Positions 1-64,000 of a stretch of DNA of 64,000 nucleotides are shown in pieces. Position 1 is the first letter of the stretch; each line of letters starts with the position of its first letter. The stretch comes from Halorarum salinum (GTDB lineage: Archaea; Halobacteriota; Halobacteria; Halobacteriales; Haloferacaceae). The stretch spans positions 992,001 to 1,056,000 of the forward strand of contig NZ_CP058579.1 of assembly GCF_013402875.1 (NCBI RefSeq), given 5' to 3'. Both the position numbers and the translations under genes were made by a program. The notes under the pieces were generated by a model. The model saw nothing but the letters and a program-made list of their open reading frames with translations. It searched no databases and had not been told where the DNA came from.

Positions 1-1
1 C

Positions 2-211
2 GAGTTCGTCGAGACGGTCGAACCATCGCTGACGATCTGTGGGCACTGCCACCAGTTCGGCGGCCAGCGCGAAGACCGGCCGTTCGGGGCGGTACTGAAC
101 ATCGCCTCCCACGACGACGACGGCGCCCCGGGCCGGTATGCGGTAATCGACCTTCAGCCGGATGGCCTCGATTGCACGATCGGATCTACGGCGGTTAACA
201 GATTAGCATGA
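2..211 (+). CDS. Metallophosphoesterase, C-terminal fragment (cut by window edge)
   Basis: The first 69 residues readable here form the C-terminal part of a protein that begins upstream of the window; the stop is TGA at 209-211. The segment contains CGHCHQFGG followed by a hydrophobic strand (VLNIAS) and a tyrosine-containing end strand. This matches the last metal-binding His-x-His loop and closing strands of calcineurin-like phosphoesterases, which cleave phosphoester bonds with a dinuclear metal centre. The substrate cannot be told from this piece. It converges with the next gene, which lies on the opposite strand. Confidence 0.6.
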   Translation, partial: EFVETVEPSLTICGHCHQFGGQREDRPFGAVLNIASHDDDGAPGRYAVIDLQPDGLDCTIGSTAVNRLA

Positions 212-309
212 ACGCTGCACCGATGTCTTCGGGGGCATCGTGCTGAATATACGAACGCTATCCAGCGGATCCTACTCATACTATCACCGATTCAAGATAT
301 CAATAGATG

Positions 310-621
310 TCAAGTCGTGTCCTCGTCTGCGTCGTCTCCATCCGAGAGCCGGGTCGAAAGTCGGTCGAAGCGATTCGATGCGGACGCAGCCCGTTCTGCG
401 GTCGCGTCGGGTTCGTAGGTGAACTCCTCCGGATCGCCGTCGACGACTGTGACGGTGAACACGGCATCTTGCTGCCGTCCCTCCTTTGGGAGTCGAGAGC
501 TGGGGACGACTTCCTCGTCGACTACCTCACCGTCCGATTCGATCAGAAGCACTGCCATCTCCTCCCCATCCTCGAGTTCCTCGAAGCGATCTAATGTCGC
601 CGTCAGCTCGGTTTCACTCAT
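310..621 (-). CDS. DUF3006-type small acidic protein
   Basis: A 103-residue, strongly acidic protein. It starts with a DRFE segment, then a strand-rich core (AVLLIESDGEVVDEE, VFTVTVVDGD) and ends in a low-complexity acidic tail. This is the usual shape of DUF3006 proteins, which are small beta domains of unknown function often encoded beside secreted or ComEC-like metallo-beta-lactamase-fold proteins. Its ATG overlaps the stop of the upstream lipoprotein gene by 4 nt (ATGA), so the two are probably co-translated. It is the second gene of a two-gene unit. The function is unknown; the family call rests on pattern and context. Confidence 0.7.
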   Translation of the reverse strand: MSETELTATLDRFEELEDGEEMAVLLIESDGEVVDEEVVPSSRLPKEGRQQDAVFTVTVVDGDPEEFTYEPDATAERAASASNRFDRLSTRLSDGDDADEDTT

Positions 622-2063
622 TGGTAGTCCTCCTCGAGTACGAGTCGACCGTCCGAATGGGTAACGACCACCGTATCTCCGCCATTATTCCAGATGGCAC
701 GTTCTGCACCCCAGTACAGTTCCGAATCAGTGTTCGTACCGCTACCGGAATAGAGGGTCACTCGCTCACCCGGCTCCAGCGTGAAGCCGTCGGGGACGGT
801 ATAGGTGTGATCCGCCGCGTCAGCGACTTGCCAGCCTGAGAGGTCCAGCGGGTCATCGCCCGTGTTCTCGAAGACGACGTACTCGTCGTTCAGGTTCTCG
901 TTGTCGTTCCCCGCTGCATCTGCGTGGACGTCGACGAGTGAAAGCGACTCGCTCTGGGAATCCGGGGGTGTCGTCGTCTCGGTGGTCGGCGTCTCAGTGG
1001 TGTCGATTCCACCGTCAGCGAGTGCGCCACCGACCGTCAGCTGCAGTTCGAGTTGTGCGTCACTGCCTGGCTCGATTGGTGATCCGTCCCGGAGGTCAGT
1101 CGCGGTCGTCGGTGCTGCCTGCTGGGTCCATACCTCGACTGCTGTCCCGTTCGATCGGACTGCGACAGTACCGTGGGTCGCGGTCCAGAGCGTCGGAATC
1201 TCGCGGTCGGCAAGCCGTTCGAGCGTCTCGGTGTGGGGGTGGTCATACTGGGAGTCGAACGCGCTCGAGATGACCGCTATCTGTGGCGACGTCGCATCGA
1301 GCAGTTCCTCCCCCGTACTGGAACTGCTCCCGTGGTGGCCGGCTTGCAGGACGGTCACGTTCAGCCGGTCGCCGTACGTTTCGGCGATGTGTGCTTCATG
1401 TTCGGCTTCCGCGTCACCGGGGAACAGGAAGCTCGTCTCGCCGTGTTGCACGTAGAGGACGAGGCTGTTCTCGTTCCTGTCCTCGCCAGCGAGGTACGGT
1501 TCCGGCGGGCCGAGCACCGTGGCGTTCACGCCATCGAGTGGCAGCGAATCGCCTTCCCTCGTTTCATAGAGCGGCACCTCGTGTTCCTCGATCGCATCGA
1601 GGTAGTCAGCGTATGTCTGGGAACTCGACGTGATGCCGGGGTCGTACACTGCGCCGATGCCGTCCCGCTCGGTCTCATAGTGGTTGATGATCGCCGCATG
1701 GCCACCGATGTGGTCAGCGTCGGCGTGAGAAGTGACCAGGTGATCGATGCGGTCGATTCCGAGCCTGTTCAGCGCGGTTAACACGTACTCGCCGTCATCG
1801 CGCCAGTCGCCCGAATCGATCAGCATCGTCTCGCCGTCAGGCGTGATGAGGACCGTACTCGCCCCCTGGCCGACGTTGATGTAGTGGACTTCGAGCGTCC
1901 CGTTCTCATCGCCCTGGAGCTGTGGTGGATCAGACGCCGGCGTCTGTGTCGAAGCGTCAGTAGGGGTCTCGCTAGTCGGTCCGGCTCCGAGACCACCAGC
2001 ACAGCCACTCAACGCCACGAGCACCACGATCGCGACGATGAGCCCTCCTCGTCGACCGAGCAT
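618..2063 (-). CDS. Secreted lipoprotein: MBL-fold hydrolase (ComEC C-domain-like) with lamin-tail domain
   Basis: 481 residues. Residues 1-21 are a lipoprotein signal (positive start, hydrophobic stretch, lipobox ALSGC with Cys21), so the protein should sit outside the cell on a lipid anchor. A Thr/Pro-rich linker follows. Residues about 55-300 are a metallo-beta-lactamase fold with the metal motif SHADADHIGGH near residue 112 and HHGSSSS further on, as in the hydrolase domain of ComEC-type proteins. Residues about 375-481 are a lamin-tail-like (LTD) beta domain (YVVFENTG...LDLSGW). ComEC-domain proteins degrade or process DNA during uptake and LTD domains occur on extracellular nucleases, so an extracellular nuclease is a reasonable inference. 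It is first in an operon with the DUF3006 gene. Confidence 0.85.
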   Translation of the reverse strand: MLGRRGGLIVAIVVLVALSGCAGGLGAGPTSETPTDASTQTPASDPPQLQGDENGTLEVHYINVGQGASTVLITPDGETMLIDSGDWRDDGEYVLTALNRLGIDRIDHLVTSHADADHIGGHAAIINHYETERDGIGAVYDPGITSSSQTYADYLDAIEEHEVPLYETREGDSLPLDGVNATVLGPPEPYLAGEDRNENSLVLYVQHGETSFLFPGDAEAEHEAHIAETYGDRLNVTVLQAGHHGSSSSTGEELLDATSPQIAVISSAFDSQYDHPHTETLERLADREIPTLWTATHGTVAVRSNGTAVEVWTQQAAPTTATDLRDGSPIEPGSDAQLELQLTVGGALADGGIDTTETPTTETTTPPDSQSESLSLVDVHADAAGNDNENLNDEYVVFENTGDDPLDLSGWQVADAADHTYTVPDGFTLEPGERVTLYSGSGTNTDSELYWGAERAIWNNGGDTVVVTHSDGRLVLEEDYQ

Positions 2064-2208
2064 GTTCCATCCTCTGTGGGAGAGGGGAAAACGGTTGAGT
2101 TAGCGCTGTTCAAATTGCATCCTTCAGACACATTATCACGGGAGACAGCCGCTAAGGAGGCCTGCGAACGACGGGATCCTCGGCTACGAGAACAGGTGAG
2201 CGAGTCCG

Positions 2209-2690
2209 ATGCCTATTTGGATCCTGTATCTGCCACTCCTCATCGTGACACCAGCCGGAATCGTGCGTACCTCGAGGAAAGAACTGGCTGTTGTTCGAGC
2301 AGGTGACAGAGCTCGAAACCACACTCGAACATAAAAACAGACCGAATTATCGAGTTAGAAATCGAGCTACGGGAACTGGAGGACGCAATGTCCCACCACG
2401 ACGACCGAACGTCTAGACGTGGGGCTCGTCGACAAATTCAAAAGTAGCCTCAGTGGGATTCAGCGGCAACTCTCACGAATCATCGACATAGTCGAACAGA
2501 GAAACGGCAACGGTAAATTGAAGTCGGTGATAGCAAGAATATATCTGTCATCAACCAGTTCGAAGCGCTCCTCCGGACGCTGACCGAAAGTCAGGGAACC
2601 GGCCTCTCTGACCGTCCCCGAGCCGAGTACGTCCGGCTGTGTGAGGACGCGGTAAACGAACTCGAACAGGCGAACCAAGCGGAGAGATAA
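2209..2690 (+). pseudogene. Decayed membrane-anchored coiled-coil protein gene
   Basis: No single frame is open, but consecutive pieces in shifting frames form one plausible protein. They are an ATG at 2209 with a hydrophobic segment (WILYLPLLIVTPAGIV), then charged coiled-coil pieces (EQVTELETTLEHKN; RIIELEIELRELEDAM), then FKSSLSGIQRQLSRIIDIVE, and finally VINQFEALLRTLTES to a TAA at 2688-2690 (end AVNELEQANQAER). At least three frameshifts are needed to join them. I read this as the relic of a protein with one N-terminal membrane anchor and a long coiled coil. The function is unknown. It ends 9 nt before the next gene, so both may once have been one transcript. Confidence 0.5.
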
Positions 2691-2699
2691 CACCGACTC

Positions 2700-3290
2700 A
2701 TGTCTCAATCACCCGATGAGCTTCCATGGCACCGCGGTCCGGCCTTCTGGTCGTTCACCGACCAGACGGTCATCGGTCACGCGGCAACAGTCGTAATCGG
2801 AATCGGGGTGTTCAGCGCCGTCTACACCCTCTGGCTCCAGCTGGTCGCTGTGGACCTGACGCTGCTCGTCTCGTCCCACCCGGGTGCGGCCTCAGTTCGC
2901 CTCGCGGGCCTTCGAGCGGCGACTATCGCTTGCTACGTCTGGTTCAGTATCGCGTTCATGCTCGGGAAGGGCGGACCACTCCGCAATTACTGGCTCTACC
3001 CGCTCGTGAGTCTCCTGACGGGGGTGTATCTCCTCCCATTCGCCCTCTTCCAGCGTGTCCCGGCCGATCCACTCGGCGCTGACTCGGTGACCTTCGCCGA
3101 TGCGGGACTCATCGTGGCAGTCATCAGCGTCTTCGGGCCTGGCTTCCTGCTCGGACTCGGGTTCACGTTCGGCTTCATCGTGGTCTTGACCTACGTATTA
3201 GAAACTGAAGACGAGTGGGTCGACCAGCACCTCCCGTCGGAATACCGTCTCTTCGAGCGGGCAGCACCCGAAGAGACGAATGACGAGTGA
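2700..3290 (+). CDS. Integral membrane protein of unknown function
   Basis: 196 residues with about four hydrophobic segments (roughly residues 27-55, 70-87, 97-120 and 135-165) and short charged ends. The last segment is glycine- and phenylalanine-rich (FGPGFLLGLGFTFGF). The C-terminus is acidic and predicted to be cytosolic. I do not recognise a catalytic motif or a named family. It follows the coiled-coil relic at 2209-2690 with only 9 nt between them and stands alone downstream. Confidence 0.65.
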   Translation: MSQSPDELPWHRGPAFWSFTDQTVIGHAATVVIGIGVFSAVYTLWLQLVAVDLTLLVSSHPGAASVRLAGLRAATIACYVWFSIAFMLGKGGPLRNYWLYPLVSLLTGVYLLPFALFQRVPADPLGADSVTFADAGLIVAVISVFGPGFLLGLGFTFGFIVVLTYVLETEDEWVDQHLPSEYRLFERAAPEETNDE

Positions 3291-4363
3291 GCGACATACT
3301 GACCTGCTCATTTGAAAACGCGCTATGGCGTCAGAATCGTAGGGTTTCGCTGCGTTGTTCAACGTTGAAGACAGTGTACATCAGGCCGATTTCCCGAAAC
3401 TCGCAGTATCGAACCGTCGCTCGCTCGCCACCGCCGAGCGTCATGCACCATAGTGTGCCAAGCTGGTGCGTGTCGTAAGAGAATCGTGAAAGAGGCGTGT
3501 TTGACAGTCACACCTGTCACACCGGATTTCTTAATCTGGAGGCGTGAAATCTGGGAGAGTGGGCGAGCCGGAGTGACCCTCGGTCATGCCGGCCTGGCCT
3601 CCCTCTCAGCTGGCCTGCTAACCCCAGGCCAGCATCACGTACCACCTGTCTTCCGTCAGATACTCAGAACTGTGGTGTCCCTTTCCACCCCGCGGTTTGT
3701 GTCGACGTCGTAATTGGCCCTGACGTCCCCACGAGCCTCCTCCAACTCGAGCGGGGTCCTCCCATACTGTACTTCGGCAGTTTCCGACCCGATTGCCCCC
3801 TGAGTTTGGAGTCCACCCGCTTCACTCGTCGGTATCGTATCGAGGGCCCCTGTGATTTGCGTCAATCGGGACCTGGGGGTGTATGCCCGCGGCCGCTCAA
3901 AGGGTCCGGCAACTGTGTCGACTGTACCTAGCGAATGAGCCCACCAGAACGAGAAGGCTTTATTGAAGCCCTGGCCGTCAGATACAATTCAGCCTGAAAT
4001 ATCCGATGAGGAGGTCTACTTATTGGCCGGGCTACCCATGTTGACAAAAGACGGTATTTCCAAGGAAATCAAGTACATATTTTAAACCCAGGCGCGGAGC
4101 CTGTACGGATGCGAACCGACGTTGGAGGCGGAATATCCTCCTGCCGTCTCACGGCATACAGGTGGCGGTATTCGTCACAATCGTACCACAGTTATCGCCA
4201 CTGCTCTACGGCAGTAGACTGGTCACGCTGTTCGTCATCGGCTACGAGGCGTACCGATTACTGGATCTCGACTGGTCGCTCACCGAGTGTGACGCTCTGC
4301 CTACACTGATTCGATCGTTACTAGTTGAACGTACAGTTGCAAGCCTACACTTTACGCGGGTGG
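3291..4363. other. About 1.07 kb with no convincing gene
   Basis: This stretch has mixed composition. Its right part is AT-rich: TTTTAAA near 4078 resembles a TATA box 30 nt before an ATG at 4109. From about 4111 a frame on the + strand gives a hydrophobic piece (VAVFVTIVPQLSPLLYG, then LVTLFVIGYEAYRLLDLDW) that looks like the start of a membrane protein but dissolves into Arg-rich sequence after about 4330, so it may be a relic. On the - strand, 3656-3865 is open for 69 codons with fairly acidic composition but no homologous pattern that I know. I call neither. Confidence 0.4.
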
Positions 4364-4801
4364 TCACTCGTTTGACTGATGGCGCTGGACGATTGCGAGC
4401 CAGAACTCCTCGACCGACTGCACGAACGAGACGAAATCTTCGGGCTCGACGGGCTTCCGGATGTAGGTGTCCGCGTCCAGGCCATGCGATTTCACGATCG
4501 CTTCTCCCGAGTCCGAGCTCGTGAGGACGAGGACGGGAATGTCGCTCAGCGCAGGCTCATTGTTCAACGTCGACAACACATCCAGCCCGCTGATGCCGGG
4601 TAATTTCGGGTCAAGGAGGATAATGTTGGGACGGGGAACATCCGCGTACTCCCCTCGCTGGTTCACGAAGTCGAGCGCAGACTCCCCATCCGTGACGGTG
4701 TGAATCGTGTTCATGATTTTCGCCTCTCGGAACTGTTCGGTAAACAGCCGTGTATCGCCGGGATTCGGTTCGACAAGTAGAATATCGATAGCGTCTGTCA
4801 T
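4364..4801 (-). CDS. Single-domain response regulator (Rcp1-like receiver)
   Basis: 145 residues from ATG 4799-4801; an upstream extension of the frame gives no receiver-like sequence, so I chose the internal start. The whole protein is one CheY-like receiver domain: acidic start ILLVEPNPGDTRLF, phospho-acceptor Asp64 in ILLDPKLPG, Thr94 in LVLTSS and Lys116 in YIRKPV. Such stand-alone receivers accept phosphate from histidine kinases and signal by protein contact. One oddity is that the usual acidic pair before the conserved Asn reads E-P-N, so one Mg-binding acid is replaced by proline; to my knowledge this variant is common in haloarchaeal members. No kinase gene is adjacent. Confidence 0.88.
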   Translation of the reverse strand: MTDAIDILLVEPNPGDTRLFTEQFREAKIMNTIHTVTDGESALDFVNQRGEYADVPRPNIILLDPKLPGISGLDVLSTLNNEPALSDIPVLVLTSSDSGEAIVKSHGLDADTYIRKPVEPEDFVSFVQSVEEFWLAIVQRHQSNE

Positions 4802-4945
4802 CGGCGTTCCGTAATCGAACTGCGTTTGGGGCAGAGGGCTATAACTGCTAGGTATCCACAGCAGGTCTGGTTCCTCCCACACCGAGCGCGTAATGCATAA
4901 TGTGAGCTGAGCGATCGACCGGCACCCCTCGAACACGGACCACAC

Positions 4946-5086
4946 CTACGCCGGGATCAGCACGAACTCGAAGATGTGATGGTCACCATACTCTTCCTGG
5001 TGCTCGGCTTGCCGGTCGAGCACGTCGTCCAGATCCTCGATATCGTCGTGGTGCCCACACACCGGACAGGTGACTTGATACGTCAT
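4946..5086 (-). CDS. Small zinc-finger-like protein, 46 residues
   Basis: An ATG at 5084-5086 opens 46 codons to TAG at 4946-4948. The protein begins MTYQVTCPVCGHHDDIEDLD, so a CPxCGH knuckle sits at residues 7-12. An acidic, His-rich helix follows, ending in the hydrophobic tail IFEFVLIPA. One CxxC plus several His could hold one zinc ion. Small CPxCG-type proteins are abundant in haloarchaea and mostly uncharacterised, and many are thought to be regulatory. It lies between the response regulator gene and the ArdC-like gene on the same strand and has its own AT-rich upstream region (TTATTTAAATACT at about 5149-5161). Confidence 0.6.
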   Translation of the reverse strand: MTYQVTCPVCGHHDDIEDLDDVLDRQAEHQEEYGDHHIFEFVLIPA

Positions 5087-5215
5087 GGTACTCACGTAGG
5101 TTTGGGTACTGACCACTTCTCCATTAGACCCCGTCTTGCAATCGCGGATTATTTAAATACTACTGAGATTGGGATTTCGCCCCCGGTCGCGCACCTGTTG
5201 GGATCACAGCCGGTG

Positions 5216-6172
5216 TTATTTGGTTACGTCCACAGCCTCGATGAGCGTCGCTGTCGTCCGACTGATTCGATCGAGTCGGTCGAGTATCGCCTCAGGATCC
5301 TCACCGTGCCAGGCAGCCAGATAGAACTCGGACCCGCTCGTATCGAGACCGAAATGGCGGCCGATGATCGCCGCGACCGCCTCGGCTTCGAGTTCACGTT
5401 TCGCCCGGTTGGCTCTCTCATCGATGCCACCGTGAAGTTCGGCGTGTGCGTACTCGTGGATGATCGTCACGGCCAGGTCGGCCCTGTTCTCGCGGTCATG
5501 GACCTCGACGTTTGCCCGCTCGGTTTCGCCAGCTGCGTACGTACAGACACCCTTGGCTTCACCGTGTGACCACGCCGCTGGTGAAACGATGTCGACGTCG
5601 ATGGAGAGCTCAGAGGCAGTTTTGAGTAGCGCTGGGACCAACTCCGCTGCATTCCCTGTCGCCGCCGTCTCCAGGTCGGGAAGCGGTTCACCCTCGGTCT
5701 GGGAGATGTCGAACACGGGGACGGGGCGAAACCCGACGAGTCCCTCGTCCCACTTCTCGGGGCCGGTCTCGTCGTATTCACAGTCGCTCGCATCGTGATA
5801 CGACGGGGAGTTCTCGCACTCGGGACAGCGCGCCGTGATGATGGGCGCCCAGATTCAGATCGCGGATTCGCCCTCCTGGACCTGTCTGTCGAACTCTTCC
5901 TGCCACGTCCGGTAGCCCGCGACGCGGGTCGCGTCCGGACACTGGAGCGTGATGAGGAGCGTGTTCCGATGTGAGTAGTCGTGGAATCGACTCTGGACGT
6001 CGACCCATGCGTCGAATGCATCGCTCGCTCTCGCGTCGGTAACGCCGTCTACGAGCTCGCGTGCCCACTGTTCGATCATGCTGTGCATCTCGTCATCCCG
6101 GCCGTCCGGGTCGTCGAACGATGCCTGTTCTTCGCTGGTCGAGACAGACTCATCATTGGCTGTACCTGTCAT
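5216..6172 (-). pseudogene. ArdC-like antirestriction protein with ImmA/IrrE-type peptidase domain, interrupted by one in-frame TGA
   Basis: Two pieces lie in exactly the same frame and are separated by a single TGA at 5855-5857. The upstream piece (residues 1-105) has the ArdC N-terminal pattern, including SRFHDYSHRNTLLI and VAGYRTWQEEFDRQVQEGESAI. After the stop, the frame continues IWAPII, a Cys pair (RCPEC), then VGFRPVPVFDIS and the metal site HEYAHAELHG of a zinc peptidase. In relatives the interrupted position is Trp (AIWIWAPI), so one TGG-to-TGA change explains the break. ArdC proteins bind single-stranded DNA and protect incoming elements from restriction. The gene carries the shared hairpin element just upstream (6181-6208). 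A downstream ATG at 5714-5716 could still give the peptidase half alone. Confidence 0.8.
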
Positions 6173-6180
6173 GTCGACTC

Positions 6181-6208
6181 GCTCCGCACCCCTCAGGGAG
6201 CAGAAAAA
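6181..6208 (-). promoter_or_regulatory. Shared AT-box plus GC-hairpin element upstream of the ArdC-like gene
   Basis: Read on the - strand, an AT box (TTTTTC) is followed by TGCTCCCTGAGGGGTGCGGAGC and, 8 nt later, by the ATG at 6172. The GC part folds as CTCCC/GGG(G) with a short loop. The same arrangement precedes the TFB gene, the SWIM gene and a small zinc-protein gene at 51 kb. About 30 nt separate the AT box from the ATG, which fits a TATA box of a leaderless haloarchaeal transcript with the hairpin placed like an operator. Confidence 0.5.
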
Positions 6209-6286
6209 CAGTTCCGTGCGCTCACTCGGTAGACTTGATTCGACTACGTTCCTTGCTCACATAGAAACAAGGAGGAAATTCACAAT

Positions 6287-6637
6287 TCAGTCGTGGGTAC
6301 CTGACTCGGTCAAGTAGTTGTACAATTGGTCGACAGCTCTGTCGACCGTCTCCTGCTCGACCCGCCCGAACCAGTCGTCGATATCGTCGTGAGCCGGTGA
6401 AACGACGCCCCACGGGACGATGAAGCTCTGGTCGGGGACACTGCCCTCTATAAACGCGTCAGCCGGGAGTGGAAGCGTCTCACTGTGCCACGTTTTCGTC
6501 GTGAGGGTGAGTGCGACGTACTGCTCGGGCGAGAACGGGTGGGCAGTCGAATTGACGATCAAGAACGGCCGAGATGGATTTCGTTCCGTGAACGGATCGC
6601 TTGCCTCGATGACGTCGCCTCGTTCGTACGCCGTCAT
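6287..6637 (-). CDS. PemK/MazF-like protein, probable toxin
   Basis: 116 residues. The start YERGDVIEASDPFTE and the segment RPFLIVNSTAHPFSPEQYVALTLT match the beta-barrel fold of PemK/MazF proteins, which are mostly sequence-specific endoribonucleases. A Ser/Thr-rich strand and the FIVPWGVVSP segment complete the barrel. The ATG overlaps the stop of the upstream HTH gene by 4 nt, the usual gene order for a toxin behind its regulator. Inference: a type II toxin-antitoxin pair. Many haloarchaeal homologues of this fold have not been tested, so RNase activity is not assured. Confidence 0.7.
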   Translation of the reverse strand: MTAYERGDVIEASDPFTERNPSRPFLIVNSTAHPFSPEQYVALTLTTKTWHSETLPLPADAFIEGSVPDQSFIVPWGVVSPAHDDIDDWFGRVEQETVDRAVDQLYNYLTESGTHD

Positions 6638-7005
6638 TCGTCCGCCGATTCATCGTCAGAAGAATTGGATGTATCCGCGCCTGCAGAGCGCCACTCGTCC
6701 ATTTCCTCGGCTCCCAACTGTTCGTTTAGGGCCTCGAGACTTCGACTGAAGTCTGACGCGGTCGCTATTCGCTCCCGATCACCGATCGCCCAATATGGGG
6801 GCTTGTGTCGCACCAGCCCCCGTTCCTTGAGTCGGGACAGGACTGCGCTGACTGAATTCGGATCGATCCCCGTTGCTTCAGCAATCTCTCGGCGTTCGAA
6901 TGCACTGTCATCGTTTCGGGCGAGGAACCGGACGATCTGCTGTGCATGGGTCTCGCCAGCGGCGGACGCAGAGCGGTGATCGAACGTCTCGATGTCGATT
7001 GGCAT
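6634..7005 (-). CDS. MarR-like winged-helix regulator, probable antitoxin partner
   Basis: 123 residues from the internal ATG at 7003-7005 (protein start MPIDIETF), chosen because haloarchaeal relatives begin there; an ATG 9 nt upstream is also possible. Residues about 20-75 form a winged helix (QIVRFLARNDD..AFERREIAEATG, then SVSAVLSRLKERGLV with a wing around HKPPYWAIGD). The C-terminal third is acidic and likely disordered (SSDDESADE), as in antitoxins that fold on the toxin. It is translationally coupled to the MazF-like gene downstream. It probably represses its own operon and neutralises the toxin; that is inferred from context. Confidence 0.75.
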   Translation of the reverse strand: MPIDIETFDHRSASAAGETHAQQIVRFLARNDDSAFERREIAEATGIDPNSVSAVLSRLKERGLVRHKPPYWAIGDRERIATASDFSRSLEALNEQLGAEEMDEWRSAGADTSNSSDDESADE

Positions 7006-7221
7006 GAAGAACACTAGGTGTTTGGAAGTATGTATATTTGGCTGTTTGTGCCGTAGTAGATTTTCATGTCTTCCGGCCCCGCACCGTCATAGAATCACTG
7101 GAAAATCGTTCCTCAATTCGAGCCCCTCTCGGAGTGTCCGTCCATGCAGCAGCTACTCTGCATACCAATCGTGCTGGGGTTCGTATTGCTACCAGTTGCC
7201 CCGTCCTGCGTTTCCGAGTGT

Positions 7222-8160
7222 TCATTTGCAGCCGCTCTGTGCGTTCTGCAGTTCGTTCCGCCGTTCTCGAACCGTCACCGGCGTTACGTCGGCTGCGTCG
7301 CCGAGTTCCGCTTGCGTAATCCGTTTACCCATCTCCTTCCCCGCAACATACACACAGGCCGCCGCGACGCCGTTCGGATCTCGGCCGTTCGCGATCCCAG
7401 CCTCGACCGCGACGTCTGCGAGCCGCCGAGCACGACGCCCGACCGCGCTGGAGGCATCGACCGCAGACACGAGCCGCGGGACGAGCGCGGGCGGATGTCG
7501 TGGTGCTGCATCGAGTCCCAGTTCCTGATTTAGGACTCGGTACCCCAGCGTCACCTTGGATTCATCACTTTGGGCGACCGCCGCGACCTCGTCGGTCGTC
7601 CGCGTGATTCCATCGCAGCGACAGGCCGCATAGACACAGCCCGCGGCGATGGTCTCGATCGCCCGGCCACGGATGAGGTTCTCCTGCATCGCCTCGCGGT
7701 AGATCGCGGCTGCCCGCTCTCTCACTGACTCGGGCAGATCGAGCGCGCTTGTCATCCTGGTGATCTCTCCGCAGGCGTGCGCGAGATTCCGCTCAGCCTT
7801 TGACCCGAACCTGGCGCGATTGTGTTCGCGACGGAGCCGCCGAACCTGCGCTTTCTTCTCACTCGAGAGGCTCCTGTCTGAGTCGGCCAGGCCGTAGCCG
7901 ATCTCGGTCGAGAGCCCGCGGTCGTGTCTGGTCTCAGTTAACGGAGCGCCCGTTCGCCTGGGCGCCGTGTCGTCATCGTCGAACGAGCGCCACTCCGGCC
8001 CACGGTCGAGCCGCTGGTCGGTGATGACGAGTCCGCAGTCGGTGCAGTGGCGCTCGCCGGCGTCCGCGAGTACGGTGCCGTCGCACTCGGGACACGTCGC
8101 GGCGAGGTGGTAATCGGTCTCTTCGTCGAAGCCTGTTTCGTAGACGTCTCGCAGAGCCAT
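7222..8160 (-). CDS. tfb: Transcription initiation factor TFB (TFIIB homologue)
   Basis: 312 residues. An N-terminal zinc ribbon has CPEC at 23-26 and CTDC at 39-42, followed by the B-finger region (GPEWRSFDDDD, RRTGAPLT). Two cyclin-like repeats come next, each with the AIETIAAGCVYAACR / GVAAACVYVAGKEMG pattern. TFB bridges TBP bound at the TATA box and RNA polymerase. Haloarchaea carry several TFBs, and accessory copies steer subsets of promoters. This copy lies among ArdC-like, MazF and SWIM genes and carries the same hairpin element in front (8185-8215) as two neighbours, so I infer it is an element-borne TFB rather than the housekeeping one. Confidence 0.93.
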   Translation of the reverse strand: MALRDVYETGFDEETDYHLAATCPECDGTVLADAGERHCTDCGLVITDQRLDRGPEWRSFDDDDTAPRRTGAPLTETRHDRGLSTEIGYGLADSDRSLSSEKKAQVRRLRREHNRARFGSKAERNLAHACGEITRMTSALDLPESVRERAAAIYREAMQENLIRGRAIETIAAGCVYAACRCDGITRTTDEVAAVAQSDESKVTLGYRVLNQELGLDAAPRHPPALVPRLVSAVDASSAVGRRARRLADVAVEAGIANGRDPNGVAAACVYVAGKEMGKRITQAELGDAADVTPVTVRERRNELQNAQSGCK

Positions 8161-8184
8161 TGTCGATCACGCGAGGCAATCTCG

Positions 8185-8215
8185 GCTGCCCCGCACCCCT
8201 TGGGGGCTGACAAAA
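8185..8215 (-). promoter_or_regulatory. Shared AT-box plus GC-hairpin element upstream of tfb
   Basis: On the - strand an AT box (TTTTGTC) is followed by AGCCCCCAAGGGGTGCGGGGC; the tfb ATG is about 48 nt after the box. CCCC and GGGG pair across AA. The sequence and the order (box, hairpin, GTGCGG) match the elements at 6181-6208, 8764-8792 and 51011-51040. Confidence 0.5.
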
Positions 8216-8228
8216 TCTGCTGCGGACG

Positions 8229-8738
8229 TTACTGGCCGGGGACGGAGCGGCGACCTGCGAGGACGCAATTCCAGCAGGGGAAGTCGTCAGTCAGGTCGTC
8301 GCACTCGCAGGGATACTCCTCTTCGTCGATGCCGTCCCGAGAGGCCTCATCGGAGTCGACGGGCTCATCACTGGCGTCCGGAGAGTGTTGTGTGTCCTTC
8401 TCCGCAAGATACTGCTCCTCGGAGAGCGGCTGGTTGGATGACCCAGAGCCGTCAGCGGCGAGCTGTGCGTGAATCGCTGCCTCGAGAACGGGCGTTCTGA
8501 TGGCGACCGCGACCCGGTGTTTGCAGGCGCCCTCGTACTTCCTGTCTGCTGGGCACTCACAGTGAGTGGGAAGTCCGTCTGTCACGGTGACCCGGTACTC
8601 GTGATTCTCGGGGTCGGTGTAGCTGCCATTTCTAACGAGGAGTGTGCCTTCCCGGAGTTCGAATTCGAACGCCTCGTACTGGGCACGTTTGAGGACAAAC
8701 GTCGATACATCTAGACGGGCAAGTGGATGTGCTGGCAT
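8229..8738 (-). CDS. SWIM zinc-finger protein
   Basis: 169 residues. The N-terminal beta-rich part (YEAFEFELREGTLLVRNGSY) leads into a SWIM finger with Cys60, Cys62, Cys72 and His74 (CECPADRKYEGACKH). SWIM fingers bind DNA or proteins and are frequent in haloarchaeal accessory regions. A long acidic linker follows, and the C-terminus has a second Cys cluster (CECDD....CWNC) that may hold another zinc. It follows tfb's upstream region with the same strand and the same upstream element. Its role is unknown; I infer a regulatory or nucleic-acid-binding function within the accessory segment. Confidence 0.8.
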   Translation of the reverse strand: MPAHPLARLDVSTFVLKRAQYEAFEFELREGTLLVRNGSYTDPENHEYRVTVTDGLPTHCECPADRKYEGACKHRVAVAIRTPVLEAAIHAQLAADGSGSSNQPLSEEQYLAEKDTQHSPDASDEPVDSDEASRDGIDEEEYPCECDDLTDDFPCWNCVLAGRRSVPGQ

Positions 8739-8763
8739 ATCGGGACTGCGAGGGCGACTGAGT

Positions 8764-8792
8764 CGCCCCGCACCCTCGGGGGGCAGATAAAC
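8764..8792 (-). promoter_or_regulatory. Shared AT-box plus GC-hairpin element upstream of the SWIM gene
   Basis: On the - strand: TTTATC, then TGCCCCCCGAGGGTGCGGGGC, then 27 nt to the ATG at 8738, so the AT box lies 47 nt before the start codon. The spacing and sequence closely match the tfb element. CCC and GGG can pair across CGA. Confidence 0.5.
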
Positions 8793-9041
8793 TCCCCGTC
8801 GCTATCCAGCCTTAATCGCAGGCGGGTGACCACTCGTATTCGTCTGCGCGTTTGAATCGGATTCCGTTCCTCGTGGTGGGAGAGAAGCGTGGGTTGACTA
8901 CTTTCTCAGTGAAGGAACGTCCATCGAGGAGGTCAACTTTCGCGACGGAGGGGTAGTGATTCCGTTTAGCACGGGTGACATGACTTCGTTCGAAGGCAAA
9001 TACGCAGGACTTAACCCCGACCATGTAACACAACTTTGACG

Positions 9042-10448
9042 ATGAACGGGGGGTGGCGATATCGACTGTTCGCGGTCCTCGGCGTCGCCGTGTTCTCGGC
9101 AGTCGCCGTGGCGCTCGTCAACAACGCGAGCGTCCAGTCGCTTGCCGATACGGTGCCAGTCCTCTCGCGACTCTCGCCCGATCCACCAGGAGCGGCGGAG
9201 TTCACACTCGAGATCCTGACGACCGTCGTCGTGTTCGTGCTCGCATTTTTGCCGTTGTACAAGCCACGCCCACGGCGGATTCTGGACGTCATCGCGCTCT
9301 CCCAGAAACGGGTGTTGCTGGCGATGTTCGCTCTGGCGACGGTCGGCTACTTCGATTATACGTACCGGCTGCCGAGGCTGACCGTATTACTGGTAACGCC
9401 GATATTGTTCGTGGCATTGCCGGCATGGTTCGCGTGGATTCGTCGTCGACCTACTGAAGGCCAGGAGCGGGCCATCGTGGTGGGTGATGATCCCAAACTG
9501 ATCCAACAGGTGGCACGGGAGGTGGAGATCCCGTTACTGGGGTACCTCTGCCCAACGAAATCATTCGAGTCGGGTAGTGTCGATTCCAAGGAGGTGCTGG
9601 CGATGGCCGATGGTGGAGAGACCTTCGTAGGGTTGACGAGGTTGGGGGGGCTGTCTCGGATTGAAGACGTTCTCGTTGAATACGATATCAATACTGTAGT
9701 GCTTGCGTTCGAGCACGCAGACCGCGCGGAGTTCTTCGGTGCACTCGACGCGTGTTACGAGCACGGTGTTGCGGCGAAGGTTCACCGCAACCATGCGGAT
9801 TCGGTGTTGACGTCCGGGAATGCCGCTGGGACGCTGGTGGACGTCGAAGTGGAGCCCTGGGACGTACAAGACTACATGGTGAAGCGTGCATTCGACGTAG
9901 TGTTCTCGGTCGTCGGGCTGGTTGTGTTGGCTCCTGTCGCATTGATAATCGCTGTTGGGATTAAGGTGGACGATGGTGGGCCAGTGCTGTACGAGCAAGA
10001 GCGGACTGCCGTGTTCGGGGAGACGTTCGACGTGTACAAGTTCCGGTCCATGGTGCCCAAGGGGGAGTCATCAACGCCTGTCGAGGATGCAAAGAACAAT
10101 CGGATCACCGACATCGGGCAGACGTTGCGTCGGACGCACCTCGACGAGATTCCACAACTGTGGTCGATTCTACGGGGGGACATGAGCGTAGTGGGTCCGC
10201 GAGCGGTGTGGACTAATGAGGAAATGCTGCTGGAGGACGAATCAGAGATGTGGCGCAAGCGGTGGTTCGTGAAGCCCGGATTGACGGGGCTGGCCCAGGT
10301 TGAAGGTGCGAAGAGTACGGATCCGGCGGAAAAGTTGCGGCTAGATCTGGAGTACGTTCGACGGCAGTCGTTCGGATATGATGTGAAGATGGTCCTGCGA
10401 CAGGTCTGGCAGATAATGGAAGAGGTGACATCTATAGCACGTAGTTGA
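9042..10448 (+). CDS. Polyprenyl glycosylphosphotransferase (initiating sugar-phosphate transferase, WcaJ/EpsL type)
   Basis: 468 residues from ATG 9042; a TTG two codons earlier is less likely. Residues about 5-130 contain four membrane helices, followed by a soluble middle domain (AIVVGDDPKLIQQV) of the CoA-binding-like type seen in this family. Residues about 280-468 are the bacterial sugar transferase domain: KRAFDVVFSVVGL, VYKFRSMV, DEIPQLWSILRGDMSVVGPR and KPGLTGLAQVEG. It transfers a sugar phosphate from a nucleotide sugar to a membrane polyprenyl phosphate, the first committed step of exopolysaccharide or glycan assembly. It opens the polysaccharide locus that continues to about 27.3 kb. 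Confidence 0.92.
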   Translation: MNGGWRYRLFAVLGVAVFSAVAVALVNNASVQSLADTVPVLSRLSPDPPGAAEFTLEILTTVVVFVLAFLPLYKPRPRRILDVIALSQKRVLLAMFALATVGYFDYTYRLPRLTVLLVTPILFVALPAWFAWIRRRPTEGQERAIVVGDDPKLIQQVAREVEIPLLGYLCPTKSFESGSVDSKEVLAMADGGETFVGLTRLGGLSRIEDVLVEYDINTVVLAFEHADRAEFFGALDACYEHGVAAKVHRNHADSVLTSGNAAGTLVDVEVEPWDVQDYMVKRAFDVVFSVVGLVVLAPVALIIAVGIKVDDGGPVLYEQERTAVFGETFDVYKFRSMVPKGESSTPVEDAKNNRITDIGQTLRRTHLDEIPQLWSILRGDMSVVGPRAVWTNEEMLLEDESEMWRKRWFVKPGLTGLAQVEGAKSTDPAEKLRLDLEYVRRQSFGYDVKMVLRQVWQIMEEVTSIARS

Positions 10449-11109
10449 TCCGAATATAATCCCAACTTACCTATAAGTATTCTGACTCCAATGTGGTCAG
10501 TCATGATTGCATGGAAATATCCGGTTGCAGAGAACACGCGACCTACCGGTGTCCCAATGCCCGGGCCAACGATCAACCAAGGGGGTCTCTGAAGTTGATC
10601 TTGGCTGTTCAATATTATATCTTTGTTGCCGACGCTAACAGGTGCCATCGGCAACCATTTCGTGGGAAATGAAGTATAGAAGACAACCGCATCATATTCA
10701 TAACAACCTTGTTCTCCAGTCGGATCAAGCAAAGTATCTCAGAACGAAACCCAAGGTTAGTTCACAAAATCCATATTAGGAGGCACATCTCGACATCGTG
10801 CGGTTGCCGATCTGTACGAGAGACCGTAACGTTCTGTGTGAGGTGCGCGACGCAGAGACGTATTGGAGGCAGTCGCCGATGTCGTCGTCTACCGAGTGAC
10901 GCAGACTGATGTCTGGATGAGCGTCGCCGAGTCTATCTAGTCGTACCACGAAAATCACAAGTGGGACCTTCAACTAGCGCGGTCGCCGATGGGGTTCGGT
11001 CTCTTCGGCGGATCACAACTTGACGGGAACTTCCCTCCTCCCGGCGCCGAACGAACGCGTTTATTACTGCGCTGCCGCTCAGGAAGGACAACGTGGCGGT
11101 CGTATCTCT
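10449..11109. other. 660-nt intergenic region without a supported gene
   Basis: The segment is more AT-rich than the flanks. On the - strand a frame from 10732 gives YDAVVFYTSFPTKWLPMAP and GPGIGTPVGRVFSATGYFHA, and 10776-10973 gives a second short frame; neither shows a known motif and the first runs into the antisense of the preceding gene. TTTATTA at about 11058 is a possible TATA box some 50 nt before the ABC exporter start. Confidence 0.4.
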
Positions 11110-12918
11110 ATGAGCATTGATGACACTGAACCGGTCTCTAAACGTGAGAAGGTCGACGCCCTCCTGGATGTCGCGCGGTATAAACCTCGCTTCACCGCCG
11201 GGATAGTGGCCCTCGGGGTCGCCGCAGCGGTGCTCGAAGGCGTCGGGTTGAGCTTCATCCTACCGATCGTTGAGTTGGTGCAACTCGAGGACCCCGCGAC
11301 GCAGGCAGACGGCCTGCTCGGGCTATTCGTCGTTGCTTACCAAGCGGTCGGTCTTCCGTTCACGCTCGGGTACGTGGTGCTCGGAGTTTCACTCGTAATG
11401 GTGGTGCGTTACACGACGAGCTTTGCGGTGGCATGGCTTCGCGAGGCAGTTCGGACCTACTATATCCGCGACCTGCAGGACAGGGCATTTCGGAATGCAC
11501 TCAACGCCCAGGTCGCGTACTTCGACGAAGAGGGGTCTGACGACATCTTGAACGCAATCGTGACACAGACGACGTATGCTGGACGGGTGATTCAGCGAGC
11601 CATCCAGCTGTTCGAGCAGTTCTTCCTCGCCGCAGTGTACTTCATCATCGCGTTGGTGATCGCGCCCAGTCTGACGATTGCGACAGGGATCGTCCTCGGC
11701 GGCTTCACCGTCTTCTTCCGGCGGGTGATTGAGTCCGGGTACGACATCGGCGACCGGGTCGCGGAGGCGAACGAGGAGCGCCAAGAAGCGGTGCAGGCTG
11801 GCACCCAAGGGATTCGCGACGTGCGGATTTTCGGCGTCACAGACGAGCTGTACGGTGACTTCCGGGACGCGATCGAAAAGTTCACCACCGAGCGAATCGC
11901 CCTTAGGCGCAACGAAGCGGCCATTAACAGTTTCTACAATCTCGTCGTCGCTGTGTCGGTATTCGTGCTTATCTACTTCGCACTGACCTTCGCTGACCTC
12001 TCGCTCGGGTCACTTGGTGTGTTTCTGTTTGCGATGTTCCGTCTTGGTCCACGTGCCAGCAGCGTGAATCGGCTATTCTATCAGGTCGAGAACGATCTAC
12101 CGCATCTCGTTCGCACAATCGCGTTTGTGGAGGACCTCGAACAGCGGCAGGAGCCCCGAGAGGGAACGGTCGACTCCCCGAAAGAGGTGACGAACGTCAA
12201 GTTCGACGACGTCCACTTCTCGTATGACGGCGACGAGCAGGTATTACGAGGGATCGAATTTAACGTTGAGAAGGGCGAGTTCGTCGCGTTTGTTGGTCAA
12301 TCCGGAGCGGGAAAGTCGACGATCGTCTCGCTGCTCGCCCGGATGTATGAGGTCGACACAGGCGAGATCCGCGCGAACGGCACGCCGATCGACAAGATGG
12401 ACCTCGATGAGTGGCGCGACCGGATTTCCGTGGTCAGACAAAATCCCTTTGTGTTCAACGACACGCTCCGGTACAACCTCACGATTGGGAACCGCGACGT
12501 GAACGACGACGAGCTGGATCGCGTGTGTGAGATCGCGAAGGTTGACGAGTTCCTTGCGGAACTTCCCAAGGGATATGACACGATGCTCGGCGACGAAGGT
12601 GTGCGGCTCTCCGGCGGCCAGAAACAGCGTGTGGCGTTGGCACGGGCGTTACTGGAAGACGCAGACTTACTGATTCTCGACGAGGCGACGAGCGATCTAG
12701 ACTCGGATCTGGAGAAGCAGGTACAGCAAGCCATTGAGGAGATGGACCGCGAGTACACAATCGTGACAATCGCACACCGGCTGTCGACGGTGAAGAACGC
12801 AGATAGGATTTTAACCGTCGAAGACGGGCAGATTATCGAGTCCGGCAGTCACAGACAACTCGTTGACCGAGGTGGGAAATATGCTAAGCTATACAGGATT
12901 CAGTCAACGAAAGAATAA
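11110..12918 (+). CDS. ABC exporter, fused permease-ATPase (MsbA/flippase-like)
   Basis: 602 residues from ATG 11110; the frame is open upstream, but that extension is not acidic or family-like. Residues about 30-320 hold six membrane helices of the exporter type. The ATPase follows: Walker A GQSGAGKST at about 396-404, signature LSGGQ at about 500, Walker B LLILDEATSDLDSD and the H-loop TIAHRLSTVKNADRI. Half-transporters of this kind dimerise and move lipids or lipid-linked glycans across the membrane. Inside this locus the likely cargo is a lipid-linked oligosaccharide made by the neighbouring glycosyltransferases, a PglK-like role; that is inference. No Wzx-type flippase is seen in the locus. 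Confidence 0.92.
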   Translation: MSIDDTEPVSKREKVDALLDVARYKPRFTAGIVALGVAAAVLEGVGLSFILPIVELVQLEDPATQADGLLGLFVVAYQAVGLPFTLGYVVLGVSLVMVVRYTTSFAVAWLREAVRTYYIRDLQDRAFRNALNAQVAYFDEEGSDDILNAIVTQTTYAGRVIQRAIQLFEQFFLAAVYFIIALVIAPSLTIATGIVLGGFTVFFRRVIESGYDIGDRVAEANEERQEAVQAGTQGIRDVRIFGVTDELYGDFRDAIEKFTTERIALRRNEAAINSFYNLVVAVSVFVLIYFALTFADLSLGSLGVFLFAMFRLGPRASSVNRLFYQVENDLPHLVRTIAFVEDLEQRQEPREGTVDSPKEVTNVKFDDVHFSYDGDEQVLRGIEFNVEKGEFVAFVGQSGAGKSTIVSLLARMYEVDTGEIRANGTPIDKMDLDEWRDRISVVRQNPFVFNDTLRYNLTIGNRDVNDDELDRVCEIAKVDEFLAELPKGYDTMLGDEGVRLSGGQKQRVALARALLEDADLLILDEATSDLDSDLEKQVQQAIEEMDREYTIVTIAHRLSTVKNADRILTVEDGQIIESGSHRQLVDRGGKYAKLYRIQSTKE

Positions 12919-13383
12919 AGCAGTCAAAGGCCGTTCAGGCTGTATCAAAGTTAGTAAAACAGATGGAAAATACGGAGTTATGGAACTAAAAAGTGATTGA
13001 TATGTAAATAAAAGATTCTAGCGGATTGTGAGACTGCATTTGATTTTACTCCTCCATAGGCCTCAATGTTATATGTTTCGTATATATGTGTATCGCAGGA
13101 TTCGTGGTACTACTCTTGGACAGGCACTAAGGGCCAAGCGTATCCTATCTCGATGATAAGTCTGTCTCAGACATCACTCCTAACCATACAAAACAAGACA
13201 AGCGGAACGATCATAACGGTGATTACAGTGATGAGAGCAAGGTTTTGTTTCGTATTCTATATAGTATAGCCTCAATCCCAAATACTTTTCCGTGAGTGTG
13301 ATTTATAAAAACCAACTACTAGAATAGAGAGGGAACAAAGTCACTGCATTTACCAAGAAGTGACTGCTCTAAGGTGAGTATAC
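12919..13383. other. AT-rich 465-nt intergenic region
   Basis: This gap is visibly AT-rich (runs such as GTTATATGTTTCGTATATATGTG near 13069-13091) and marks the left edge of an AT-rich block that extends through the next three genes. A 67-codon frame on + (13066-13269) is not protein-like. It probably holds the promoter for the pyruvyltransferase-like gene (for example TTATAAAA near 13302-13309). Confidence 0.5.
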
Positions 13384-14334
13384 GTGAAATATGGACTACT
13401 CGAGTACACGACAAGCAATATAGGAGACGAAATACAGAGCTTAGCTGCGAAACAGCTCTTGCCAAAGGTTGACACATACTTAAAACGTGACTACTTAAAT
13501 CAAGTCAATACTCAGGAGGAAATAAAAATTATTCTTAATGGGTGGTTCACGCATCATCCAGAGAATTGGCCCCCAGCAGATAATATAAACCCCCTCATTA
13601 TATCATTTCATATTGATAAAGAAATTTCCGATAGGCTACTAACGCCTAAATCTGTAGAATATCTCAAAAGATATGATCCAATTGGATGTCGGGATTTGTA
13701 CACTAAAAGCATTCTAGAAAATAATGGCATCGATGCATATTTTTCTGGGTGTTTAACTCTAACGCTTACTCCTGACCAACAATTAAACAATTCCGATGAA
13801 ATTCTTCTTGTAGATCTTGATCACGAAGTAGTAGATGCTTTACCAGATAATTTGACTCAAGATGCTCGAACCATGTCACACTATACAGACCCAATTGAAA
13901 AAATAGAAAATAAAACTCGAAAAAATGTGCCTGCAACCGCTAAAAAAATCGCGGGAGCCAGTAGATTGGACCATTTATATAATTATTTATTTGATATCAC
14001 TAAGAACCGCACGACCGTGTTGAAAACTGATAGAGAATCAAAATTCCAGAAGGCAAAACAATATCTTGCGAGATATGCGCAAGCAGAGTTAGTGATTACT
14101 TCTCGACTGCATGTAACTCTACCTTGTTTAGCATTCGACACCCCTGTCATACTTGTTCACCGGAATATAAATGATCCAAGATTTAGTGGACTAAGTGAGT
14201 ATATGAACTTAGTGGACCGATCTAATATCATTAACCAAGAATATACGAATTTCCTCGATTTGGAAACACCAAAGTCTATTGTACCTATACAGAAGGAGTT
14301 AGAGAATGCAGTAGAAGAATTCATTGCGGAATAG
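13384..14334 (+). CDS. Polysaccharide pyruvyl transferase family protein
   Basis: 316 residues from GTG 13384. The protein opens with YGLLEYTTSNIGDEIQSLAA, the GDE-type start of the polysaccharide pyruvyl transferase family. The segments LNGWFTHHPENWPP, ISFHI, PIGCRDLYTKSILENNGI and SRLHVTLPCLAFDTPVILVH are the rest of the family pattern (two Rossmann-like halves, GT-B-like). Known members put pyruvate ketals on glycans such as EPS or S-layer-associated polymers. The gene is AT-rich with codons like AAA, ATA and TTA, unlike the sugar-transferase and exporter genes before it, which suggests recent transfer. The Ser-Arg-Leu-His motif and overall length (about 300-380 in the family) support an intact enzyme. 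Confidence 0.85.
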   Translation: MKYGLLEYTTSNIGDEIQSLAAKQLLPKVDTYLKRDYLNQVNTQEEIKIILNGWFTHHPENWPPADNINPLIISFHIDKEISDRLLTPKSVEYLKRYDPIGCRDLYTKSILENNGIDAYFSGCLTLTLTPDQQLNNSDEILLVDLDHEVVDALPDNLTQDARTMSHYTDPIEKIENKTRKNVPATAKKIAGASRLDHLYNYLFDITKNRTTVLKTDRESKFQKAKQYLARYAQAELVITSRLHVTLPCLAFDTPVILVHRNINDPRFSGLSEYMNLVDRSNIINQEYTNFLDLETPKSIVPIQKELENAVEEFIAE

Positions 14335-14376
14335 CTCGATGAGTACTCTTACGCATGTCGCGAAAAGACTCTCTAT

Positions 14377-15084
14377 ATGATTTCCACAGATGAGGAATTT
14401 GACCCTTTCAGTCAGTATGCTGGTAAGGGACCGCAGTACCGACAGCGCTTCGTTCGATGGTTCCATAATAACCGACTCTCGGACTTTTCTAGTCTAATTG
14501 ATCCAGGGAACACCTTGTTATCAGTTGGATGTGGAAACGCAGAGCTGGAATCAAAAATTCTCAGTACCAAATTTGAGGATATATACTCAGTTGAAATCCA
14601 CCGCGGTCGAGCAAAAATAGCATATGAAAAGCAGCTGTCTAGCATTCAAGGTTCTGCACAATTGATGCCATTTTCCGAGAACTCTTTTGATGCGATCGTC
14701 GCTGCAGGTACTATCGAACACTTACCAGATGAAAAGGAATTCCTCAAGGAAGCGTACAGATGTCTCAAGCCAAATGGTCATCTCTACTTTACTATCCCAA
14801 TCGAAGTTGGTATCGGCGGGTTTGTCCGTTATCTTGCAAAGAATTTCGTACATCCTAACCGGAATGATTCGCCTGATGGATTAAAGCGGTATATCGATTA
14901 TACAAGTGAAGAATTTTTCAAGACAGTTCCACGAAACAAACATGGAACATTTCATCGGTATTACAATTATGTCTATATTCTTAATGACACCAAACGGACC
15001 TTTTCGGAAGTTGAGATTCAAGGGTGGCCGATTACTCAGCTCAAACAACTAAATCTGATTCTGTTTGTGAAGGCAGATAAATAA
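14377..15084 (+). CDS. SAM-dependent methyltransferase (class I, Methyltransf_11 type)
   Basis: 235 residues. The SAM site reads LLSVGCGNAELESKI near residues 48-62, with the acidic strand-2 end SVEIHRG, motif AQLMPFSENSFDAIVAAGTIEHLPDE split over two strands, and the post-IV region EAYRCLKPNGHLYFTIPI. The C-terminal part has aromatic residues that may form a sugar- or lipid-binding lid. It is AT-rich like its neighbours and lies 42 nt after the pyruvyltransferase-like gene, so it is probably co-transcribed. Methylation of a sugar in the exopolysaccharide repeat is the likely role; small-molecule alternatives cannot be excluded. Confidence 0.85.
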   Translation: MISTDEEFDPFSQYAGKGPQYRQRFVRWFHNNRLSDFSSLIDPGNTLLSVGCGNAELESKILSTKFEDIYSVEIHRGRAKIAYEKQLSSIQGSAQLMPFSENSFDAIVAAGTIEHLPDEKEFLKEAYRCLKPNGHLYFTIPIEVGIGGFVRYLAKNFVHPNRNDSPDGLKRYIDYTSEEFFKTVPRNKHGTFHRYYNYVYILNDTKRTFSEVEIQGWPITQLKQLNLILFVKADK

Positions 15085-15258
15085 TCACGTGGTTGAGTCG
15101 AGGTTATGGGAAATGGTCCGGTCTTTTTGAGTTGCTCATTAGGGTCCTCCTTCATCGCTATGTCACCCGTGCACTAGTTTGAAGGAACCAAAGTATACAT
15201 CGAATCTTATGTCGATATCGGCAACGACGGGTTTATGCATACTATCAATATACCGTAA

Positions 15259-16206
15259 ATGAGTGCTCATAAGAAGACTATGACAGACTACATTGCGTAT
15301 ATTGTTGGTGGAGATAGTTGGACTCCGTGTTATGTGTCAATTTACTCACTTCTATCAAACAACCCAAACAGAAGATTCAAGATATTTATACTATCTGAAG
15401 AAAACAAGAGTGTGAAATTTTTCAATAACATTGACTTCCTAAATGATGTCCACGGTGATTTCGAAGTAGAGTACATATGGATTGATGAAACACAGTATGA
15501 TGATTTCCCAAGAGCCGATAATGGCCAGAACCACCTAACAAATGGAGTATACTTCAAACTATCAATAGACGATTTTCTCCCAATTGATGGAAATGTTCTG
15601 TATCTTGATGCAGACACAATAGTTGATGGTCCCCTTGATGATTTGCTTGATCGTGATATGAGTGATTGCATTATCGCAGCTTCGCCTGATCGGTTAAATA
15701 GAATTCTCGGTTTAGACATTCCTAATACAAAACGCTATTTCAACGCGGGGGTTTGTTACATAAATTTAAATAATTGGTCTGATATGAATATAGGAGAGAA
15801 AGCTATAAAATATATATTTGAAAAGAATCCCGATCTAAATGATCAAACAGCGATGAATGTGACGTTACATCAACTAGATATGGTGGATATCATATCACCA
15901 GAATATAACGCTCACGGACACTGGGCTAAAGAGTTCCAGAAATACGATGAAAATCCTATTATAATTCATTATACTGGGAGAAATAAACCATGGCATTATT
16001 GGACGAAGCGTCCTTACAAAAAAACTTGGGTGAGCTACTGTTCAGAGACTCCTTTGGATAACTATTATCCACAAGATAAGGACTTAAAGTCATATCTTCA
16101 GAGTAAGCAGCATCTTATAGAAAGAACTGTAAGTAATCTTCTTGAACCATACCCAGTTGCCAAACGTAGTATCAGCAATGCTTATGATGCCTTAGTTAAA
16201 CAGTAG
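15259..16206 (+). CDS. Glycosyltransferase family 8
   Basis: 315 residues. The pattern is that of GT8 enzymes (GT-A fold, retaining): N-terminal YIAYIVGGDSWTPCYVSIYS, the DxD metal site in LYLDADTIVDG at about 117-119, FNAGVCYINLNNW, then DQTAMNV and the C-terminal HYTGRNKPWHYW. These residues bind Mn and the nucleotide sugar; bacterial relatives add galactose or glucose to lipopolysaccharide cores. An alternative start at the second Met (residue 8) is possible. The gene is strongly AT-rich. It presumably adds one sugar to the lipid-linked repeat unit. Confidence 0.9.
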   Translation: MSAHKKTMTDYIAYIVGGDSWTPCYVSIYSLLSNNPNRRFKIFILSEENKSVKFFNNIDFLNDVHGDFEVEYIWIDETQYDDFPRADNGQNHLTNGVYFKLSIDDFLPIDGNVLYLDADTIVDGPLDDLLDRDMSDCIIAASPDRLNRILGLDIPNTKRYFNAGVCYINLNNWSDMNIGEKAIKYIFEKNPDLNDQTAMNVTLHQLDMVDIISPEYNAHGHWAKEFQKYDENPIIIHYTGRNKPWHYWTKRPYKKTWVSYCSETPLDNYYPQDKDLKSYLQSKQHLIERTVSNLLEPYPVAKRSISNAYDALVKQ

Positions 16207-16375
16207 AATAGCACTTATTAGTGCCATTATACTAGTGATCGATGGGTTTGTATCATAAACGGACGATCTCTGGTAATGTTACTAGGAAATTCTCCCGTCA
16301 CATCCGTCATCCTTAACGAAATGTTGCCCGCTAAAATACGAAAATTATAAATACTGGATTCTTGAAATCTGGTTA

Positions 16376-17704
16376 ATGGTGTGGTCGCTACTCTTAATAA
16401 TAATTACAATCATAGTATTTTGGACCTTTTACTGTGCGTTGTATCCGAAACGTTCTTTTCTGTTTTTGATATTTGTAAATATAACATTCTTTAATTGGCC
16501 CGTTATTAATGTGGTTCCCGAGATCGCGCCTATCCGGATAACTGATCTGATGCTTGTTGGATTGATTGCCGGGCTGATACTCACCCGTAAGATCGGCTAC
16601 GAGATAATTATTCCTCCGATTGATAGCGTCATTACAAGCTTTGGAATTTTCTTGATCCCTATATTTGTCTTCCCAGCCCTTGGCACACTTGTACAAGGTT
16701 ATTCGCTTACCTACCTAACATCCGGTATTCGATTCGTACAATGGTTTACATTTCTCATTATCGCTCTGAACCTGAGCATAAATGATAATCTTCGATTTCA
16801 TGACTTCTTTGTGGTTATGTACCTCTCTATCGCCTTCCATACAGGATTTTCCGTCCTACAATACATCGATTATCACAGCGTTGCTGGCCTTTTCACCGAC
16901 AAAAATTACTTTGACGTAATTATTAGCGCACATTACAGTCGCGTGACCGGCTTTCATGACTCACCAATAATTGCTGGCCAGTTTGCGTCGTTAGTGACGC
17001 TACTGTGTCTCCCATATCTGCTCAGTCGGCGTCACTACATACACCTCTTCTTCTTCGTGGTGGCGGCGGGATTCATAATCTTGTTTAGTCAAACAAGGGC
17101 CGCGCTGGTCACATTCATCGTCGGAATTCTGCTCTTTGCGATCTTCAGCCCAGAAATCCGTTTTAAGAATACGATAGTGTACGGCCTCCCGTCTCTTTTA
17201 GCGTTGAGTGTCGTAGTTGGAACGGTTAATATTATTCCAAGCAGAGTCATGGAATTGCTTGACGTTCTTTCTCGCGGACCGCAGGCCATCTCCAGTCTAC
17301 AGGTTAGATTATCATACTGGGAACAGGGAATCGACATGTATCGTACTTATGGGTTCTGGGGGACATTGGTGAATGCGAACGCGCTAAAGGGGACATTAAC
17401 TGATAACTATTACTTACAGTTGTTCGTTCAGGCTGGCCCACTCGGACCTCTCACATTGGTCATGTTGCTGATCTCTATTATGGCCCGGCCGACACTCAAG
17501 TTCAACGATGAGAGGGAGCATCTTCAGATCGGGCTTCGAATCTTCGCCTGTTGTCTGGCTATTGGCCTTCTTGTTCATAATCTGTTCCCTCTCCCTCCTA
17601 TTCAAATTCCTCTGTGGACGGCGGTTGGCATCGCGTACGGCTTGTCCTATTCTCGAGATATGTCGGCCCATGTTTCAAACAGTTCACCTAGCAATGTTCC
17701 TTAG
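16376..17704 (+). CDS. O-antigen ligase/polymerase-like membrane protein (Wzy/WaaL family)
   Basis: 442 residues with about eleven membrane helices. A conserved-looking stretch near the middle (LFSQTRAALVTFIVGILLF) and a large loop with VRLSYWEQGIDMYRTYGFWG resemble O-antigen ligase/polymerase proteins, where Arg and the following loop act in glycan transfer. C-terminal helices end in a short Ser/Asn tail. Together with the flippase-like exporter and the initiating transferase, this gives a near-complete lipid-linked polysaccharide pathway. Base composition returns to a higher GC level in its second half. It converges with the GT4 gene on the other strand, 88 nt away. Confidence 0.85.
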   Translation: MVWSLLLIIITIIVFWTFYCALYPKRSFLFLIFVNITFFNWPVINVVPEIAPIRITDLMLVGLIAGLILTRKIGYEIIIPPIDSVITSFGIFLIPIFVFPALGTLVQGYSLTYLTSGIRFVQWFTFLIIALNLSINDNLRFHDFFVVMYLSIAFHTGFSVLQYIDYHSVAGLFTDKNYFDVIISAHYSRVTGFHDSPIIAGQFASLVTLLCLPYLLSRRHYIHLFFFVVAAGFIILFSQTRAALVTFIVGILLFAIFSPEIRFKNTIVYGLPSLLALSVVVGTVNIIPSRVMELLDVLSRGPQAISSLQVRLSYWEQGIDMYRTYGFWGTLVNANALKGTLTDNYYLQLFVQAGPLGPLTLVMLLISIMARPTLKFNDEREHLQIGLRIFACCLAIGLLVHNLFPLPPIQIPLWTAVGIAYGLSYSRDMSAHVSNSSPSNVP

Positions 17705-17792
17705 GTAACCAGCACCGTCAATGGATTATCAGTAGTCTCCCAATCGTCCAAGAAGGCTATCTCGTCGCTTTAGAGTTGAAGATTGATGACCG

Positions 17793-18986
17793 TCAACCGT
17801 CAATAGCAGCCAATTCTTTATGAATGTCGACAATCTCGTCTGCGTACGCCTCCCATGTCCACCCCTCCGAAACCAGACGGTTGAGTCCGTCCATTCCCAT
17901 CTCCCGCAAAGTCGATCGGTCCCGGACGAGCTGATGGAGTGTGTTAACGAGCTCGACCTGATCACCAGGCTCAATCAACACTCCTGTCTCGCCGTCCTGA
18001 ACTTGTTCGGTTACGCCCCCAATTCGTGTCGACAACACTGCTGTTTCGGCGGCCATTGCTTCATAAATTACGGTCGGACGCCCCTCTGCATAGCTCGGAA
18101 GCATGAGAAGGTCAGCCATCGCATACCAGTCTCGGAGCGTTGCCGTCTCAACCCCTGTTTTGATTCGAATCGATGTGGGGGTATCCGTGTCGCCAGCGGC
18201 TGCCTCAAGGCGATCCTGTAACTCACCGCCATGGCCGACGAACACATATTCGACAGATTCATCCGGAAACTGTGCGAGCGAATCGATAATATCGGAAACA
18301 CCCTTACGTTCAATGAACTGCCCGCAGAATAGGACGAGTATAGCGTCATCCGGGACTGTGTAGGACTTGCGGAGAGTATCTCGATTTTCGGTAGGATAAT
18401 TCTTAGGCGTAGCGCCGATCGGAACGGTCGAAACTGCCCCATCTGGTGCAATTTCGGTCGCCACCGATTCAAGTGCTTTCGAGACGCAGAACACATGAGA
18501 CGCTGCGTTTAACGTCTGTTGGACCTGTCTAGCCACTCCCGGTGGCAAGGAAGTGAAGTTATTGAGGAAATGACCATGGCAAGTGACGGTCAATGGAACC
18601 CCTTCCTCTCTTGCGACTGGGACTAGGCCATAGCCGTCAGGATAAACATGACAACCATGGACGATGTCTCCCGAGAGGTTCACATCCGCGTGCTTTGTGG
18701 CAAACTGAAATAATTTCCCGGTCAAAGCATGAAGCAGTGACTTGGGAACGAGATAGGGAAAACGCGGTCGCAATACTTCGTATCTGTCGAAGATTTCGTA
18801 CTTTGGTATGGTCTGATAGTACGAGTACGGTCCGACCGGTGGGGCGTATGGGATTGGGCTAGAAACCAACACAGAACAGTCTGGGTGGTCAGCTAGAGAC
18901 TCAAGAGATCGTTTGTTGTAGAGGCCTCGATACGGTTCTTGGCAGTTCGGGTGGTAGAAGGCCGACGCTATCAATTCGTACGTCAT
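17793..18986 (-). CDS. Glycosyltransferase family 4 (GT-B fold)
   Basis: 397 residues. The N-terminal Rossmann half includes HGCHVYPDGYGLVPVAREEG and TVTCHGHF; the C-terminal half has the nucleotide-sugar site: VLFCGQFIERKGVSDIIDS, FVGHGGE, MADLLMLPSYAEGRPTVIYE and the E-x7-E motif with TRIGGVTEQV. These are retaining GT4 features. It is the last gene of the minus-strand half of the polysaccharide locus, separated by 64 nt from the small RHH-like gene. The acceptor and donor cannot be read from sequence. Confidence 0.9.
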   Translation of the reverse strand: MTYELIASAFYHPNCQEPYRGLYNKRSLESLADHPDCSVLVSSPIPYAPPVGPYSYYQTIPKYEIFDRYEVLRPRFPYLVPKSLLHALTGKLFQFATKHADVNLSGDIVHGCHVYPDGYGLVPVAREEGVPLTVTCHGHFLNNFTSLPPGVARQVQQTLNAASHVFCVSKALESVATEIAPDGAVSTVPIGATPKNYPTENRDTLRKSYTVPDDAILVLFCGQFIERKGVSDIIDSLAQFPDESVEYVFVGHGGELQDRLEAAAGDTDTPTSIRIKTGVETATLRDWYAMADLLMLPSYAEGRPTVIYEAMAAETAVLSTRIGGVTEQVQDGETGVLIEPGDQVELVNTLHQLVRDRSTLREMGMDGLNRLVSEGWTWEAYADEIVDIHKELAAIDG

Positions 18987-19050
18987 TGTCGGAATATACG
19001 GTGAAACACTGCGCTATGGTGGCGGATCGCCGGTTGTTGATCAACCAGAA

Positions 19051-19248
19051 TCACAGGTATCCCAACGACTCCAGTTGCTCGTGATCAACTGGTTGATCGA
19101 TATCCGGGCGCTTTTCTGAGTTGTCCTGCACGGTTTCGGTAACGACGAACGAGATGTACTCCTCTACGGTGTCGAATTCAGTACCGACAATCCGGTCTCG
19201 GCAAGATCTAGCTGTTTTCTCGGAAAGTGTAACTGTTATGTCTAGCAT
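19051..19248 (-). CDS. Small ribbon-helix-helix-like protein ending in LESLGYL
   Basis: 65 residues from ATG 19246-19248 (MLDITVTLSEKTARSC); the frame runs 25 codons further upstream but overlaps the preceding gene, so the internal start is preferred. The layout strand (DITVTLSE), helix (ARSCRDRIVGTEFD), helix (VEEYISFVVTETV) is that of a ribbon-helix-helix DNA-binding domain. The tail ends in LESLGYL. From general knowledge, RHH-like small proteins with this exact kind of end recur in surface-polysaccharide loci beside sulfatase-like genes. A DNA-binding regulator of the EPS operon is plausible but unproven. Confidence 0.65.
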   Translation of the reverse strand: MLDITVTLSEKTARSCRDRIVGTEFDTVEEYISFVVTETVQDNSEKRPDIDQPVDHEQLESLGYL

Positions 19249-19273
19249 GTCTTTTGTTGAGGTTTCGTAATCA

Positions 19274-20398
19274 TCAGTTGACCCCGCTGTCAAAATAAAC
19301 TTCGCGGATAAGACAGTCGGCAAGGAACTTCGCTGCCCAGTTTGGGTAGCGAAGTCGCATGTACCTACCCCAGACCGGTAGTGATCCTTTCATACCGCCT
19401 TTGACCTCGGGTGGCGCATTAAGCAACTGATGTCGCTTGAGGAATTCTATAGCGCTTGCTGCCCCCTTCCGGTATCTTTGGTCGTCGAACTGCTCGGCTA
19501 GACGTAGCCACACGAGTGCCATCTGCGCGTTTCCAGTGAGACAGAAAAAATCGTCGCCGGTCCATGACTCGTTATAGGCTCCTCGCAACGGTCCGGTTGT
19601 ACGCTGCAGGTTGAGCAATACATCTGCTGTTTCTCGGGCGGTGGCGACCAGTCTGTTGTCCTCCAGTAACAGTCCTCCTTCCAAGAGTCCCCGGACTGTG
19701 TAAGCGATGGTGTGGAGAAATGGCGTCTCTTTTGGTGAAAAACCTGTCAGCTTGAACCAGTTCGTGTCGGTCTGCATTGAGACAACCCACTGCAGGTGAC
19801 GCGCCGCGTGTTCACGGAACATCTCGTTTCCCACAGCGTCCGCAGCCTCAAGCAACGCCCATGCAACCCGTGAGCAGTAACTATGAACCTCTCCACGGTA
19901 GTCAAATTGGTCCCAATAGCCGTCTTCATGTTGGACATCAACAAGCCAGCGGCCGGCCCGTTCAATCGCCTCGTGGAACTTTTGATCCCTAGTCTCTCGA
20001 TACGCGCGAACAAGGCCGAATAGAACCTGACCGGTATTGAATACGCTTGGATCCACATTCGGACCGGGATCTACTCCTCTCGGAAATGCTCCATTGTTGA
20101 ACTGCACCTTAAGAAGCCACGAAACCATCCTTTCAGCCCTATGTTGTGCCTCTCTTGAATCTGCGTACTCTGCATAATCGTATAGTGTAGGCACGATGTA
20201 TCCCGACGTCTCGGGATACGGTCCAGACCATCCCGTGAGCAAACTGTAGTACGCCGCGGACCCCCCACACCCCGTCACGTCCTGACTTCGGTACAGCCAG
20301 TTGATCGTCGCCGAGAGGTGTTCCTTGTCCGATCGGGGCGTTGTCCGTTCTCCCCGGAGGTCTCCGTAAATCGCGCGTGCGAGTGTAACCGGCTTCAT
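19274..20398 (-). CDS. Alpha/alpha-toroid protein, possible glycan-modifying enzyme
   Basis: 374 residues built of repeated helical hairpins with small Gly/Trp-rich turns such as QFNNGAFPRG, QHEDGYWDQF and NLQRTTGPLRGAYNESW. This resembles the QxxxGxW-type repeats of alpha/alpha-barrel enzymes (GH88/GH105, epimerase and terpene-cyclase-like folds). No catalytic pair can be assigned with certainty. The ATG overlaps the stop of the heparinase-like gene (ATGA at 20395-20398), so the two proteins are made together. I infer that it acts on the same glycan, for example as a glycuronyl hydrolase or epimerase. A role in isoprenoid chemistry is an unlikely alternative here. Confidence 0.65.
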   Translation of the reverse strand: MKPVTLARAIYGDLRGERTTPRSDKEHLSATINWLYRSQDVTGCGGSAAYYSLLTGWSGPYPETSGYIVPTLYDYAEYADSREAQHRAERMVSWLLKVQFNNGAFPRGVDPGPNVDPSVFNTGQVLFGLVRAYRETRDQKFHEAIERAGRWLVDVQHEDGYWDQFDYRGEVHSYCSRVAWALLEAADAVGNEMFREHAARHLQWVVSMQTDTNWFKLTGFSPKETPFLHTIAYTVRGLLEGGLLLEDNRLVATARETADVLLNLQRTTGPLRGAYNESWTGDDFFCLTGNAQMALVWLRLAEQFDDQRYRKGAASAIEFLKRHQLLNAPPEVKGGMKGSLPVWGRYMRLRYPNWAAKFLADCLIREVYFDSGVN

Positions 20399-22224
20399 GT
20401 CTCTATCCGTGGAAGTACCGTCGTCTGACCATCGACGTGAACCGTAGTTGGCAATGAGTCCTCACGCTCCAATTCGATATCAACGTCCTTATCGACGGCG
20501 AAATACCCGAATGCCCGATTCTCTGTCCGGAATTCGACGACAGCACGTTCGATCGTTTCGCCAAATTTCGGGAAATACGGTCCGGTTTCGATTCCGACCT
20601 CTTCGATGCGAACCGGTCTTACGTGTAGTTCGGGCCCATTCCGACGAGTGAAGGCAACACTCGATCCCTCCTCCTGAACGGAAACTTCCGGGTGAGCGTG
20701 CAGCCTACTGATGTAAGGTGATGATTCCGCCTCAACGTTGTCCCACACGAACAGCCAGTCATCGCCACGGTACACCGTCCGACGGTGTTGGTACGGATCG
20801 CTTTCACCGGCCTCGTATCGCGTTGCGACGGCGAGGATTCCGTTCTTCGTGGACGCCGTAGTCCTAGTGGTGATCGTCCCACCCATTCGAAACCGCCCTC
20901 CGTAGGTCTTCGGTTCGATTTTGCTTACCTGAACGGTATTGTGTGACTCGACACTCCGTGAAGCAGTACGCTTCACCCCGGACTGATAATCGAAGACGCC
21001 GGTATCGGTAATCATGCGGGTTCCTTCCGTCCAGATCAAGACTGTACTGGGATCGTTGTGCGTGTGCGCCATCTGATGGTCCGGCCCCGAATCCCCCGCA
21101 TCGAGTAACAGGCTCGTCCCATCCGCCTCGAACCAGTAGAGGGCTGACTCCCCCGGACGATCTCGGGGCTGGACGTCGACTCCGAGCGACGAAGCGTACT
21201 CCAGTATCGTTTCGAGACGATGTGCCTGTTCAAAGACTGCGTCGTTCAACAGCGGGATCCGACCGTCGGGAGGACGGAGATACTCCGCAAAACTGCAGGC
21301 AGCAGCAACCGTTTGGTTCAACCATTCCGATGGATTCGTCCTCTGTTCTGAATGTATCGAAAGGGCCGTGAGCATCCGCTCCGTCACTTCGAGGTGATAC
21401 ATCGGGCTTCTCTCGAAGTGATATCCATCGTCGAAGAACTGCGTCTCTGCGGTCGACTTCAGGACGTTCATGCCCCTGTAAACGAAACGATCTCCGACCT
21501 CAGGGAATACGCTTCCCCCCACGACAAGCGCGGCCCCGTTATCGATCAGGTGGTTACCACCCACGTCCCATTCGACGTTGTTTTCGAGAAAGAGAAGGTT
21601 CTTGTAGAGGAATCGCTCTTCAGCCTCGGTGAGTCCGCCTTTCCACGCTCCATATCGGGAGAGGGCAGTAATTCGAAGGGAAACGGAGTATGGGGCCCAA
21701 AATCCGCGGAGATACCCGACGCGAGAGCCGATACGCTCCGTTTCGACGCAAGACTCTAGCCAGGAGTCAACTCGCGCAGCGAACTCGCCACATTCTTCTG
21801 GAGTCTCATATCCAAGGATTCCCCAGAGGAATGGCTCGAAGGCAGCCAATTTGATGAACCAGAGCCGGGGGAGTCCCGTGAGCTGCTCGTCGTCCGGGGT
21901 GGCCTCGGCAGGGGACGAGACGCGTCTCGTCCTATTTAAAAATGCAACGGCGCCGCGTGCGAACTCCGAACTCAGGTTTCGGTATCGCCGTCGTTCCGCC
22001 TCTGAAAGAGAGGATCGCAGTCTCCGGTTGTCGATCGAGTGGGCCTCGAAATCGGTCGTCAATGAGTCCGGAATGCGGCGACGATAACGCTCGTCCACAT
22101 CTACGGGAAGACGTGGGATCACGCGATTTCGCGCTTTCCTAGAAGCAATGCCTAGAAGCTGTCTCGGCCTCTTTTTGGCAGCTGTCCTCGCGAGGAGGCT
22201 GTAGCGCTCTGTTCGGTACCCCAT
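20395..22224 (-). CDS. Heparinase II/III family protein (polysaccharide lyase-like)
   Basis: 609 residues from ATG 22222-22224, which is placed directly after the sulfatase-like gene. Residues about 100-350 form an alpha/alpha toroid with GGNHLIDNGAALVVGG and DDGYHFERSPMYH, the Asn/His/Tyr environment that lyases of this fold use. Residues about 370-600 are the beta-sandwich of heparinase II/III proteins, with HTHNDPSTVLIWTEG, TGVFDYQSG and ESHNTVQV. These enzymes cleave or remodel uronic-acid-containing polysaccharides by beta-elimination. WecBC in the same operon would supply a uronic acid sugar (ManNAcA), so the substrate may be the cell's own polymer. There is no signal peptide, so it may be cytosolic or exported by another route. 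Confidence 0.87.
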   Translation of the reverse strand: MGYRTERYSLLARTAAKKRPRQLLGIASRKARNRVIPRLPVDVDERYRRRIPDSLTTDFEAHSIDNRRLRSSLSEAERRRYRNLSSEFARGAVAFLNRTRRVSSPAEATPDDEQLTGLPRLWFIKLAAFEPFLWGILGYETPEECGEFAARVDSWLESCVETERIGSRVGYLRGFWAPYSVSLRITALSRYGAWKGGLTEAEERFLYKNLLFLENNVEWDVGGNHLIDNGAALVVGGSVFPEVGDRFVYRGMNVLKSTAETQFFDDGYHFERSPMYHLEVTERMLTALSIHSEQRTNPSEWLNQTVAAACSFAEYLRPPDGRIPLLNDAVFEQAHRLETILEYASSLGVDVQPRDRPGESALYWFEADGTSLLLDAGDSGPDHQMAHTHNDPSTVLIWTEGTRMITDTGVFDYQSGVKRTASRSVESHNTVQVSKIEPKTYGGRFRMGGTITTRTTASTKNGILAVATRYEAGESDPYQHRRTVYRGDDWLFVWDNVEAESSPYISRLHAHPEVSVQEEGSSVAFTRRNGPELHVRPVRIEEVGIETGPYFPKFGETIERAVVEFRTENRAFGYFAVDKDVDIELEREDSLPTTVHVDGQTTVLPRIET

Positions 22225-22225
22225 G

Positions 22226-23641
22226 TTAGATCTTTCCTGCCTCTCTGAGTTCCGCAATTCGTCTTCTGACCCGTTGTTTTTCGGCTACGGTTCGATTCCG
22301 TCGCTGTATGAATTCCCGGTGGCTGTCAAGTTCGGATTCGAGGGTTGATTGTCTCTCGTACTCTCCGTGAACTGGCTCGTGCTCCCCGGGATCGTCTTCG
22401 AGATGGTACAGTTCAAGTGAACCAGTATGCTGGTTACGGATCAACTTCCAGGGGGGTTCAGTTCGAGCCTGAAAAACATCGTTGTCCACGTTCTCTCCGA
22501 GAGCAGGATCGTAATCGTACACGACCTCCGTCGAAACCCCCAGTCGCTGCTCTTCTAACAGGTCGATCCCCTCAAAGCTCTCCGGAGACCCCTTGATTCC
22601 AGTCACCGTGTCGATGATTGTCTGCGGGACATCGACGAGCGCCGCAACATTTCGAGTTTCGTGATCGACTCCTGGACCATGGAACAACAGGGGGACACGA
22701 ATGATCTCCTGATACAGTGTATCTGGCCCGTGGCTGAATCCCCCGTGATCGTAAAGTTCTGTCCCGTGGTCACCCACGATGGCGATTAGTGTGTCCTCAA
22801 ATTCGTTTTGCTCTCTCAGCGCCGAGACGAGCCGACCGATGGCGGCGTCGGTTCGACGAATCTCTGCATCGTACAGCTGTTCGATTTGAGCGATCGTCTC
22901 ACTGTCTACGGAAGCGTTCTCCTTCTTGTACTCGTGAGCGACCGTGTGCCAGATTTGACCGATCTCCAGTCGAGAGAGCTTTTCATCGGAATCGTCCGGG
23001 AGAAACTCTGCTGGAGGAATCCACGGGTAGTGTGGATCCATGTAATGTACCCAGAGGAAGAACGGACCGTCACCGGACCTCGTTTCCAGCCAATCGCTTG
23101 CGGCATCGGTGAGTGGCTCAGCCGGCATGAGTGGCTGTGAACCAAGGACGGCGTTCGTTATCCGGCCGAGTCGACCGAGCCGATCGGTGAGCGTATCACT
23201 GAACGAAACGGCTCGCTTGGCGAATCGCTTGAGTTCCCGGGTGATTTGGCCGGTGTTGATTCGCGAATCGTCTTCCGACAAGAAATCCCGATACATGTCG
23301 AATCCCCGGTCGTACCCGTAAGCTTTCGTCAACCACGGGTTCTTCGCGTTGAATCCCGCCGTCGAGTAACCTTCCCCTCGAAAGACCTCTGGGATAGATG
23401 TCACGGTATCTGGGAGGCCAATACCTTCCTCGTGACTGAGTGAGTTAATCCCACCGAGAAGCGACTTGAAGGAGTAATATGTCGGAATTCCGGTTGCTAT
23501 AGCGTATTCAAAAGTGGTCCCCTCGCCGGCCAATCCGTCCATGACCGGAGTCGTGTCACACTGCTCTCCTACAAATCCCACCCGATCGGCCCGTATCGAA
23601 TCTATCGTGATGTAGAGAACGTTCGGCGTGGAATTGGACAT
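22226..23641 (-). CDS. Sulfatase-fold (alkaline phosphatase superfamily) hydrolase or transferase lacking the Cys/Ser-x-Pro-x-Arg motif
   Basis: 471 residues from ATG 23639-23641 (MSNSTPNVLYITIDSIRADR). Metal ligands of the alkaline phosphatase superfamily are visible: Asp14 in YITID, DHGTELYDHGGFSHG near residue 285, and the GKI end with arginine-rich helices. The nucleophile region reads ATGIPTYYSFKSLLGG. True sulfatases carry C-x-P-S-R there (Cys becomes formylglycine), and this protein has none. I therefore expect a phospho- or alternative-group hydrolase/transferase of the same fold. It lies between wecC and the heparinase-like gene with 1-nt spacing on its 3' side, so it belongs to the EPS operon. 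Confidence 0.82.
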   Translation of the reverse strand: MSNSTPNVLYITIDSIRADRVGFVGEQCDTTPVMDGLAGEGTTFEYAIATGIPTYYSFKSLLGGINSLSHEEGIGLPDTVTSIPEVFRGEGYSTAGFNAKNPWLTKAYGYDRGFDMYRDFLSEDDSRINTGQITRELKRFAKRAVSFSDTLTDRLGRLGRITNAVLGSQPLMPAEPLTDAASDWLETRSGDGPFFLWVHYMDPHYPWIPPAEFLPDDSDEKLSRLEIGQIWHTVAHEYKKENASVDSETIAQIEQLYDAEIRRTDAAIGRLVSALREQNEFEDTLIAIVGDHGTELYDHGGFSHGPDTLYQEIIRVPLLFHGPGVDHETRNVAALVDVPQTIIDTVTGIKGSPESFEGIDLLEEQRLGVSTEVVYDYDPALGENVDNDVFQARTEPPWKLIRNQHTGSLELYHLEDDPGEHEPVHGEYERQSTLESELDSHREFIQRRNRTVAEKQRVRRRIAELREAGKI

Positions 23642-23671
23642 TGAAATGAGCGTATTCGGCAACTGTTGGCT

Positions 23672-24934
23672 TTACACCTTATATACGTCGAATCCGGCCG
23701 CCTCCCAGCGCTCTTCATCCAGCATCGCCCTCGCGTCGACGATCACGCGTCCGTCCATCCAGTTTGCAAACGCCCCGGGGTCCAGCGCCCCGTACTCCGG
23801 GTGGTCGGTCACAATCACGGCTGCGTCGCTCCCCTCCAGACTCTCCGAGAGCGACAGCACCTCCCGGTTGATTGAGCCCGCTTTCACGTAGGGGTCGCTG
23901 AAGCGGACTCCTCCGACGGACGATTCCTCCAGGCGGTTCGCCAGCATGAACGACGGACTCTCACGGGTGTCCGCCACACCGCCTTTATACGCCATTCCTA
24001 GCACCGTCACCGTCGACCCGGCCACGCCGTCCAGTGCCGCTTCCAGCAACTCCGCCACGAACCCGGCCATCCCGTCGTTCACCGCTCGGGCGGTCTCGAT
24101 CAACATCGGGATGTCGTTGTCGTACGTCAAGAACAGCGGATCGATCGGGATACAGTGCCCGCCGACGCCGGGACCCGGATGGAGGATATCCACGCGCGGG
24201 TGCTCGTTCGCGAACCCGATGGCCTTACGGGAGTCGATCCCGAACTCGTGGGCCAGCTTCGCCACCTCGTTCGCGAACGCGATGTTGACGTCTCGGTAGG
24301 CGTTCTGAATGAGCTTCACGCACTCTGCCGTGGTAGCGTCGGTTATTCGGACATCTCCCGAGACGAACGCGTCGTACAGCGCGACGATCCGATCCGGGGA
24401 CCGACCATTGACGGTGCCGACCAGCCGATCGTTCTCCCGTAACTCCGTCAGCGTATTCCCGGGTAACACCGTTTCCGGACTGTACCCCAGTAGGATGTCC
24501 TCCGTCACCGACAGCTCCTTGCGCTCGATGATCTTGCGGAGCCGACCCGCCGTCGTCCCGGGCGGCACGGTCGACGAGAGGATCACTGCGTCCCCCGGCC
24601 GCAACAGCTCCGCGACCGTCTCCCCGGCGGCCTCGACGGACGAAAGGTCCGTCCGGTCGAGGTCCCTATCGTAGGGAGTCGGCACGCAAATCACGTGAAA
24701 GTCCGCCGGCTCGGGCTCGCTTGCGATCGACAGGCCATCTGAAATCGCCCGGTCCACGAAGCGCTCGAGGTCCGGCTCCTCAAACGTGAAATCCCCGTTC
24801 TCGAGGTTCCGCCGGTGGTCGGGATCGACATCGAATCCGGCCACCTCGTGGCCGGAGTTTGCTAGGATTGCCGCTGTCGGCAACCCGACGTACCCGAGAC
24901 CGTGAACGCAGATGCTCGGAATTGCTTCGGTCAT
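23672..24934 (-). CDS. wecC: UDP-N-acetyl-D-mannosamine dehydrogenase
   Basis: 420 residues. The Rossmann start VHGLGYVGLPTAAILA binds NAD. The central domain carries AECVKLIQNAYRDVNIAFANE, and the catalytic cysteine is Cys261 in GPGVGGHCIPIDP; the C-terminal UDP-binding domain has VLGMAYKGGVADTRESP. This class oxidises UDP-ManNAc twice to UDP-ManNAcA. The neighbour WecB-like epimerase makes UDP-ManNAc, and the ATG overlaps its stop by 4 nt, so the pair forms a two-step pathway. Relatives that oxidise other UDP-sugars exist; the wecB coupling makes ManNAc the best guess. Confidence 0.93.
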   Translation of the reverse strand: MTEAIPSICVHGLGYVGLPTAAILANSGHEVAGFDVDPDHRRNLENGDFTFEEPDLERFVDRAISDGLSIASEPEPADFHVICVPTPYDRDLDRTDLSSVEAAGETVAELLRPGDAVILSSTVPPGTTAGRLRKIIERKELSVTEDILLGYSPETVLPGNTLTELRENDRLVGTVNGRSPDRIVALYDAFVSGDVRITDATTAECVKLIQNAYRDVNIAFANEVAKLAHEFGIDSRKAIGFANEHPRVDILHPGPGVGGHCIPIDPLFLTYDNDIPMLIETARAVNDGMAGFVAELLEAALDGVAGSTVTVLGMAYKGGVADTRESPSFMLANRLEESSVGGVRFSDPYVKAGSINREVLSLSESLEGSDAAVIVTDHPEYGALDPGAFANWMDGRVIVDARAMLDEERWEAAGFDVYKV

Positions 24935-26019
24935 GCTTGATCGTACTCGAGCGCGTCGAGGATTTGTTTGGCCGCCGTTCCATCCCCAAAGGGATTCTCC
25001 CAGTTGGGTCCCACCCCAAGTATTTCTCGAACACCTTCGACCACACTTTCAGACTCAACGCCGACGATCCGGTTCGCCCCGACTTCAACCGTCTCTGGCC
25101 GCTCGGTGTTATCCCGAAGCGTCACGCAGGGCGTCTGCAGGATACAGCTCTCCTCCTGGACGCCGCCGGAGTCAGTGAACACGATCGTCGCCTCGTCCTC
25201 CAGCACGAGGAAGTCGAGGAAGTCCTGCGGCTCCACGAGACGAATCTCCGCCGGCACGTCGATCCCGAACTCCGACACCCACTTATCGGCACGGGGGTGG
25301 ATTGGGTATACGACCAGAAGATCCTGCTCTCGTGCGGCCCTCGCCACCCCGTCGAGGAGCGTGACGAACCGCTCGCGGTCGTCGACGTTCTCGGCCCGGT
25401 GGGCCGTCAATAGCCCAAACTCACTCTCGAGACCCAGCTCCGCCAGCACGCTGCTCCGCTCGTGGGCGATCTCGACGTTCTGCGTGACGGCGTCGACGAT
25501 AGTGTTCCCGGTGACAGTGATCCGATCGTCGGCCAGTCCCTCCGAGAGCAACTGCTGGCGGGACGTCTCTGTCGGCGGGAACAGGTGGTCGGCGGCGTGG
25601 TCGGCCAGCCGGCGGTTGACCTCCTCAGGCATCTCCCGGTCGAAGCTCCGGAGGCCGGCCTCGACATGACCCACCTCAATACCTTTCATCTTCGTCGCCG
25701 CGATCGTCCCCGCCAGTACCGAGTTGGTGTCCCCTTGGACCAGCACCACGTCTGGACGCTCTTCTTCCAACACCGACTCGATCCCGACAATCATCTCTCC
25801 GGTCTGTTCGCCGTGGCTGCTTGATCCCACCGCCAGGTTGTACTCCGGCGGTGGCAACTCAAGTTGCTCGAAGAACACCGAATCGAGCTCGTCGGAGTAG
25901 TGCTGCCCGGTGTGAATGAGCGAGAACGGAACATCATATCGTTGACAGGATCGGATGACCGGGGAGAGCTTGATTATCTCCGGTCTCGTGCCAAGTACGA
26001 AGCTGAGAGTAGAAGACAT
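24931..26019 (-). CDS. wecB: UDP-N-acetylglucosamine 2-epimerase (non-hydrolysing)
   Basis: 362 residues, close to the family norm. Start SFVLGTRPEIIKLSPVI, then HTGQHYSDELDSVFF, VLVQGDTNSVLAGTIAA, VEAGLRSFDREMPEEVNR and, in the C-terminal half, FTDSGGVQEESCILQTPCV with RDNTERPETV. These are the UDP- and sugar-binding segments of the GT-B-like epimerases that interconvert UDP-GlcNAc and UDP-ManNAc. Translational coupling to wecC fits UDP-ManNAcA supply for the exopolysaccharide or the N-glycan. UDP-GlcNAc would come from the GlmS/GlmU-like pair at 39-42 kb. Confidence 0.95.
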   Translation of the reverse strand: MSSTLSFVLGTRPEIIKLSPVIRSCQRYDVPFSLIHTGQHYSDELDSVFFEQLELPPPEYNLAVGSSSHGEQTGEMIVGIESVLEEERPDVVLVQGDTNSVLAGTIAATKMKGIEVGHVEAGLRSFDREMPEEVNRRLADHAADHLFPPTETSRQQLLSEGLADDRITVTGNTIVDAVTQNVEIAHERSSVLAELGLESEFGLLTAHRAENVDDRERFVTLLDGVARAAREQDLLVVYPIHPRADKWVSEFGIDVPAEIRLVEPQDFLDFLVLEDEATIVFTDSGGVQEESCILQTPCVTLRDNTERPETVEVGANRIVGVESESVVEGVREILGVGPNWENPFGDGTAAKQILDALEYDQA

Positions 26020-26079
26020 CGTCTTGAGCTTTCGTCATATCTTCGGATTCAGCGGTCCAACTTAAAAAACTCGTATTCG

Positions 26080-27297
26080 CTACGAACCAGCCGATGCTCG
26101 GCCGCCGGTAATCGTCGCCAGATACTCGGAAGCAATCGTGTTCCAGTTGAAATGGTCGACGACGTACTCTCGTCCCGAAAGCGCGTACTCTTCCCTCAAT
26201 TCGGGATCGTCTCTGAGTTGCCTGGCTGCCTCGGCCACCTCCTCAGTATTGCCTGGTTCCATAACGATCCCAGCTTCTGCCTCAGTTAGGATACGCTTGG
26301 CCTCGCCCTGAACTCCCAGAATTATGGGTAGTTCGGCCGCCATGGACTCCAGCAGCTTCGAGGGAATCACTGTCTCGAAGATCTTCCGGGGTTTCAGGTG
26401 AACGAGGGCGACGTCCGAGTTTTCGAGGATCGCTGGCACCTCATCCTTCGGCCGGCGTCCCGTGAACACGACGTTCTTGAGATCGGTAGCCCGTGCTTCG
26501 AGCTCATCACGTTCGGCGCCATCCCCGACGATCACGAACTGGATATCCTCCAGTTCCGGGGCTGCCTCCAGCACCACTGACAATCCGTGGGCTCGCCCGA
26601 TCGTGCCGACGTACGAGATGGTGAACTCATTGTCGATCTCGTCGGCCACCAGTGAATCCTTCCCCTCGGTCTGATAGAAGTCGAGATCGATTCCGTTCGG
26701 ATGGAAAGCGATCTTCGATCGATTGACACCACACTCCGCGATCGGCTCGACGAACGCCTGCGATACCACGACGAGGTGATCTGATCGACGGTACAGGAAC
26801 TCCACTGTTCGTTTCAGCTTCCAGATCACGAGTTTGTTGTCGAAATCACTGACAGCCAGAATTGATTCGGGCCACAGATCGCGCACCTCGAACACGAACG
26901 TCGCCCGTTTGACCCGGGCGATGACCCAGGCCGACACCCCCGTCAGCGGTTGCGGAGAGGTTGCGATCACGACCGTCGGAGAGGTGTACCGGAGTCCGAC
27001 AATCATCGAGATAAGCATGAACCAGATGAACTTGAGACTCCGACGGATCAGATTGCCACTGGGTGAGGTAATCGTCTTGGTGTAGTAAACGTCGACATCG
27101 CCCCGCTTTTCGTGACCTAACCAGTCATTGTCGTAGCCGTCGTAGATCTCCCCCTCTGGATAGTCAGGTGCAGACGTCAGGACTGTCACGGACGCCTCCT
27201 CCGACCACCGTTTCGAGAGTTCGTCCCACCGCGTCTGGGAGGCCCCCGTTTCCGGCGGGAAGTACTGCGTCACGACGAGAATCGAGTCGTCATTCAT
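26080..27297 (-). CDS. Glycosyltransferase family 4, WbuB-like
   Basis: 405 residues. It starts with ILVVTQYFPPETGASQTRW, has two short hydrophobic segments (about residues 80-135) and the FVFEVRDLWPESI stretch that typifies WbuB-type GT4 enzymes working on lipid-linked sugars at the membrane. The C-terminal half shows FHPNGIDLDF, ISYVGTIGRAHGLSVVLEA, VIVGDGAERDEL, FTGRRPKDEVPAIL and an E-x7-E-like segment. It probably adds an amino sugar to the growing lipid-linked repeat. It is the first gene of the minus-strand EPS operon, 60 nt upstream of wecB. Confidence 0.92.
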   Translation of the reverse strand: MNDDSILVVTQYFPPETGASQTRWDELSKRWSEEASVTVLTSAPDYPEGEIYDGYDNDWLGHEKRGDVDVYYTKTITSPSGNLIRRSLKFIWFMLISMIVGLRYTSPTVVIATSPQPLTGVSAWVIARVKRATFVFEVRDLWPESILAVSDFDNKLVIWKLKRTVEFLYRRSDHLVVVSQAFVEPIAECGVNRSKIAFHPNGIDLDFYQTEGKDSLVADEIDNEFTISYVGTIGRAHGLSVVLEAAPELEDIQFVIVGDGAERDELEARATDLKNVVFTGRRPKDEVPAILENSDVALVHLKPRKIFETVIPSKLLESMAAELPIILGVQGEAKRILTEAEAGIVMEPGNTEEVAEAARQLRDDPELREEYALSGREYVVDHFNWNTIASEYLATITGGRASAGS

Positions 27298-27337
27298 CGC
27301 GTATTAAGGTAACCAGAACCAGGCTACTTCGGGATTG

Positions 27338-27583
27338 TTATTTCAGGCTCTGAAGGGATCGATACGAGGAGAATCGGATCCCGTCAAGATCTTCTGACAA
27401 TATCGGATTGAGGAGTTCTTCCTCCCACTCGATCCACGAATCCGGGTATTCCTCCTTCAGTTTCGGATCGTCAACGGAACCCCGCAGTTTCTCCCACGCC
27501 TCCCGGCTCTCGTACTGCCAGACAGCAGTATACCGATCGACGCGTGCGCCTTTAATCCCTTTGAGGAACCAATAATCGGTCAA
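27338..27583 (-). CDS. EthD/NIPSNAP-like small protein, N-terminus uncertain or truncated
   Basis: 81 residues if the TTG at 27583 is used (DYWFLKGIKGARVDRYTAVW). The same frame is open further, to 27703, and reads LTEDATPAEFEATVAEAEL then RDLIDLPEL directly into the TTG. That looks like the true N-terminal part of a ferredoxin-like alpha/beta barrel, yet no ATG or GTG occurs in that extension. So the gene has lost its start or uses an unusual one. The Trp-rich second half (YESREAWEKL, SWIEWEEELL) fits the dimeric barrel families. No enzyme role can be stated. Confidence 0.5.
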   Translation of the reverse strand: MTDYWFLKGIKGARVDRYTAVWQYESREAWEKLRGSVDDPKLKEEYPDSWIEWEEELLNPILSEDLDGIRFSSYRSLQSLK

Positions 27584-27703
27584 CTCCGGAAGGTCAATCA
27601 GGTCTCGTAATTCAGCCTCGGCAACAGTTGCTTCAAATTCTGCTGGTGTGGCGTCTTCGGTTAGTTCGCATTTTTGAATGTTAATACCATTGAATTTTAT
27701 TAC

Positions 27704-27987
27704 TCACATCTTCATCTGGGAAAATCAATTTACTTTGTTAAAGTAACCATTCGCATAGATATTGGCGGCCCAATTGGAATAGAGATGAATTTTTCGGCAT
27801 CTATTTTACTTCCTCGTTCGAAGTGTCTCTCTAGCGAGGGACAGTTCGATCAATCATCACTGATGGTAGGCGTTCCATCTCCATCCGCCGCCCAAGCAGC
27901 GTCCTCGTGAACTCTCATTCGCGAGTCGCAACGAATTAGTCTCTCACCTGAGTCACACCCAAAAATGACCGTCTCAGGTGACCGCCA
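27704..27987. other. AT-rich intergenic region
   Basis: About 280 nt, AT-rich at its left end (TTTACTTTGTTAAAGTAACC is an imperfect palindrome at about 27730-27749) and without any supported frame. It separates the EPS locus from the DUF4330 gene and probably contains that gene's promoter. Confidence 0.4.
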
Positions 27988-29109
27988 ATGCAGTTGATCG
28001 ACGATGAGGGCAACCTCTTCGGTATCGTCAACGCCGTCGACGCGTTCGCGGTCCTCCTCGTCATCGCCGTCCTCACAGCGGGTGCCGCGTTTGCCCTCCA
28101 ACCCGACCCGGAGCCGCAAGAATCCGACCGGACATCCCGACACGCCACCCTTGACCTCGGCTCCCAGCCCGACTACATCATCGCCGAACTGAACGAGGGA
28201 GATACGTACTCTGCATCCGAGAAAACGAACCTCACGATCACCGACGTCCATCTCGAACCCACCACAGACGGTTCTGACACGCGCGTATTCCTCCGCGTCG
28301 AACTCGTCGGAGAGTCCACGGAGACGGCCGACAACACTGGGACACCCATGCTCTCGTACGAGGGCGCACCGCCTCGGCTCGGTCGTAACCTCGATATCGT
28401 CACCGACAGCTACCAGGTGAGCGGCCGTATCACCGACGTCGGCGATGAGTCGTCACTTCCGACCGTCGAACGCACCGTCCTCCTCGAGACGACTGTCGAC
28501 GCAGACACTGCCACCATTATCGAAGAAGGCGACCAGTTCACCCTTCGCGAGCGGACGCTCGGGGCCGTTGAACACGTCGAGGTATACGGGACCAACAAGT
28601 CCAACCGAAAGCGCGTTCTCCTCGGGGTCACCCTCACCGCCAGTGAGATGGGTGATGGCACCGAGTTCGCCGGCACGCGACTGCGACAGGGCGCCACGAT
28701 TCCCTTCCGCACGGCAGACTACGATCTCATGGGAGAAATTACGCGCGTCGACGCCACCGAACCACGAGGGGAGCCGACCACCCGGACGGTGACGCTCACA
28801 CTCGAAAATGTCTCACCGGAACTGTCGACGTCCATCCGGTCGGGCATGACCGAGTCCGCGAACGGGAACGTGCTCGCCGAACTCACTGACGTCCAGCGGG
28901 AGCCCTCGACCATCGTGCTCGTCAGCGATGACGGAAACATCTACGAACGTGAACACCCGCGCAACGAGGACGTGACCATTACCGCCGACCTCGCGGTTCG
29001 CGAGACAGCCACCGGTATCACGTTCAAGGGCGAACCGCTCCAGTACGGGTCGACTGTCACCCTGGATCTCGGGAGCGTCACTGTCACTATGACGGTCGGT
29101 TCGATGTAA
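27988..29109 (+). CDS. DUF4330 domain protein, membrane-anchored
   Basis: 373 residues. The start LIDDEGNLFGIVNAVDAF followed by a single hydrophobic helix (about residues 20-42) is the DUF4330 pattern: a short cytosolic lead, one membrane anchor, and an external beta-rich domain. The rest is a repeated beta arrangement (TREVTL-like strands; GDQFTLRERTLG; LRQGATIPFRTADYD; PLQYGSTVTLDLGSV), which suggests three similar extracytoplasmic modules of about 100 residues. The function is unknown. It overlaps no neighbour but lies 4 nt before the next gene, so the two form an operon, an arrangement I believe is conserved in haloarchaea. Confidence 0.8.
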   Translation: MQLIDDEGNLFGIVNAVDAFAVLLVIAVLTAGAAFALQPDPEPQESDRTSRHATLDLGSQPDYIIAELNEGDTYSASEKTNLTITDVHLEPTTDGSDTRVFLRVELVGESTETADNTGTPMLSYEGAPPRLGRNLDIVTDSYQVSGRITDVGDESSLPTVERTVLLETTVDADTATIIEEGDQFTLRERTLGAVEHVEVYGTNKSNRKRVLLGVTLTASEMGDGTEFAGTRLRQGATIPFRTADYDLMGEITRVDATEPRGEPTTRTVTLTLENVSPELSTSIRSGMTESANGNVLAELTDVQREPSTIVLVSDDGNIYEREHPRNEDVTITADLAVRETATGITFKGEPLQYGSTVTLDLGSVTVTMTVGSM

Positions 29110-29113
29110 CCCA

Positions 29114-29572
29114 ATGGCAGACACCCCATCTGCCCAGAAGTCGACGGGCACGCGAGCGGTCCTTGGTCGTGCACTGGAGCAGTCGTCCCTAGTTGTGGCG
29201 CTACGCGCGCCGTTCCGGGAAGATGCACGGACGCGCCAAACAGCCCGATGGCTCTCGGAGACCGTCAGGAACTCGTTCATCTACCGCTGGCTCACGAAGG
29301 AACCCGAACCCGAGGTATTCGTCATCGATCTCCGAGAGACGTGGACTGTCGGACCGGTCATCCGCCTTCTCGATCACGTCATTGTTGGGGTCATCCCCAT
29401 CTGGAACGAATCAACGTTCAAGCGCGGTTTTGATCTTCTCGCACTCCAACTCGACCATGCAACTGAGACTCGGTCCGGACAGCTCCTCATCAAGTTTCTC
29501 GAACCACCAGCGCCTCCCGAGGAGACGAACGAATCAGATGGCGGCCAAGTTCGGTCGGATCACGAGGAGTAA
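29114..29572 (+). CDS. Conserved hypothetical partner of the DUF4330 protein
   Basis: 152 residues: a disordered start, a helical section (AVLGRALEQSSLVVALRAPF), a basic segment (REDARTRQTARWLSETV), a YRWL motif followed by an acidic loop, one moderately hydrophobic stretch (VIRLLDHVIVGVIPIW) and an acidic tail. It is read 4 nt after the DUF4330 gene. No enzymatic motif is visible. A membrane-associated accessory of the DUF4330 protein is the simplest guess from context. Confidence 0.65.
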   Translation: MADTPSAQKSTGTRAVLGRALEQSSLVVALRAPFREDARTRQTARWLSETVRNSFIYRWLTKEPEPEVFVIDLRETWTVGPVIRLLDHVIVGVIPIWNESTFKRGFDLLALQLDHATETRSGQLLIKFLEPPAPPEETNESDGGQVRSDHEE

Positions 29573-29600
29573 GCCACTCAGCTATTGTAATACCTGAAAC

Positions 29601-30413
29601 TTAGCGTCGAACCGTGTCACGTCTTCCAAACCCGAGGTCACGAACTGCTTCGGCCGAGACGACCACGTTCCGACCCGCAGTCACTGGTTCGTTCGTAACT
29701 GAGCCGACGAGTGTCGCGAGATCGCTGCGGTAGGATTGTCGCCTGTTCCGAGCCTGTATCGTGACAGTGTCCTTCGACTCGAAGAACGTTCCTCGCTCGA
29801 GGAGGAACAGCTCGACAGCACGGAGTCGGGACTCCTTGGGTGCCTCGAGTAACCACTGGGGTAGGTGACCGACTGAGTCATCGTTCTTGTCACCTTGCGG
29901 TGCGCCATATGCAACGAGGACGCGACCGAACACCGTCGCTCCCTCGGCCGGAAGGAATTCCGTCGGACGGTCGGGATCGTCCTCGTGGCGTGTAACGTAG
30001 CCATCCGTCATGTCTGCGAGTGCGTCAGCGATGAGTGCGTGCCCCCGTTCAGTTTCGGGTAGCCAGGCCGGAACCCAGTTTGTCGCGATACCACCGCATG
30101 CGAAGATGCCAGCGAGGAGCGTCGCGAGCGCCGGTTGTCGTGGGTCTGATTCGTCCATGCTCAGCCATCCTCGCCCCCGGGCGTGTTCGAGTCCACGGAC
30201 GACGTCAGGTTTCGACGTCTCGTTCATCCAGCCGCGTATCCGGTTTTCGTTCAGCCCGAGGTTCGTACTGGCCCGACGGCGGCCGTGCTCCGGATGCTTC
30301 GAGACGTATTCTCGGACTCGCTGGAAGTCTTGAAGGACATCAGTTGGCTGCGACGCATTGGGCGGCTCGTACGTGTTGACGAACTCCGTTTCTCTAGATG
30401 AAAGTGGCATCAA
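29601..30413 (-). CDS. Helix-turn-helix protein of unknown function
   Basis: 270 residues. The N-terminal part (VREYVSKHPEHGRRRAST.. then NENRIRGWMNE) looks like a helix-turn-helix of the kind found before homing-endonuclease-like or regulator domains. Residues about 85-270 are a compact alpha/beta domain with LATLLAGIFACGGIATNW and a C-terminal strand-rich part (ESKDTVTIQARNRRQSY). The LAGIFACGG segment recalls the LAGLIDADG-type core, but the acidic residue is missing, so nuclease activity is not supported. Probably a DNA-binding protein. It converges with the DUF4330 pair. Confidence 0.6.
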   Translation of the reverse strand: MMPLSSRETEFVNTYEPPNASQPTDVLQDFQRVREYVSKHPEHGRRRASTNLGLNENRIRGWMNETSKPDVVRGLEHARGRGWLSMDESDPRQPALATLLAGIFACGGIATNWVPAWLPETERGHALIADALADMTDGYVTRHEDDPDRPTEFLPAEGATVFGRVLVAYGAPQGDKNDDSVGHLPQWLLEAPKESRLRAVELFLLERGTFFESKDTVTIQARNRRQSYRSDLATLVGSVTNEPVTAGRNVVVSAEAVRDLGFGRRDTVRR

Positions 30414-30476
30414 TTCGTGACTCTAATGGTCGCATCCGACATCGAGAAAAATGATTCGAGTTTCCGTTTGATTCAG

Positions 30477-30920
30477 TTACGGCGTCTGACCTTCTGCAAG
30501 CGCCTGCGAGTTACTGCCGTCCGGAGATGTCCAGATTACGCGGACTGTCGTTCCTTCGGCAACGGGATAATCGCTGCCGACTTCACCAAGCATCACAGAG
30601 GATCCTGACGCAACTGGGTAACTCGAGAATTCCTCCGAGTTTCCATCAGCGTCTTCTAACACGAGTGACTCGGAGTTATCCTGATCGATCGTCGCACCAC
30701 CCTCGTGAACTGCTTCGACGGCATACGAGTTACCAGCGCCATTTCCCGAATATTCGAAGTCGAAATTCGCGTTCGGTGCCGTATCGCCGAGGTTGTTCCC
30801 CAGTCCGAGCACGAACGTCCCGATGACGGCCGCGAGGATCACGGTGATCGCCACCATGAGGATGACTCCGATAACTGGACTGACAGCGCGATCTTCAGTG
30901 TAGAGTTTCTGGAAGTTCAT
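30477..30920 (-). CDS. Archaeal type IV pilin-like protein
   Basis: 147 residues. The short charged lead ends in RAVSPVIG, followed by a single hydrophobic helix of about 25 residues; this is the class III signal that PibD-type prepilin peptidase cuts before the helix. The rest is a small acidic beta domain ([29 protein letters not shown]). Such proteins assemble into adhesion pili. It lies 6 nt from the stop of a paralogue whose signal and helix are almost identical in DNA sequence. The C-terminal domains differ, so these are two minor or major pilins of one filament, or variants. Confidence 0.9.
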
Positions 30921-30926
30921 TGTCTA

Positions 30927-31376
30927 TTAGGGTGCCTGACTTTCCGCGATCGTCTGGGAGTTGCTGCCGTCAGGGGATGTCCAGACGACGCGAATATCTG
31001 CCCCTGACATTACATCTTCTAGCGTTTCAGAGTCACCAGAGCTTACCCCGTCATTGAGGGTTCCAATGTCCACCTCATCACCATTAGGCTCAGGTTCCGT
31101 CTCAGAAGCACTAAGGACGAGACTGTCAGCGTTATCGCTATCTATAGTCGCACCCCCTTGATGGGTCGCAGTAACGTCATAATCACCAGCACCTGTAGGA
31201 TCATCGTAATCGAAGTCGAAGTTCGCATTCGGCGCTGTATCGCCGAGGTTGTTCCCCAGTCCGAGCACGAACGTCCCGATGACGGCCGCGAGGATCACGG
31301 TAATCGCCACCATGAGGATAACTCCGATAACTGGACTGACCGCCCGTTCGTCTTCGATGAGCTTTCTGAATTGCAT
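30927..31376 (-). CDS. Archaeal type IV pilin-like protein (tandem paralogue)
   Basis: 149 residues from ATG 31374-31376 ([18 protein letters not shown]); an upstream extension of the frame is Arg/Ser-rich and is rejected. The layout is the same as in the next gene: PibD-type cleavage region, hydrophobic helix, then an acidic Asn/Asp-rich domain ending in [18 protein letters not shown]. It is the first gene of the pair; CTTTATT near 31466-31472 on the - strand could be its TATA box. The near-identical 130-nt segment shared with the paralogue indicates recent duplication or gene conversion. Confidence 0.9.
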
Positions 31377-31633
31377 TAGTTGTCTCCTGTGACCCGGAGC
31401 CCCGGACGGAACCGATTTCCGTGATGCGGAGCGTTGAGTCTGAATTACCAAACAAATAGTCTGGGAATAAAGGTACTGGTCAGATTATCAGTTGTGAATC
31501 CACCCCTCGCCATTCCTGGGAAAGGACCAGCAATGAACGCGTGTGGATTCGAACCATCCGGGGTAAGCTATTCCTACGACCGACACCATCGGGAGACGGT
31601 GGCTTTATTCTCCGAGTGTGACTGACTCTGGCT

Positions 31634-33958
31634 ATGGTCACCGCCCGCGACGTCCGCGACCTTCTCGACGAGCGGCCGGATCTCGAACCGGCCGTTGAGG
31701 TCGTCCTCGAACCCGAGGAGCCATGGGTGTTCGAGGACGTCGACGTCGACTCGGGCGCATTCGGCGAACTCGTCTCCCACGGTATCGTCACGCGCGATGG
31801 TGATGAGTATCGGATCGCGGATCGGGCCGCCGTACGGAACGGACTCAATGGTGAAATTCGTGCTACGGAATCCACCGACGACAGCTCCTTCGATTTTGAA
31901 TTCTTCATCACCGACCGCTTCGAACGTGGCCTCCTCGTCGGCGTACTCCTGCTCGTCGTCGCCTTTCGCCTCTTCTCGTTGTCCTCCGTGTTTCAGGGAG
32001 GTGACGTCGTCCTTACCGGGAATGACCCCTACTTCTACCGCTACTGGGTCGAGACGATGCTCGCCACTCCCGAGGCGACGTTCGGAGTGGTTCCGGACGG
32101 CATCAGCATGGGTGAACCACTTCTCGTGGCGACGCTCTGGCTCGCCTCGTCGGTGCTCGGCGGCACACCTGAGGTCGCCGGCCACGTCCTCGCCTGGTAC
32201 CCGATCGTTTCGGCCATTATCACCGCCCTGCTTGTCTACCTGATTACGGTGACGATCACCGACGACCGCCGGATTGCCATTGCCGCAGTTGCCATGTTCG
32301 CGGTCGTTCCGGCCCACGCCTATCGAACGAGTCTCGGCTTCGCTGACCACCACGCGTTCGACTACCCCTGGCTCGCGCTGACCGTACTCGGCATCGTAAT
32401 CGTCGCACAGGAGGCTCAACGACTGGACGCGACAGTGGATGACTCGTCTGGGCTGAGGGGTCTCCTCCCGCCGAAGAGGGCCGCCGCGATGCTCGCCATC
32501 GGCGTCGGTGTCGGGGGCCAGACGCTCGCGTGGGATGCGAGCCCACTGCTGATCGCACCGATCGGCCTGTATCTCGCCGCCGACGCGCTTCGCGCCGTCC
32601 GCGCGGGCGAGTCACCACTCCCGACGAGCGGACCGGTCCTGCTCGGAACGATCCTGGGTGCTATCATCGCGTGGACTGCACACACGACGGTCGAGTGGCA
32701 CACGACGCTCGTCGCGTCGGCGCCAGCGCTCGTCGCTATCGGCGGCATCGGCGTACTCGTCGCCGGCGAACTCGCGTATCGACTCGACCAGCCTGCGAAG
32801 GTCCTGGCCGGTATCGAGGGTGTGGGACTGGTCGCAGGAATAGTGGCACTCACCACGCTCCGACCGGAGTACTGGGCGCGACTCACGACGGGCGTCACCG
32901 ACCGCCTGCTCGCACGCCGGGCGATCGCCGAGACGCAGGGGCTGTTCGGCCAGTCGTTCGGCTGGTTGCTCCTGATCGGCCTTGTGCTCGTCCTCGCGCT
33001 CCCCTACATGGCGTGGGGGATCAGGTTGGCGCTCGAGGACGAGCGCTGGCTGGTCCCGACCGTGTACAGCTGGTACTTCCTCGTGCTCGCGACCATTCAG
33101 GTGCGGTTCCTCGGTGAACTCTCCCCAGTCGTCGTCATCTTCGCCGCCACGGGTTTCATCCACCTCGCAGAGAAGATCGACTGCTCTCGCCCGCCGGCGC
33201 CGTTCGAGGGCACCCGCGTTCCCGACATTCGAATCCCGGACCGGGAACCGCTCGTCGCGGTCGTCATCCTGTTCCTGTTCGTCACGAGCGTGAGTATCGT
33301 CCAGGTGCCGGTGAAGACGAGCCAGCTCACCATCTCCGAGGGACAGTACGAGACGGCCGACTGGATCGCCGACCATAGCGCCGAACAGGGCCATGAGTAC
33401 CCCGAAAACTACGTGTTCAGTTTCTGGCCGGACACACGTGTGTACAACTACTTCGTGAACGGCGAGTCCCGCTCCTACGGGTACGCCCAGAGCAACTACG
33501 TCGACTTCGTCGGCTCACAGGACCCGGCCGAATGGTACGACCGCTTGGACGGGCGGGCCGGCTACGTCGTCACCACGCCGATCGTCGTCGGGAACGAGAC
33601 GATGCTCGGCACCCGCCTCCAGGTCAACAACGGCAGCCGAACTGACGCCGCCCCGGGGCTCGCTCACTATCGCCTCATCCATACTGAGACAGACGGCGAA
33701 TACAAGGTATTCGAACTCGTCGACGGCGCGGTCATCCAGGGGGAGGCGGAGCCAAACGAGACAGTAACAGTGCGGACGGACGTCGAACTGGAGAACTTCT
33801 CGTTCACGTACGTCCGCGAGACGACCGCTGATGCAAACGGGACCTACAGCGTGCGAGTCGCTCACCCAGGTGAGTACCAGCTCGGAAACGAATCCGTCTC
33901 AGTCCCTGAATCGGCTGTGGAGAACGGAACGACCGTCACCGCGGGCGGAGGGAACTGA
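31634..33958 (+). CDS. aglB: STT3/AglB-like oligosaccharyltransferase, non-canonical
   Basis: 774 residues. Residues about 1-80 form an acidic cytosolic extension with a winged-helix-like layout (VTARDVRDLLDERPDL, FGELVSHGIVTRDGDEYRI). Residues about 97-500 hold some 13 membrane helices. The first external loop carries NDPYFYRYW at about 129 and a second loop GFADHHAFDY at about 235, both matching STT3 metal/donor sites. The C-terminal external domain begins near residue 560. The acceptor motif WWDYG of STT3 proteins is not present; the matching region reads VFSFWPDTRVYNYF near residue 597. It would transfer lipid-linked glycan to Asn of exported proteins such as the S-layer. CTTTATT at 31600 suggests a leaderless transcript. 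The symbol is by family, not by proven activity. Confidence 0.78.
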   Translation: MVTARDVRDLLDERPDLEPAVEVVLEPEEPWVFEDVDVDSGAFGELVSHGIVTRDGDEYRIADRAAVRNGLNGEIRATESTDDSSFDFEFFITDRFERGLLVGVLLLVVAFRLFSLSSVFQGGDVVLTGNDPYFYRYWVETMLATPEATFGVVPDGISMGEPLLVATLWLASSVLGGTPEVAGHVLAWYPIVSAIITALLVYLITVTITDDRRIAIAAVAMFAVVPAHAYRTSLGFADHHAFDYPWLALTVLGIVIVAQEAQRLDATVDDSSGLRGLLPPKRAAAMLAIGVGVGGQTLAWDASPLLIAPIGLYLAADALRAVRAGESPLPTSGPVLLGTILGAIIAWTAHTTVEWHTTLVASAPALVAIGGIGVLVAGELAYRLDQPAKVLAGIEGVGLVAGIVALTTLRPEYWARLTTGVTDRLLARRAIAETQGLFGQSFGWLLLIGLVLVLALPYMAWGIRLALEDERWLVPTVYSWYFLVLATIQVRFLGELSPVVVIFAATGFIHLAEKIDCSRPPAPFEGTRVPDIRIPDREPLVAVVILFLFVTSVSIVQVPVKTSQLTISEGQYETADWIADHSAEQGHEYPENYVFSFWPDTRVYNYFVNGESRSYGYAQSNYVDFVGSQDPAEWYDRLDGRAGYVVTTPIVVGNETMLGTRLQVNNGSRTDAAPGLAHYRLIHTETDGEYKVFELVDGAVIQGEAEPNETVTVRTDVELENFSFTYVRETTADANGTYSVRVAHPGEYQLGNESVSVPESAVENGTTVTAGGGN

Positions 33959-33964
33959 TCGAGA

Positions 33965-34369
33965 ATGCGGTCGATCCCCGTTCCGCTCTTCCCACGGTCG
34001 CTCCGCTGGCTCGGCGTCTGTGCCGTCGTCGTGGTGATCAGCTACTTCTCGCTCGGGAGTGTGCCACCGGAACCGCCAACGCCGACGCCCATCTGGGACA
34101 AGCATCTCCACTTCATCTCGTATGCCGGACTCGCACTGGCGCTCGCGTACGCGACGGTCGATCACTATACCTCGTCCCGCCGACGCGTTCTCGTCCTCGG
34201 CGGCGCAATCGCGTTCGGCGTGCTCATCGAACTCCTTCAGGGAACCACCCCACACCGCTACTTCGGATGGGGCGACCTGCTCGCGAACGCGCTCGGTGCG
34301 GCGCTCGCGAGCCTCTGGTTCGTCGTCGAACGGGTCGTTCGGTACGTTCCAATACTGGATTCGGACTGA
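33965..34369 (+). CDS. VanZ family membrane protein
   Basis: 134 residues. Four helices with the VanZ landmarks: an early hydrophobic helix, WDKHLHFISYAGLALALAYA (a His-rich edge), GAIAFGVLIELLQG and RYFGWGDLLANALGAALAS. VanZ-type proteins are small membrane proteins of unsettled biochemistry, linked to cell-surface glycan or glycopeptide traits. It starts 6 nt after the STT3 gene and is surely co-transcribed. In this setting a role in handling lipid-linked glycans or the carrier lipid is plausible. Confidence 0.85.
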   Translation: MRSIPVPLFPRSLRWLGVCAVVVVISYFSLGSVPPEPPTPTPIWDKHLHFISYAGLALALAYATVDHYTSSRRRVLVLGGAIAFGVLIELLQGTTPHRYFGWGDLLANALGAALASLWFVVERVVRYVPILDSD

Positions 34370-34371
34370 GA

Positions 34372-35184
34372 TCAGGCGACCAGTAACCCGCCGAGCATGG
34401 CCAACGCGCCGAGCGCGACACAGACGGCCCAGAAGTCGATTCGTTCGACCACCCGCATCAGCGCGTCGATGGTGAGATAGCCGACGACGGCGGCCACGAC
34501 CAGCGAGACCCCGGCCGCGGCGAGCGTAACGTCGGCGAGTCCCGTGTCGAAATATGCGAGCAGCCCACCACCCACTGCCGCCGGGATCGACAGCAAGAAC
34601 GAGAACCGAAACGCGTCTGGGCCCTCGTGCCCGCGGAGCAATAGCACCCCAGTGGTCGTCCCCGACCGGGAGACTCCGGGGAGGATGGCGATCCCCTGTC
34701 CGATGCCGACGAGTACGGCGTCGAGGAGGCTCGGGTCGTCCCGCTCTCCGAGCCCGAACCCGGTCGAGAGGCGCTGAAACAGCCCCGTCAACACGAGCAG
34801 GGCGCCAACGAGGACGACGAACAGTCCACCCGTGAGCGCCGACACCAGCGCATCGAGTGTCGCGTACGCGGCGATGCCGACGATGCCCGAGACGAGCGTC
34901 CCCACCGCGAGAAACGTCACCGTCGCGTGCTCACCCTCGAACGCCGAGCCCGGTCGCCACGCCGGAAGGAGTACGAGGACGTCGTGGAGGTCCTCGCGGT
35001 AGTACGCCGTCGCCGACAGCGCCGTCCCGAGATGGAGAAAGAGCGCGAACGCGACGGCATCGTCCGGTGCACGGCCGAGCATCGAGAGCGCGAGCGCGAT
35101 GTTTCCCTCACTCGAGATGGGAAGCCACTCGAAGGCCCCCTGTAACGCTCCGACGACGAGCGCGACGACGAGCGACCGGTCCAT
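34372..35184 (-). CDS. uppP: Undecaprenyl-diphosphatase-like protein (UppP/BacA family)
   Basis: 270 residues with about eight helices. Both family motifs are intact: EWLPISSEGNIAL near residue 19 (Glu and the Ser pair) and LPGVSRSGTTTG near residue 168, with its Arg-Ser-Gly. These enzymes hydrolyse polyprenyl diphosphate to the monophosphate and so recycle the glycan carrier lipid. In an archaeon the substrate would be dolichyl diphosphate released by oligosaccharyltransferase. The gene converges with the STT3-VanZ operon with 2 nt between the stops and lies before the S-layer gene, which strengthens a link to protein glycosylation. Confidence 0.9.
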   Translation of the reverse strand: MDRSLVVALVVGALQGAFEWLPISSEGNIALALSMLGRAPDDAVAFALFLHLGTALSATAYYREDLHDVLVLLPAWRPGSAFEGEHATVTFLAVGTLVSGIVGIAAYATLDALVSALTGGLFVVLVGALLVLTGLFQRLSTGFGLGERDDPSLLDAVLVGIGQGIAILPGVSRSGTTTGVLLLRGHEGPDAFRFSFLLSIPAAVGGGLLAYFDTGLADVTLAAAGVSLVVAAVVGYLTIDALMRVVERIDFWAVCVALGALAMLGGLLVA

Positions 35185-35421
35185 ACCACGTGTGGGTCAG
35201 CCGGCCCGGAAGGTCCTTCCGATGCACTTCTGGCCTGGCAGTCTCGACTCCTCACCGACGTGGCAACTGGATTGCTAGCCTCACATCCGGTGCAACAGCT
35301 GGTGGCTGTACCGAGAATGTGGACACTCGAATGTCTGGATCACCGCTATTCGACTGACTCGCCGCTCGCCGGTGGAGCGCGTCGAAAGAATGGGTCCGCA
35401 GTTCCGCGTGAAGCGGAGCGG

Positions 35422-35440
35422 TGACCGGTTCCGCCGGTCA
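35422..35440 (-). terminator. Hairpin 3' of the S-layer gene
   Basis: TGACCGG and CCGGTCA form a perfect 7-bp stem around a 5-nt loop, 14 nt beyond the S-layer stop codon on its strand. There is no run of T after the stem, so it may be a 3'-end stabiliser rather than a classic terminator. Confidence 0.4.
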
Positions 35441-35453
35441 GTCGTGGTTCAGC

Positions 35454-37997
35454 TTAGTCGCGACGGACTGCGACGAGCGCGGCGCCGATCAGCGCGATGA
35501 GAGCCAGCACGGCCGTGAAGCCGGGCGTGGTCGTCTCGGTCGGCGTCGAGTCGTCACCGTTGCCGTCAGGCGTGGCGGTGTCGGTCGGCGTGCCGTCGTC
35601 CGGCGTGGCGGTGTCCGTCGGCGTGCCGTCGTCGGTCGTCGGCGTGCCGTCGTCCGTGCCCGGCGTGGACGTGCCGACCGACTCGACGATGTTGCCGTCG
35701 GCCTCTTCGAAGGCAGCGAACGTGCCGGTGCCGGTCACCGTGAAGGTGTCGCCAGCAGCGTTGTCGCTGAGATCGAAGCCAGTGGCCTCGAGCGTGCCGT
35801 CAGCCTGCACAGTCGCGGTGATCGTCTCGATGAACCGCGGCTCGGTGTTGTCACCCGAGCGGATGCGCACGTTGACCTCGCTGCCGGGGGCGATGTTCGT
35901 CTCGCCCTCGATGGACACGTTCTCGGACGCCGTCACGTTGGTCGGGTCGTCGAACGAGCCCTCAGCAGCCTCGTAGTCGAACGTCGCGTTCACCGAGTCG
36001 TAATCGTCCGAACTCGACGCAAGGCCGTCCCCGTCGACATCCTCATCGTCAAGCTCGAGCAGGCGACCGTCCGCGATGGACAGTTCAGCCTCGTAGGCGT
36101 CACCGTCCTCGAACTCGCCATCCTCCACGAAGGAGGCAGCGGACGGGTCGAAGACGATGTAGTAGACGTTCTCGTCACTGTCGGAGACGACCGACAGCGA
36201 GTCAGAGGTCACGTCGACCTCCTTGGGATCCTGGTTGTTTCCAGTGGTCGCCTCGGTCTGCTCGATGCTCAGCGCGACCTGACCACTACTGGTCGCGGCC
36301 GCCAGCTGTTCGCTCACAGAGTCGCCGTCGGCACCCGCGGCGTCGAGGAGGCCCTCGAGCCCGGAGGCGGACGTCTGGAAGACGAGCTGGTCGGCTCCGT
36401 CGTCGGAGCCAGCGACCATGTCAGTCTCGGTGAGGCCGTCGTTGGAGACGGCGTCATCGACGGCGCTGACCTGATCCTCGGCGTCCTCGTCCTGGATCTC
36501 CTCGATGGTGTCGCTGGACGCACGCCAGAGGTTCATCTCGTCGGTCGAGCGCTCCTCGAGGATGAGCGTGCTGAGGTCGTCCTCGTTGTTGAGCGCGGTG
36601 CTCGCGTCACCCTCGGTAATCGGCGAGGTGCTGACCGAGATGTCGTACTCGCCCGAGTCGAGCAGGTCGTCCAGATCCTGCTGTTCGCTGTCGAAGTTCT
36701 CGAGCGTGGCAGTGTCGTCGTCACCTTCCGCGGAGACGACGTCGGATGCCGAGTAGTCGCTACCGGTGGACATACCGGCGAGGTAGGTGTTGAACAGGAC
36801 GGTCACTTCGCCGTCGTCGTCACCATCCTCGACGGAGATGTTCGCCTGGTAGCTGTCGTCCTCGTAGTCGCCGATGACGACGCTCCCGGTGTCGGTCTCG
36901 TCGAGTTCGACGGTGATCGCGGCGATGTCACCCTGCTGGTCGGTGACCGAGTCGTTCGCGACCGCGATGTCTTCGTCACCCGCTTCCTCGACCTGGACCT
37001 CGTCGGTCTCGACCGAGACGCCGGTGTCGTCGTGCGTCACTTCAACCGTGTAGTTGCCCGTGGTTTCGGGGGCATCGATCGCGATGTCCGCGTCACCGCT
37101 CCCGGTGAAGGTGCCGGTGACTTCAGTGCCGTCGACTTCGTCACCGTCGGAGTCGAGCAGCACTGCCGTGTAGGCGCCCTGCGGGTCGTTCGACTCGGCA
37201 GAGACCTCGACGGACTCGTCAGTCTGGACCGTGTTGTCGACGAGCTCGGCCGAGAGACCGAGGTCTCGCGTCTGGAGCGTGATGGTCGCCGAAGATGCCG
37301 ACTCGCCATCGAAGGCGATCTTGTAGTCCTCACCAGCCTCAAGGTCGCTGGTGTCGTAGGTGATCCGGTCGCCCGGAGCCGTGTGCAGCGTGTCTACGGG
37401 AGTGTAATCGCCATCATTAGAGTCGTCGACACGGAAGATCTCGATTCCCTGCTCAGACCCATCAGACGTCACGAGAGTGACAGGTTCACCAACCTGGATG
37501 GTGCCTCCCGAATCCCCATCGGTGAAGGAGGTATCGGATGCCTCGAAGAGCTTGTACTGGACCTCAATCTCTTCGCCAGACTCCGAGTCAGAGATGACGT
37601 GGGTGACGCGGCTGTCGGTGCTAGCGTCACTCAGGTCGAGATCGAGTACGACGTCGTTCGTTGCTTGGGCGTCACTAGCGTCAAGAGTGATCTCACCGTT
37701 GTCTACCTCGACGGGTTCACCATTGACGGAGGCGCTTGTGATCTCGACACCGTTGTCAAGCGTCTCACTCACATCGATTGTAATCGTTTCATCGCCCGAT
37801 TCCTGTTCATAGTCGAATGAGAACGTTTGCGTATCGCTCTCTTGGCCAATATCGATCGCTCGTTGATCGATGGCAATTTGGCCATTACCGGCCGCCGCAG
37901 CAGCCGATCCTGCGAACGCCACGGACCCAGCGAAGACGCTGAAGACCATGAGCGCTGCGAGAACCAGCGCGCGTGCCTTGTTGGTTGTGTTTGTCAT
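35454..37997 (-). CDS. csg: S-layer glycoprotein with PGF-CTERM anchor
   Basis: 847 residues from ATG 37995-37997 (MTNTTNKARALVLAALMVFS), the typical haloarchaeal surface-glycoprotein signal; the frame is open further upstream but that part is the leader. The mature body is very acidic and beta-rich with many short Ig-like units and scattered N-x-S/T sequons (for example NVTASENVS). A Thr/Asp/Pro stalk (repeats of DDGTPTDTATP) precedes PGFTAVLALIALIGAALVAV and an RRD end: the PGF-CTERM signal that archaeosortase ArtA cuts and replaces with lipid. Length is near that of known Csg proteins (about 820-850). Two perfect palindromes beside a TATA-like box mark its promoter. Confidence 0.95.
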   Translation of the reverse strand: MTNTTNKARALVLAALMVFSVFAGSVAFAGSAAAAAGNGQIAIDQRAIDIGQESDTQTFSFDYEQESGDETITIDVSETLDNGVEITSASVNGEPVEVDNGEITLDASDAQATNDVVLDLDLSDASTDSRVTHVISDSESGEEIEVQYKLFEASDTSFTDGDSGGTIQVGEPVTLVTSDGSEQGIEIFRVDDSNDGDYTPVDTLHTAPGDRITYDTSDLEAGEDYKIAFDGESASSATITLQTRDLGLSAELVDNTVQTDESVEVSAESNDPQGAYTAVLLDSDGDEVDGTEVTGTFTGSGDADIAIDAPETTGNYTVEVTHDDTGVSVETDEVQVEEAGDEDIAVANDSVTDQQGDIAAITVELDETDTGSVVIGDYEDDSYQANISVEDGDDDGEVTVLFNTYLAGMSTGSDYSASDVVSAEGDDDTATLENFDSEQQDLDDLLDSGEYDISVSTSPITEGDASTALNNEDDLSTLILEERSTDEMNLWRASSDTIEEIQDEDAEDQVSAVDDAVSNDGLTETDMVAGSDDGADQLVFQTSASGLEGLLDAAGADGDSVSEQLAAATSSGQVALSIEQTEATTGNNQDPKEVDVTSDSLSVVSDSDENVYYIVFDPSAASFVEDGEFEDGDAYEAELSIADGRLLELDDEDVDGDGLASSSDDYDSVNATFDYEAAEGSFDDPTNVTASENVSIEGETNIAPGSEVNVRIRSGDNTEPRFIETITATVQADGTLEATGFDLSDNAAGDTFTVTGTGTFAAFEEADGNIVESVGTSTPGTDDGTPTTDDGTPTDTATPDDGTPTDTATPDGNGDDSTPTETTTPGFTAVLALIALIGAALVAVRRD

Positions 37998-38153
37998 GAT
38001 TGTCTGGTTTCGGTTGGCGACTTCCACGTTCGCCCGTGCCTCGGATCGCCCGCGAGGCGGACTCGGCCTGGGATACTTGCGTGGGTCACCGTCGGGTAGG
38101 GGTACAATGGTCAAGACAGACCACCGGTAAATGCTTTGTGATGAAGTAGGGGG

Positions 38154-38193
38154 GTGTGAACCGGCTTCACACGGCGTCAGACGCCGTATATAC
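38154..38193 (-). promoter_or_regulatory. S-layer gene promoter region with two abutting palindromes
   Basis: On the - strand a TATA-like GTATATAC (38187-38194) is followed at once by ACGGCGT-ctg-ACGCCGT (38171-38187) and then by GTGTGAA-gccgg-TTCACAC (38154-38172). Both stems are 7 bp and perfect, and they share two bases. If the TATA box is used, the transcript starts near 38162 and has a leader of about 165 nt. Confidence 0.5.
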
Positions 38194-38300
38194 CCAAATT
38201 ACCGAACTCGCCTTACCCCGTTTGTAAGATGACCGTTCACCTGTAGTTCCCCATGGTATGATACGCTTTAGTTAGCAATGCCAGCACGTGTACTTGGGCT

Positions 38301-38933
38301 CTACGAGGCAGTCTTCCTGACCGCTAGCATCCCGTGGGTACTTATTGGCTCACATGGGAACGAGGGATCGTGCCGGAACAGGTCCAGCACTTCACGGACG
38401 TCACCGTCGATGTCCAATAGCCGGAGGTCTTCCTCGGTGATCGTCTCACCACACCGTTCGAACACCTCGTTGAGAGAGAGTTCGGGTGGGACGTACGCAG
38501 TACCGCGTTCGTTTTTCCCGTAGCGCCGGTCGACGCGATCGTCGAACTTGTTCCGGCCGATAATCCACTGGGACCCATCGGCACGCTCCTCCCGCACGAC
38601 CGTCTCATATTTGGTGAGCGTTCGTTCTCCTGCGTGGTGGAGAATCCAGTCATAGACGGGGCGGTCGACACTCGTCTGGAGGGCATTCGATTTCGAGAAG
38701 TCGATTTGCTCGAGTTGGTCGCGGTTCTCTTCGGTGAACTTCTCGGCTGCTACCTCCTCCTCGCCTGCGAGGTAGTAGACGGTCGTGAATTTCCCCGAGG
38801 TGTTAGTGTTCGGGAGGCCAGCAGTCCCGCTTACGTCGATCGTTCGGAGTTGCTGGCGCTCTGTGGGGTTCAGTCTCCCTCGGTCGATCTCCGTCTGTGG
38901 CTCCTCCTGAAGCCGGTCGAACTGTTGCGTCAT
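38301..38933 (-). CDS. Hypothetical protein, 210 residues
   Basis: ATG 38931-38933 (MTQQFDRLQEEPQTEIDRG) is preferred over an extension with a Cys-rich, unusual start. The protein is soluble and mixed alpha/beta: LNPTERQQLRTIDVSGT, GKFTTVYYLAGEEEVAAEKF, a Trp-containing middle (VYDWILHHAGERTLTKYE), a basic stretch (RNKFDDRVDRRYGKNERG) and the C-terminal LDLFRHDPSFPCEP. I do not recognise a family. It lies between the S-layer gene and glmS on the same strand, each with its own spacing (over 150 nt to glmS), so co-transcription is uncertain. Confidence 0.6.
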   Translation of the reverse strand: MTQQFDRLQEEPQTEIDRGRLNPTERQQLRTIDVSGTAGLPNTNTSGKFTTVYYLAGEEEVAAEKFTEENRDQLEQIDFSKSNALQTSVDRPVYDWILHHAGERTLTKYETVVREERADGSQWIIGRNKFDDRVDRRYGKNERGTAYVPPELSLNEVFERCGETITEEDLRLLDIDGDVREVLDLFRHDPSFPCEPISTHGMLAVRKTAS

Positions 38934-39084
38934 TGGGCCCTCGCGCCGGTGAACGATTGCAACGGATAAGAGTCCAGTCATCCGGTCTGAGACACATCTG
39001 TTCGGGTGTGTCGTGCAACCGCAGGAGACGCCGGTCTCTGTCGTGCACAAAAGCGCGCTGGATTACGTGTGGTGTGCCAGAACG

Positions 39085-40893
39085 TCACTCCACGGTGACG
39101 CTCTTTGCCAGGTTCCGCGGTTTGTCGATGCTCCGTCCAAGTCGATTCGCCATGTGATACGCCACGAGTTGCAACTGGGCGTTCGCGAGCACCGGTGCCG
39201 TCTGGGGGTGGGTGTTGGGAATCTCGAGAACGTGATCGGCATACTGCTCGACACCAGCGACGCCGTCGGTCACCGCGATCACGGGCGCATCCCGCGCTTC
39301 GACCTCTTTCACGTTCCCGATGGTCTTGCGGGCACGCTCGTCGTCCCCTGTCACGACCGCGAATACCGGTGTTTCACCCGTCACGAGCGCAAGTGTCCCG
39401 TGTTTCAACTCCCCCGCTGCGAACCCCTCGGCGTGTTCGTAGGTGATCTCCTTGAACTTCAGGGCCCCCTCTAGCGCAACCGGGTAGTTGGGTCCACGGC
39501 CGATGAAGAAATACGCAGCCGAATCGAGATATGCATCCACGACGTCCGCTGTACGTGACTCATCTAGCACGTATTGCAGGTCGCTCGGCAACGCACGGAG
39601 TGCCGCCACACGTTCGCGGCTCTCCTCACCACGCTGGTCGACCAGCGCAGCCGAAAACAGTGTGAGCGCGACCAGTTGCGAGGAGAACGTCTTGGTCGCC
39701 GCGACGCCGATCTCCGGCCCCGACCGGATATAGAGTACGTGATCACACTCGCGTGCGGCAGTCGAGTCGACGACGTTCGTCAAGGCGAGTGTCTCTGCAC
39801 CACGGGCACTGGCCTCCCGGAGCGCCGACAGAGTATCCGCGGTCTCGCCACTCTGGGTCACGCCGACGACAAGTGTCTCATTGCCTATGGGTGGGGGCCC
39901 GGTCGCGTACTCGCTCGCGAGGAACGTCTGGGCGGGGATTCCCGCCGTTCGAAGCGTCTCCACCCCGAACATCGCAGCGTGATAGGAAGTTCCACAGGCA
40001 ACGAACTGGACGGTAGTTGGCGTCTCCAGACCGTCCAGTTCGTCGACCGTCACCTGCCCAGCGAGCTCGTCGAGCCGACCACTGAGTCCCTGTCGGAGCG
40101 CGGTCGGCTGCTCGTGAATCTCCTTGAGCATGAAATGGGCATAACCACTCTTCCCCGTCTGCTCGGCGCTCCAGTTCACGGTGGTAACCTCCTTCTTTAC
40201 GACCTCACCAGCAGCGTCGGTGACGCGCCACCCGTCTAGCGACAGGACGGCGAATTCGTCGTCATCGAGGTACACTACATCGCGCGTGTGCTCGAGGAAC
40301 GCGGGGACGTCGCTCCCCAGATACGTGGCCCCCTCGCCAATCCCGAGCACGAGTGGCGAGTCGTGACGAGCGGCGAACACCCGTTCTGTTCCTGCGATGA
40401 CGGCCGCGATCGCGTAGCTTCCCTCTATTCGATCGACAGCGTCCCGAAACGCAGCCTCGGGGGCGAGCCCGTCCGCGAGCCCACGGGCGATAAGGTGTGG
40501 AACGACTTCCGTGTCGGTCTCGCTCGCGAACGATACCCCATCGTCCTGGAGCCCGTCGCGGAGCGTCTGGTAGTTCTCGATGATGCCGTTGTGGACGACG
40601 GCGACATCGCCGGATTCGTCCGTATGCGGGTGAGCGTTCGCATCCGTCGGCGGGCCGTGTGTACTCCAGCGTGTGTGGCCGAGTCCGATCGAACCATCGG
40701 GAACCGACCCTCCAGCCGAAATCGAGTCGCGGAGGACGTCAAGTTCGCCAGACTGCTTCTCGACATCGAGCGACGCTCCTCCCAGCGCAACCCCAGCGGA
40801 ATCGTATCCGCGATACTCAAGGGTCGCTAGCCCCTCGAGAATCACCTCTAACGTTGCATCACCACAGCCGACGGCGCCGATGATGCCACACAT
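39085..40893 (-). CDS. glmS: Glutamine-fructose-6-phosphate aminotransferase (isomerising)
   Basis: 602 residues, the usual length. The protein starts MCGIIGAVG, so Cys2 after Met removal is the glutaminase nucleophile; HTRWSTHGPPTDANAHPH and VHNGIIENY complete that domain. Two SIS isomerase domains follow, with VACGTSYHAAMFG, VTQSGETADTLSAL and RGPNYPVALEGALKFKEI, and the conserved end PRNLAKSVTVE. It makes glucosamine-6-phosphate, the entry to UDP-GlcNAc. Its ATG overlaps the stop of the upstream nucleotidylyltransferase gene by one base (TGATG), so the pathway genes are translated together. Confidence 0.97.
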   Translation of the reverse strand: MCGIIGAVGCGDATLEVILEGLATLEYRGYDSAGVALGGASLDVEKQSGELDVLRDSISAGGSVPDGSIGLGHTRWSTHGPPTDANAHPHTDESGDVAVVHNGIIENYQTLRDGLQDDGVSFASETDTEVVPHLIARGLADGLAPEAAFRDAVDRIEGSYAIAAVIAGTERVFAARHDSPLVLGIGEGATYLGSDVPAFLEHTRDVVYLDDDEFAVLSLDGWRVTDAAGEVVKKEVTTVNWSAEQTGKSGYAHFMLKEIHEQPTALRQGLSGRLDELAGQVTVDELDGLETPTTVQFVACGTSYHAAMFGVETLRTAGIPAQTFLASEYATGPPPIGNETLVVGVTQSGETADTLSALREASARGAETLALTNVVDSTAARECDHVLYIRSGPEIGVAATKTFSSQLVALTLFSAALVDQRGEESRERVAALRALPSDLQYVLDESRTADVVDAYLDSAAYFFIGRGPNYPVALEGALKFKEITYEHAEGFAAGELKHGTLALVTGETPVFAVVTGDDERARKTIGNVKEVEARDAPVIAVTDGVAGVEQYADHVLEIPNTHPQTAPVLANAQLQLVAYHMANRLGRSIDKPRNLAKSVTVE

Positions 40894-42086
40894 CAGCGGG
40901 TTACCTCCGTGTCCTCACTGACGTTCCCCTGAACGACGACACCGGGGCCAACATGTGCATTTGGGCCGATGAGCGCTCCTGGAATGACCGTCGCGCCGCC
41001 ACCGAGTGAGGCACGGTCTGCAAGGACACAGCCCAGTCGCTGTCCCTCGTGAATGCTGTTTTTCACCCGGACATCGCTCGGTCCGGGTGGAACTGTCGCT
41101 CCTGGCCCGACCAGGGCGCCTTCACCAACGACGGTATCCGCGACAGTAGCGTTCATCCCAAGGCGGCAATCAGTGTCGAGGACGCTCCGGCGAACCGTCG
41201 CTCCCGCTTCCACGGTTGCGTTTCGCCTGACCGCCACAGCGGGCCCGACGACCGACCCCGGTTCAACGACCGCATCAGGGCCGACGACGACCGGCGCGAC
41301 GAGCGTGGCATCCTCGTGAATCCGGGCCGAGTCGGCGACGTACTCACCAGCTTCACGCTCGGGTTCGGTCACCAACCCATGGTCGAGGAGTCGGCCTGCG
41401 AGGGCCAGCAGGTCCCACGGGTAGGTCACCTCCGACCGAAGGCCGTTTACCCGGACACCGCGGACGTGCCCGCCGCGCTCGATAATGGCCACGATCGCAT
41501 CGGTAAGCGCGAGTTCGCCTGCCTCGCGAGGTGTCGATTCGAGGTCTGAGAAGACGGAGGGATCGAACGCATACACTCCGGCATTGAGAAGCCGGTAGGA
41601 GTCGTCACCGGGCCGTTCGACGAAGTCGGTCACGGTTTCGCCATCGAGTTCGACAGCCCCGTACATCGGCGCCTCGTCCGATTCGACGACGGCGAGCGTT
41701 GCGACGGAATCGGTGGTATGGGCGTCGAGGACGGCCTCGATCATCTCGTTGGCCAACACTTCGTCACCGTTGACGACGAGGAAGTCCCCGTCGATCACGT
41801 CACGAGCCTGAAGGAGTGCGTGTCCGCTTCCGAGTTGTTTCTGCTGGACGTGATAGGTGAGCCGGGAGCCCCGATAGCTCGAGCCGAAGTGGTTCTGAAC
41901 CCGACCGCGTTCGTACCCGACGACGAGATGGATATCTTCGATACCCACGTTCACGAGCGCATCGAGGACGTATTCGAGGATGGGTCGCGTTCCGGCAGGC
42001 AACATCGGCTTCGGTCGATGACGGGTGAGCGGCCGAAGCCGTTGTCCCTCCCCCGCGGCAAGGACGACTGCGGAGTCGAGGTGCAT
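40893..42086 (-). CDS. GlmU-like bifunctional sugar-1-phosphate nucleotidylyltransferase/acetyltransferase
   Basis: 397 residues from ATG 42084-42086 (MHLDSAVVLAAGEGQRLRPL). Residues about 5-230 are the nucleotidylyltransferase with the G-x-G-x-R-L-x-P-L motif, KPMLPAG and VVNGDEVLA. Residues about 245-397 are a left-handed beta helix with hexapeptide repeats (DATLVAPVVVGPDAVVEPG and following). Archaeal enzymes of this layout convert GlcN-1-P to UDP-GlcNAc or make dTDP-glucose. Coupling with glmS argues for UDP-GlcNAc, which would feed WecB and the glycan pathways. TTTTTTAG near 42164 (- strand) may be the promoter. Confidence 0.9.
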   Translation of the reverse strand: MHLDSAVVLAAGEGQRLRPLTRHRPKPMLPAGTRPILEYVLDALVNVGIEDIHLVVGYERGRVQNHFGSSYRGSRLTYHVQQKQLGSGHALLQARDVIDGDFLVVNGDEVLANEMIEAVLDAHTTDSVATLAVVESDEAPMYGAVELDGETVTDFVERPGDDSYRLLNAGVYAFDPSVFSDLESTPREAGELALTDAIVAIIERGGHVRGVRVNGLRSEVTYPWDLLALAGRLLDHGLVTEPEREAGEYVADSARIHEDATLVAPVVVGPDAVVEPGSVVGPAVAVRRNATVEAGATVRRSVLDTDCRLGMNATVADTVVGEGALVGPGATVPPGPSDVRVKNSIHEGQRLGCVLADRASLGGGATVIPGALIGPNAHVGPGVVVQGNVSEDTEVTR

Positions 42087-42890
42087 TGGTGTTGGTGTGT
42101 GATGTCGAGTCTTCGCCAAAGGCGTTTCCACTGCCGGTGTTGGCCGACCGCTGAAAGGAGGCTAAAAAAGACAGAGACGGGTCCGCTAACCGAACTCGTC
42201 GCATCCAAACCCATTAGCGCCCGTGCGACTACTACACAGTAAAGGACGGCGTGCATTGAATCGCCTTCCTCGTATTCAAATTATTATATATGGATATTCT
42301 TAGCAATTTGGATACAAGTCTGGGGTCTGGTGTGCAGAACGAGGGTAACGATCACAAATTCAGAGCGACCTACGAGCCGCATTATACTCCATCGTCTTCT
42401 TAGAGATAGACATACCGTTCGCTTGCGAACCTCGGCTGCACAGACGTCGAACAGACTGGCGTAAACGACAGCAGAGATTAGCTATACAACAATAGTTATC
42501 CGCGAAGGATATGAGTGCTACATCGGGTACGTCCACTTGACTGTCGGTTGTACCCGGATCGGCCCCGTTCCCCTTTCGAGGGGACCGATTCGTGGTAGCG
42601 GGAACTCGAAGCATTTTGATTGCCGGTCCCATCTCGGTTGATCTGGCTAACACTGGGCACAGAGTGTTCAGTTGAATTGCCATCGGTTGCTGACGGTCTC
42701 CTCGTCTTACCAGTCAAAATCCAATAAAAGAAATATGTCAGAATTGGCAACGCGAGCGTACCCTGTTCGATAACTCACGGCGAAAGGGTTGTGGCTGCGC
42801 GCGCAGCGAAGCGAGCACGGAGCGGTGGGTGGGGCGGCGGGGTCCGGGTCGGCCCGGCACGTAGCAAAAAAAGAAGGGTGCGACGACCGG
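42087..42890. other. About 800-nt region between the glm operon and the accessory island
   Basis: No supported gene. The left part is AT-rich (TTATTATATATGG near 42282). Short minus-strand frames around 42360-42750 are rich in Ser/Arg and lack any motif. At 42791-42805 GGCTGCGCGCGCAGC contains a perfect 14-bp palindrome, and CCGGG-tcgg-CCCGG lies at about 42845-42858. The phrase GAGCGGTGGGTGG at about 42820-42832 recurs at about 44096-44108 on the other side of the OB-fold gene. Confidence 0.5.
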
Positions 42891-43769
42891 CTACGCTTCC
42901 CACCACCGACCGCGCTCAGGGAAATGTACGGTGCTCCACCCAGTGACGGCTACCGAGACACGTCCCTCATACCAGTTCCGTGCCGCGCCGTGGATACGGA
43001 CGCGTTCGCCTTCCCGAATCCAGGGTTGGTCCGACTTCTGCCAGATCGTCACCTTCGTTCGCCCAGTCGCATCCTCGATGAGCCCAACCTGCTGAATTGC
43101 CGAACTCGACGCGTCCCACAGCTGCGTCACATGTCCTTCAATACTCACCTCTCGTCGTCGCACCTCCTTGAGGGCCGCGATCGGAATCACCCGACCAGGG
43201 GCTCGCTGCAGTTCCTCGTGCACTCCAATTACCGCGCTCGTGACCGACCGCCCCTCTGCGACCCGCTCGGCCAGCTTCCGGCTAATCGACGCGCTCGTCC
43301 AGCCGTCCAGCTTGCGCTCCAGCCGCCTCGCCTGCTCGTTCACGCTCGCCAGTTCCGCTCGGCTCAATACTTCTCGGGGGTCTGGTTCGTCCGGGTGTGT
43401 CCACCGGTCTACGCACCCGCGCCGTGCCTGGAACACTCGCCTTCGCTCTCGGCTCCCTTGCTCTGCCGCTTTCCGCGTGCTGGCCTCCCGGCTGGACTGC
43501 TGTCGCTTGTCGAACCGCCTGTACGTTCGCTCTATCTCCAACTCCCGTGCCTCGAGTTTCTCTTCTGCCTCGAGGGTCAGTCCGTATGGCCGCGCATCCG
43601 GGTGGTTCGCGTCCACCTTCGCCTGGATCTCCTGGGCGACCGTCGGCCTGAACTGCGGCGTCTCGTCCACCACCTCGAACCCGTCCGCATCTACATCCGG
43701 TTCGCTCGCCTGTTCGAATCCCTGTTCATCGACCGAAACTACTTGACCGATTGCGTTCTGACTAGACAT
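42891..43769 (-). CDS. OB-fold nucleic-acid-binding protein
   Basis: 292 residues. Residues about 1-70 are acidic and probably disordered. Residues about 70-140 are charged helices (LEAEEKLEARELEIERTYRRF) that suggest a coiled coil. Residues about 200-285 are an OB fold of the RPA type: RRREVSIEGHVTQLWDASS, VGLIEDATGRTKVTIWQKS, REGERVRIHGAARNWYEGRVSVAVT. It likely binds single-stranded DNA or RNA. Such proteins are common in haloarchaeal plasmids and islands. It has no cysteine knuckle, unlike RPA41-type proteins. Its upstream region holds a very strong hairpin (43861-43914). Confidence 0.75.
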   Translation of the reverse strand: MSSQNAIGQVVSVDEQGFEQASEPDVDADGFEVVDETPQFRPTVAQEIQAKVDANHPDARPYGLTLEAEEKLEARELEIERTYRRFDKRQQSSREASTRKAAEQGSRERRRVFQARRGCVDRWTHPDEPDPREVLSRAELASVNEQARRLERKLDGWTSASISRKLAERVAEGRSVTSAVIGVHEELQRAPGRVIPIAALKEVRRREVSIEGHVTQLWDASSSAIQQVGLIEDATGRTKVTIWQKSDQPWIREGERVRIHGAARNWYEGRVSVAVTGWSTVHFPERGRWWEA

Positions 43770-44377
43770 TGGATCTCACTGATCCGAAGGCGTTTCACGA
43801 CGCCACCAACCGCGACTCCACTCGCGGTTTTCTACGGACTCGCACCCGACAGTCACGTCTGCACGCGCCGCTCGCGCCTTCGCGAGCGCCCCCTGGGGCG
43901 CGAGCGGCGCGTGCCGATGGGAGGCCACAGTACCAGCACCGCGCGCCGACCCGCCCAGAGCGAGTGTCCAGCGGAGTACGCGTAGGGGGTGAGCCTGCGA
44001 ACCCCCCCGCGGGTACCCGCTGGCGTCAAACCAGACGCCCGGAACGGCGAGCGACATAGGAGCGAGCCGCACGCCCGGAATGGTCGGTGACGAGCGAGCG
44101 GTGGGTGGCAGCGGCGCGCGGGGCGAGCCGTGGAGATTCATTCGGCAACTAAACTCGCATGTAGCGAACTCGTCGGCATTCGGGACTCGGCATAGGCGTG
44201 GCCGACACGGTCGTCTCTCAACTTTCTACACCGTGTGAGCCACGTTGACGCGGATGCAGTGAATGTCAAGCAGTCGTCTGCAACTAGCGTCAGAGGTGTT
44301 GGAAACGGAAGCCCGATTCAGCGAATTCGCCGAGGGTAGTTAACTGAGGGGAGAGATTACAACGATTCCCCGTCAAG
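43770..44377. other. 600-nt GC-rich region upstream of the OB-fold gene
   Basis: Apart from the large hairpin at 43861-43914 it holds a repeat of GAGCGGTGGGTGG (about 44096) and, at 44169-44193, a 25-nt sequence that reads CTCGTCGGCATTCGGGACTC and onward; an inverted copy with 22 of 25 matches sits in the integrase relic at 44916-44940. A minus-strand frame (43776-44141) is Arg/Pro/Ala-rich and not convincing as a gene. Confidence 0.5.
43861..43914. repeat. Perfect 18-bp inverted repeat with 18-nt loop
   Basis: The arm GCACGCGCCGCTCGCGCC at 43861-43878 is exactly complementary to 43897-43914. The loop (43879-43896) itself can pair in part. The structure is 92-145 nt upstream of the OB-fold gene start. 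It could be a terminator, a leader structure or a remnant end of a mobile element. Confidence 0.75.
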
Positions 44378-45078
44378 TCACCGCTCACCATACGTCGTGT
44401 GGAGCGCCTTCGCAGTTTGCTTCCCGCTTAGACGAACGTATTTGTTCGCCGCCGAAATTTTTCCCCAGCCCATGAACGACTGGAGGGCAGTCGCAGGGAG
44501 GCCATGATAGGCGTGATACGTCGCGGCGGTCGCGCGAAGTGCGTGCGGATACAGTTTACTTCGATCCATCCCTGCCTCTTCGGCCACGCGGGTCACGCGA
44601 CGGTTCACGGAGACCCTGGATTTCTGATAGCCATCGTCGAGGGCAAGTTCCTCGAACCATTCTGCTAGCGCTTCGTCGAAGCCGTACGGAATCGCTCGGA
44701 TTGCATGCTCCGGTTTCGGTTCTCACCACAGTTCCATCGCGTCAAGGGGATTGAGGTCGGAGCCGTTCTCGGCGGCCGATAACGCCTGCTTGGTGCAGTA
44801 GCCGCAAATGGTGTCGTTGTCGCCCTTGGTATACGGGCCGTGTGCGGGGATCTTCACGCGTGAGCGCTCTATGTTGATCCACGAAGGCCGGAGATGACAG
44901 AGTTCTCCAGGTCGCATTCCGAATCCCGAATGCCGACGAGATCAGCGTACGTTCCGAACTTGAGCACCGCACGCTCATTGCTTGCGTCCAGTTAATCAGT
45001 CTCGGCTTGCTGAATGAACTGGAGCGTCTCCTCACGGAACTGTGCTCGGTCGCCGACGGTGATGTGAAGCGTGGTCAT
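44378..45078 (-). pseudogene. Chimeric relic: start of an HVO_A0114-type HTH gene joined to the C-terminal part of a tyrosine integrase
   Basis: From ATG 45076-45078 the frame reads MTTLHITVGDRAQFREETLQ, a start typical of HVO_A0114-family regulators, then a TAA at 44992-44994, then LDASNERAVLKFGTYADLVG in the same frame. From there the sequence becomes integrase: IRDSGMRPGELCHLRP if one missing base near 44918-44922 is restored, followed by the Cys-pair region ICGYCTKQ. A TGA at 44723-44725 stands where relatives have Trp (LW-stop-EPKP). The end has HALRATAATY, LQSFMGWGKI and the Tyr of ANKYVRL. So at least two stops and one frameshift exist. An intact HVO_A0114-type gene is at 48161-48610. 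Confidence 0.7.
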
Positions 45079-45259
45079 GGTCGGGTGTATTAGATGCGTA
45101 TTGTATCTGCTGTCAATCGTACAACTTCGACCCCTATACCGTCGCAGTGACAGCATCGTTGATGCGTACTGTCGCGGAACCGTCCCGCTTTGTAGTAGTC
45201 CTCGCCCCACTCGAATACGACACTGGCACACAGGTCGTGAATGTCGCCTTGCTCTACTG

Positions 45260-46405
45260 TCACTTGAGGATGTTGAACACATCGACTGCTTTGTACTCCT
45301 TCCCACGTTCTTTGCCGGTCACCTCTTCGATAAGGCCATCTGCTTCGAGATTGTCGACGATCTTGTAGGCGGTACGGCGTGAGACATCGAGATACTCCAC
45401 GAGGTCAGGTGCCGTGAAATACGGATACTGGAGCAACTGACGAGCGAACTTGTCCGTGTTCGTACTGCCTGAGTACTCTTCCTCGTAGCGTTCTTGGAGT
45501 TCACGGAGTTGATGGGTCCGGTCGTACGACGTCTCAGCCTGGCTTCGGAGTCCCTCGAGGAAGAACGTGAGCCATTCCTCCCACGCACCTTCCTCACTTA
45601 CTGTCCGCATGTGCTCGACGTACTCGACTTTGTGACGATTGAAATACGCACTCGGGTAGATGTATGGACTTTCCAGATAGCCTTCGTCTGTCAAGTAGAG
45701 GATAATGAGAAGTCGGCCAAGACGACCGTTTCCGTCGGAAAACGGGTGGACTGTCTCGAAGAAGTAGTGAAGGATAGCGGCGTCTACGAGTGAATGGTAC
45801 TGTCCACCCATCTGAATATACGACTCAAGCGACTGCATGAGCCCATCGACCCCTTCTGGCGTCGGTGGGATGAACGGATGTTGTCCGGACTGTGGACTCG
45901 TCAGATGAACCATGTGGTCACGGAAGTCGCCGACGACGTCACCCTCGTTCCGGATATCTTCGAGAAGCATCGAGTGGAGCTCTTTGATAAGCGAGAGCGT
46001 TATCGACGCTCCGCTCCCGATTCTGTCGAGCCCATACGTGAGCGCGGTCTCGTAATTGAGGGCCTCCTTCAGATCTTTCTCGATTTTCGTGTCAGCTTCG
46101 CCTGAGGGGTGCTTTGTGTGATACGCCTCGACATCCTGAAACGCGACGTCTGCGCCTTCGATGCGTGCGGATTCGACAGCCTCGATACGAATGAGCGAGG
46201 TGTAGAGAACTGCGGAGAAGTCGACCGTTGAGCTGATACCGTCAACACGTCCAATTTGATACGCGGCATCGGCCACCAGATCGTGCGTTTGTTCGGAGAT
46301 CCTGAGCTTGGGCTCTACTGGGAGCGGCTCCGGTGAATAGTACGGGTTTGGATGATGGGGGACGTATTTTCCCGGTGCGCTATCGGGAAGCTCTTTGGTG
46401 GGCAT
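45260..46405 (-). CDS. Fic family protein with C-terminal winged helix
   Basis: 381 residues from ATG 46403-46405 (MPTKELPDSAPGKYVP). An N-terminal helical part contains SARIEGADVAF, an S/T-x-x-x-E/D-G-like inhibitory helix. The Fic core carries HPFSDGNGRLGR at about 219-230, which matches HxFx(D/E)GNGRxxR with all catalytic residues. Residues about 320-381 are a winged helix (VEYLDVSRRTAYKIVDNLEADGLI, EEVTGKERGKEYKA). Fic enzymes attach AMP to target proteins; this three-part layout is the Fic_N-Fic-wHTH class, often toxin-like or regulatory. A very AT-rich region with TATATAAACATATATAC near 46545-46561 lies upstream and may hold the promoter. Confidence 0.9.
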   Translation of the reverse strand: MPTKELPDSAPGKYVPHHPNPYYSPEPLPVEPKLRISEQTHDLVADAAYQIGRVDGISSTVDFSAVLYTSLIRIEAVESARIEGADVAFQDVEAYHTKHPSGEADTKIEKDLKEALNYETALTYGLDRIGSGASITLSLIKELHSMLLEDIRNEGDVVGDFRDHMVHLTSPQSGQHPFIPPTPEGVDGLMQSLESYIQMGGQYHSLVDAAILHYFFETVHPFSDGNGRLGRLLIILYLTDEGYLESPYIYPSAYFNRHKVEYVEHMRTVSEEGAWEEWLTFFLEGLRSQAETSYDRTHQLRELQERYEEEYSGSTNTDKFARQLLQYPYFTAPDLVEYLDVSRRTAYKIVDNLEADGLIEEVTGKERGKEYKAVDVFNILK

Positions 46406-46679
46406 TTCGGTGGTATAACTATCCGTCTCTATTGGTATAGTTGTTTTTATAGTAGGTATACGTAATCGCTGCGTGAGTACTTTCGTGGATAGAGGCACGC
46501 GAATCGTATAACGTGCGACCGCCGATACGACTCCTATGTGCAATAGATATATAAACATATATACGGATAGCGTGGATTTCAGGGCTGATGTGTTACGATA
46601 GCGCTGCTGTTGCACATCCGCCGGACCACCCATAGAGGTCCTCAGGTGTCTCTCGACGCTCGACTGTTCTCAGCACTTG

Positions 46680-47123
46680 CTAGGACCACAGTGTCTCGAG
46701 GCGCTGCTCTATCGCAGCGAGCACCGTTGAGTAGACGTCGAGTGGATGGAGCGAGGGAAGTTCGAGATCAGTGAGTTCGGTTGCAGTCGGCGGCTCATGG
46801 AAGTGCACCCGGGTATTGTGTGCGTTCGGATGCCAATCCCAGCGACAGTCCCATTGTTCTCCAGCATCGCGTTCTTCAATGTAGTGTATCGAGAAGTCAC
46901 CAGTCGTGAACCATCGGACGTCGAGTCGAGCCGCTGTCACTGATTCCGGGTATCGCTCTGTATCCAGGCGTGCACGGAGGAGGTGCGGCTCGTATGAATC
47001 CGGATCGAACGCTGTCTGGGCGACGAGCGAATCCGACGCAAGGTGTCGTTCCAAGAGGCGCAACGTCTGTCGATCCGGTGGTCCCATCGAGTCAGGCGCT
47101 GAATCATCCGGTGGCTGCCTCAT
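46680..47123 (-). CDS. Hypothetical protein paired with a DUF7342-type regulator
   Basis: 147 residues, acidic, with RLLERHLASDSLVAQTAFDPDSY, a beta-sheet-like centre (ARLDVRWFTTGDFSIHYIEE) and DCRWDWHPNAHNTRVHFHEPP rich in His, Trp and Arg. The C-terminus is helical (PLDVYSTVLAAIEQRLETLW). Its start codon directly abuts the stop of the winged-helix gene upstream (47124). In haloarchaea this kind of regulator/hypothetical pair recurs in accessory regions, and the layout resembles the TumE-like modules. A toxin role is a guess from arrangement; no nuclease motif is certain. Confidence 0.6.
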   Translation of the reverse strand: MRQPPDDSAPDSMGPPDRQTLRLLERHLASDSLVAQTAFDPDSYEPHLLRARLDTERYPESVTAARLDVRWFTTGDFSIHYIEERDAGEQWDCRWDWHPNAHNTRVHFHEPPTATELTDLELPSLHPLDVYSTVLAAIEQRLETLWS

Positions 47124-47651
47124 CTACGCCGGAATCAGATGCCCATCGTTCTGGGAGAGCTGGCGAGCGAGTTCATACAGCCGAATATCCCGAATCACGC
47201 CCTGCCACTCGCTGACCGCGGTCATCCGTTCGTGGATGGTTTCGTGATCACAGTAGTCGAACACGGAGACGTCTGTTGGGTCTGTCGTCCCGAACTGCGC
47301 TTCGTATTCCGTACGCTGTGCTTCGAGCGCCTCCACACGGTCGAGTATCTCGTCGACGGAGAGCTCGGTTGCGATCCGACTGGCGTCCTGCCATTCGAGA
47401 TACCCCTCGTTTCGTTCGTATTTCGCAGGGCGGCTGTCCCTATCCGCGTGGACGATGCCCATGTCCGCCAAGCGGTCGAGATGCTTTTTCGCGGCGTTCG
47501 GAGAGCAGTTGGCGATGGCTGCGATCTCAGTGGACGCGGTCGGCGACGTGATCCCAAGGACGACGTCATAGATACGTCCAAACGTGTCTGTTCCCGCTTG
47601 CCACCGTCGCTGGGCAGCGTCGGCGTCTGGAGTCGGATCGAACTCGGTCAT
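47124..47651 (-). CDS. Winged-helix regulator (DUF7342 type)
   Basis: 175 residues. Residues about 25-85 are a winged helix: TFGRIYDVVLGITSPTAST, EIAAIANCSPNAAKKHLDRL, ADMGIVHADRDSRPAKYERN. The second half is helical with SVDEILDRVEALEAQRTEYE and ends in RLYELARQLSQNDGHLIPA. This combination is widespread in haloarchaea as a small regulator upstream of a conserved partner gene. It is probably an autoregulatory DNA-binding protein and, if the pair is a toxin-antitoxin module, the antitoxin. Confidence 0.8.
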   Translation of the reverse strand: MTEFDPTPDADAAQRRWQAGTDTFGRIYDVVLGITSPTASTEIAAIANCSPNAAKKHLDRLADMGIVHADRDSRPAKYERNEGYLEWQDASRIATELSVDEILDRVEALEAQRTEYEAQFGTTDPTDVSVFDYCDHETIHERMTAVSEWQGVIRDIRLYELARQLSQNDGHLIPA

Positions 47652-47819
47652 ACCTGCCTGTCAGTGGTCTTGCTCAATATATCTTCGTATCCCTCAAATA
47701 TATGTGGACTCACTGCGTACCCCTGCTGGAAGCGCTCGATACCCCCATTGAGGGGACGATCGAGTTGATGGACGCCGATCACTCCTCACACCAGCCACAC
47801 TTTCAGCAGTTCCGTGCGA

Positions 47820-47933
47820 TCATGACTTTTCCCGCCTTCGGCGGCGGCACGCAGTGCATCCCACCTGATGCTGAGGGCGGTCGATCTGGCCCGACTTCCA
47901 TCGTAACGGGTCCCCACACGCAGGGCACGCCAT
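47820..47933 (-). CDS. Small zinc-ribbon-like protein, 37 residues
   Basis: ATG 47931-47933 opens 37 codons to TGA 47820-47822. The product begins MACPACGDPLRWKSGQ and has a second pair in VGCTACRRRR, so two CxxC knuckles lie 20 residues apart, enough for one zinc ribbon, with a basic tail. Small two-CPxCG proteins are numerous in haloarchaea. The remaining 227 nt up to the next gene show nothing else. Shortness makes chance possible. Confidence 0.4.
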   Translation of the reverse strand: MACPACGDPLRWKSGQIDRPQHQVGCTACRRRRREKS

Positions 47934-48160
47934 AGCCGTCCAGATGACCACCGCTGCGTTCACCAGAAAGGATGATTGTTACTAATTCACACAATCGTCG
48001 AAGCCGAGTGGATAGGGCGGCCCGGCGAGAGCCCGGATTGGATGGGGGTGAGACGGCAACTAGCCTATTTCTGTGTTCAGCAATTGGGCGACGGAGGGGC
48101 TGTTCGCCCAACTGCGATGCGAACTGATCGCGGTGATGAGTGTTCGGGCCTCCTCGTGGG

Positions 48161-48610
48161 TTATGGCGCGGCAGTGGCCGTGCCGCCAGCCGCTGGATCG
48201 AACGGGAGGGTGATGACGAGTTCGTCGAACCAGACGACCGGGCGCTTACTCTGGCCGTCTTCCTCGAAGAAGATGATTCCCAGCTGGGCGAGCCGACTGA
48301 GTTCCTCGTGGACGTTCTTCACATCCCGGTCAACAACCCGTGCGGCCTCGTTGATGCTGGATGGCTCTTCTCGACGGATGGCTTCGATGAGATTGAGGAC
48401 GCGCGGCGTCAACGTCTCCATCAGGTCGTCGTAGCTGGTGAACGAGAGCATCGGCGTGGAATCCACCGCGTCGCCCCGTTCGAGCGTCTCGATCCCGTCG
48501 GTGACGTCGTCGTGGAACTCACTGGACGACTTCACAGTCACGACGAGGGTTGATTCGCCCCGGAGCTGTTCGCGCTCCATCGGATGCAGCGGCGGCGTGG
48601 TATCGTTCAT
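48161..48610 (-). CDS. HVO_A0114-family DNA-binding protein, probable antitoxin
   Basis: 149 residues from ATG 48608-48610 (MNDTTPPLHPMEREQLRG). Residues about 18-65 form a strand-rich entry (STLVVTVKSSSEFHDDVTDG, MLSFTSYDDLMETLT) and residues about 66-120 a winged helix (RVLNLIEAIRREEPSSINEA, VVDRDVKNVHEELSRLAQLG, IIFFEEDGQSKRPVVWFDE). From general knowledge the family sits beside TumE-type toxin genes in haloarchaea. The upstream partner ends 23 nt before this start. I infer TumA-like antitoxin and autoregulator function. Confidence 0.8.
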   Translation of the reverse strand: MNDTTPPLHPMEREQLRGESTLVVTVKSSSEFHDDVTDGIETLERGDAVDSTPMLSFTSYDDLMETLTPRVLNLIEAIRREEPSSINEAARVVDRDVKNVHEELSRLAQLGIIFFEEDGQSKRPVVWFDELVITLPFDPAAGGTATAAP

Positions 48611-48633
48611 GGTATCACCGTGGTGTGATGGCC

Positions 48634-48972
48634 TCACTTGACCTCGAACTCGGATTTCGGGATTCCGCTCCAGAACCGTTCCCAGAGTTCGACCATCCCA
48701 GGGAACGTGATTGTGTCTGGGTCGGGGTCCGGTGCGTCGTGCAGTTCGTGCCCTTTGGTGTCCTCGTGCGAGTTGTCGTACCGACGAATCGTCCCATCGT
48801 CAAGCGTGCGGGGCGGTTCCGGCTCCGTCGCGCCGTAGTGGAGCTTGTATGCCCACCCAGACGGGTACGCGTCACAGTCTGTCCGCATGCAGAACACGCG
48901 GACGACGGTCCCGTCGGGGTACTTCCTCCCCTCGCTCACGCCATCGAGGTCGTCGTCGGTCAGCGAGGCCAT
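48634..48972 (-). CDS. TumE-like (DUF6516) probable toxin
   Basis: 112 residues from ATG 48970-48972 (MASLTDDDLDGVSEGR); a second ATG lies two codons earlier. Features are the strand pair VVRVFCMRTDCDAYPSGWAY and LHYGATEPEPPRTLDDGTIR, RRYDNSHEDTKGHELH, and the end TFPGMVELWERFWSG. This His/Asp-rich arrangement of a small beta-sheet protein matches TumE-like toxins paired with HVO_A0114-type regulators. TumE-type proteins are thought to act as toxins on RNA; the catalytic residues are not settled here. Toxin before antitoxin in gene order is normal for this family. Confidence 0.7.
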   Translation of the reverse strand: MASLTDDDLDGVSEGRKYPDGTVVRVFCMRTDCDAYPSGWAYKLHYGATEPEPPRTLDDGTIRRYDNSHEDTKGHELHDAPDPDPDTITFPGMVELWERFWSGIPKSEFEVK

Positions 48973-49101
48973 CCTCATCCATTGGTACACAGACCAATAC
49001 AATAAGGCTATTGGTCGGGAGAACAATAGGGGTCCTGAGCGGCGAGGGTAGTGGTCGCCACAGCAGCGTGGCCGTCGTGATACTGTGTGATGTCCTGACG
49101 G

Positions 49102-49266
49102 TCAGAAATGACTTTGGGCGGCACAGAGACGGTACGCGAAGTGAGGAGAGACTAGAGGGGGGTCCGACACGGTGTCGGGGTCGTGGTCGGCGTCAGCACG
49201 GGTGACGGCGAGACTCACGAGTGCGCTCGTGTCGGCGACGACCGCCCGCAGGCGTGGCCTGCGCAT
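49102..49266 (-). pseudogene. Truncated PIN-domain toxin relic
   Basis: ATG 49264-49266 opens 54 codons: a basic start, then AVVADTSALVSLAVTRADAD, the first strand and catalytic Asp of PIN nucleases, after which it ends at TGA 49102-49104 in unrelated sequence. PIN toxins need about 130-150 residues and three more acids, so this is a broken copy. It overlaps the 3' end of the RHH gene by about 50 nt in another frame, the spacing expected for a former antitoxin-toxin pair. Confidence 0.55.
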
Positions 49267-49631
49267 CGCTGGTCGGCGTCATCGGGTGCACCCGTCGTCG
49301 CGTCCCTACCATAGCTATCGACGTCGTCCGGCGCGGCAAGATCCAGTGGCTCACCCTCGAGATCCGCTTTGAGGAGGCGCAACCACTGGGCAGTTTCGGC
49401 CCCGACCAGTTGTTTGACCGTCTCGACCTCGAGCTGGTCGTCGTCGTACGTGGTCGCGCCCAACTCCTGGACGATCTCGCTATCTGCCGTGTCCTCGATA
49501 TATACACGGCTGGCCTCGACGAGCAGATCTGTCCGATCCGTGTCGAACAGGTCGGCGATCGCATTGAGCCGGCCAACGAGGTACTCCGGCGACTGAAAGT
49601 GCACTCGTCGTAGCCCGTCACTCGCGCTCAT
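49215..49631 (-). CDS. Ribbon-helix-helix protein, orphan antitoxin-like
   Basis: 138 residues from ATG 49629-49631 (MSASDGLRRVHFQSPEYLVG). The start strand RRVHFQSPEYL and helices LNAIADLFDTDRTDLLVEAS / VYIEDTADSEIVQELG look like a ribbon-helix-helix DNA-binding domain. An acidic C-terminal half (YDDDQLEVETVKQLVGAETA) follows, as in VapB/AbrB-type antitoxins that wrap the toxin. The last 30 residues are Gly/Ser/Arg-rich and may be out of frame with the ancestral end. The PIN gene behind it is truncated, so this antitoxin may now serve another toxin or only as a repressor. Confidence 0.65.
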   Translation of the reverse strand: MSASDGLRRVHFQSPEYLVGRLNAIADLFDTDRTDLLVEASRVYIEDTADSEIVQELGATTYDDDQLEVETVKQLVGAETAQWLRLLKADLEGEPLDLAAPDDVDSYGRDATTGAPDDADQRCAGHACGRSSPTRAHS

Positions 49632-49755
49632 TCCACGTACATGTGTTGGACACTTGAGCAATACGAGTCCGCTGTCTGTACACAACGTGCACATCGCTCG
49701 GGGCCGGGGTAGCCTCGCGCACCAACCACACCCGACCAGCGACCTCGCGTTACCC

Positions 49756-50190
49756 TCAACTGACGAGGCTCGGATCGAGTCGCTCGTACACTCCCTCGAA
49801 ATCGTCGTCGAAGCTCACGAGGTGATCGATCGAGAGGTGCTCACAGTGCGCGACAGCCACCGCATCCGTGAAACCCAGTGTCTGATCTGCGTACGTCTCG
49901 AAGACGTCGAGCGCCGACTCGAATACGTCCGGGTCGACGTGTTCGACGTTGATGATCTCGGGGAACGAGTCCCGCCCGAGAATGCGGGCAGCGACCGTGC
50001 GGGCCGCCTCGAAGTCGCGAGTTCGCCGCCGTGTCAGCGTTACGACCTCATCGAAGACGTAATCGTTCGTATATGGTTGTCCGAACTCCCCATCGAGCAG
50101 CGCGTCGAAGAAGATTCGGGCGTCGTCGTGTCGCGTGGCGTCGCTATCGTGATGCGCGTAGAAGACGCCGGTATCAATGAAGACGCTCAT
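49756..50190 (-). CDS. vapC: VapC-like PIN-domain ribonuclease toxin
   Basis: 144 residues, a full-length PIN domain. The acids are at the expected places: Asp6 in VFIDTGVFYA, the helix with YVFDEVVTLTRRR, then the FTDAVAVAHCEHLSIDHLVSF segment with its Asp, and FDDDFEGV near the end. These coordinate Mg/Mn for RNA cleavage. Its ATG overlaps the stop of the VapB gene (ATGA at 50187-50190), the standard VapBC order. The usual target of VapC toxins is tRNA or rRNA; which one here is unknown. Confidence 0.9.
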   Translation of the reverse strand: MSVFIDTGVFYAHHDSDATRHDDARIFFDALLDGEFGQPYTNDYVFDEVVTLTRRRTRDFEAARTVAARILGRDSFPEIINVEHVDPDVFESALDVFETYADQTLGFTDAVAVAHCEHLSIDHLVSFDDDFEGVYERLDPSLVS

Positions 50191-50462
50191 CCGTAGAGGA
50201 GGTCGTCGATGTCGTCCTCTCCAGTCTTGTGGCCGGAGGAAACGATCCCCTCGTGAAACGTCCCTCGCTCCTCGTCATCGACCGGGACGCGCTGCTCCCG
50301 AAAGGACTCGATGAACGACGCCTTCGACGCGTACGCGTCGTCGACGAGCCGTTCGAGGACCTCCTGCTGTGTGATGCGCTTTCCCGTCTCGAGCCGGATC
50401 TCCGCCTGCAATCGCTCGAGTCGAGATTTCGTCGCGTCATCGAGTTTGACGGACGTCGCCAT
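50187..50462 (-). CDS. vapB: VapB-like antitoxin
   Basis: 91 residues from ATG 50460-50462. MATSVKLDDATKSRLERLQA is a ribbon-helix-helix start, followed by GKRITQQEVLERLVDDAYA. The C-terminal part is charged and likely disordered until it binds VapC (TGEDDIDDLLYG). The frame is open further upstream, but that part is Arg/Ser-rich and rejected. VapB neutralises VapC and represses the shared promoter. Confidence 0.88.
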   Translation of the reverse strand: MATSVKLDDATKSRLERLQAEIRLETGKRITQQEVLERLVDDAYASKASFIESFREQRVPVDDEERGTFHEGIVSSGHKTGEDDIDDLLYG

Positions 50463-50541
50463 ATGTGTGGTAGTATCTTCTACTGAATAACTATTTCTAC
50501 CACTCCCGGCTCTACGGGTACCGCTCGAGACGTGACGCACA

Positions 50542-50760
50542 TCACGGCCCCGCAAACCCATCCGGCAGACACACCGGCGTCGCCTCGAACTGGACGTCCC
50601 TGACCGGTTCCATCCCGACCTGGTACCAGGGGTCCTCGGCGTGCTCGCGACGGAGTTCGATGCGATTCCAGCCACCGCGCTCGGGTGCGGGCTGGAACAC
50701 GTGCTGGCGCTGGCCATCCTCGTCAAGTTCGTACGTGATCGCGAATCGGTGAGCCGTCAC
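50542..50760 (-). CDS. Small hypothetical protein, 72 residues
   Basis: MTAHRFAITYELDEDGQRQH is followed by VFQPAPERGGWNRIELRREH and EDPWYQVGMEPVRDVQFEA: a small, mostly beta protein with no known motif. The ATG overlaps the stop of the zinc-protein gene upstream (ATGA at 50757-50760). The pair looks like an operon of small haloarchaeal accessory proteins. Function unknown. Confidence 0.6.
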   Translation of the reverse strand: MTAHRFAITYELDEDGQRQHVFQPAPERGGWNRIELRREHAEDPWYQVGMEPVRDVQFEATPVCLPDGFAGP

Positions 50761-51005
50761 CGCGTCTCACCTGTCGAGCCGCGCGAGCCGACCGTGACTG
50801 GAATCCGTGTGAGGACGAGCCCGCATCGCTCACAACAATCGAGTACGTCGAAGCCGATACGCGCCAGTGTCCGATCAGACTGCCGGTGGGGACAGCGACT
50901 CGGTAGGCCGACGAGCGGGTCCGCCGACTGCTGTGCGCCTCGGTTGATGGCGATGAACTGTTCGAGACGGTCGAACCGTTGGGTGGGTGTCGATGATGGT
51001 GACAT
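50757..51005 (-). CDS. Small zinc-finger-like protein, 82 residues
   Basis: ATG 51003-51005 (MSPSSTPTQRFDRLEQFIAI). A helix is followed by SRCPHRQSDRTLARIGFDVL and then DCCERCGLVLTRIP, so one CxH-like and one CxxC pair could bind zinc. The start was chosen because the shared hairpin element lies 5 nt in front of it. It belongs to the group of genes (ArdC-like, TFB, SWIM) that share this element, although it is 42 kb away. Confidence 0.65.
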   Translation of the reverse strand: MSPSSTPTQRFDRLEQFIAINRGAQQSADPLVGLPSRCPHRQSDRTLARIGFDVLDCCERCGLVLTRIPVTVGSRGSTGETR

Positions 51006-51010
51006 GCAAG

Positions 51011-51040
51011 GCACCTCACCCCGCAGGGGTGCCGACAAAC
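51011..51040 (-). promoter_or_regulatory. Shared AT-box plus GC-hairpin element upstream of the 82-residue zinc protein
   Basis: On the - strand TTTGTC is followed by GGCACCCCTGCGGGGTGAGG and TGCC, then the ATG at 51005. CACCCC and GGGGTG pair across TGC as a perfect 6-bp stem, the best of the four copies. AT box to ATG is about 28 nt, as in the ArdC-like gene. Confidence 0.5.
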
Positions 51041-51047
51041 TCCCATC

Positions 51048-51123
51048 GCGTGCACACCGGGCGAGTGGGGGCGACGCTCGAGTTCGAGTACACACCGAGC
51101 GGGGTGGGACTGGACGGGGCCGC
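51048..51123 (+). repeat. Dispersed repeat, copy A
   Basis: GCGTGCACACCGGGCGAGTG begins a 76-nt sequence whose close copy occurs at 52930-52999 in the same orientation. The first 30 nt differ at two positions; the last 25 nt (GAGCGGGGTGGGACTGGACG and onward) also match, while the middle differs in length by about 6 nt. The two copies flank the DUF234 ATPase gene. Confidence 0.7.
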
Positions 51124-51341
51124 GCTTCATGAGTGCCACCCGGGGCGTCGCCTCCCGCACAGTCACACGAAGTCGAGAGCGGGCGTCAGGTTTCGGTGGA
51201 AGACGGCCAACTGGGGTACGAGGTAACGCCTCACCGCTCGGGTCGTGGACCAAACCTGCTCGTCTGGGACGGGACTGGTAGCGACGTCGCAACTGTGACG
51301 TGACCGTTATGTATTTCTCACCGACGAATGGATAGCCCTCG

Positions 51342-52739
51342 TTATTCTCCGGCTTGAGTCACGATGTCGGCTGGCGTGAAGAGTGACACGTCGTCGCGGT
51401 CCGCAGCCGTTTGCTGCAGGTCATCGGAGAACCCCGATCTGCAGAAACAACAGTAGTGCTCCTCACGGTCGGCGCCGTTCGGCGGCGACCACTTCACCTG
51501 TGTCGCACTCCGTTCGAGCTCGGCCAGGTCACCCTCGGTCATCTGCCTGGTCGTGTACTTGCATTCACCGACGACGAGCGTCCCGTCGCTGGCGAGCCCG
51601 ACAACGTCGAGTTCGTGCTGCTGGTGCCACCAGTAGCCGATTCCCTGGTACGTCTTGGGAATCAGTGACGGGAGTGCGATCTGACAGACCCGCTCGAAGA
51701 TCGTACCCATGTACTCGGTGACGGTCGGCTTGACCAGCTGGTCGTAGGCGTCGTCACCGAGTTGCACGAGTTTGCCCTGCTGGCCGTAGACGTACCGGAA
51801 CCAGAACTGAAACAACGGTTCGTTCAACCGATACCGGCTCTTCCGTGTCGCATTCGGGTTCGCAGTCACGGGAATATCGCGCTCAACGAGTCGGAGCCGC
51901 CGGAGTTTCGAGAGATACGATCCGAGCGTGTTCGAGTCGACGCCAGCGAAGCCAGCGATCTCGTTGGCCACGCGCTTTCCGGTCGCTATCGCACGGAGGA
52001 TTGTGTAGTACGTCTGGGGTTCACGAATCCCGAATTCCGTGCGCAACAGGAACTCGGGCTCGTTGTGGAGGACACCGTGCTCTGACAGGATATGCGACTG
52101 GATGTTCTCGCTGAGTGAGCCAGTCGGTGTGAGCGCCTGAAGATAGTACGGCGTGCCCCCGAACACCCCCCACGTCTGGATGACCGTGTCGGGGTCGTCA
52201 GCGGGATAGAACTGCTGTGCATCCGCGAGGTCGAGCGGGGGAAGATCGATCGTCCCCGTCCGTCGGCCGTACAGTGGGCTGCCACCACTGAGGACGTTGT
52301 CTTCCATGATGCTGATCGATGACCCCACGAGCACGAGCGTCATGCTCGTCGCTTCGAGATGCATGTCCCAGACGCGCTGGATCTTCGAGGGGAGCTCCTC
52401 GTCTGACTCGACGAGATAGGGAAACTCGTCGAGAACCACGACTGCGTCCTGGCGACCGAGTGCCCGGAGGAGGGCTTCCCAGTCGCGCCGGATGTCGTCA
52501 AGGACGGGGAACTGCTCGCATGCCGTGTCGACGAAATTCGCGAGCTGAGCGTCCGGAGTTTCTTCGGTCGCCTGCCAGTAGACGGCATCATCACGCCCTC
52601 GAATTGCTTCGCGAACGAGTGCGCTCTTGCCGAGTCGCCGCCGCCCATAGACGACGATCAACTCAGCCGTCTCGCTCTCGAAACGCGACTCCAGCAGCTC
52701 GAGCTCTTCACCGCGGTCGACGAAACGCGGGTGGGCCAT
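51342..52739 (-). CDS. AAA+ ATPase of the archaeal ATPase/DUF234 family
   Basis: 465 residues. N-terminal ATPase: VDRGEELELLESRFES, Walker A YGRRRLGKSALV near residue 31, Walker B VVVLDEFPYLV and the sensor VLVGSSISIMEDN. A winged helix follows (ANEIAGFAGVDSNTLGSYLS). The C-terminal DUF234 part has ELDVVGLASDGTLVVGECKY, a D-x(n)-E-x-K pattern of PD-(D/E)XK-like nucleases. Members are abundant in archaeal genomes and often seem element- or defence-linked, but no function is proven. It stands alone, between two copies of a dispersed repeat. Confidence 0.88.
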   Translation of the reverse strand: MAHPRFVDRGEELELLESRFESETAELIVVYGRRRLGKSALVREAIRGRDDAVYWQATEETPDAQLANFVDTACEQFPVLDDIRRDWEALLRALGRQDAVVVLDEFPYLVESDEELPSKIQRVWDMHLEATSMTLVLVGSSISIMEDNVLSGGSPLYGRRTGTIDLPPLDLADAQQFYPADDPDTVIQTWGVFGGTPYYLQALTPTGSLSENIQSHILSEHGVLHNEPEFLLRTEFGIREPQTYYTILRAIATGKRVANEIAGFAGVDSNTLGSYLSKLRRLRLVERDIPVTANPNATRKSRYRLNEPLFQFWFRYVYGQQGKLVQLGDDAYDQLVKPTVTEYMGTIFERVCQIALPSLIPKTYQGIGYWWHQQHELDVVGLASDGTLVVGECKYTTRQMTEGDLAELERSATQVKWSPPNGADREEHYCCFCRSGFSDDLQQTAADRDDVSLFTPADIVTQAGE

Positions 52740-52929
52740 GGTGGCACATACGCCGCGACGAATGTAATGCTGCCGATTATCTTAATCGTGTTTTTACTAA
52801 TCTAGATTTTACTATCTGTCCCTGCTGGACGGCCCATGACGGGAAGGAGGCCAAAGTGCTGTGCATCCTCCGGGATCCGGTGAGGCACCCGAAACACGGC
52901 GAAACTTCAAAAGTCTCAACCCGTGCACC

Positions 52930-52999
52930 GCGTGCACACCGGGAGAGCGGGGGCGACGCTCCATCCCCACCAAGCGGGGCGGGACTGGAAGGGGCCGCG
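52930..52999 (+). repeat. Dispersed repeat, copy B
   Basis: A 70-nt sequence starting GCGTGCACACCGGGAGAGCG and ending in GGGACTGGAAGGGGCCGCG. See copy A at 51048-51123 for the comparison. It is followed within 15 nt by the hairpin cluster at 53013-53137. Confidence 0.7.
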
Positions 53000-53012
53000 G
53001 CTGTTGGCAACG

Positions 53013-53137
53013 TTCTCGTGAGCGCAGCGAACGAGAATTCGGAAGAGGAGCGGAGCGAGTCTTCCGTAAGCGCGGACCGACAAGCACCGCAACCGAACGA
53101 GCGGAGCGAGTGAGGTGCGGAGCGCAGCGGCCGCACC
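53013..53137. repeat. Cluster of three perfect hairpins with related GAGCGnAGCGA loops
   Basis: TTCTCGT/ACGAGAA (53013-53037), GGAAGA/TCTTCC (53041-53065) and GGTGCGG/CCGCACC (53114-53137) are perfect stems whose loops all contain AGCG-AGCG (gagcgcagcga, ggagcggagcgag, agcgcagcgg). A further GAGCGGAGCGAG lies at 53099-53110. No gene covers this region (52740-53254). Confidence 0.7.
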
Positions 53138-53254
53138 GAGTCGACAGCCGCGGGGGCTTCCGAAGCCGTCACCACGAGCCCCCACACACCAGACGCACCC
53201 AGTCACCCCGCGGACACGTCAGACCGACGTTTCATAACGCCTGTACGGAGCTTT

Positions 53255-56200
53255 ATGCGTCCACAGTCGACCGCATCCACCACACACCCGGACGACATGC
53301 CGTCACCTGCCGACATCACTTCCCACCCGACGCCGCGCCAGTACATCGACTGCACGCCGACGGACGCTCCACTCAACTCGAGGACCGTCGAATCACAGTT
53401 CCGCCGACTGCATACCCTCTCACAGGCCACGAGTGACGACCGGTCCTGGTACGCCAACCTGTTCTCCACTCCAGCCCCACCCACGATCGAGTGGTTACTC
53501 GTCACGGACGGCGATCCCGAGACGCCGCTTCGCTACTACGTCGGCGTCGACGACCCGGACGCCCTCGACGCACTCGAACAGTGCTATCGCACGCTCGTCC
53601 CCAACGAGTACGAACTCACCCGCACCGAGTGGCACCCGAGTGATCTCCTCCCGACGTCTGAGCCCACCGACCATCGCTCCGACGCCCCGACAGAGGCGGC
53701 GACGGATGCGGCCGACGCCTCCACCGATACGACACAGGACTCGTCCGACGGCGACTCACAGCCCGTCCACGCCATCGAGTTCGTCGGCGTCGCTGAGCGA
53801 CGCAACGACTGGCAGACACGCCTGACACCGTTTTCTACCTTCACCGACACGCCGGAGACGCGGTTCCCACTCTCGGCCATTATCGAGGCCCTAGCAGGCG
53901 CCACCTCACCAACGATTTATCAGGCGCTCTGCCAGCCGTTACCGGACTGGCACGCGGAGGCGACGGGTCGGCGCGACCGACTGAAGCGGGGTCTGGACAC
54001 GCCAGCCCAGCGCTTCTTCGACGGCATCATCCCACGCGTCGACCCCGACCAGACTGGGAGAGACCCGGAGGCGACGCGACTCGAGGAACTCGACGCGAAG
54101 GACGCCAGGCGCTCGTTCGTCGTGAACGCCCGGGTGGTCACACACTCCCTACACGGTGAGGGGACACCACGGGCGTTCGACGGGCTCTCCACCGCATTCG
54201 AGCCGGTGAGCCATACCTGCTACAGCGTCCAATCGCGACATCACAGCGGCGACGCCGCCCACGCCGTCCTCGAGGGCCTCGCCACTCGAACCGTCCATCC
54301 ACCGGCCTACGAGACCCTTACCGCGAAACTCCCGTGGACGGAAAACACGAGTCGCGGCATCGTCGCGGACCCGACCGAAGCCCCAGTGTTCTGCCTGCTC
54401 GATGGAAGCACGCTCACCGAAGCCGGGAAGCGGGCACTCGCCCCCACCCCCGGGGAACGAACGGCCCTCCCCCGTCCACCACACGATATCCTCGCGAACT
54501 ACCGAACTGAGGGGCTCCCGCTCGGCCGCCCGCTCACGCAGGACGGCATCACCGACTCACAGTCGATCTCGCTCCCCACAGCGCTACAACCGCTTCACGT
54601 CGGCTGGTTCGGGAAGACTGGCTCGGGCAAGTCGACGAGTCTCATCACCGCCATCCTCGAGAATCACCGGGCCACAGCGGGTGCGGACATCCTCATCGAC
54701 CCGAAGGGTGATGGAATGGCGACCGACTACCTCCGCGCACATTACGTCGAGTACGGCAGCCTCGAGGACGTCGTCTACTTCGACTGTGCCGAAACGCTCC
54801 CCGCGTTCGGCTTCTTCGACATTCGCGACGAACTCGACGCGGGCGTTCCCCGGACGACGGCCGTCGAGGACGCGACCGATCACTACATCGAGATCCTCAC
54901 CCAGATCATGGGGAAAGAGCGCTTCGAGCAGGCGGTCCGCTCTCCCGATGTGATTCGCTACATGGTGAAGGCGCTGTTCGACCCCGTCAATGGACAGGAC
55001 GCATTCTCCCACAGAGAACTCCACGGCGCCGTTCGCCGGATGCACGAACGCCAGTCGGTTCCCCCGGTGAGTGATGGCGACCTCGAACGGATGCTGGGCG
55101 GTGTGGTCGCGAACCGTGCACAGACGTTCGACGAGATCATGCAGGGTGTGGCCAATCGGATGGAGAAGGTCCCCATCGACCAGCGCCTCGCCCGTATCTT
55201 CAATCACGTCCCCGACGACGAAGCCGACCGAACGGACCCGCACTTCGACCTCGCGGACCACCTCAACCAGAATGAAGTGATCATCATCGACACCGGGGAG
55301 TTGCGGAGCGAAGCCCAGCGCGTCCTCACGCTGGTGGTGCTCTCGAACCTGTGGACGGCGCTGCGCCGTCGCACGCGTCGCGGCACCGACGATGCGCTTG
55401 TGAACGTCTACGTCGAAGAGGCCGCCAGCGTCGCCGTCTCGGACCTCCTCAAGGAGTTGCTCGCCCAGTCGCGTGGCTTCAACTGTGCGATGACGCTCGC
55501 CATGCAGTTCCCCGCGCAGTTGCGAGAAGCCGATCCCACGGCCTACGACGAGGTGTTGAACAACATTTCCACGTTCCTCACGGGGAACGTCCCGCTCGAC
55601 CGGCAACTGGCCCAGCGGCTCGCCACCGACGAGCTGACGCCACAGGCGGTTGGAAACCGCCTTCGGGCGCTCCGGCGTGGTCAGTGGCTCGTGGCGCTGC
55701 CGGCTGCCTTCGGTGTGGATGAACCCCGCCCCTTTACGGTGGAATCGTTGCCGCCGCCGCCAGGTGATCCTGCGGGACCGCGCCAACTCACCCGTGCGGA
55801 ACGCGCGGGATTCACAGACGAACTCGCCGACGTCCGTGAGCGGACGCTCGGTGAGTCGGGGCTGACCCTGGGAGAGCCGAGTGCGGCCACCCAGGAGGCG
55901 GACGCCGAGATGGAAGCAGCTGACCCTCGGCTTCGCGTCGACTCGGCGCTCCCCCACACGAATCGCATGCCGCCCACGGTCGAGTACGAGGGTGAGACGC
56001 ACGCACTCCGCTGTACTGCGTGTGACAATCGGTACGACCCCTCCATCGCGGGTATGAAGCGTGCCATTTCGTGTTGTTCGTCGCTCGCCGAAGTCGACCG
56101 GGACGACGTCCCCATCTGTGAGCTCAACCTCAAACTCTCGCCCGACGAGCGAGCGGCGTCGGAGTGGTCGGATCGACAGCTCATGTTCCTCCAGGCCGTC

Positions 56201-56905
56201 TATAACGCCCAGCAGCTCCGGTATGACCGGCTGGAGTACGACCTCGTTGCGGACTCGATGATCCGGCTCCAGGAGTACGTCGACATTGGGGGCGACCCGC
56301 TTCAGGATCTGCTCGACTCCGAATATCTCAGCCACGGTACGGACCATCCTCACCGCCTCTACACGGTGACGCCGGATGGTCGCTCGGTCATCGGCGAGAG
56401 CTATCGGCAGGGCGTGGATTACGGCCACGGTGCGGGCGACCTCGAGGAGTCGAGCGAGCACGTCCTCGCGATCGAGGTCGCGCGCCGCTATCTCGAACAG
56501 GCGTACGTCGCGGATGCGGACTCGCCGGTGACTGAGGTTGTCCCCTACTACGACATGGACGAACAGCGGCGCCTCGATATCGCCGCGCTCGACGAGTCGG
56601 GGGACGTCCGGATCGCAGTGGAGGCAGAGCGGGTGAATAACGACATCATCCGTGCGGTTCCCGATGATTACGACAAGATGGCCGATGCGGAGCCGGATGA
56701 AGCGATCTGGGTCGTCATGACGATCGACGATGCCCACGACGTGCTCGCCGCGCTGAACGAGCCTGCTGAAGGTGACCCACGAGTGGAGAAGACCTATGCG
56801 CGGACGACACCCCCACAACAGTTCTCGCTCGATACGCCCGGGTTGACTGCGATCTATCCGGTCGATCGGCTTCGGAAACGACTTGGTGAACCCGAGAATT
56901 CCTAG
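53255..56905 (+). CDS. Large HerA/TraG-VirB4-like ATPase, conjugation-type
   Basis: 1216 residues if ATG 53255 is used; ATG 53297 (MPSPADITSHPTP) is an alternative. An N-terminal region of about 400 residues is followed by the motor domain: Walker A GKTGSGKSTSLITAILENH near residue 450, ILIDPKGDGM, Walker B VNVYVEEAASVAVSDLL near residue 716, and TLAMQFPAQLREADPTAYDE. Residues about 915-950 carry two Cys pairs (LRCTACDNRYDP, ISCCSSL), a zinc ribbon. The C-terminal 250 residues look like a winged helix plus an alpha/beta domain (LDIAALDESGDVRIAVEAER) of nuclease-like topology. The motor is of the DNA-pumping FtsK/HerA clade. It is probably part of an integrated conjugative or plasmid-derived element; no pilus genes are nearby. 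Confidence 0.85.
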   Translation: MRPQSTASTTHPDDMPSPADITSHPTPRQYIDCTPTDAPLNSRTVESQFRRLHTLSQATSDDRSWYANLFSTPAPPTIEWLLVTDGDPETPLRYYVGVDDPDALDALEQCYRTLVPNEYELTRTEWHPSDLLPTSEPTDHRSDAPTEAATDAADASTDTTQDSSDGDSQPVHAIEFVGVAERRNDWQTRLTPFSTFTDTPETRFPLSAIIEALAGATSPTIYQALCQPLPDWHAEATGRRDRLKRGLDTPAQRFFDGIIPRVDPDQTGRDPEATRLEELDAKDARRSFVVNARVVTHSLHGEGTPRAFDGLSTAFEPVSHTCYSVQSRHHSGDAAHAVLEGLATRTVHPPAYETLTAKLPWTENTSRGIVADPTEAPVFCLLDGSTLTEAGKRALAPTPGERTALPRPPHDILANYRTEGLPLGRPLTQDGITDSQSISLPTALQPLHVGWFGKTGSGKSTSLITAILENHRATAGADILIDPKGDGMATDYLRAHYVEYGSLEDVVYFDCAETLPAFGFFDIRDELDAGVPRTTAVEDATDHYIEILTQIMGKERFEQAVRSPDVIRYMVKALFDPVNGQDAFSHRELHGAVRRMHERQSVPPVSDGDLERMLGGVVANRAQTFDEIMQGVANRMEKVPIDQRLARIFNHVPDDEADRTDPHFDLADHLNQNEVIIIDTGELRSEAQRVLTLVVLSNLWTALRRRTRRGTDDALVNVYVEEAASVAVSDLLKELLAQSRGFNCAMTLAMQFPAQLREADPTAYDEVLNNISTFLTGNVPLDRQLAQRLATDELTPQAVGNRLRALRRGQWLVALPAAFGVDEPRPFTVESLPPPPGDPAGPRQLTRAERAGFTDELADVRERTLGESGLTLGEPSAATQEADAEMEAADPRLRVDSALPHTNRMPPTVEYEGETHALRCTACDNRYDPSIAGMKRAISCCSSLAEVDRDDVPICELNLKLSPDERAASEWSDRQLMFLQAVYNAQQLRYDRLEYDLVADSMIRLQEYVDIGGDPLQDLLDSEYLSHGTDHPHRLYTVTPDGRSVIGESYRQGVDYGHGAGDLEESSEHVLAIEVARRYLEQAYVADADSPVTEVVPYYDMDEQRRLDIAALDESGDVRIAVEAERVNNDIIRAVPDDYDKMADAEPDEAIWVVMTIDDAHDVLAALNEPAEGDPRVEKTYARTTPPQQFSLDTPGLTAIYPVDRLRKRLGEPENS

Positions 56906-57085
56906 ATCGGGTCCAAACTCGGGCTCGTGGGTTCTCTCGTGTAGAGAGCGGGACTCGGGAGCGCTCGGCTAGGCGTGTGGCGTCCAAGGTGGCTCGCTCG
57001 TCCGGGAGGCGTGCTCAGCAGGTGCGCCAACGGTGACCTAGGAGGCGAGCGTGGGAACTGATGAGGTAGGCTAGCTACCAGACGA

Positions 57086-57180
57086 CACGGTGCCGTATCG
57101 TACCGTATCGTCTTGTTTTGTAGTGTCTCGTGTCGTACTGTCTCCCGTCGCCTGTTGTACTGTCTCGTGTCGTGTCGTTT
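57086..57180 (+). repeat. Degenerate short direct repeats (GTATCGT / TGTCTCGTGTCG)
   Basis: CCGTATCGTA is followed at once by CCGTATCGTC; then GTGTCTCGTGTCGTACTGTC and TGTACTGTCTCGTGTCGTGT repeat with small changes. Unit length is about 10 and 20 nt. The array lies 180 nt after the large ATPase gene. Confidence 0.6.
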
Positions 57181-57293
57181 GGTTACGGGGACGGTCACAC
57201 TCTCGTGGACGAGTACGCTTCTGGGGCCGGTAGCAGACAGCGTGTGCGCCGGCGGACGCATCGAGTCGGCTATTCCGATTGAAATGGAAACCC

Positions 57294-57309
57294 CACGACT
57301 GCAGTCGTG
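57294..57309. repeat. 16-bp perfect palindrome, possible IS200/IS605-type end
   Basis: CACGACTGCAGTCGTG is self-complementary and is preceded by GGAAACCC. Haloarchaeal IS200/IS605-type elements end in hairpins of the form CCCACGACT..AGTCGTGGG; this site looks like such an end but no transposase gene is near, so it is at most a relic. Confidence 0.4.
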
Positions 57310-57385
57310 TTTGGATCTCTGAACGGTGGTGTGTATCCCCCCGCCAGAGCCGCCGGTCGTACTGGAGTTCACCCGTTATGAGTTG

Positions 57386-57459
57386 TCTCTGGACCGTCTC
57401 TGGTCAATGTCTCTCCGGAGAGTGTCCATCTCTGCCCATCTCTGTTTATCTCTGTCTCT
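57386..57459 (+). repeat. Array of TCTCT motifs with near 10-nt spacing
   Basis: TCTCT occurs at 57386, 57397, 57410, 57429, 57439, 57449 and 57455, mostly followed by G. Spacings are 11, 13, 19, 10, 10 and 6 nt, so several copies face the same side of the helix. No coding frame explains it. Confidence 0.55.
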
Positions 57460-57707
57460 CCTAGGTCGCACGACGTCGGGGGCACTGGCAGTGCTTGCGG
57501 GCGAGCAGCGAACCTTTGGAAGGACTCTCGACAGCGGGCCGCTTTCGATACGCCCTCTGTGCCGATCTGGTGGGCTCTCGGCACCTCTGGAATCCGAGTT
57601 TGGACACGTCGAGCTTGGACATAACTAGACCACTCGTTCAAGACAATACACGGATAACTCGGTATCCAATCGAAGGAGTGGCTTCGACTCCGCCGAGCCC
57701 TCCCGAG

Positions 57708-58610
57708 TCACCGCCCGCCCGTGAACGAGGTGTCGACGCAGTTCCCGCTCCCCGTCTCGGCGACGCGCTCGAACTCCAGGCCGTCGGGGTTCTTGACCGC
57801 GTACCCGAGCAGGCTCGTGAAGCCGTTGCTGCCGGGGTGGAGGCCGAGCCCGTTGCCCGCCCCGACCAGTCCGGGGGCCTCACAGCCGACCGTCTCCCGC
57901 CACCACGGGGAGTCGAAGAACAGCGCCGAGATCTCCATGTGTTTCACGTCGTGGGTGAACAGGTGCCCCCCGTCCGCCAGCCGCGGCCAGAGGTGTTCGA
58001 CGCAGGTCTCCGCCGAGTCGCGCAACCCGACGTCGAGGAACGCGAGGGCGCACCCCTCCTCGAACTCGGGGAGCGTGTCCTCGAAGTACCCCTCGTGGAA
58101 CGTGCAGGCGGTCGCGTCGCCGTACTCCGCGACGTTGTCCCGGACCTCCTCGATCGACGCCCGCCAGGAGTTCTCCGCGTAGGTGTGCACCTGCTCGGAC
58201 TCGACGAGCAGGTGCTCCTCGTCCCGCTCGGACGGCGCGGGCATCCCCTCGAACGAGTCGAACACGTGGAGCTCGCGGTCGCAGGCCCCGGCGACGAGCG
58301 AGAGGTTCGCCGTGCTCCCGCCCTTGTAACAGCCGCATTCGACGATCGGTCCCTCCGCCTCCGCTGGGAGTTCGAGGATCCGTGTCGCGACGACGAGGTG
58401 TTCGAGGAACGTCGACCCCGTCGGAATCCGTCCGTTGTTCCGCGCCATCCGGACCGCGAACAGCAGCTTTCGCGGGAGGCCGACGCCGTACTGGGCGCCC
58501 GTCTCCCGCCCGAAGTAGTCGGCGAGCACGATGGGCGCGGACAGCACGACGACTCCGAGCCGGTACAGTCGGTACAGTTTCGCGAACGCGAGTTCCGTCT
58601 TCTCCGTCAT
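57708..58610 (-). CDS. TylF/MycF-type SAM-dependent O-methyltransferase
   Basis: 300 residues. A hydrophobic N-terminal segment (YRLGVVVLSAPIVLADYFG) is followed by TGSTFLEHLVVATRILELP, the SAM site GPIVECGCYKGGSTANLS, HVFDSFEGMPAPSERDEEH and the metal/catalytic part ALAFLDVGLRDSAETCVEHL then GGHLFTHDV. This is the macrocin O-methyltransferase pattern, Mg-dependent enzymes that methylate sugar hydroxyls. In relatives the metal-binding motif after strand 4 reads LDxDLY; here it is LDVGLR, so one metal ligand seems changed. The gene precedes nothing obvious but follows a GNAT gene on the same strand; both may serve glycan or lipid modification. Confidence 0.85.
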   Translation of the reverse strand: MTEKTELAFAKLYRLYRLGVVVLSAPIVLADYFGRETGAQYGVGLPRKLLFAVRMARNNGRIPTGSTFLEHLVVATRILELPAEAEGPIVECGCYKGGSTANLSLVAGACDRELHVFDSFEGMPAPSERDEEHLLVESEQVHTYAENSWRASIEEVRDNVAEYGDATACTFHEGYFEDTLPEFEEGCALAFLDVGLRDSAETCVEHLWPRLADGGHLFTHDVKHMEISALFFDSPWWRETVGCEAPGLVGAGNGLGLHPGSNGFTSLLGYAVKNPDGLEFERVAETGSGNCVDTSFTGGR

Positions 58611-58635
58611 GGTTCGGTGATCGTGGTGTGGTCGG

Positions 58636-59769
58636 TTACGAGGTGTCCCGTTCGCCGAACGAGAGCAACCAGTTCGAGTCGTTCGTGAGTCGGTACCCGT
58701 TCACGTCCCAGGACGCCCCCTCGAGGTCGACGAGCGGCCGGACGGCGAACGTACAGCGGTGGCTCGCGAACCGCGAGAGCGGCAGGCGACTGTCCGGGAG
58801 GAACCCGTACGCCAGCAGCAGGTCGCCCGACAGCGGCGACTCGTGGGCGGCGAGAACGTCCGAGTGCGGGTGGTCCGCGACGACGCGGTCGAGGAGGCAC
58901 GCGACGGCGGCGGACCACCGGGGACCGCCGACGAGGGGGACGACGTCCGCGACCTGGGTCACCGTGACCCCGCCGGACGTGGTGCGGGTGCGGGCGAGGA
59001 GGCCGGCGACCGCGTCGCCGTTCTCGCTCGCGACGTACGCGTGCCGGCGCCAGACCGGGCTGGCGTACCGCCAGCGGTAGAACTCCTCGTCGCGGCGCGC
59101 GTGGATCTCCTCCGGGACGCGGCGCCGGTAGAGTTCGGCGAGCGCCCCCTCCGGGACGCCCTCCTCGCGCTCGACGGCGAACCCGTCGGGCGAGGACCCG
59201 GTTCGGGTCCAGGCACCCTGGAGCGCCCGGAGGGCGGGCCCCGCGGCGTGTCCGACGAGCCGTCCGCCGCGCCCGTCTAGCACCGCGGTCGGGTTCTGGA
59301 CGCGGTAGTAGGTCGTCCGCTCGTCGACCGCCCGCCAGCCGAGCTTGCGGTAGCCGGGCCACGCCATCTGGTTCGGGAAGTTGAAGCAGAGTTCGGGCTC
59401 CAGGTCCGCGTAGTGGTCGATCGCACGCCGGTTCATGCGGGTGAAGATCCCCCGCCCCCGATACTCGGGATGGACCATCGTATCGGTCGCCTGGAGGGCG
59501 CACAGGCTCTCGTCCCCGGCCCGGAGCCGGAACGCCATGAAGGGGCGCGCGCCGACGACCCGGCCGTCCGCCTCCGCGAGGAAGACGGCCGGCTCCGACA
59601 GGTAGGGGTTCCGCTCGTACTTCCAGGCGAACCACGACCCGCTCATCGCCCTGTCCCAGACGACCTCGTCCAGCGCGAGCACGTCCGCGCGGTCGGCCGG
59701 ACGATACCGCCGAACCTCGACCCGATCGCCGGGGTCCTCGGAAACTCCTGCCCCCGCGTTCGTCTCCAT
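58636..59769 (-). CDS. GNAT family N-acetyltransferase
   Basis: 377 residues with two GNAT-like halves. The first half has the acceptor strand VEVRRYRPADRADVLALDE, GSWFAWKYERNPYL and the acetyl-CoA loop TDTMVHPEYRGRGIFTRMNR (Q/RxxGxG/A type: YRGRGIF). The second half has HAYVASENGDAVAGLLARTR. Such proteins with a WKY....P entry occur near polysaccharide genes and acylate amino sugars. It lies 25 nt upstream of the methyltransferase gene and is likely co-transcribed. Confidence 0.82.
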   Translation of the reverse strand: METNAGAGVSEDPGDRVEVRRYRPADRADVLALDEVVWDRAMSGSWFAWKYERNPYLSEPAVFLAEADGRVVGARPFMAFRLRAGDESLCALQATDTMVHPEYRGRGIFTRMNRRAIDHYADLEPELCFNFPNQMAWPGYRKLGWRAVDERTTYYRVQNPTAVLDGRGGRLVGHAAGPALRALQGAWTRTGSSPDGFAVEREEGVPEGALAELYRRRVPEEIHARRDEEFYRWRYASPVWRRHAYVASENGDAVAGLLARTRTTSGGVTVTQVADVVPLVGGPRWSAAVACLLDRVVADHPHSDVLAAHESPLSGDLLLAYGFLPDSRLPLSRFASHRCTFAVRPLVDLEGASWDVNGYRLTNDSNWLLSFGERDTS

Positions 59770-60225
59770 GAGGTCTTGAACTATAATCGCAACGCGGGCA
59801 TAGTAATGAGGCCGTTGTCCGTCGCGGCGCGGAACGAGCCTGACCGCGGCGCGGACGGCCGATCTCGGCGGGGAGAGTGCGCCCCACGTAAGCCGGTCTT
59901 ACGGCTTCCGGTCGATTTCGTGGTTCCGGCTACCGTGCGGTCCACCTCGACCGGCGATCGGCGCGCGGGCGGATACCGGACGGGAGCCGCCGTGATTCGC
60001 GCGATCGGTCCGCGCCGTGCTGGCCCGCCCGGACGGGCGGGGGCGTCACCCCCGCGGTCGTCGTTCGTCGTCGACGTCGAGGAGTAAGCCACTTCGAACG
60101 CCGGATAACGTGAGCCAACGACGCTCCGTCCCCCCCGCGGGTCGGCGTCGCTCGGTCGACCGGGGCAGGTCGCGCTCGACGCGTCCGCCGGCAGGTAGAT
60201 CCGTCGGTCGACGGCCGCCCGTCCG
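59770..60225. other. 455-nt GC-rich intergenic region with a strong hairpin
   Basis: CCCGCCCG-GA-CGGGCGGG (60024-60041) is a perfect 8-bp stem. TATAATCG at 59772 lies before the GNAT gene on the - strand and may belong to its promoter. Frames in this gap are Arg/Pro-rich and not supported. Confidence 0.5.
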
Positions 60226-61476
60226 TCAACACGTCACCTCCGCGCCCAACTCCGGCGCGCTCGCCTCGTACCCGTCCGCACGCAACTCCCCGGCGAACGC
60301 CGGACACCGGTCGCCGTGGTTCACCAGCACCGTCGCGTCCCGGTACGGCTCGAGGAACTCGCGGAGGCCGCGCCGGTCGGCGTGCGCGGAGAAGTCGTAC
60401 CCCTCGACCTGCGCGCTGACCGGGAGCACCCGACCGTCGATCTCGGCGCTCCCCGTCTCCAGCAGCTCCCGACCCGGCGTCCCCTCGACCTGGTAGCCCG
60501 TCATGGTGATCTTGTTCACGGGGTTCGCCCGGATCTCCGGGATGTACGTCATCGCGGGGCCGCCCGAGAGCATCCCGCTGGTGGTGACGATCGCGGCTCG
60601 CTGATCCGTGATACGCTTCCGCTGACCGTCGCGACCGGTGACGAACCGGGCGTGGGACTTCGCGCGCCGGAGCGCCTCGGGGTCCCGGACGAACTCCGGA
60701 TGCCGGCGGAGCATTCCGGTCACCTCCTGGCCCATCCCGTCGACGTAACAGGGGATATCGTACTCGTCGCAGACGAGCAGCATCTCCTGGGTCCGCCCGA
60801 TGGCGAACGCCGGGACGACGACCGTCCCGCCCTCCCAGAGCGTCGTCCTCACGCTCTCGGCGAACCGTCGCTCCGCCTCGGCACGGTCCTCGTGTTCGAC
60901 GTCGGAGTAGGTGCTCTCACAGATCACGACGTCGGCGTCGGGACGGGCCGTCGTCCCCGAAACCAGGCGCTGGTCGTCCGTGTGGAAGTCGCCGGAGTAG
61001 AGCAGCCGCGTGTCGCCGTCGTCGACGAGGACGTGCGCGCTGCCGGGGATGTGGCCGGCGTCGTGGAACGTCACCTCGTGGCCGGCGGCCTCGAACGGCT
61101 CCCCGTAGCCGTGCACCTCGGAGACCTGCCCGATCCGCCGGACGTCCTCGCCGGTGAACGGGCACGTCGGGCTATTGCCGCGGAGCTTCAGCGTGTCGCG
61201 GGCGAGCAGGCGGGCGAGTTCGCGGGTCGGCGGCGTCCAGTGGATGGCCGGCCGCTCCGCTCCGGAGAGCAGCGACGGAACCGTGCCGGCGTGATCGAGG
61301 TGTCCGTGGGAGACGACGACCGCGTCCGGGTCGAGTCGGCGCCCGCCCCCGGACGCCCCGACGGGGTACTGGGGCGGCGTGGCCGGCTTCGTCCCGTAAT
61401 CCAGCAGCAGGGAGTCGTTGACGAGGACCGCGCTGCGGCCGACCTCGCGGGCGCCGCCGAGGAACTGGACGTCCAT
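60226..61476 (-). CDS. MBL-fold beta-CASP hydrolase (RNase J/CPSF-like)
   Basis: 416 residues from ATG 61474-61476 (MDVQFLGGAREVGRSAVLV); two Met upstream (61512, 61530) are possible. Metal motif SHGHLDHAGTVPSLL at about residue 84, then HDAGHIPGSAHVLVDDG, YSGDFHTDDQRL and CESTYSDVEH. The beta-CASP insert holds VVPAFAIGRTQEMLL, and the closing motifs are ITMTGYQVEGTPGR, DFSAHADRRGLREFL and LVNHGDRCPAF. This is the class of archaeal ribonucleases or processing factors (RNase J or KH-less CPSF). No KH domain is present, so it differs from the universally conserved archaeal CPSF. RNA is the expected substrate. Confidence 0.9.
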   Translation of the reverse strand: MDVQFLGGAREVGRSAVLVNDSLLLDYGTKPATPPQYPVGASGGGRRLDPDAVVVSHGHLDHAGTVPSLLSGAERPAIHWTPPTRELARLLARDTLKLRGNSPTCPFTGEDVRRIGQVSEVHGYGEPFEAAGHEVTFHDAGHIPGSAHVLVDDGDTRLLYSGDFHTDDQRLVSGTTARPDADVVICESTYSDVEHEDRAEAERRFAESVRTTLWEGGTVVVPAFAIGRTQEMLLVCDEYDIPCYVDGMGQEVTGMLRRHPEFVRDPEALRRAKSHARFVTGRDGQRKRITDQRAAIVTTSGMLSGGPAMTYIPEIRANPVNKITMTGYQVEGTPGRELLETGSAEIDGRVLPVSAQVEGYDFSAHADRRGLREFLEPYRDATVLVNHGDRCPAFAGELRADGYEASAPELGAEVTC

Positions 61477-61794
61477 CGGGCGCCGGTTCGCGACGGCGCC
61501 GTTTTCCTCCATCGGTTCCGACCGGGTCACCCCCGTCGTCGCCCCCGGAACGAGTTCCGGTCGCGGCCGGGGACGTAAACGTCGTTAGATGGGGCTTTCG
61601 TGGCCGCTCCCGACGTTAGTCCGACCGCCATCCGCGACGGAAGCAGTCGCCGACTGGTAAGCCCTGCAGTACAATGCCGCAGGCACGTCGACTCCGTAAG
61701 CGTGGTTCCCTCCGACCTCGAGCGGCATCGGTCCCGGCGACGGGCGGACGACCGACGCGACCGACCGAGCGGCGGCCGGGTCGCGTGACCCCGG

Positions 61795-64000
61795 ATGCCG
61801 TCCCCGCGACTCCTCCGGGCGCTCGTGGCCGCGTGCGTGGTGGCGAGCGCGACGCTCGGCGTCGTCGCCCCGGGCGCGCTCCCGTCGGTCACGGCGGGTG
61901 ACGGTCCGGACCGGGAGGACGCCCCCTCCGCGAACGGTTCCGACGACGGGACCGAGACGAGGGAACACGGGGACCACTCGACCGAGACCCGGACGCGGAC
62001 GAAGGGGACCGACGCGAGGAAAACGGGAACCCCGGGCGGGCGAGCGGGGTCCGACGAGCGGAGCCCCCGCGAGTCGACGCCGGGGGACGGCCGGACGCGG
62101 GCGCCCGGGACGGGACGATCGACGCCGGGAGCGGGACCGACGACGCCCGCGGACGGACGGACGCGGACTCCGGGCTCCGGGCCGACGACCGTCCCCGACG
62201 ACGTCACCGTCGAGGGCGAGCCCGACCTCGCCGCGTTCGCCCCGAACGACACGGTCGCGCCGGGGGAGCGGACCCGGCTGTTCGTCCAGGTGTCCAACGG
62301 CGGCACCGTCGACGACGGCGGCCTGAACACGCCCCCCGAGGCCGAGCGACTGGTCACGACCGCGCGGAACCTCCGCGTCACCCTCGAGGAGGGCGACGCG
62401 CCCGTGGACGTGCGGACCGGCACCACGCCGGTGGGCGACCTCCCCAGCGGCTCGCTCGCCCGGGCGGGCTTCGGCGTCGTCGTCGACGAGGACGCGGAGC
62501 CCGGCGTCTACGAACTGGAGGTGACCCTCGAGTACGACTACACCGAGTCCGTCTCCGGGGACGAGCGCGACGACGAGTCGGAGACGGAGACGACGTCGGT
62601 CACGCTCGTCGTCGCGGAGGACCCTCGGTTCGAGGTCGTCGACGTGGACGACGACCTGCAGGTGGGCGAGTCCGGCGACGTCGAGGTCACCTTCGAGAAC
62701 GTCGGCGAGGAGACGGTCCGGGACGCGGTCGTCACGTTCCGGTCGCGCAACGCCGACCTCCGGGTCGACACCGGATCGGAGACCGCGCGGTTTGCGGGGG
62801 AGTGGGAGTCGGGCGAGGAGAAGACGGTGACGTTCCGGGCCACCGCGGCGAACACCTCGGCCCCCCAGCGGTACGCCCTGGAGGCGACGGTCGCGTTCAC
62901 CGACCGCGACGGGGTCCGACGGGAGTCGGGCCCGCTGGCGTTCGGCGTCCGCCCCGACGAGGAGCAGGCGTTCTCGCTCGACGACGTGGAGGGCGACCTC
63001 CGGGTCGGCGAGGACGGGACGGTGACGGGGACGGTCACCAACGAGGGCCCGTGGCCCGTCACCGACGCGGCCGTCCGCCTCGTCGACGAGGACGGCGACG
63101 TCGTCGCCCGGCAGTCGAGCGCCGCCCTCGGCGACCTCGACGACGGCGAGGAGGAGGAGTTCTCGCTCGCGGTGCGGGTCCCCCGCGACGCCGCGGCCGG
63201 CGAGCGACGGCTCTCGTTCGTCGTCGAGTACCTGAACCGCGACGGCGACCCCCGGAGCCGGTCGCTTCCCGGGACCGTCGACGTCGACGAGGCGCGCAAC
63301 CGATTCGAGGTGACGAACGTCGAGGAGGACCTGCAAGCAGGCGAGACGGGGACGCTGACGCTGGACGTCGAGAACGTCGGCGACGAGGACCTCACGGACG
63401 CGACCGTGATCCTTCGTTCGCCCGACGAGGACCTCGAACTCCACTCGGGCGGCAACGGGGACCGGTTCGACGGTGGCAGCAACGCCTCCCGGTTCGTCGG
63501 CGACTGGGACGCGGGCGACGAGGAGACGGTGTCGGTCGAGGCGACCGCGGCGAACGGGACGGCCGGCCAGCAGTTCCCGGTCAGGGTGATCGTCAGGTAC
63601 ACCGACTCGGACGGCGACCGCCGGCGCTCGCGGCCGGTCCCGGTCGGCGTCACGCCGGACGACGAACAGGCGTTCGCGGTCGAGGGCGTGACCAGCACCC
63701 TCCGCGTCGGCGAGGAGGGCCGCGTGAACGGCACGGTGGCAAACGAGGGCCCGCGCGACGTCTCGGACGCGGTGCTCCGGCTGACGGACGCCGACGGGAA
63801 CCTCGACCCGCGCGAGACGGCGGCGTTCCTCGGCGACCTCGACGAGGGCGACGAGGGGGAGTTCTCGCTGCCCGTCTCGGTGCTCGACGCCGCACAGCCC
63901 GGCGAGCGCCGGCTCACGGCCGTCGTGGAGTACGTCGACGACGACGGTGACCGCCGGACGAGCGACCCCCTCACGCTCGTCGTCGACGTGGAGAGCGCGA
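61795..64000 (+). CDS. Secreted repeat protein with CARDB-like domains, N-terminal part (runs off window)
   Basis: ATG 61795 starts a frame that stays open to the window end (735 codons). Residues 1-35 are a Sec-type signal (MPSPRLLRALVAACVVASAT). Residues about 40-145 are a Pro/Thr/Arg/Gly-rich low-complexity linker. From about 145 the protein is beta-rich with units such as FEVVDVDDDLQVGESGDV, VTFENVGEETVRDAVVTFRS and LRVGEDGTVTGTVTNEGPWP, i.e. CARDB/COG1361-like Ig modules. The last 440 residues form two super-repeats of about 220 residues (RFEV..DLQ.GE to EQAF..LRVGE). It is probably an exported surface protein. Antisense frames here are shadows. Confidence 0.82.
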   Translation, partial: MPSPRLLRALVAACVVASATLGVVAPGALPSVTAGDGPDREDAPSANGSDDGTETREHGDHSTETRTRTKGTDARKTGTPGGRAGSDERSPRESTPGDGRTRAPGTGRSTPGAGPTTPADGRTRTPGSGPTTVPDDVTVEGEPDLAAFAPNDTVAPGERTRLFVQVSNGGTVDDGGLNTPPEAERLVTTARNLRVTLEEGDAPVDVRTGTTPVGDLPSGSLARAGFGVVVDEDAEPGVYELEVTLEYDYTESVSGDERDDESETETTSVTLVVAEDPRFEVVDVDDDLQVGESGDVEVTFENVGEETVRDAVVTFRSRNADLRVDTGSETARFAGEWESGEEKTVTFRATAANTSAPQRYALEATVAFTDRDGVRRESGPLAFGVRPDEEQAFSLDDVEGDLRVGEDGTVTGTVTNEGPWPVTDAAVRLVDEDGDVVARQSSAALGDLDDGEEEEFSLAVRVPRDAAAGERRLSFVVEYLNRDGDPRSRSLPGTVDVDEARNRFEVTNVEEDLQAGETGTLTLDVENVGDEDLTDATVILRSPDEDLELHSGGNGDRFDGGSNASRFVGDWDAGDEETVSVEATAANGTAGQQFPVRVIVRYTDSDGDRRRSRPVPVGVTPDDEQAFAVEGVTSTLRVGEEGRVNGTVANEGPRDVSDAVLRLTDADGNLDPRETAAFLGDLDEGDEGEFSLPVSVLDAAQPGERRLTAVVEYVDDDGDRRTSDPLTLVVDVESA

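Follow-up and report, generated by a model that had tools for sequence, protein, structure and literature searches.

A Recurrent Promoter-Like Element with a Leader Hairpin Upstream of Accessory Genes on Haloarchaeal Mobile DNA

Introduction

A 64,000-nucleotide stretch of the Halorarum salinum genome (contig NZ_CP058579.1, positions 992,001 to 1,056,000; hereafter the window) contains four accessory genes of unrelated function that were noted, in a first-pass annotation, to share an upstream layout of an AT box followed by a GC-rich hairpin. Is this layout a genetic element or a chance resemblance in GC-rich DNA and, if it is an element, what does it do for genes that have so little in common? 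The annotation had proposed an operator placed between a TATA-like box and the transcript start, and had raised the possibility that a TFB encoded within the set reads these promoters. Here we examine the element, its distribution, the genes behind it, and the explanations for its structure.

Results

Element Copies in the Window

All four sites are present in the window, and all of them are on the minus strand (Table 1). Their weight-matrix scores range from 25 to 32 bits (copy 4: 25.4 bits). Copy 1 matches the genome-wide pattern with zero mismatches, and the GGAG in its 3' arm lies 9 nt upstream of the ATG. The two spacing classes in the annotation are real. Counted from the first T of the AT box, the ATG is 36 nt away in the ArdC-like gene and 34 nt away in the gene for the 82-residue protein (34-36 nt class), and 54 and 53 nt away in tfb and the SWIM gene, respectively (53-54 nt class). 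The compensatory changes that would keep the stem were also found: x in GCxCC is complementary to x' in GGx'GC at 4/4 sites (T/A, C/G, C/G, and A/T for copies 1 to 4).

As annotated, copy 1 stands before an ArdC-like gene, but this gene is frame-shifted; an intact 317-aa paralogue lies behind the same element at position 75131 of the same genome. Further copies at 123660 and 125383 precede, together with that at 75131, paralogous ArdC, TFB, and SWIM genes, and a degenerate copy at 138951 precedes the paralogue of the 82-residue gene. The 82-residue protein itself had no match in a Pfam search. In this genome, the gene set occurs twice. One set (ArdC, tfb, and SWIM) occupies 998-1001 kb; in the other, tfb and SWIM lie at 123.7-125.4 kb and ArdC lies at 75.1 kb. 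A TrwB-like coupling protein is also encoded in the window (53255-56902).

Table 1. Element copies, leader hairpins, and associated genes, numbered from the first nucleotide of the window; element sequences are read 5' to 3'.
Feature	Position	Strand	Description
Element copy 1	6181..6208	-	TTTTTCTGCTCCCTGAGGGGTGCGGAGC; ATG at 6172; TTTTTC T-box and GCTCC...GGAGC palindrome; ArdC-like gene downstream; short-spacing class
Element copy 2	8188..8214	-	TTTGTCAGCCCCCAAGGGGTGCGGGGC; ATG at 8160; TTTGTC and GCCCC...GGGGC; tfb downstream; long-spacing class
Element copy 3	8765..8791	-	TTTATCTGCCCCCCGAGGGTGCGGGGC; ATG at 8738; TTTATC and GCCCC...GGGGC; SWIM gene downstream; long-spacing class
Element copy 4	51011..51039	-	TTTGTCGGCACCCCTGCGGGGTGAGGTGC; ATG at 51005; TTTGTC and GCACC...GGTGC, TGAGG variant; 82-residue gene downstream; short-spacing class
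ArdC-like gene	5216..6172	-	ArdcN (PF08401) in N-terminal part, 5855-6172; zincin-like rest in another frame, 5216-5716
tfb	7222..8160	-	TFIIB (PF00382) and zinc ribbon (PF08271); in element-bearing TFB clade
Leader hairpin II of tfb	8172..8193	-	CGGGGCAG / TTGCCTCG; 8 pairs including 2 G:U; 3' arm ends 11 nt upstream of ATG
SWIM zinc-finger protein gene	8229..8738	-	PF04434
Leader hairpin II of SWIM gene	8751..8769	-	GGGGCGAC-TCA-GTCGCCCT
82-residue Cys-rich protein gene	50757..51005	-	Paralogue near 138.9 kb of the same genome, behind degenerate element copy

Recurrence Across Haloarchaea

The first-pass annotation would have been undone by random occurrence of the motif in GC-rich DNA. This holds for the bare GC core, which gave 20 matches in the window with 2 mismatches allowed (15.7 expected) and 14 exact matches in the 4.26-Mb genome (16 for the reversed-pattern control); the bare core was dropped as a genome marker, with its counts at chance level in both. 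It does not hold for the whole layout, AT box included. The pattern TTTNTCNGCNCCC-N(1-4)-GGGTGCGG has 34 exact matches in 13 of the 170 genomes of the family, and its reversed control has 0. With a 27-position profile that represents sequence only and no structure, and whose weakest matches (near E 0.1) will include chance ones, matches were found in 146 of the 392 genomes of the order and in 49 of its 95 genera. The profile was built from 27-mers because MAFFT slips the spacer in mixed-length sets. It misses some longer-spacer copies, including site 4 and that at 75131, and these genome counts are therefore minima. A weight matrix at a threshold of 18 found 268 matches in 0.9 Mb of fetched loci and 0 in the reversed sequence; because these loci were chosen for containing matches, the number is an enriched one, with some copies entered twice, and this has no bearing on the zero control.

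BLAST placed element DNA in 54 records of plasmids; apart from three chance matches, the listed ones belong to haloarchaea. A pattern scan of wider genome contigs returned genuine haloarchaeal copies mixed with chance bacterial matches. In two scans of viral contigs, no element copy was convincing; their 57 GC-palindrome matches are without the T-box layout of the set, and a virus origin was rejected. The element is real and widespread on haloarchaeal mobile DNA, recurring far above chance, and the annotation had in this respect understated its case.

Genes Behind the Element and Their Orientation

We read 173 distinct copies. The SWIM zinc-finger gene is the commonest gene behind the element, accompanied by ArdC-like and TFB genes and a tail of others. 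Pfam names of representative downstream genes include ArdcN, TFIIB, SWIM, DUF6610, DUF6166, DUF7389, DUF6735, and HNH_repeat; the similarity groups of these genes are rough, and in one of them shared frames bring together SWIM, DUF6610, and an unnamed family. Non-homologous genes stand behind the one element, and its sharing by accessory genes of unrelated function, as seen in the window, extends across haloarchaea. Across 109 non-redundant copies, the DNA upstream of the element is unrelated as well, which indicates that the element is not merely a passenger of recent duplication. A search of these 109 upstream regions for a shared motif found only a mild CCGC enrichment at -12..-9.

Neighboring copies are co-oriented in 70/70 pairs from 33 fetched loci with at least two copies. 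By comparison, 44-61% of gene pairs, depending on distance, are on the same strand in two annotated blocks. The shared orientation spans up to 19 kb, and opposite-strand genes intervene between the co-oriented copies. With a single count per locus, chance is still very unlikely (0.6^33 = 5e-8); this value is approximate, given that some loci are related. The element marks a set of accessory plasmid and island genes across haloarchaea, and the combination of unrelated genes, one element, and one direction suggests that mobile elements switch on the whole gene set together.

T-Box and Palindromic Core

Among 69 non-redundant copies, TTTNT at bases 1-5 is the sole AT-rich place from -100 to +65, which agrees with the TATA-like box of the annotation; with no AT peak within 100 nt upstream, a second TATA box for a longer transcript was rejected. 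Haloarchaeal promoters, as defined by dRNA-seq in Haloferax volcanii, have a BRE (CGAAA), a TATA consensus of TTWT, and WW at -10 (PMC4983044). Like these basal promoters, the element has a TTWT match whose position upstream of the gene is fixed and which is the only AT-rich stretch there. It differs in having C at position 6 and in having a GC-rich palindrome in place of the -10 WW, where a lone conserved T is found at base 20 inside the core. At the place of the BRE, -6..-1 is purine-rich (G/A, with A favored at -2 and G at -1) and does not read CGAAA. The T-box TTTNTC is most likely a TATA box, as judged from its composition and position.

The core, GCxCC-loop-GGGTGCGGx'GC with a loop of N(4-5), is near-invariant: positions 9, 11, 12, and 17-24 hardly vary, and the spacing from T-box to palindrome is fixed. 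Watson-Crick pairing prevails at the outer positions of the palindrome (75 to 89 of 91 at each pair); the x/x' forms include T/A, G/C, and A/T, and the outermost pair is sometimes C/G instead of G/C. Since deviations are not preferentially G:U and the left arm hardly varies, the palindrome appears to be constrained at the DNA level. We infer that an RNA-level constraint takes over from near base 22.

Leader Hairpin II

In the long-spacing class, the 3' arm of the palindrome also pairs with a downstream arm, forming a second hairpin (hairpin II) between element and ATG. Its 5' arm, CGGxGC..., begins at base 22, and its 3' arm mostly ends 7-13 nt upstream of the ATG (median 10 in strong cases, up to 19). 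T-box and ATG are 51 to 72 nt apart, whereas the 3' arm stays about 10 nt from the ATG. The stems are 6-12 bp long and varied in sequence, for example, CGGGGCAGTCCG/CGGGCTGCTCCG and CGGGGGTGCTC/GAGTACCTTCG. Several types of Watson-Crick pair occur at positions 22, 25, 27, and 28. Among SWIM leaders alone, the consensus helix is 8 bp long; it shows exchange between G-C and G-U, and at two of its pairs both bases have changed.

The deviations from pairing are directional. The register was set on Watson-Crick pairs alone. Opposite a 5'-arm G, 83 of 368 cells then hold T and 38 hold A or G, whereas shuffled leaders give 47 and 99; opposite a 5'-arm C (bases 22 and 27), A occurs in just 2 of 142 cells. 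The bias of G:T over A:C has p = 7e-11, with cells that are not fully independent. Deviations to G:T and not A:C imply that hairpin II is selected as a coding-strand nucleic acid, either RNA or single strand, and it is most simply read as an mRNA leader under selection. The claim that the stem is a plain operator between TATA box and start thus finds no support in this form, because the 3' arm of the palindrome also forms this structure-conserved hairpin with the downstream arm.

Over all copies, we found no association indicating a trade-off between outer palindrome and hairpin II (p = 0.44). The full palindrome is, however, present in every short-spacing copy. Rfam covariance models gave no match in window positions 5000-9200 (E<=1) or in five related loci (gathering score). 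The predicted accessibility of the ATG with hairpin II is not below that of shuffled leaders (openness of -14..+3: 0.41 in read-through RNA vs 0.43), and masking of the start codon by fold-back was rejected.

A Dedicated TFB Clade

The TFB in the set itself sits behind the element. In a tree that has several long branches, 18 element-bearing TFBs are split from 25 other TFB rows of six genomes, which are best Pfam matches and not a full sample, on one branch with a support of 100. At further loci, an element with a score of 11.5 or higher lies upstream of 17 of the 18 TFBs that carry the clade N-terminal signature or a close variant (the 18th scores 5.2), while no TFB lacking the signature scores above 6.3; for five more clade TFBs, the scores are 7.0 to 28.4. 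On sequence evidence, the TFB clade and the element travel together. The annotation's suggestion of a dedicated TFB is borne out as far as a distinct, element-carrying clade is concerned; that this TFB reads the promoters is a possibility which the clade-element association fits without proving. An evident TFB of this clade does not accompany the element in every genome. In the one exception, G083, the element stands on the largest contig with an HNH gene behind it, and the listed TFB matches all fail to cover the clade N-terminal signature.

Discussion

Explanations for the Element

The explanation that we favor, with fair confidence, is a promoter-plus-leader cassette, common to haloarchaeal plasmids and the islands derived from them, through which a set of mobile-element genes is coordinated. 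Its observed base consists of the element, its distribution and gene set, the co-orientation, the TFB clade association, and the coding-strand hairpin; from these, we infer a promoter role, co-expression, and timing on entry or establishment. In such a cassette, the T-box TTTNTC would serve as TATA box, and the core GCxCC-N(4-5)-GGGTGCGGx'GC would be recognized as DNA by the basal machinery or a regulator. The right half of the core would open a leader that folds in the coding strand, with a 3' arm ending about 10 nt from the ATG; where the spacing is short, the place of the leader hairpin before the ATG may be taken by the palindrome. Co-oriented ArdC-type anti-restriction genes, a private TFB, SWIM and small zinc proteins, and DUF6610, DUF6166, and DUF7389 would then come under common control, the TFB gene included, and the set would reinforce itself if the private TFB acts on it.

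One point of geometry divides the readings. In archaeal promoters, the start lies 24-28 nt downstream of the TATA box, and a TATA box at bases 1-6 would place it near bases 28-31, and a pyrimidine-purine step is found here at bases 27/28, inside this region. A start at bases 28-31 conflicts with a coding-strand hairpin from base 22, and one of the two readings needs an exception: either the start is earlier, or the hairpin forms in read-through RNA, or it forms in the open promoter strand. The second option leads to insulation by fold-back, in which local transcripts from bases 28-31 lack the 5' arm, whereas read-through RNA from upstream carries both arms and is left untranslated. This would reconcile the canonical distance from TATA box to start and the 27/28 step with the coding-strand hairpin, and both spacing classes have a hairpin with its 3' arm about 5-13 nt before the ATG and its 5' arm upstream of that start. 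Tandem co-oriented genes also make read-through likely. The ATG in the read-through RNA is, however, predicted to be about as open as in shuffled leaders, and we regard this account as unlikely. Somewhat less probable still is a pure DNA operator, with a dimeric repressor or activator on the palindrome between TATA box and start, and the downstream complementarity as a second half-site. The near-fixed core positions, the constant spacing from the T-box, and the near absence of RNA-tolerable C-to-T changes from the left arm are what such a protein would leave. The arms of hairpin II, by contrast, are arbitrary in sequence, compensating, and up to 12 bp long with a strong G:T over A:C bias, and this counts against an operator because a double-strand binder would need neither the bias nor the compensation.

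Two other readings start from the gene set. The TFB clade may be the sigma-like reader of T-box promoters including its own, which is compatible with the promoter-plus-leader cassette and is a tentative possibility: the clade is monophyletic, the members examined carry the element, and the A/G at -2/-1 beside the T-box stands in place of the usual BRE. The genome with the element and no evident clade TFB speaks against it, and co-residence on the same plasmids would give the same association. A larger version, an archaeal establishment regulon in which the private TFB of a mobile element reads the T-box promoters of co-oriented anti-restriction and small zinc-protein genes as well as its own, with the leader hairpin as a second layer of control, is slightly more doubtful. 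Finally, the element could be a single-strand promoter of a conjugative leading region, similar to Frpo/ssi of F, where the incoming strand folds and its transcription follows immediately. The ArdC-type genes, the single orientation kept over long distances despite opposite-strand genes between, and the TrwB-like coupling protein would fit. Yet, the structured strand here is the coding one, as judged from the G:T bias, whereas such promoters use the template strand, and the T-box lies outside the conserved stems; we consider this explanation very improbable.

Relation to Known Systems

The promoter-plus-leader cassette resembles several systems in part. Fold-back inhibition is known from Tn10/IS10 and from the early and late transcripts of phage T4 gene e. 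The element likewise has an inverted repeat that lies close upstream of the start codon and straddles the predicted transcript start, but it has no predicted masking of that codon and serves a multi-gene set instead of one gene. Regulons of alternative sigma factors, in which the sigma gene is autoregulated, similarly have a private basal transcription factor within the gene set that shares its promoter; here, the factor is a TFB and not a sigma, and its binding to the element is putative. Most haloarchaeal mRNAs are leaderless, whereas the element is followed by a probable leader of at least 20 nt (PMC4983044). The leading-region anti-defense sets of bacterial conjugative plasmids (PMC11541004; ArdC of R388, PMC7213743) are alike in combining a co-oriented ArdC-type set, a shared element, and mobile DNA. 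The haloarchaeal set differs in having an archaeal promoter, an RNA-type hairpin in the coding strand, and a dedicated TFB, and its expression in the entry phase is putative.

Our literature search, which covered few subscription journals, found no description of the element, and a promoter-plus-leader cassette of haloarchaeal mobile DNA is apparently new to the literature. The 27-nt motif and its hairpin provide a sequence handle for co-regulated haloarchaeal plasmid genes. They also make testable the long-open question of why haloarchaea have so many divergent TFBs: are these private promoter-reading factors of mobile elements? Many unnamed DUF families are linked by the element to one gene set with ArdC. 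On annotated plasmids, the block has the order TFB ... SWIM ... DUF6166 ... DUF6610-ArdC, and in one of them it lies near orc1/cdc6 and ParA genes.

Genes Linked to the Element and Their Neighbors

The ArdC-like gene in the window is split, with its N-terminal 105 codons in one frame and the remainder in another. An unbroken paralogue of 317 codons, found at approximately 75.1 kb of the H. salinum contig (G000:C1), has the same element upstream. At L021, a locus fetched from another genome, the element precedes a chimeric gene in which a TFB N-terminus is joined to a family beginning MHQLIYALVEAPNRDDAL; this arrangement suggests recombination among genes carrying the element. At two other fetched loci (L106, ~3924; L020, ~2579), the element was also found before a second SWIM family, whose proteins have 182 residues with a C-terminal SWIM domain and a Zn-ribbon-like CRNCGHE motif.

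Features in the window and at L021
Feature	Location	Strand	Remark
Metallo-beta-lactamase fold/lamin-tail domain (PF00932) fusion	618-2063	minus	
ArdC-like gene	5216-6172	minus	frame shift near 5850
Two genes separating tfb from ArdC-like gene	6290-7014	minus	
Winged-helix protein	6637-7014	minus	MarR/TrmB-like
Surface polysaccharide cluster	9036-18986		immediately adjoins element cluster
1216-residue protein	53255-56902	plus	weak TrwB/HerA ATPase match
Chimeric gene	L021 (G040:C11), from 1556 onward		element upstream

The 1216-residue protein, whose gene lies 2.2 kb from element copy 4, is possibly a coupling protein of a transfer system. Within the interval between tfb and the ArdC-like gene, a 116-residue protein resembles PemK/MazF-type toxins by eye, and Pfam gave no match for it. 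The polysaccharide cluster encodes a sugar transferase, an ABC exporter, a pyruvyl transferase, glycosyltransferases, and a Wzy-like ligase.
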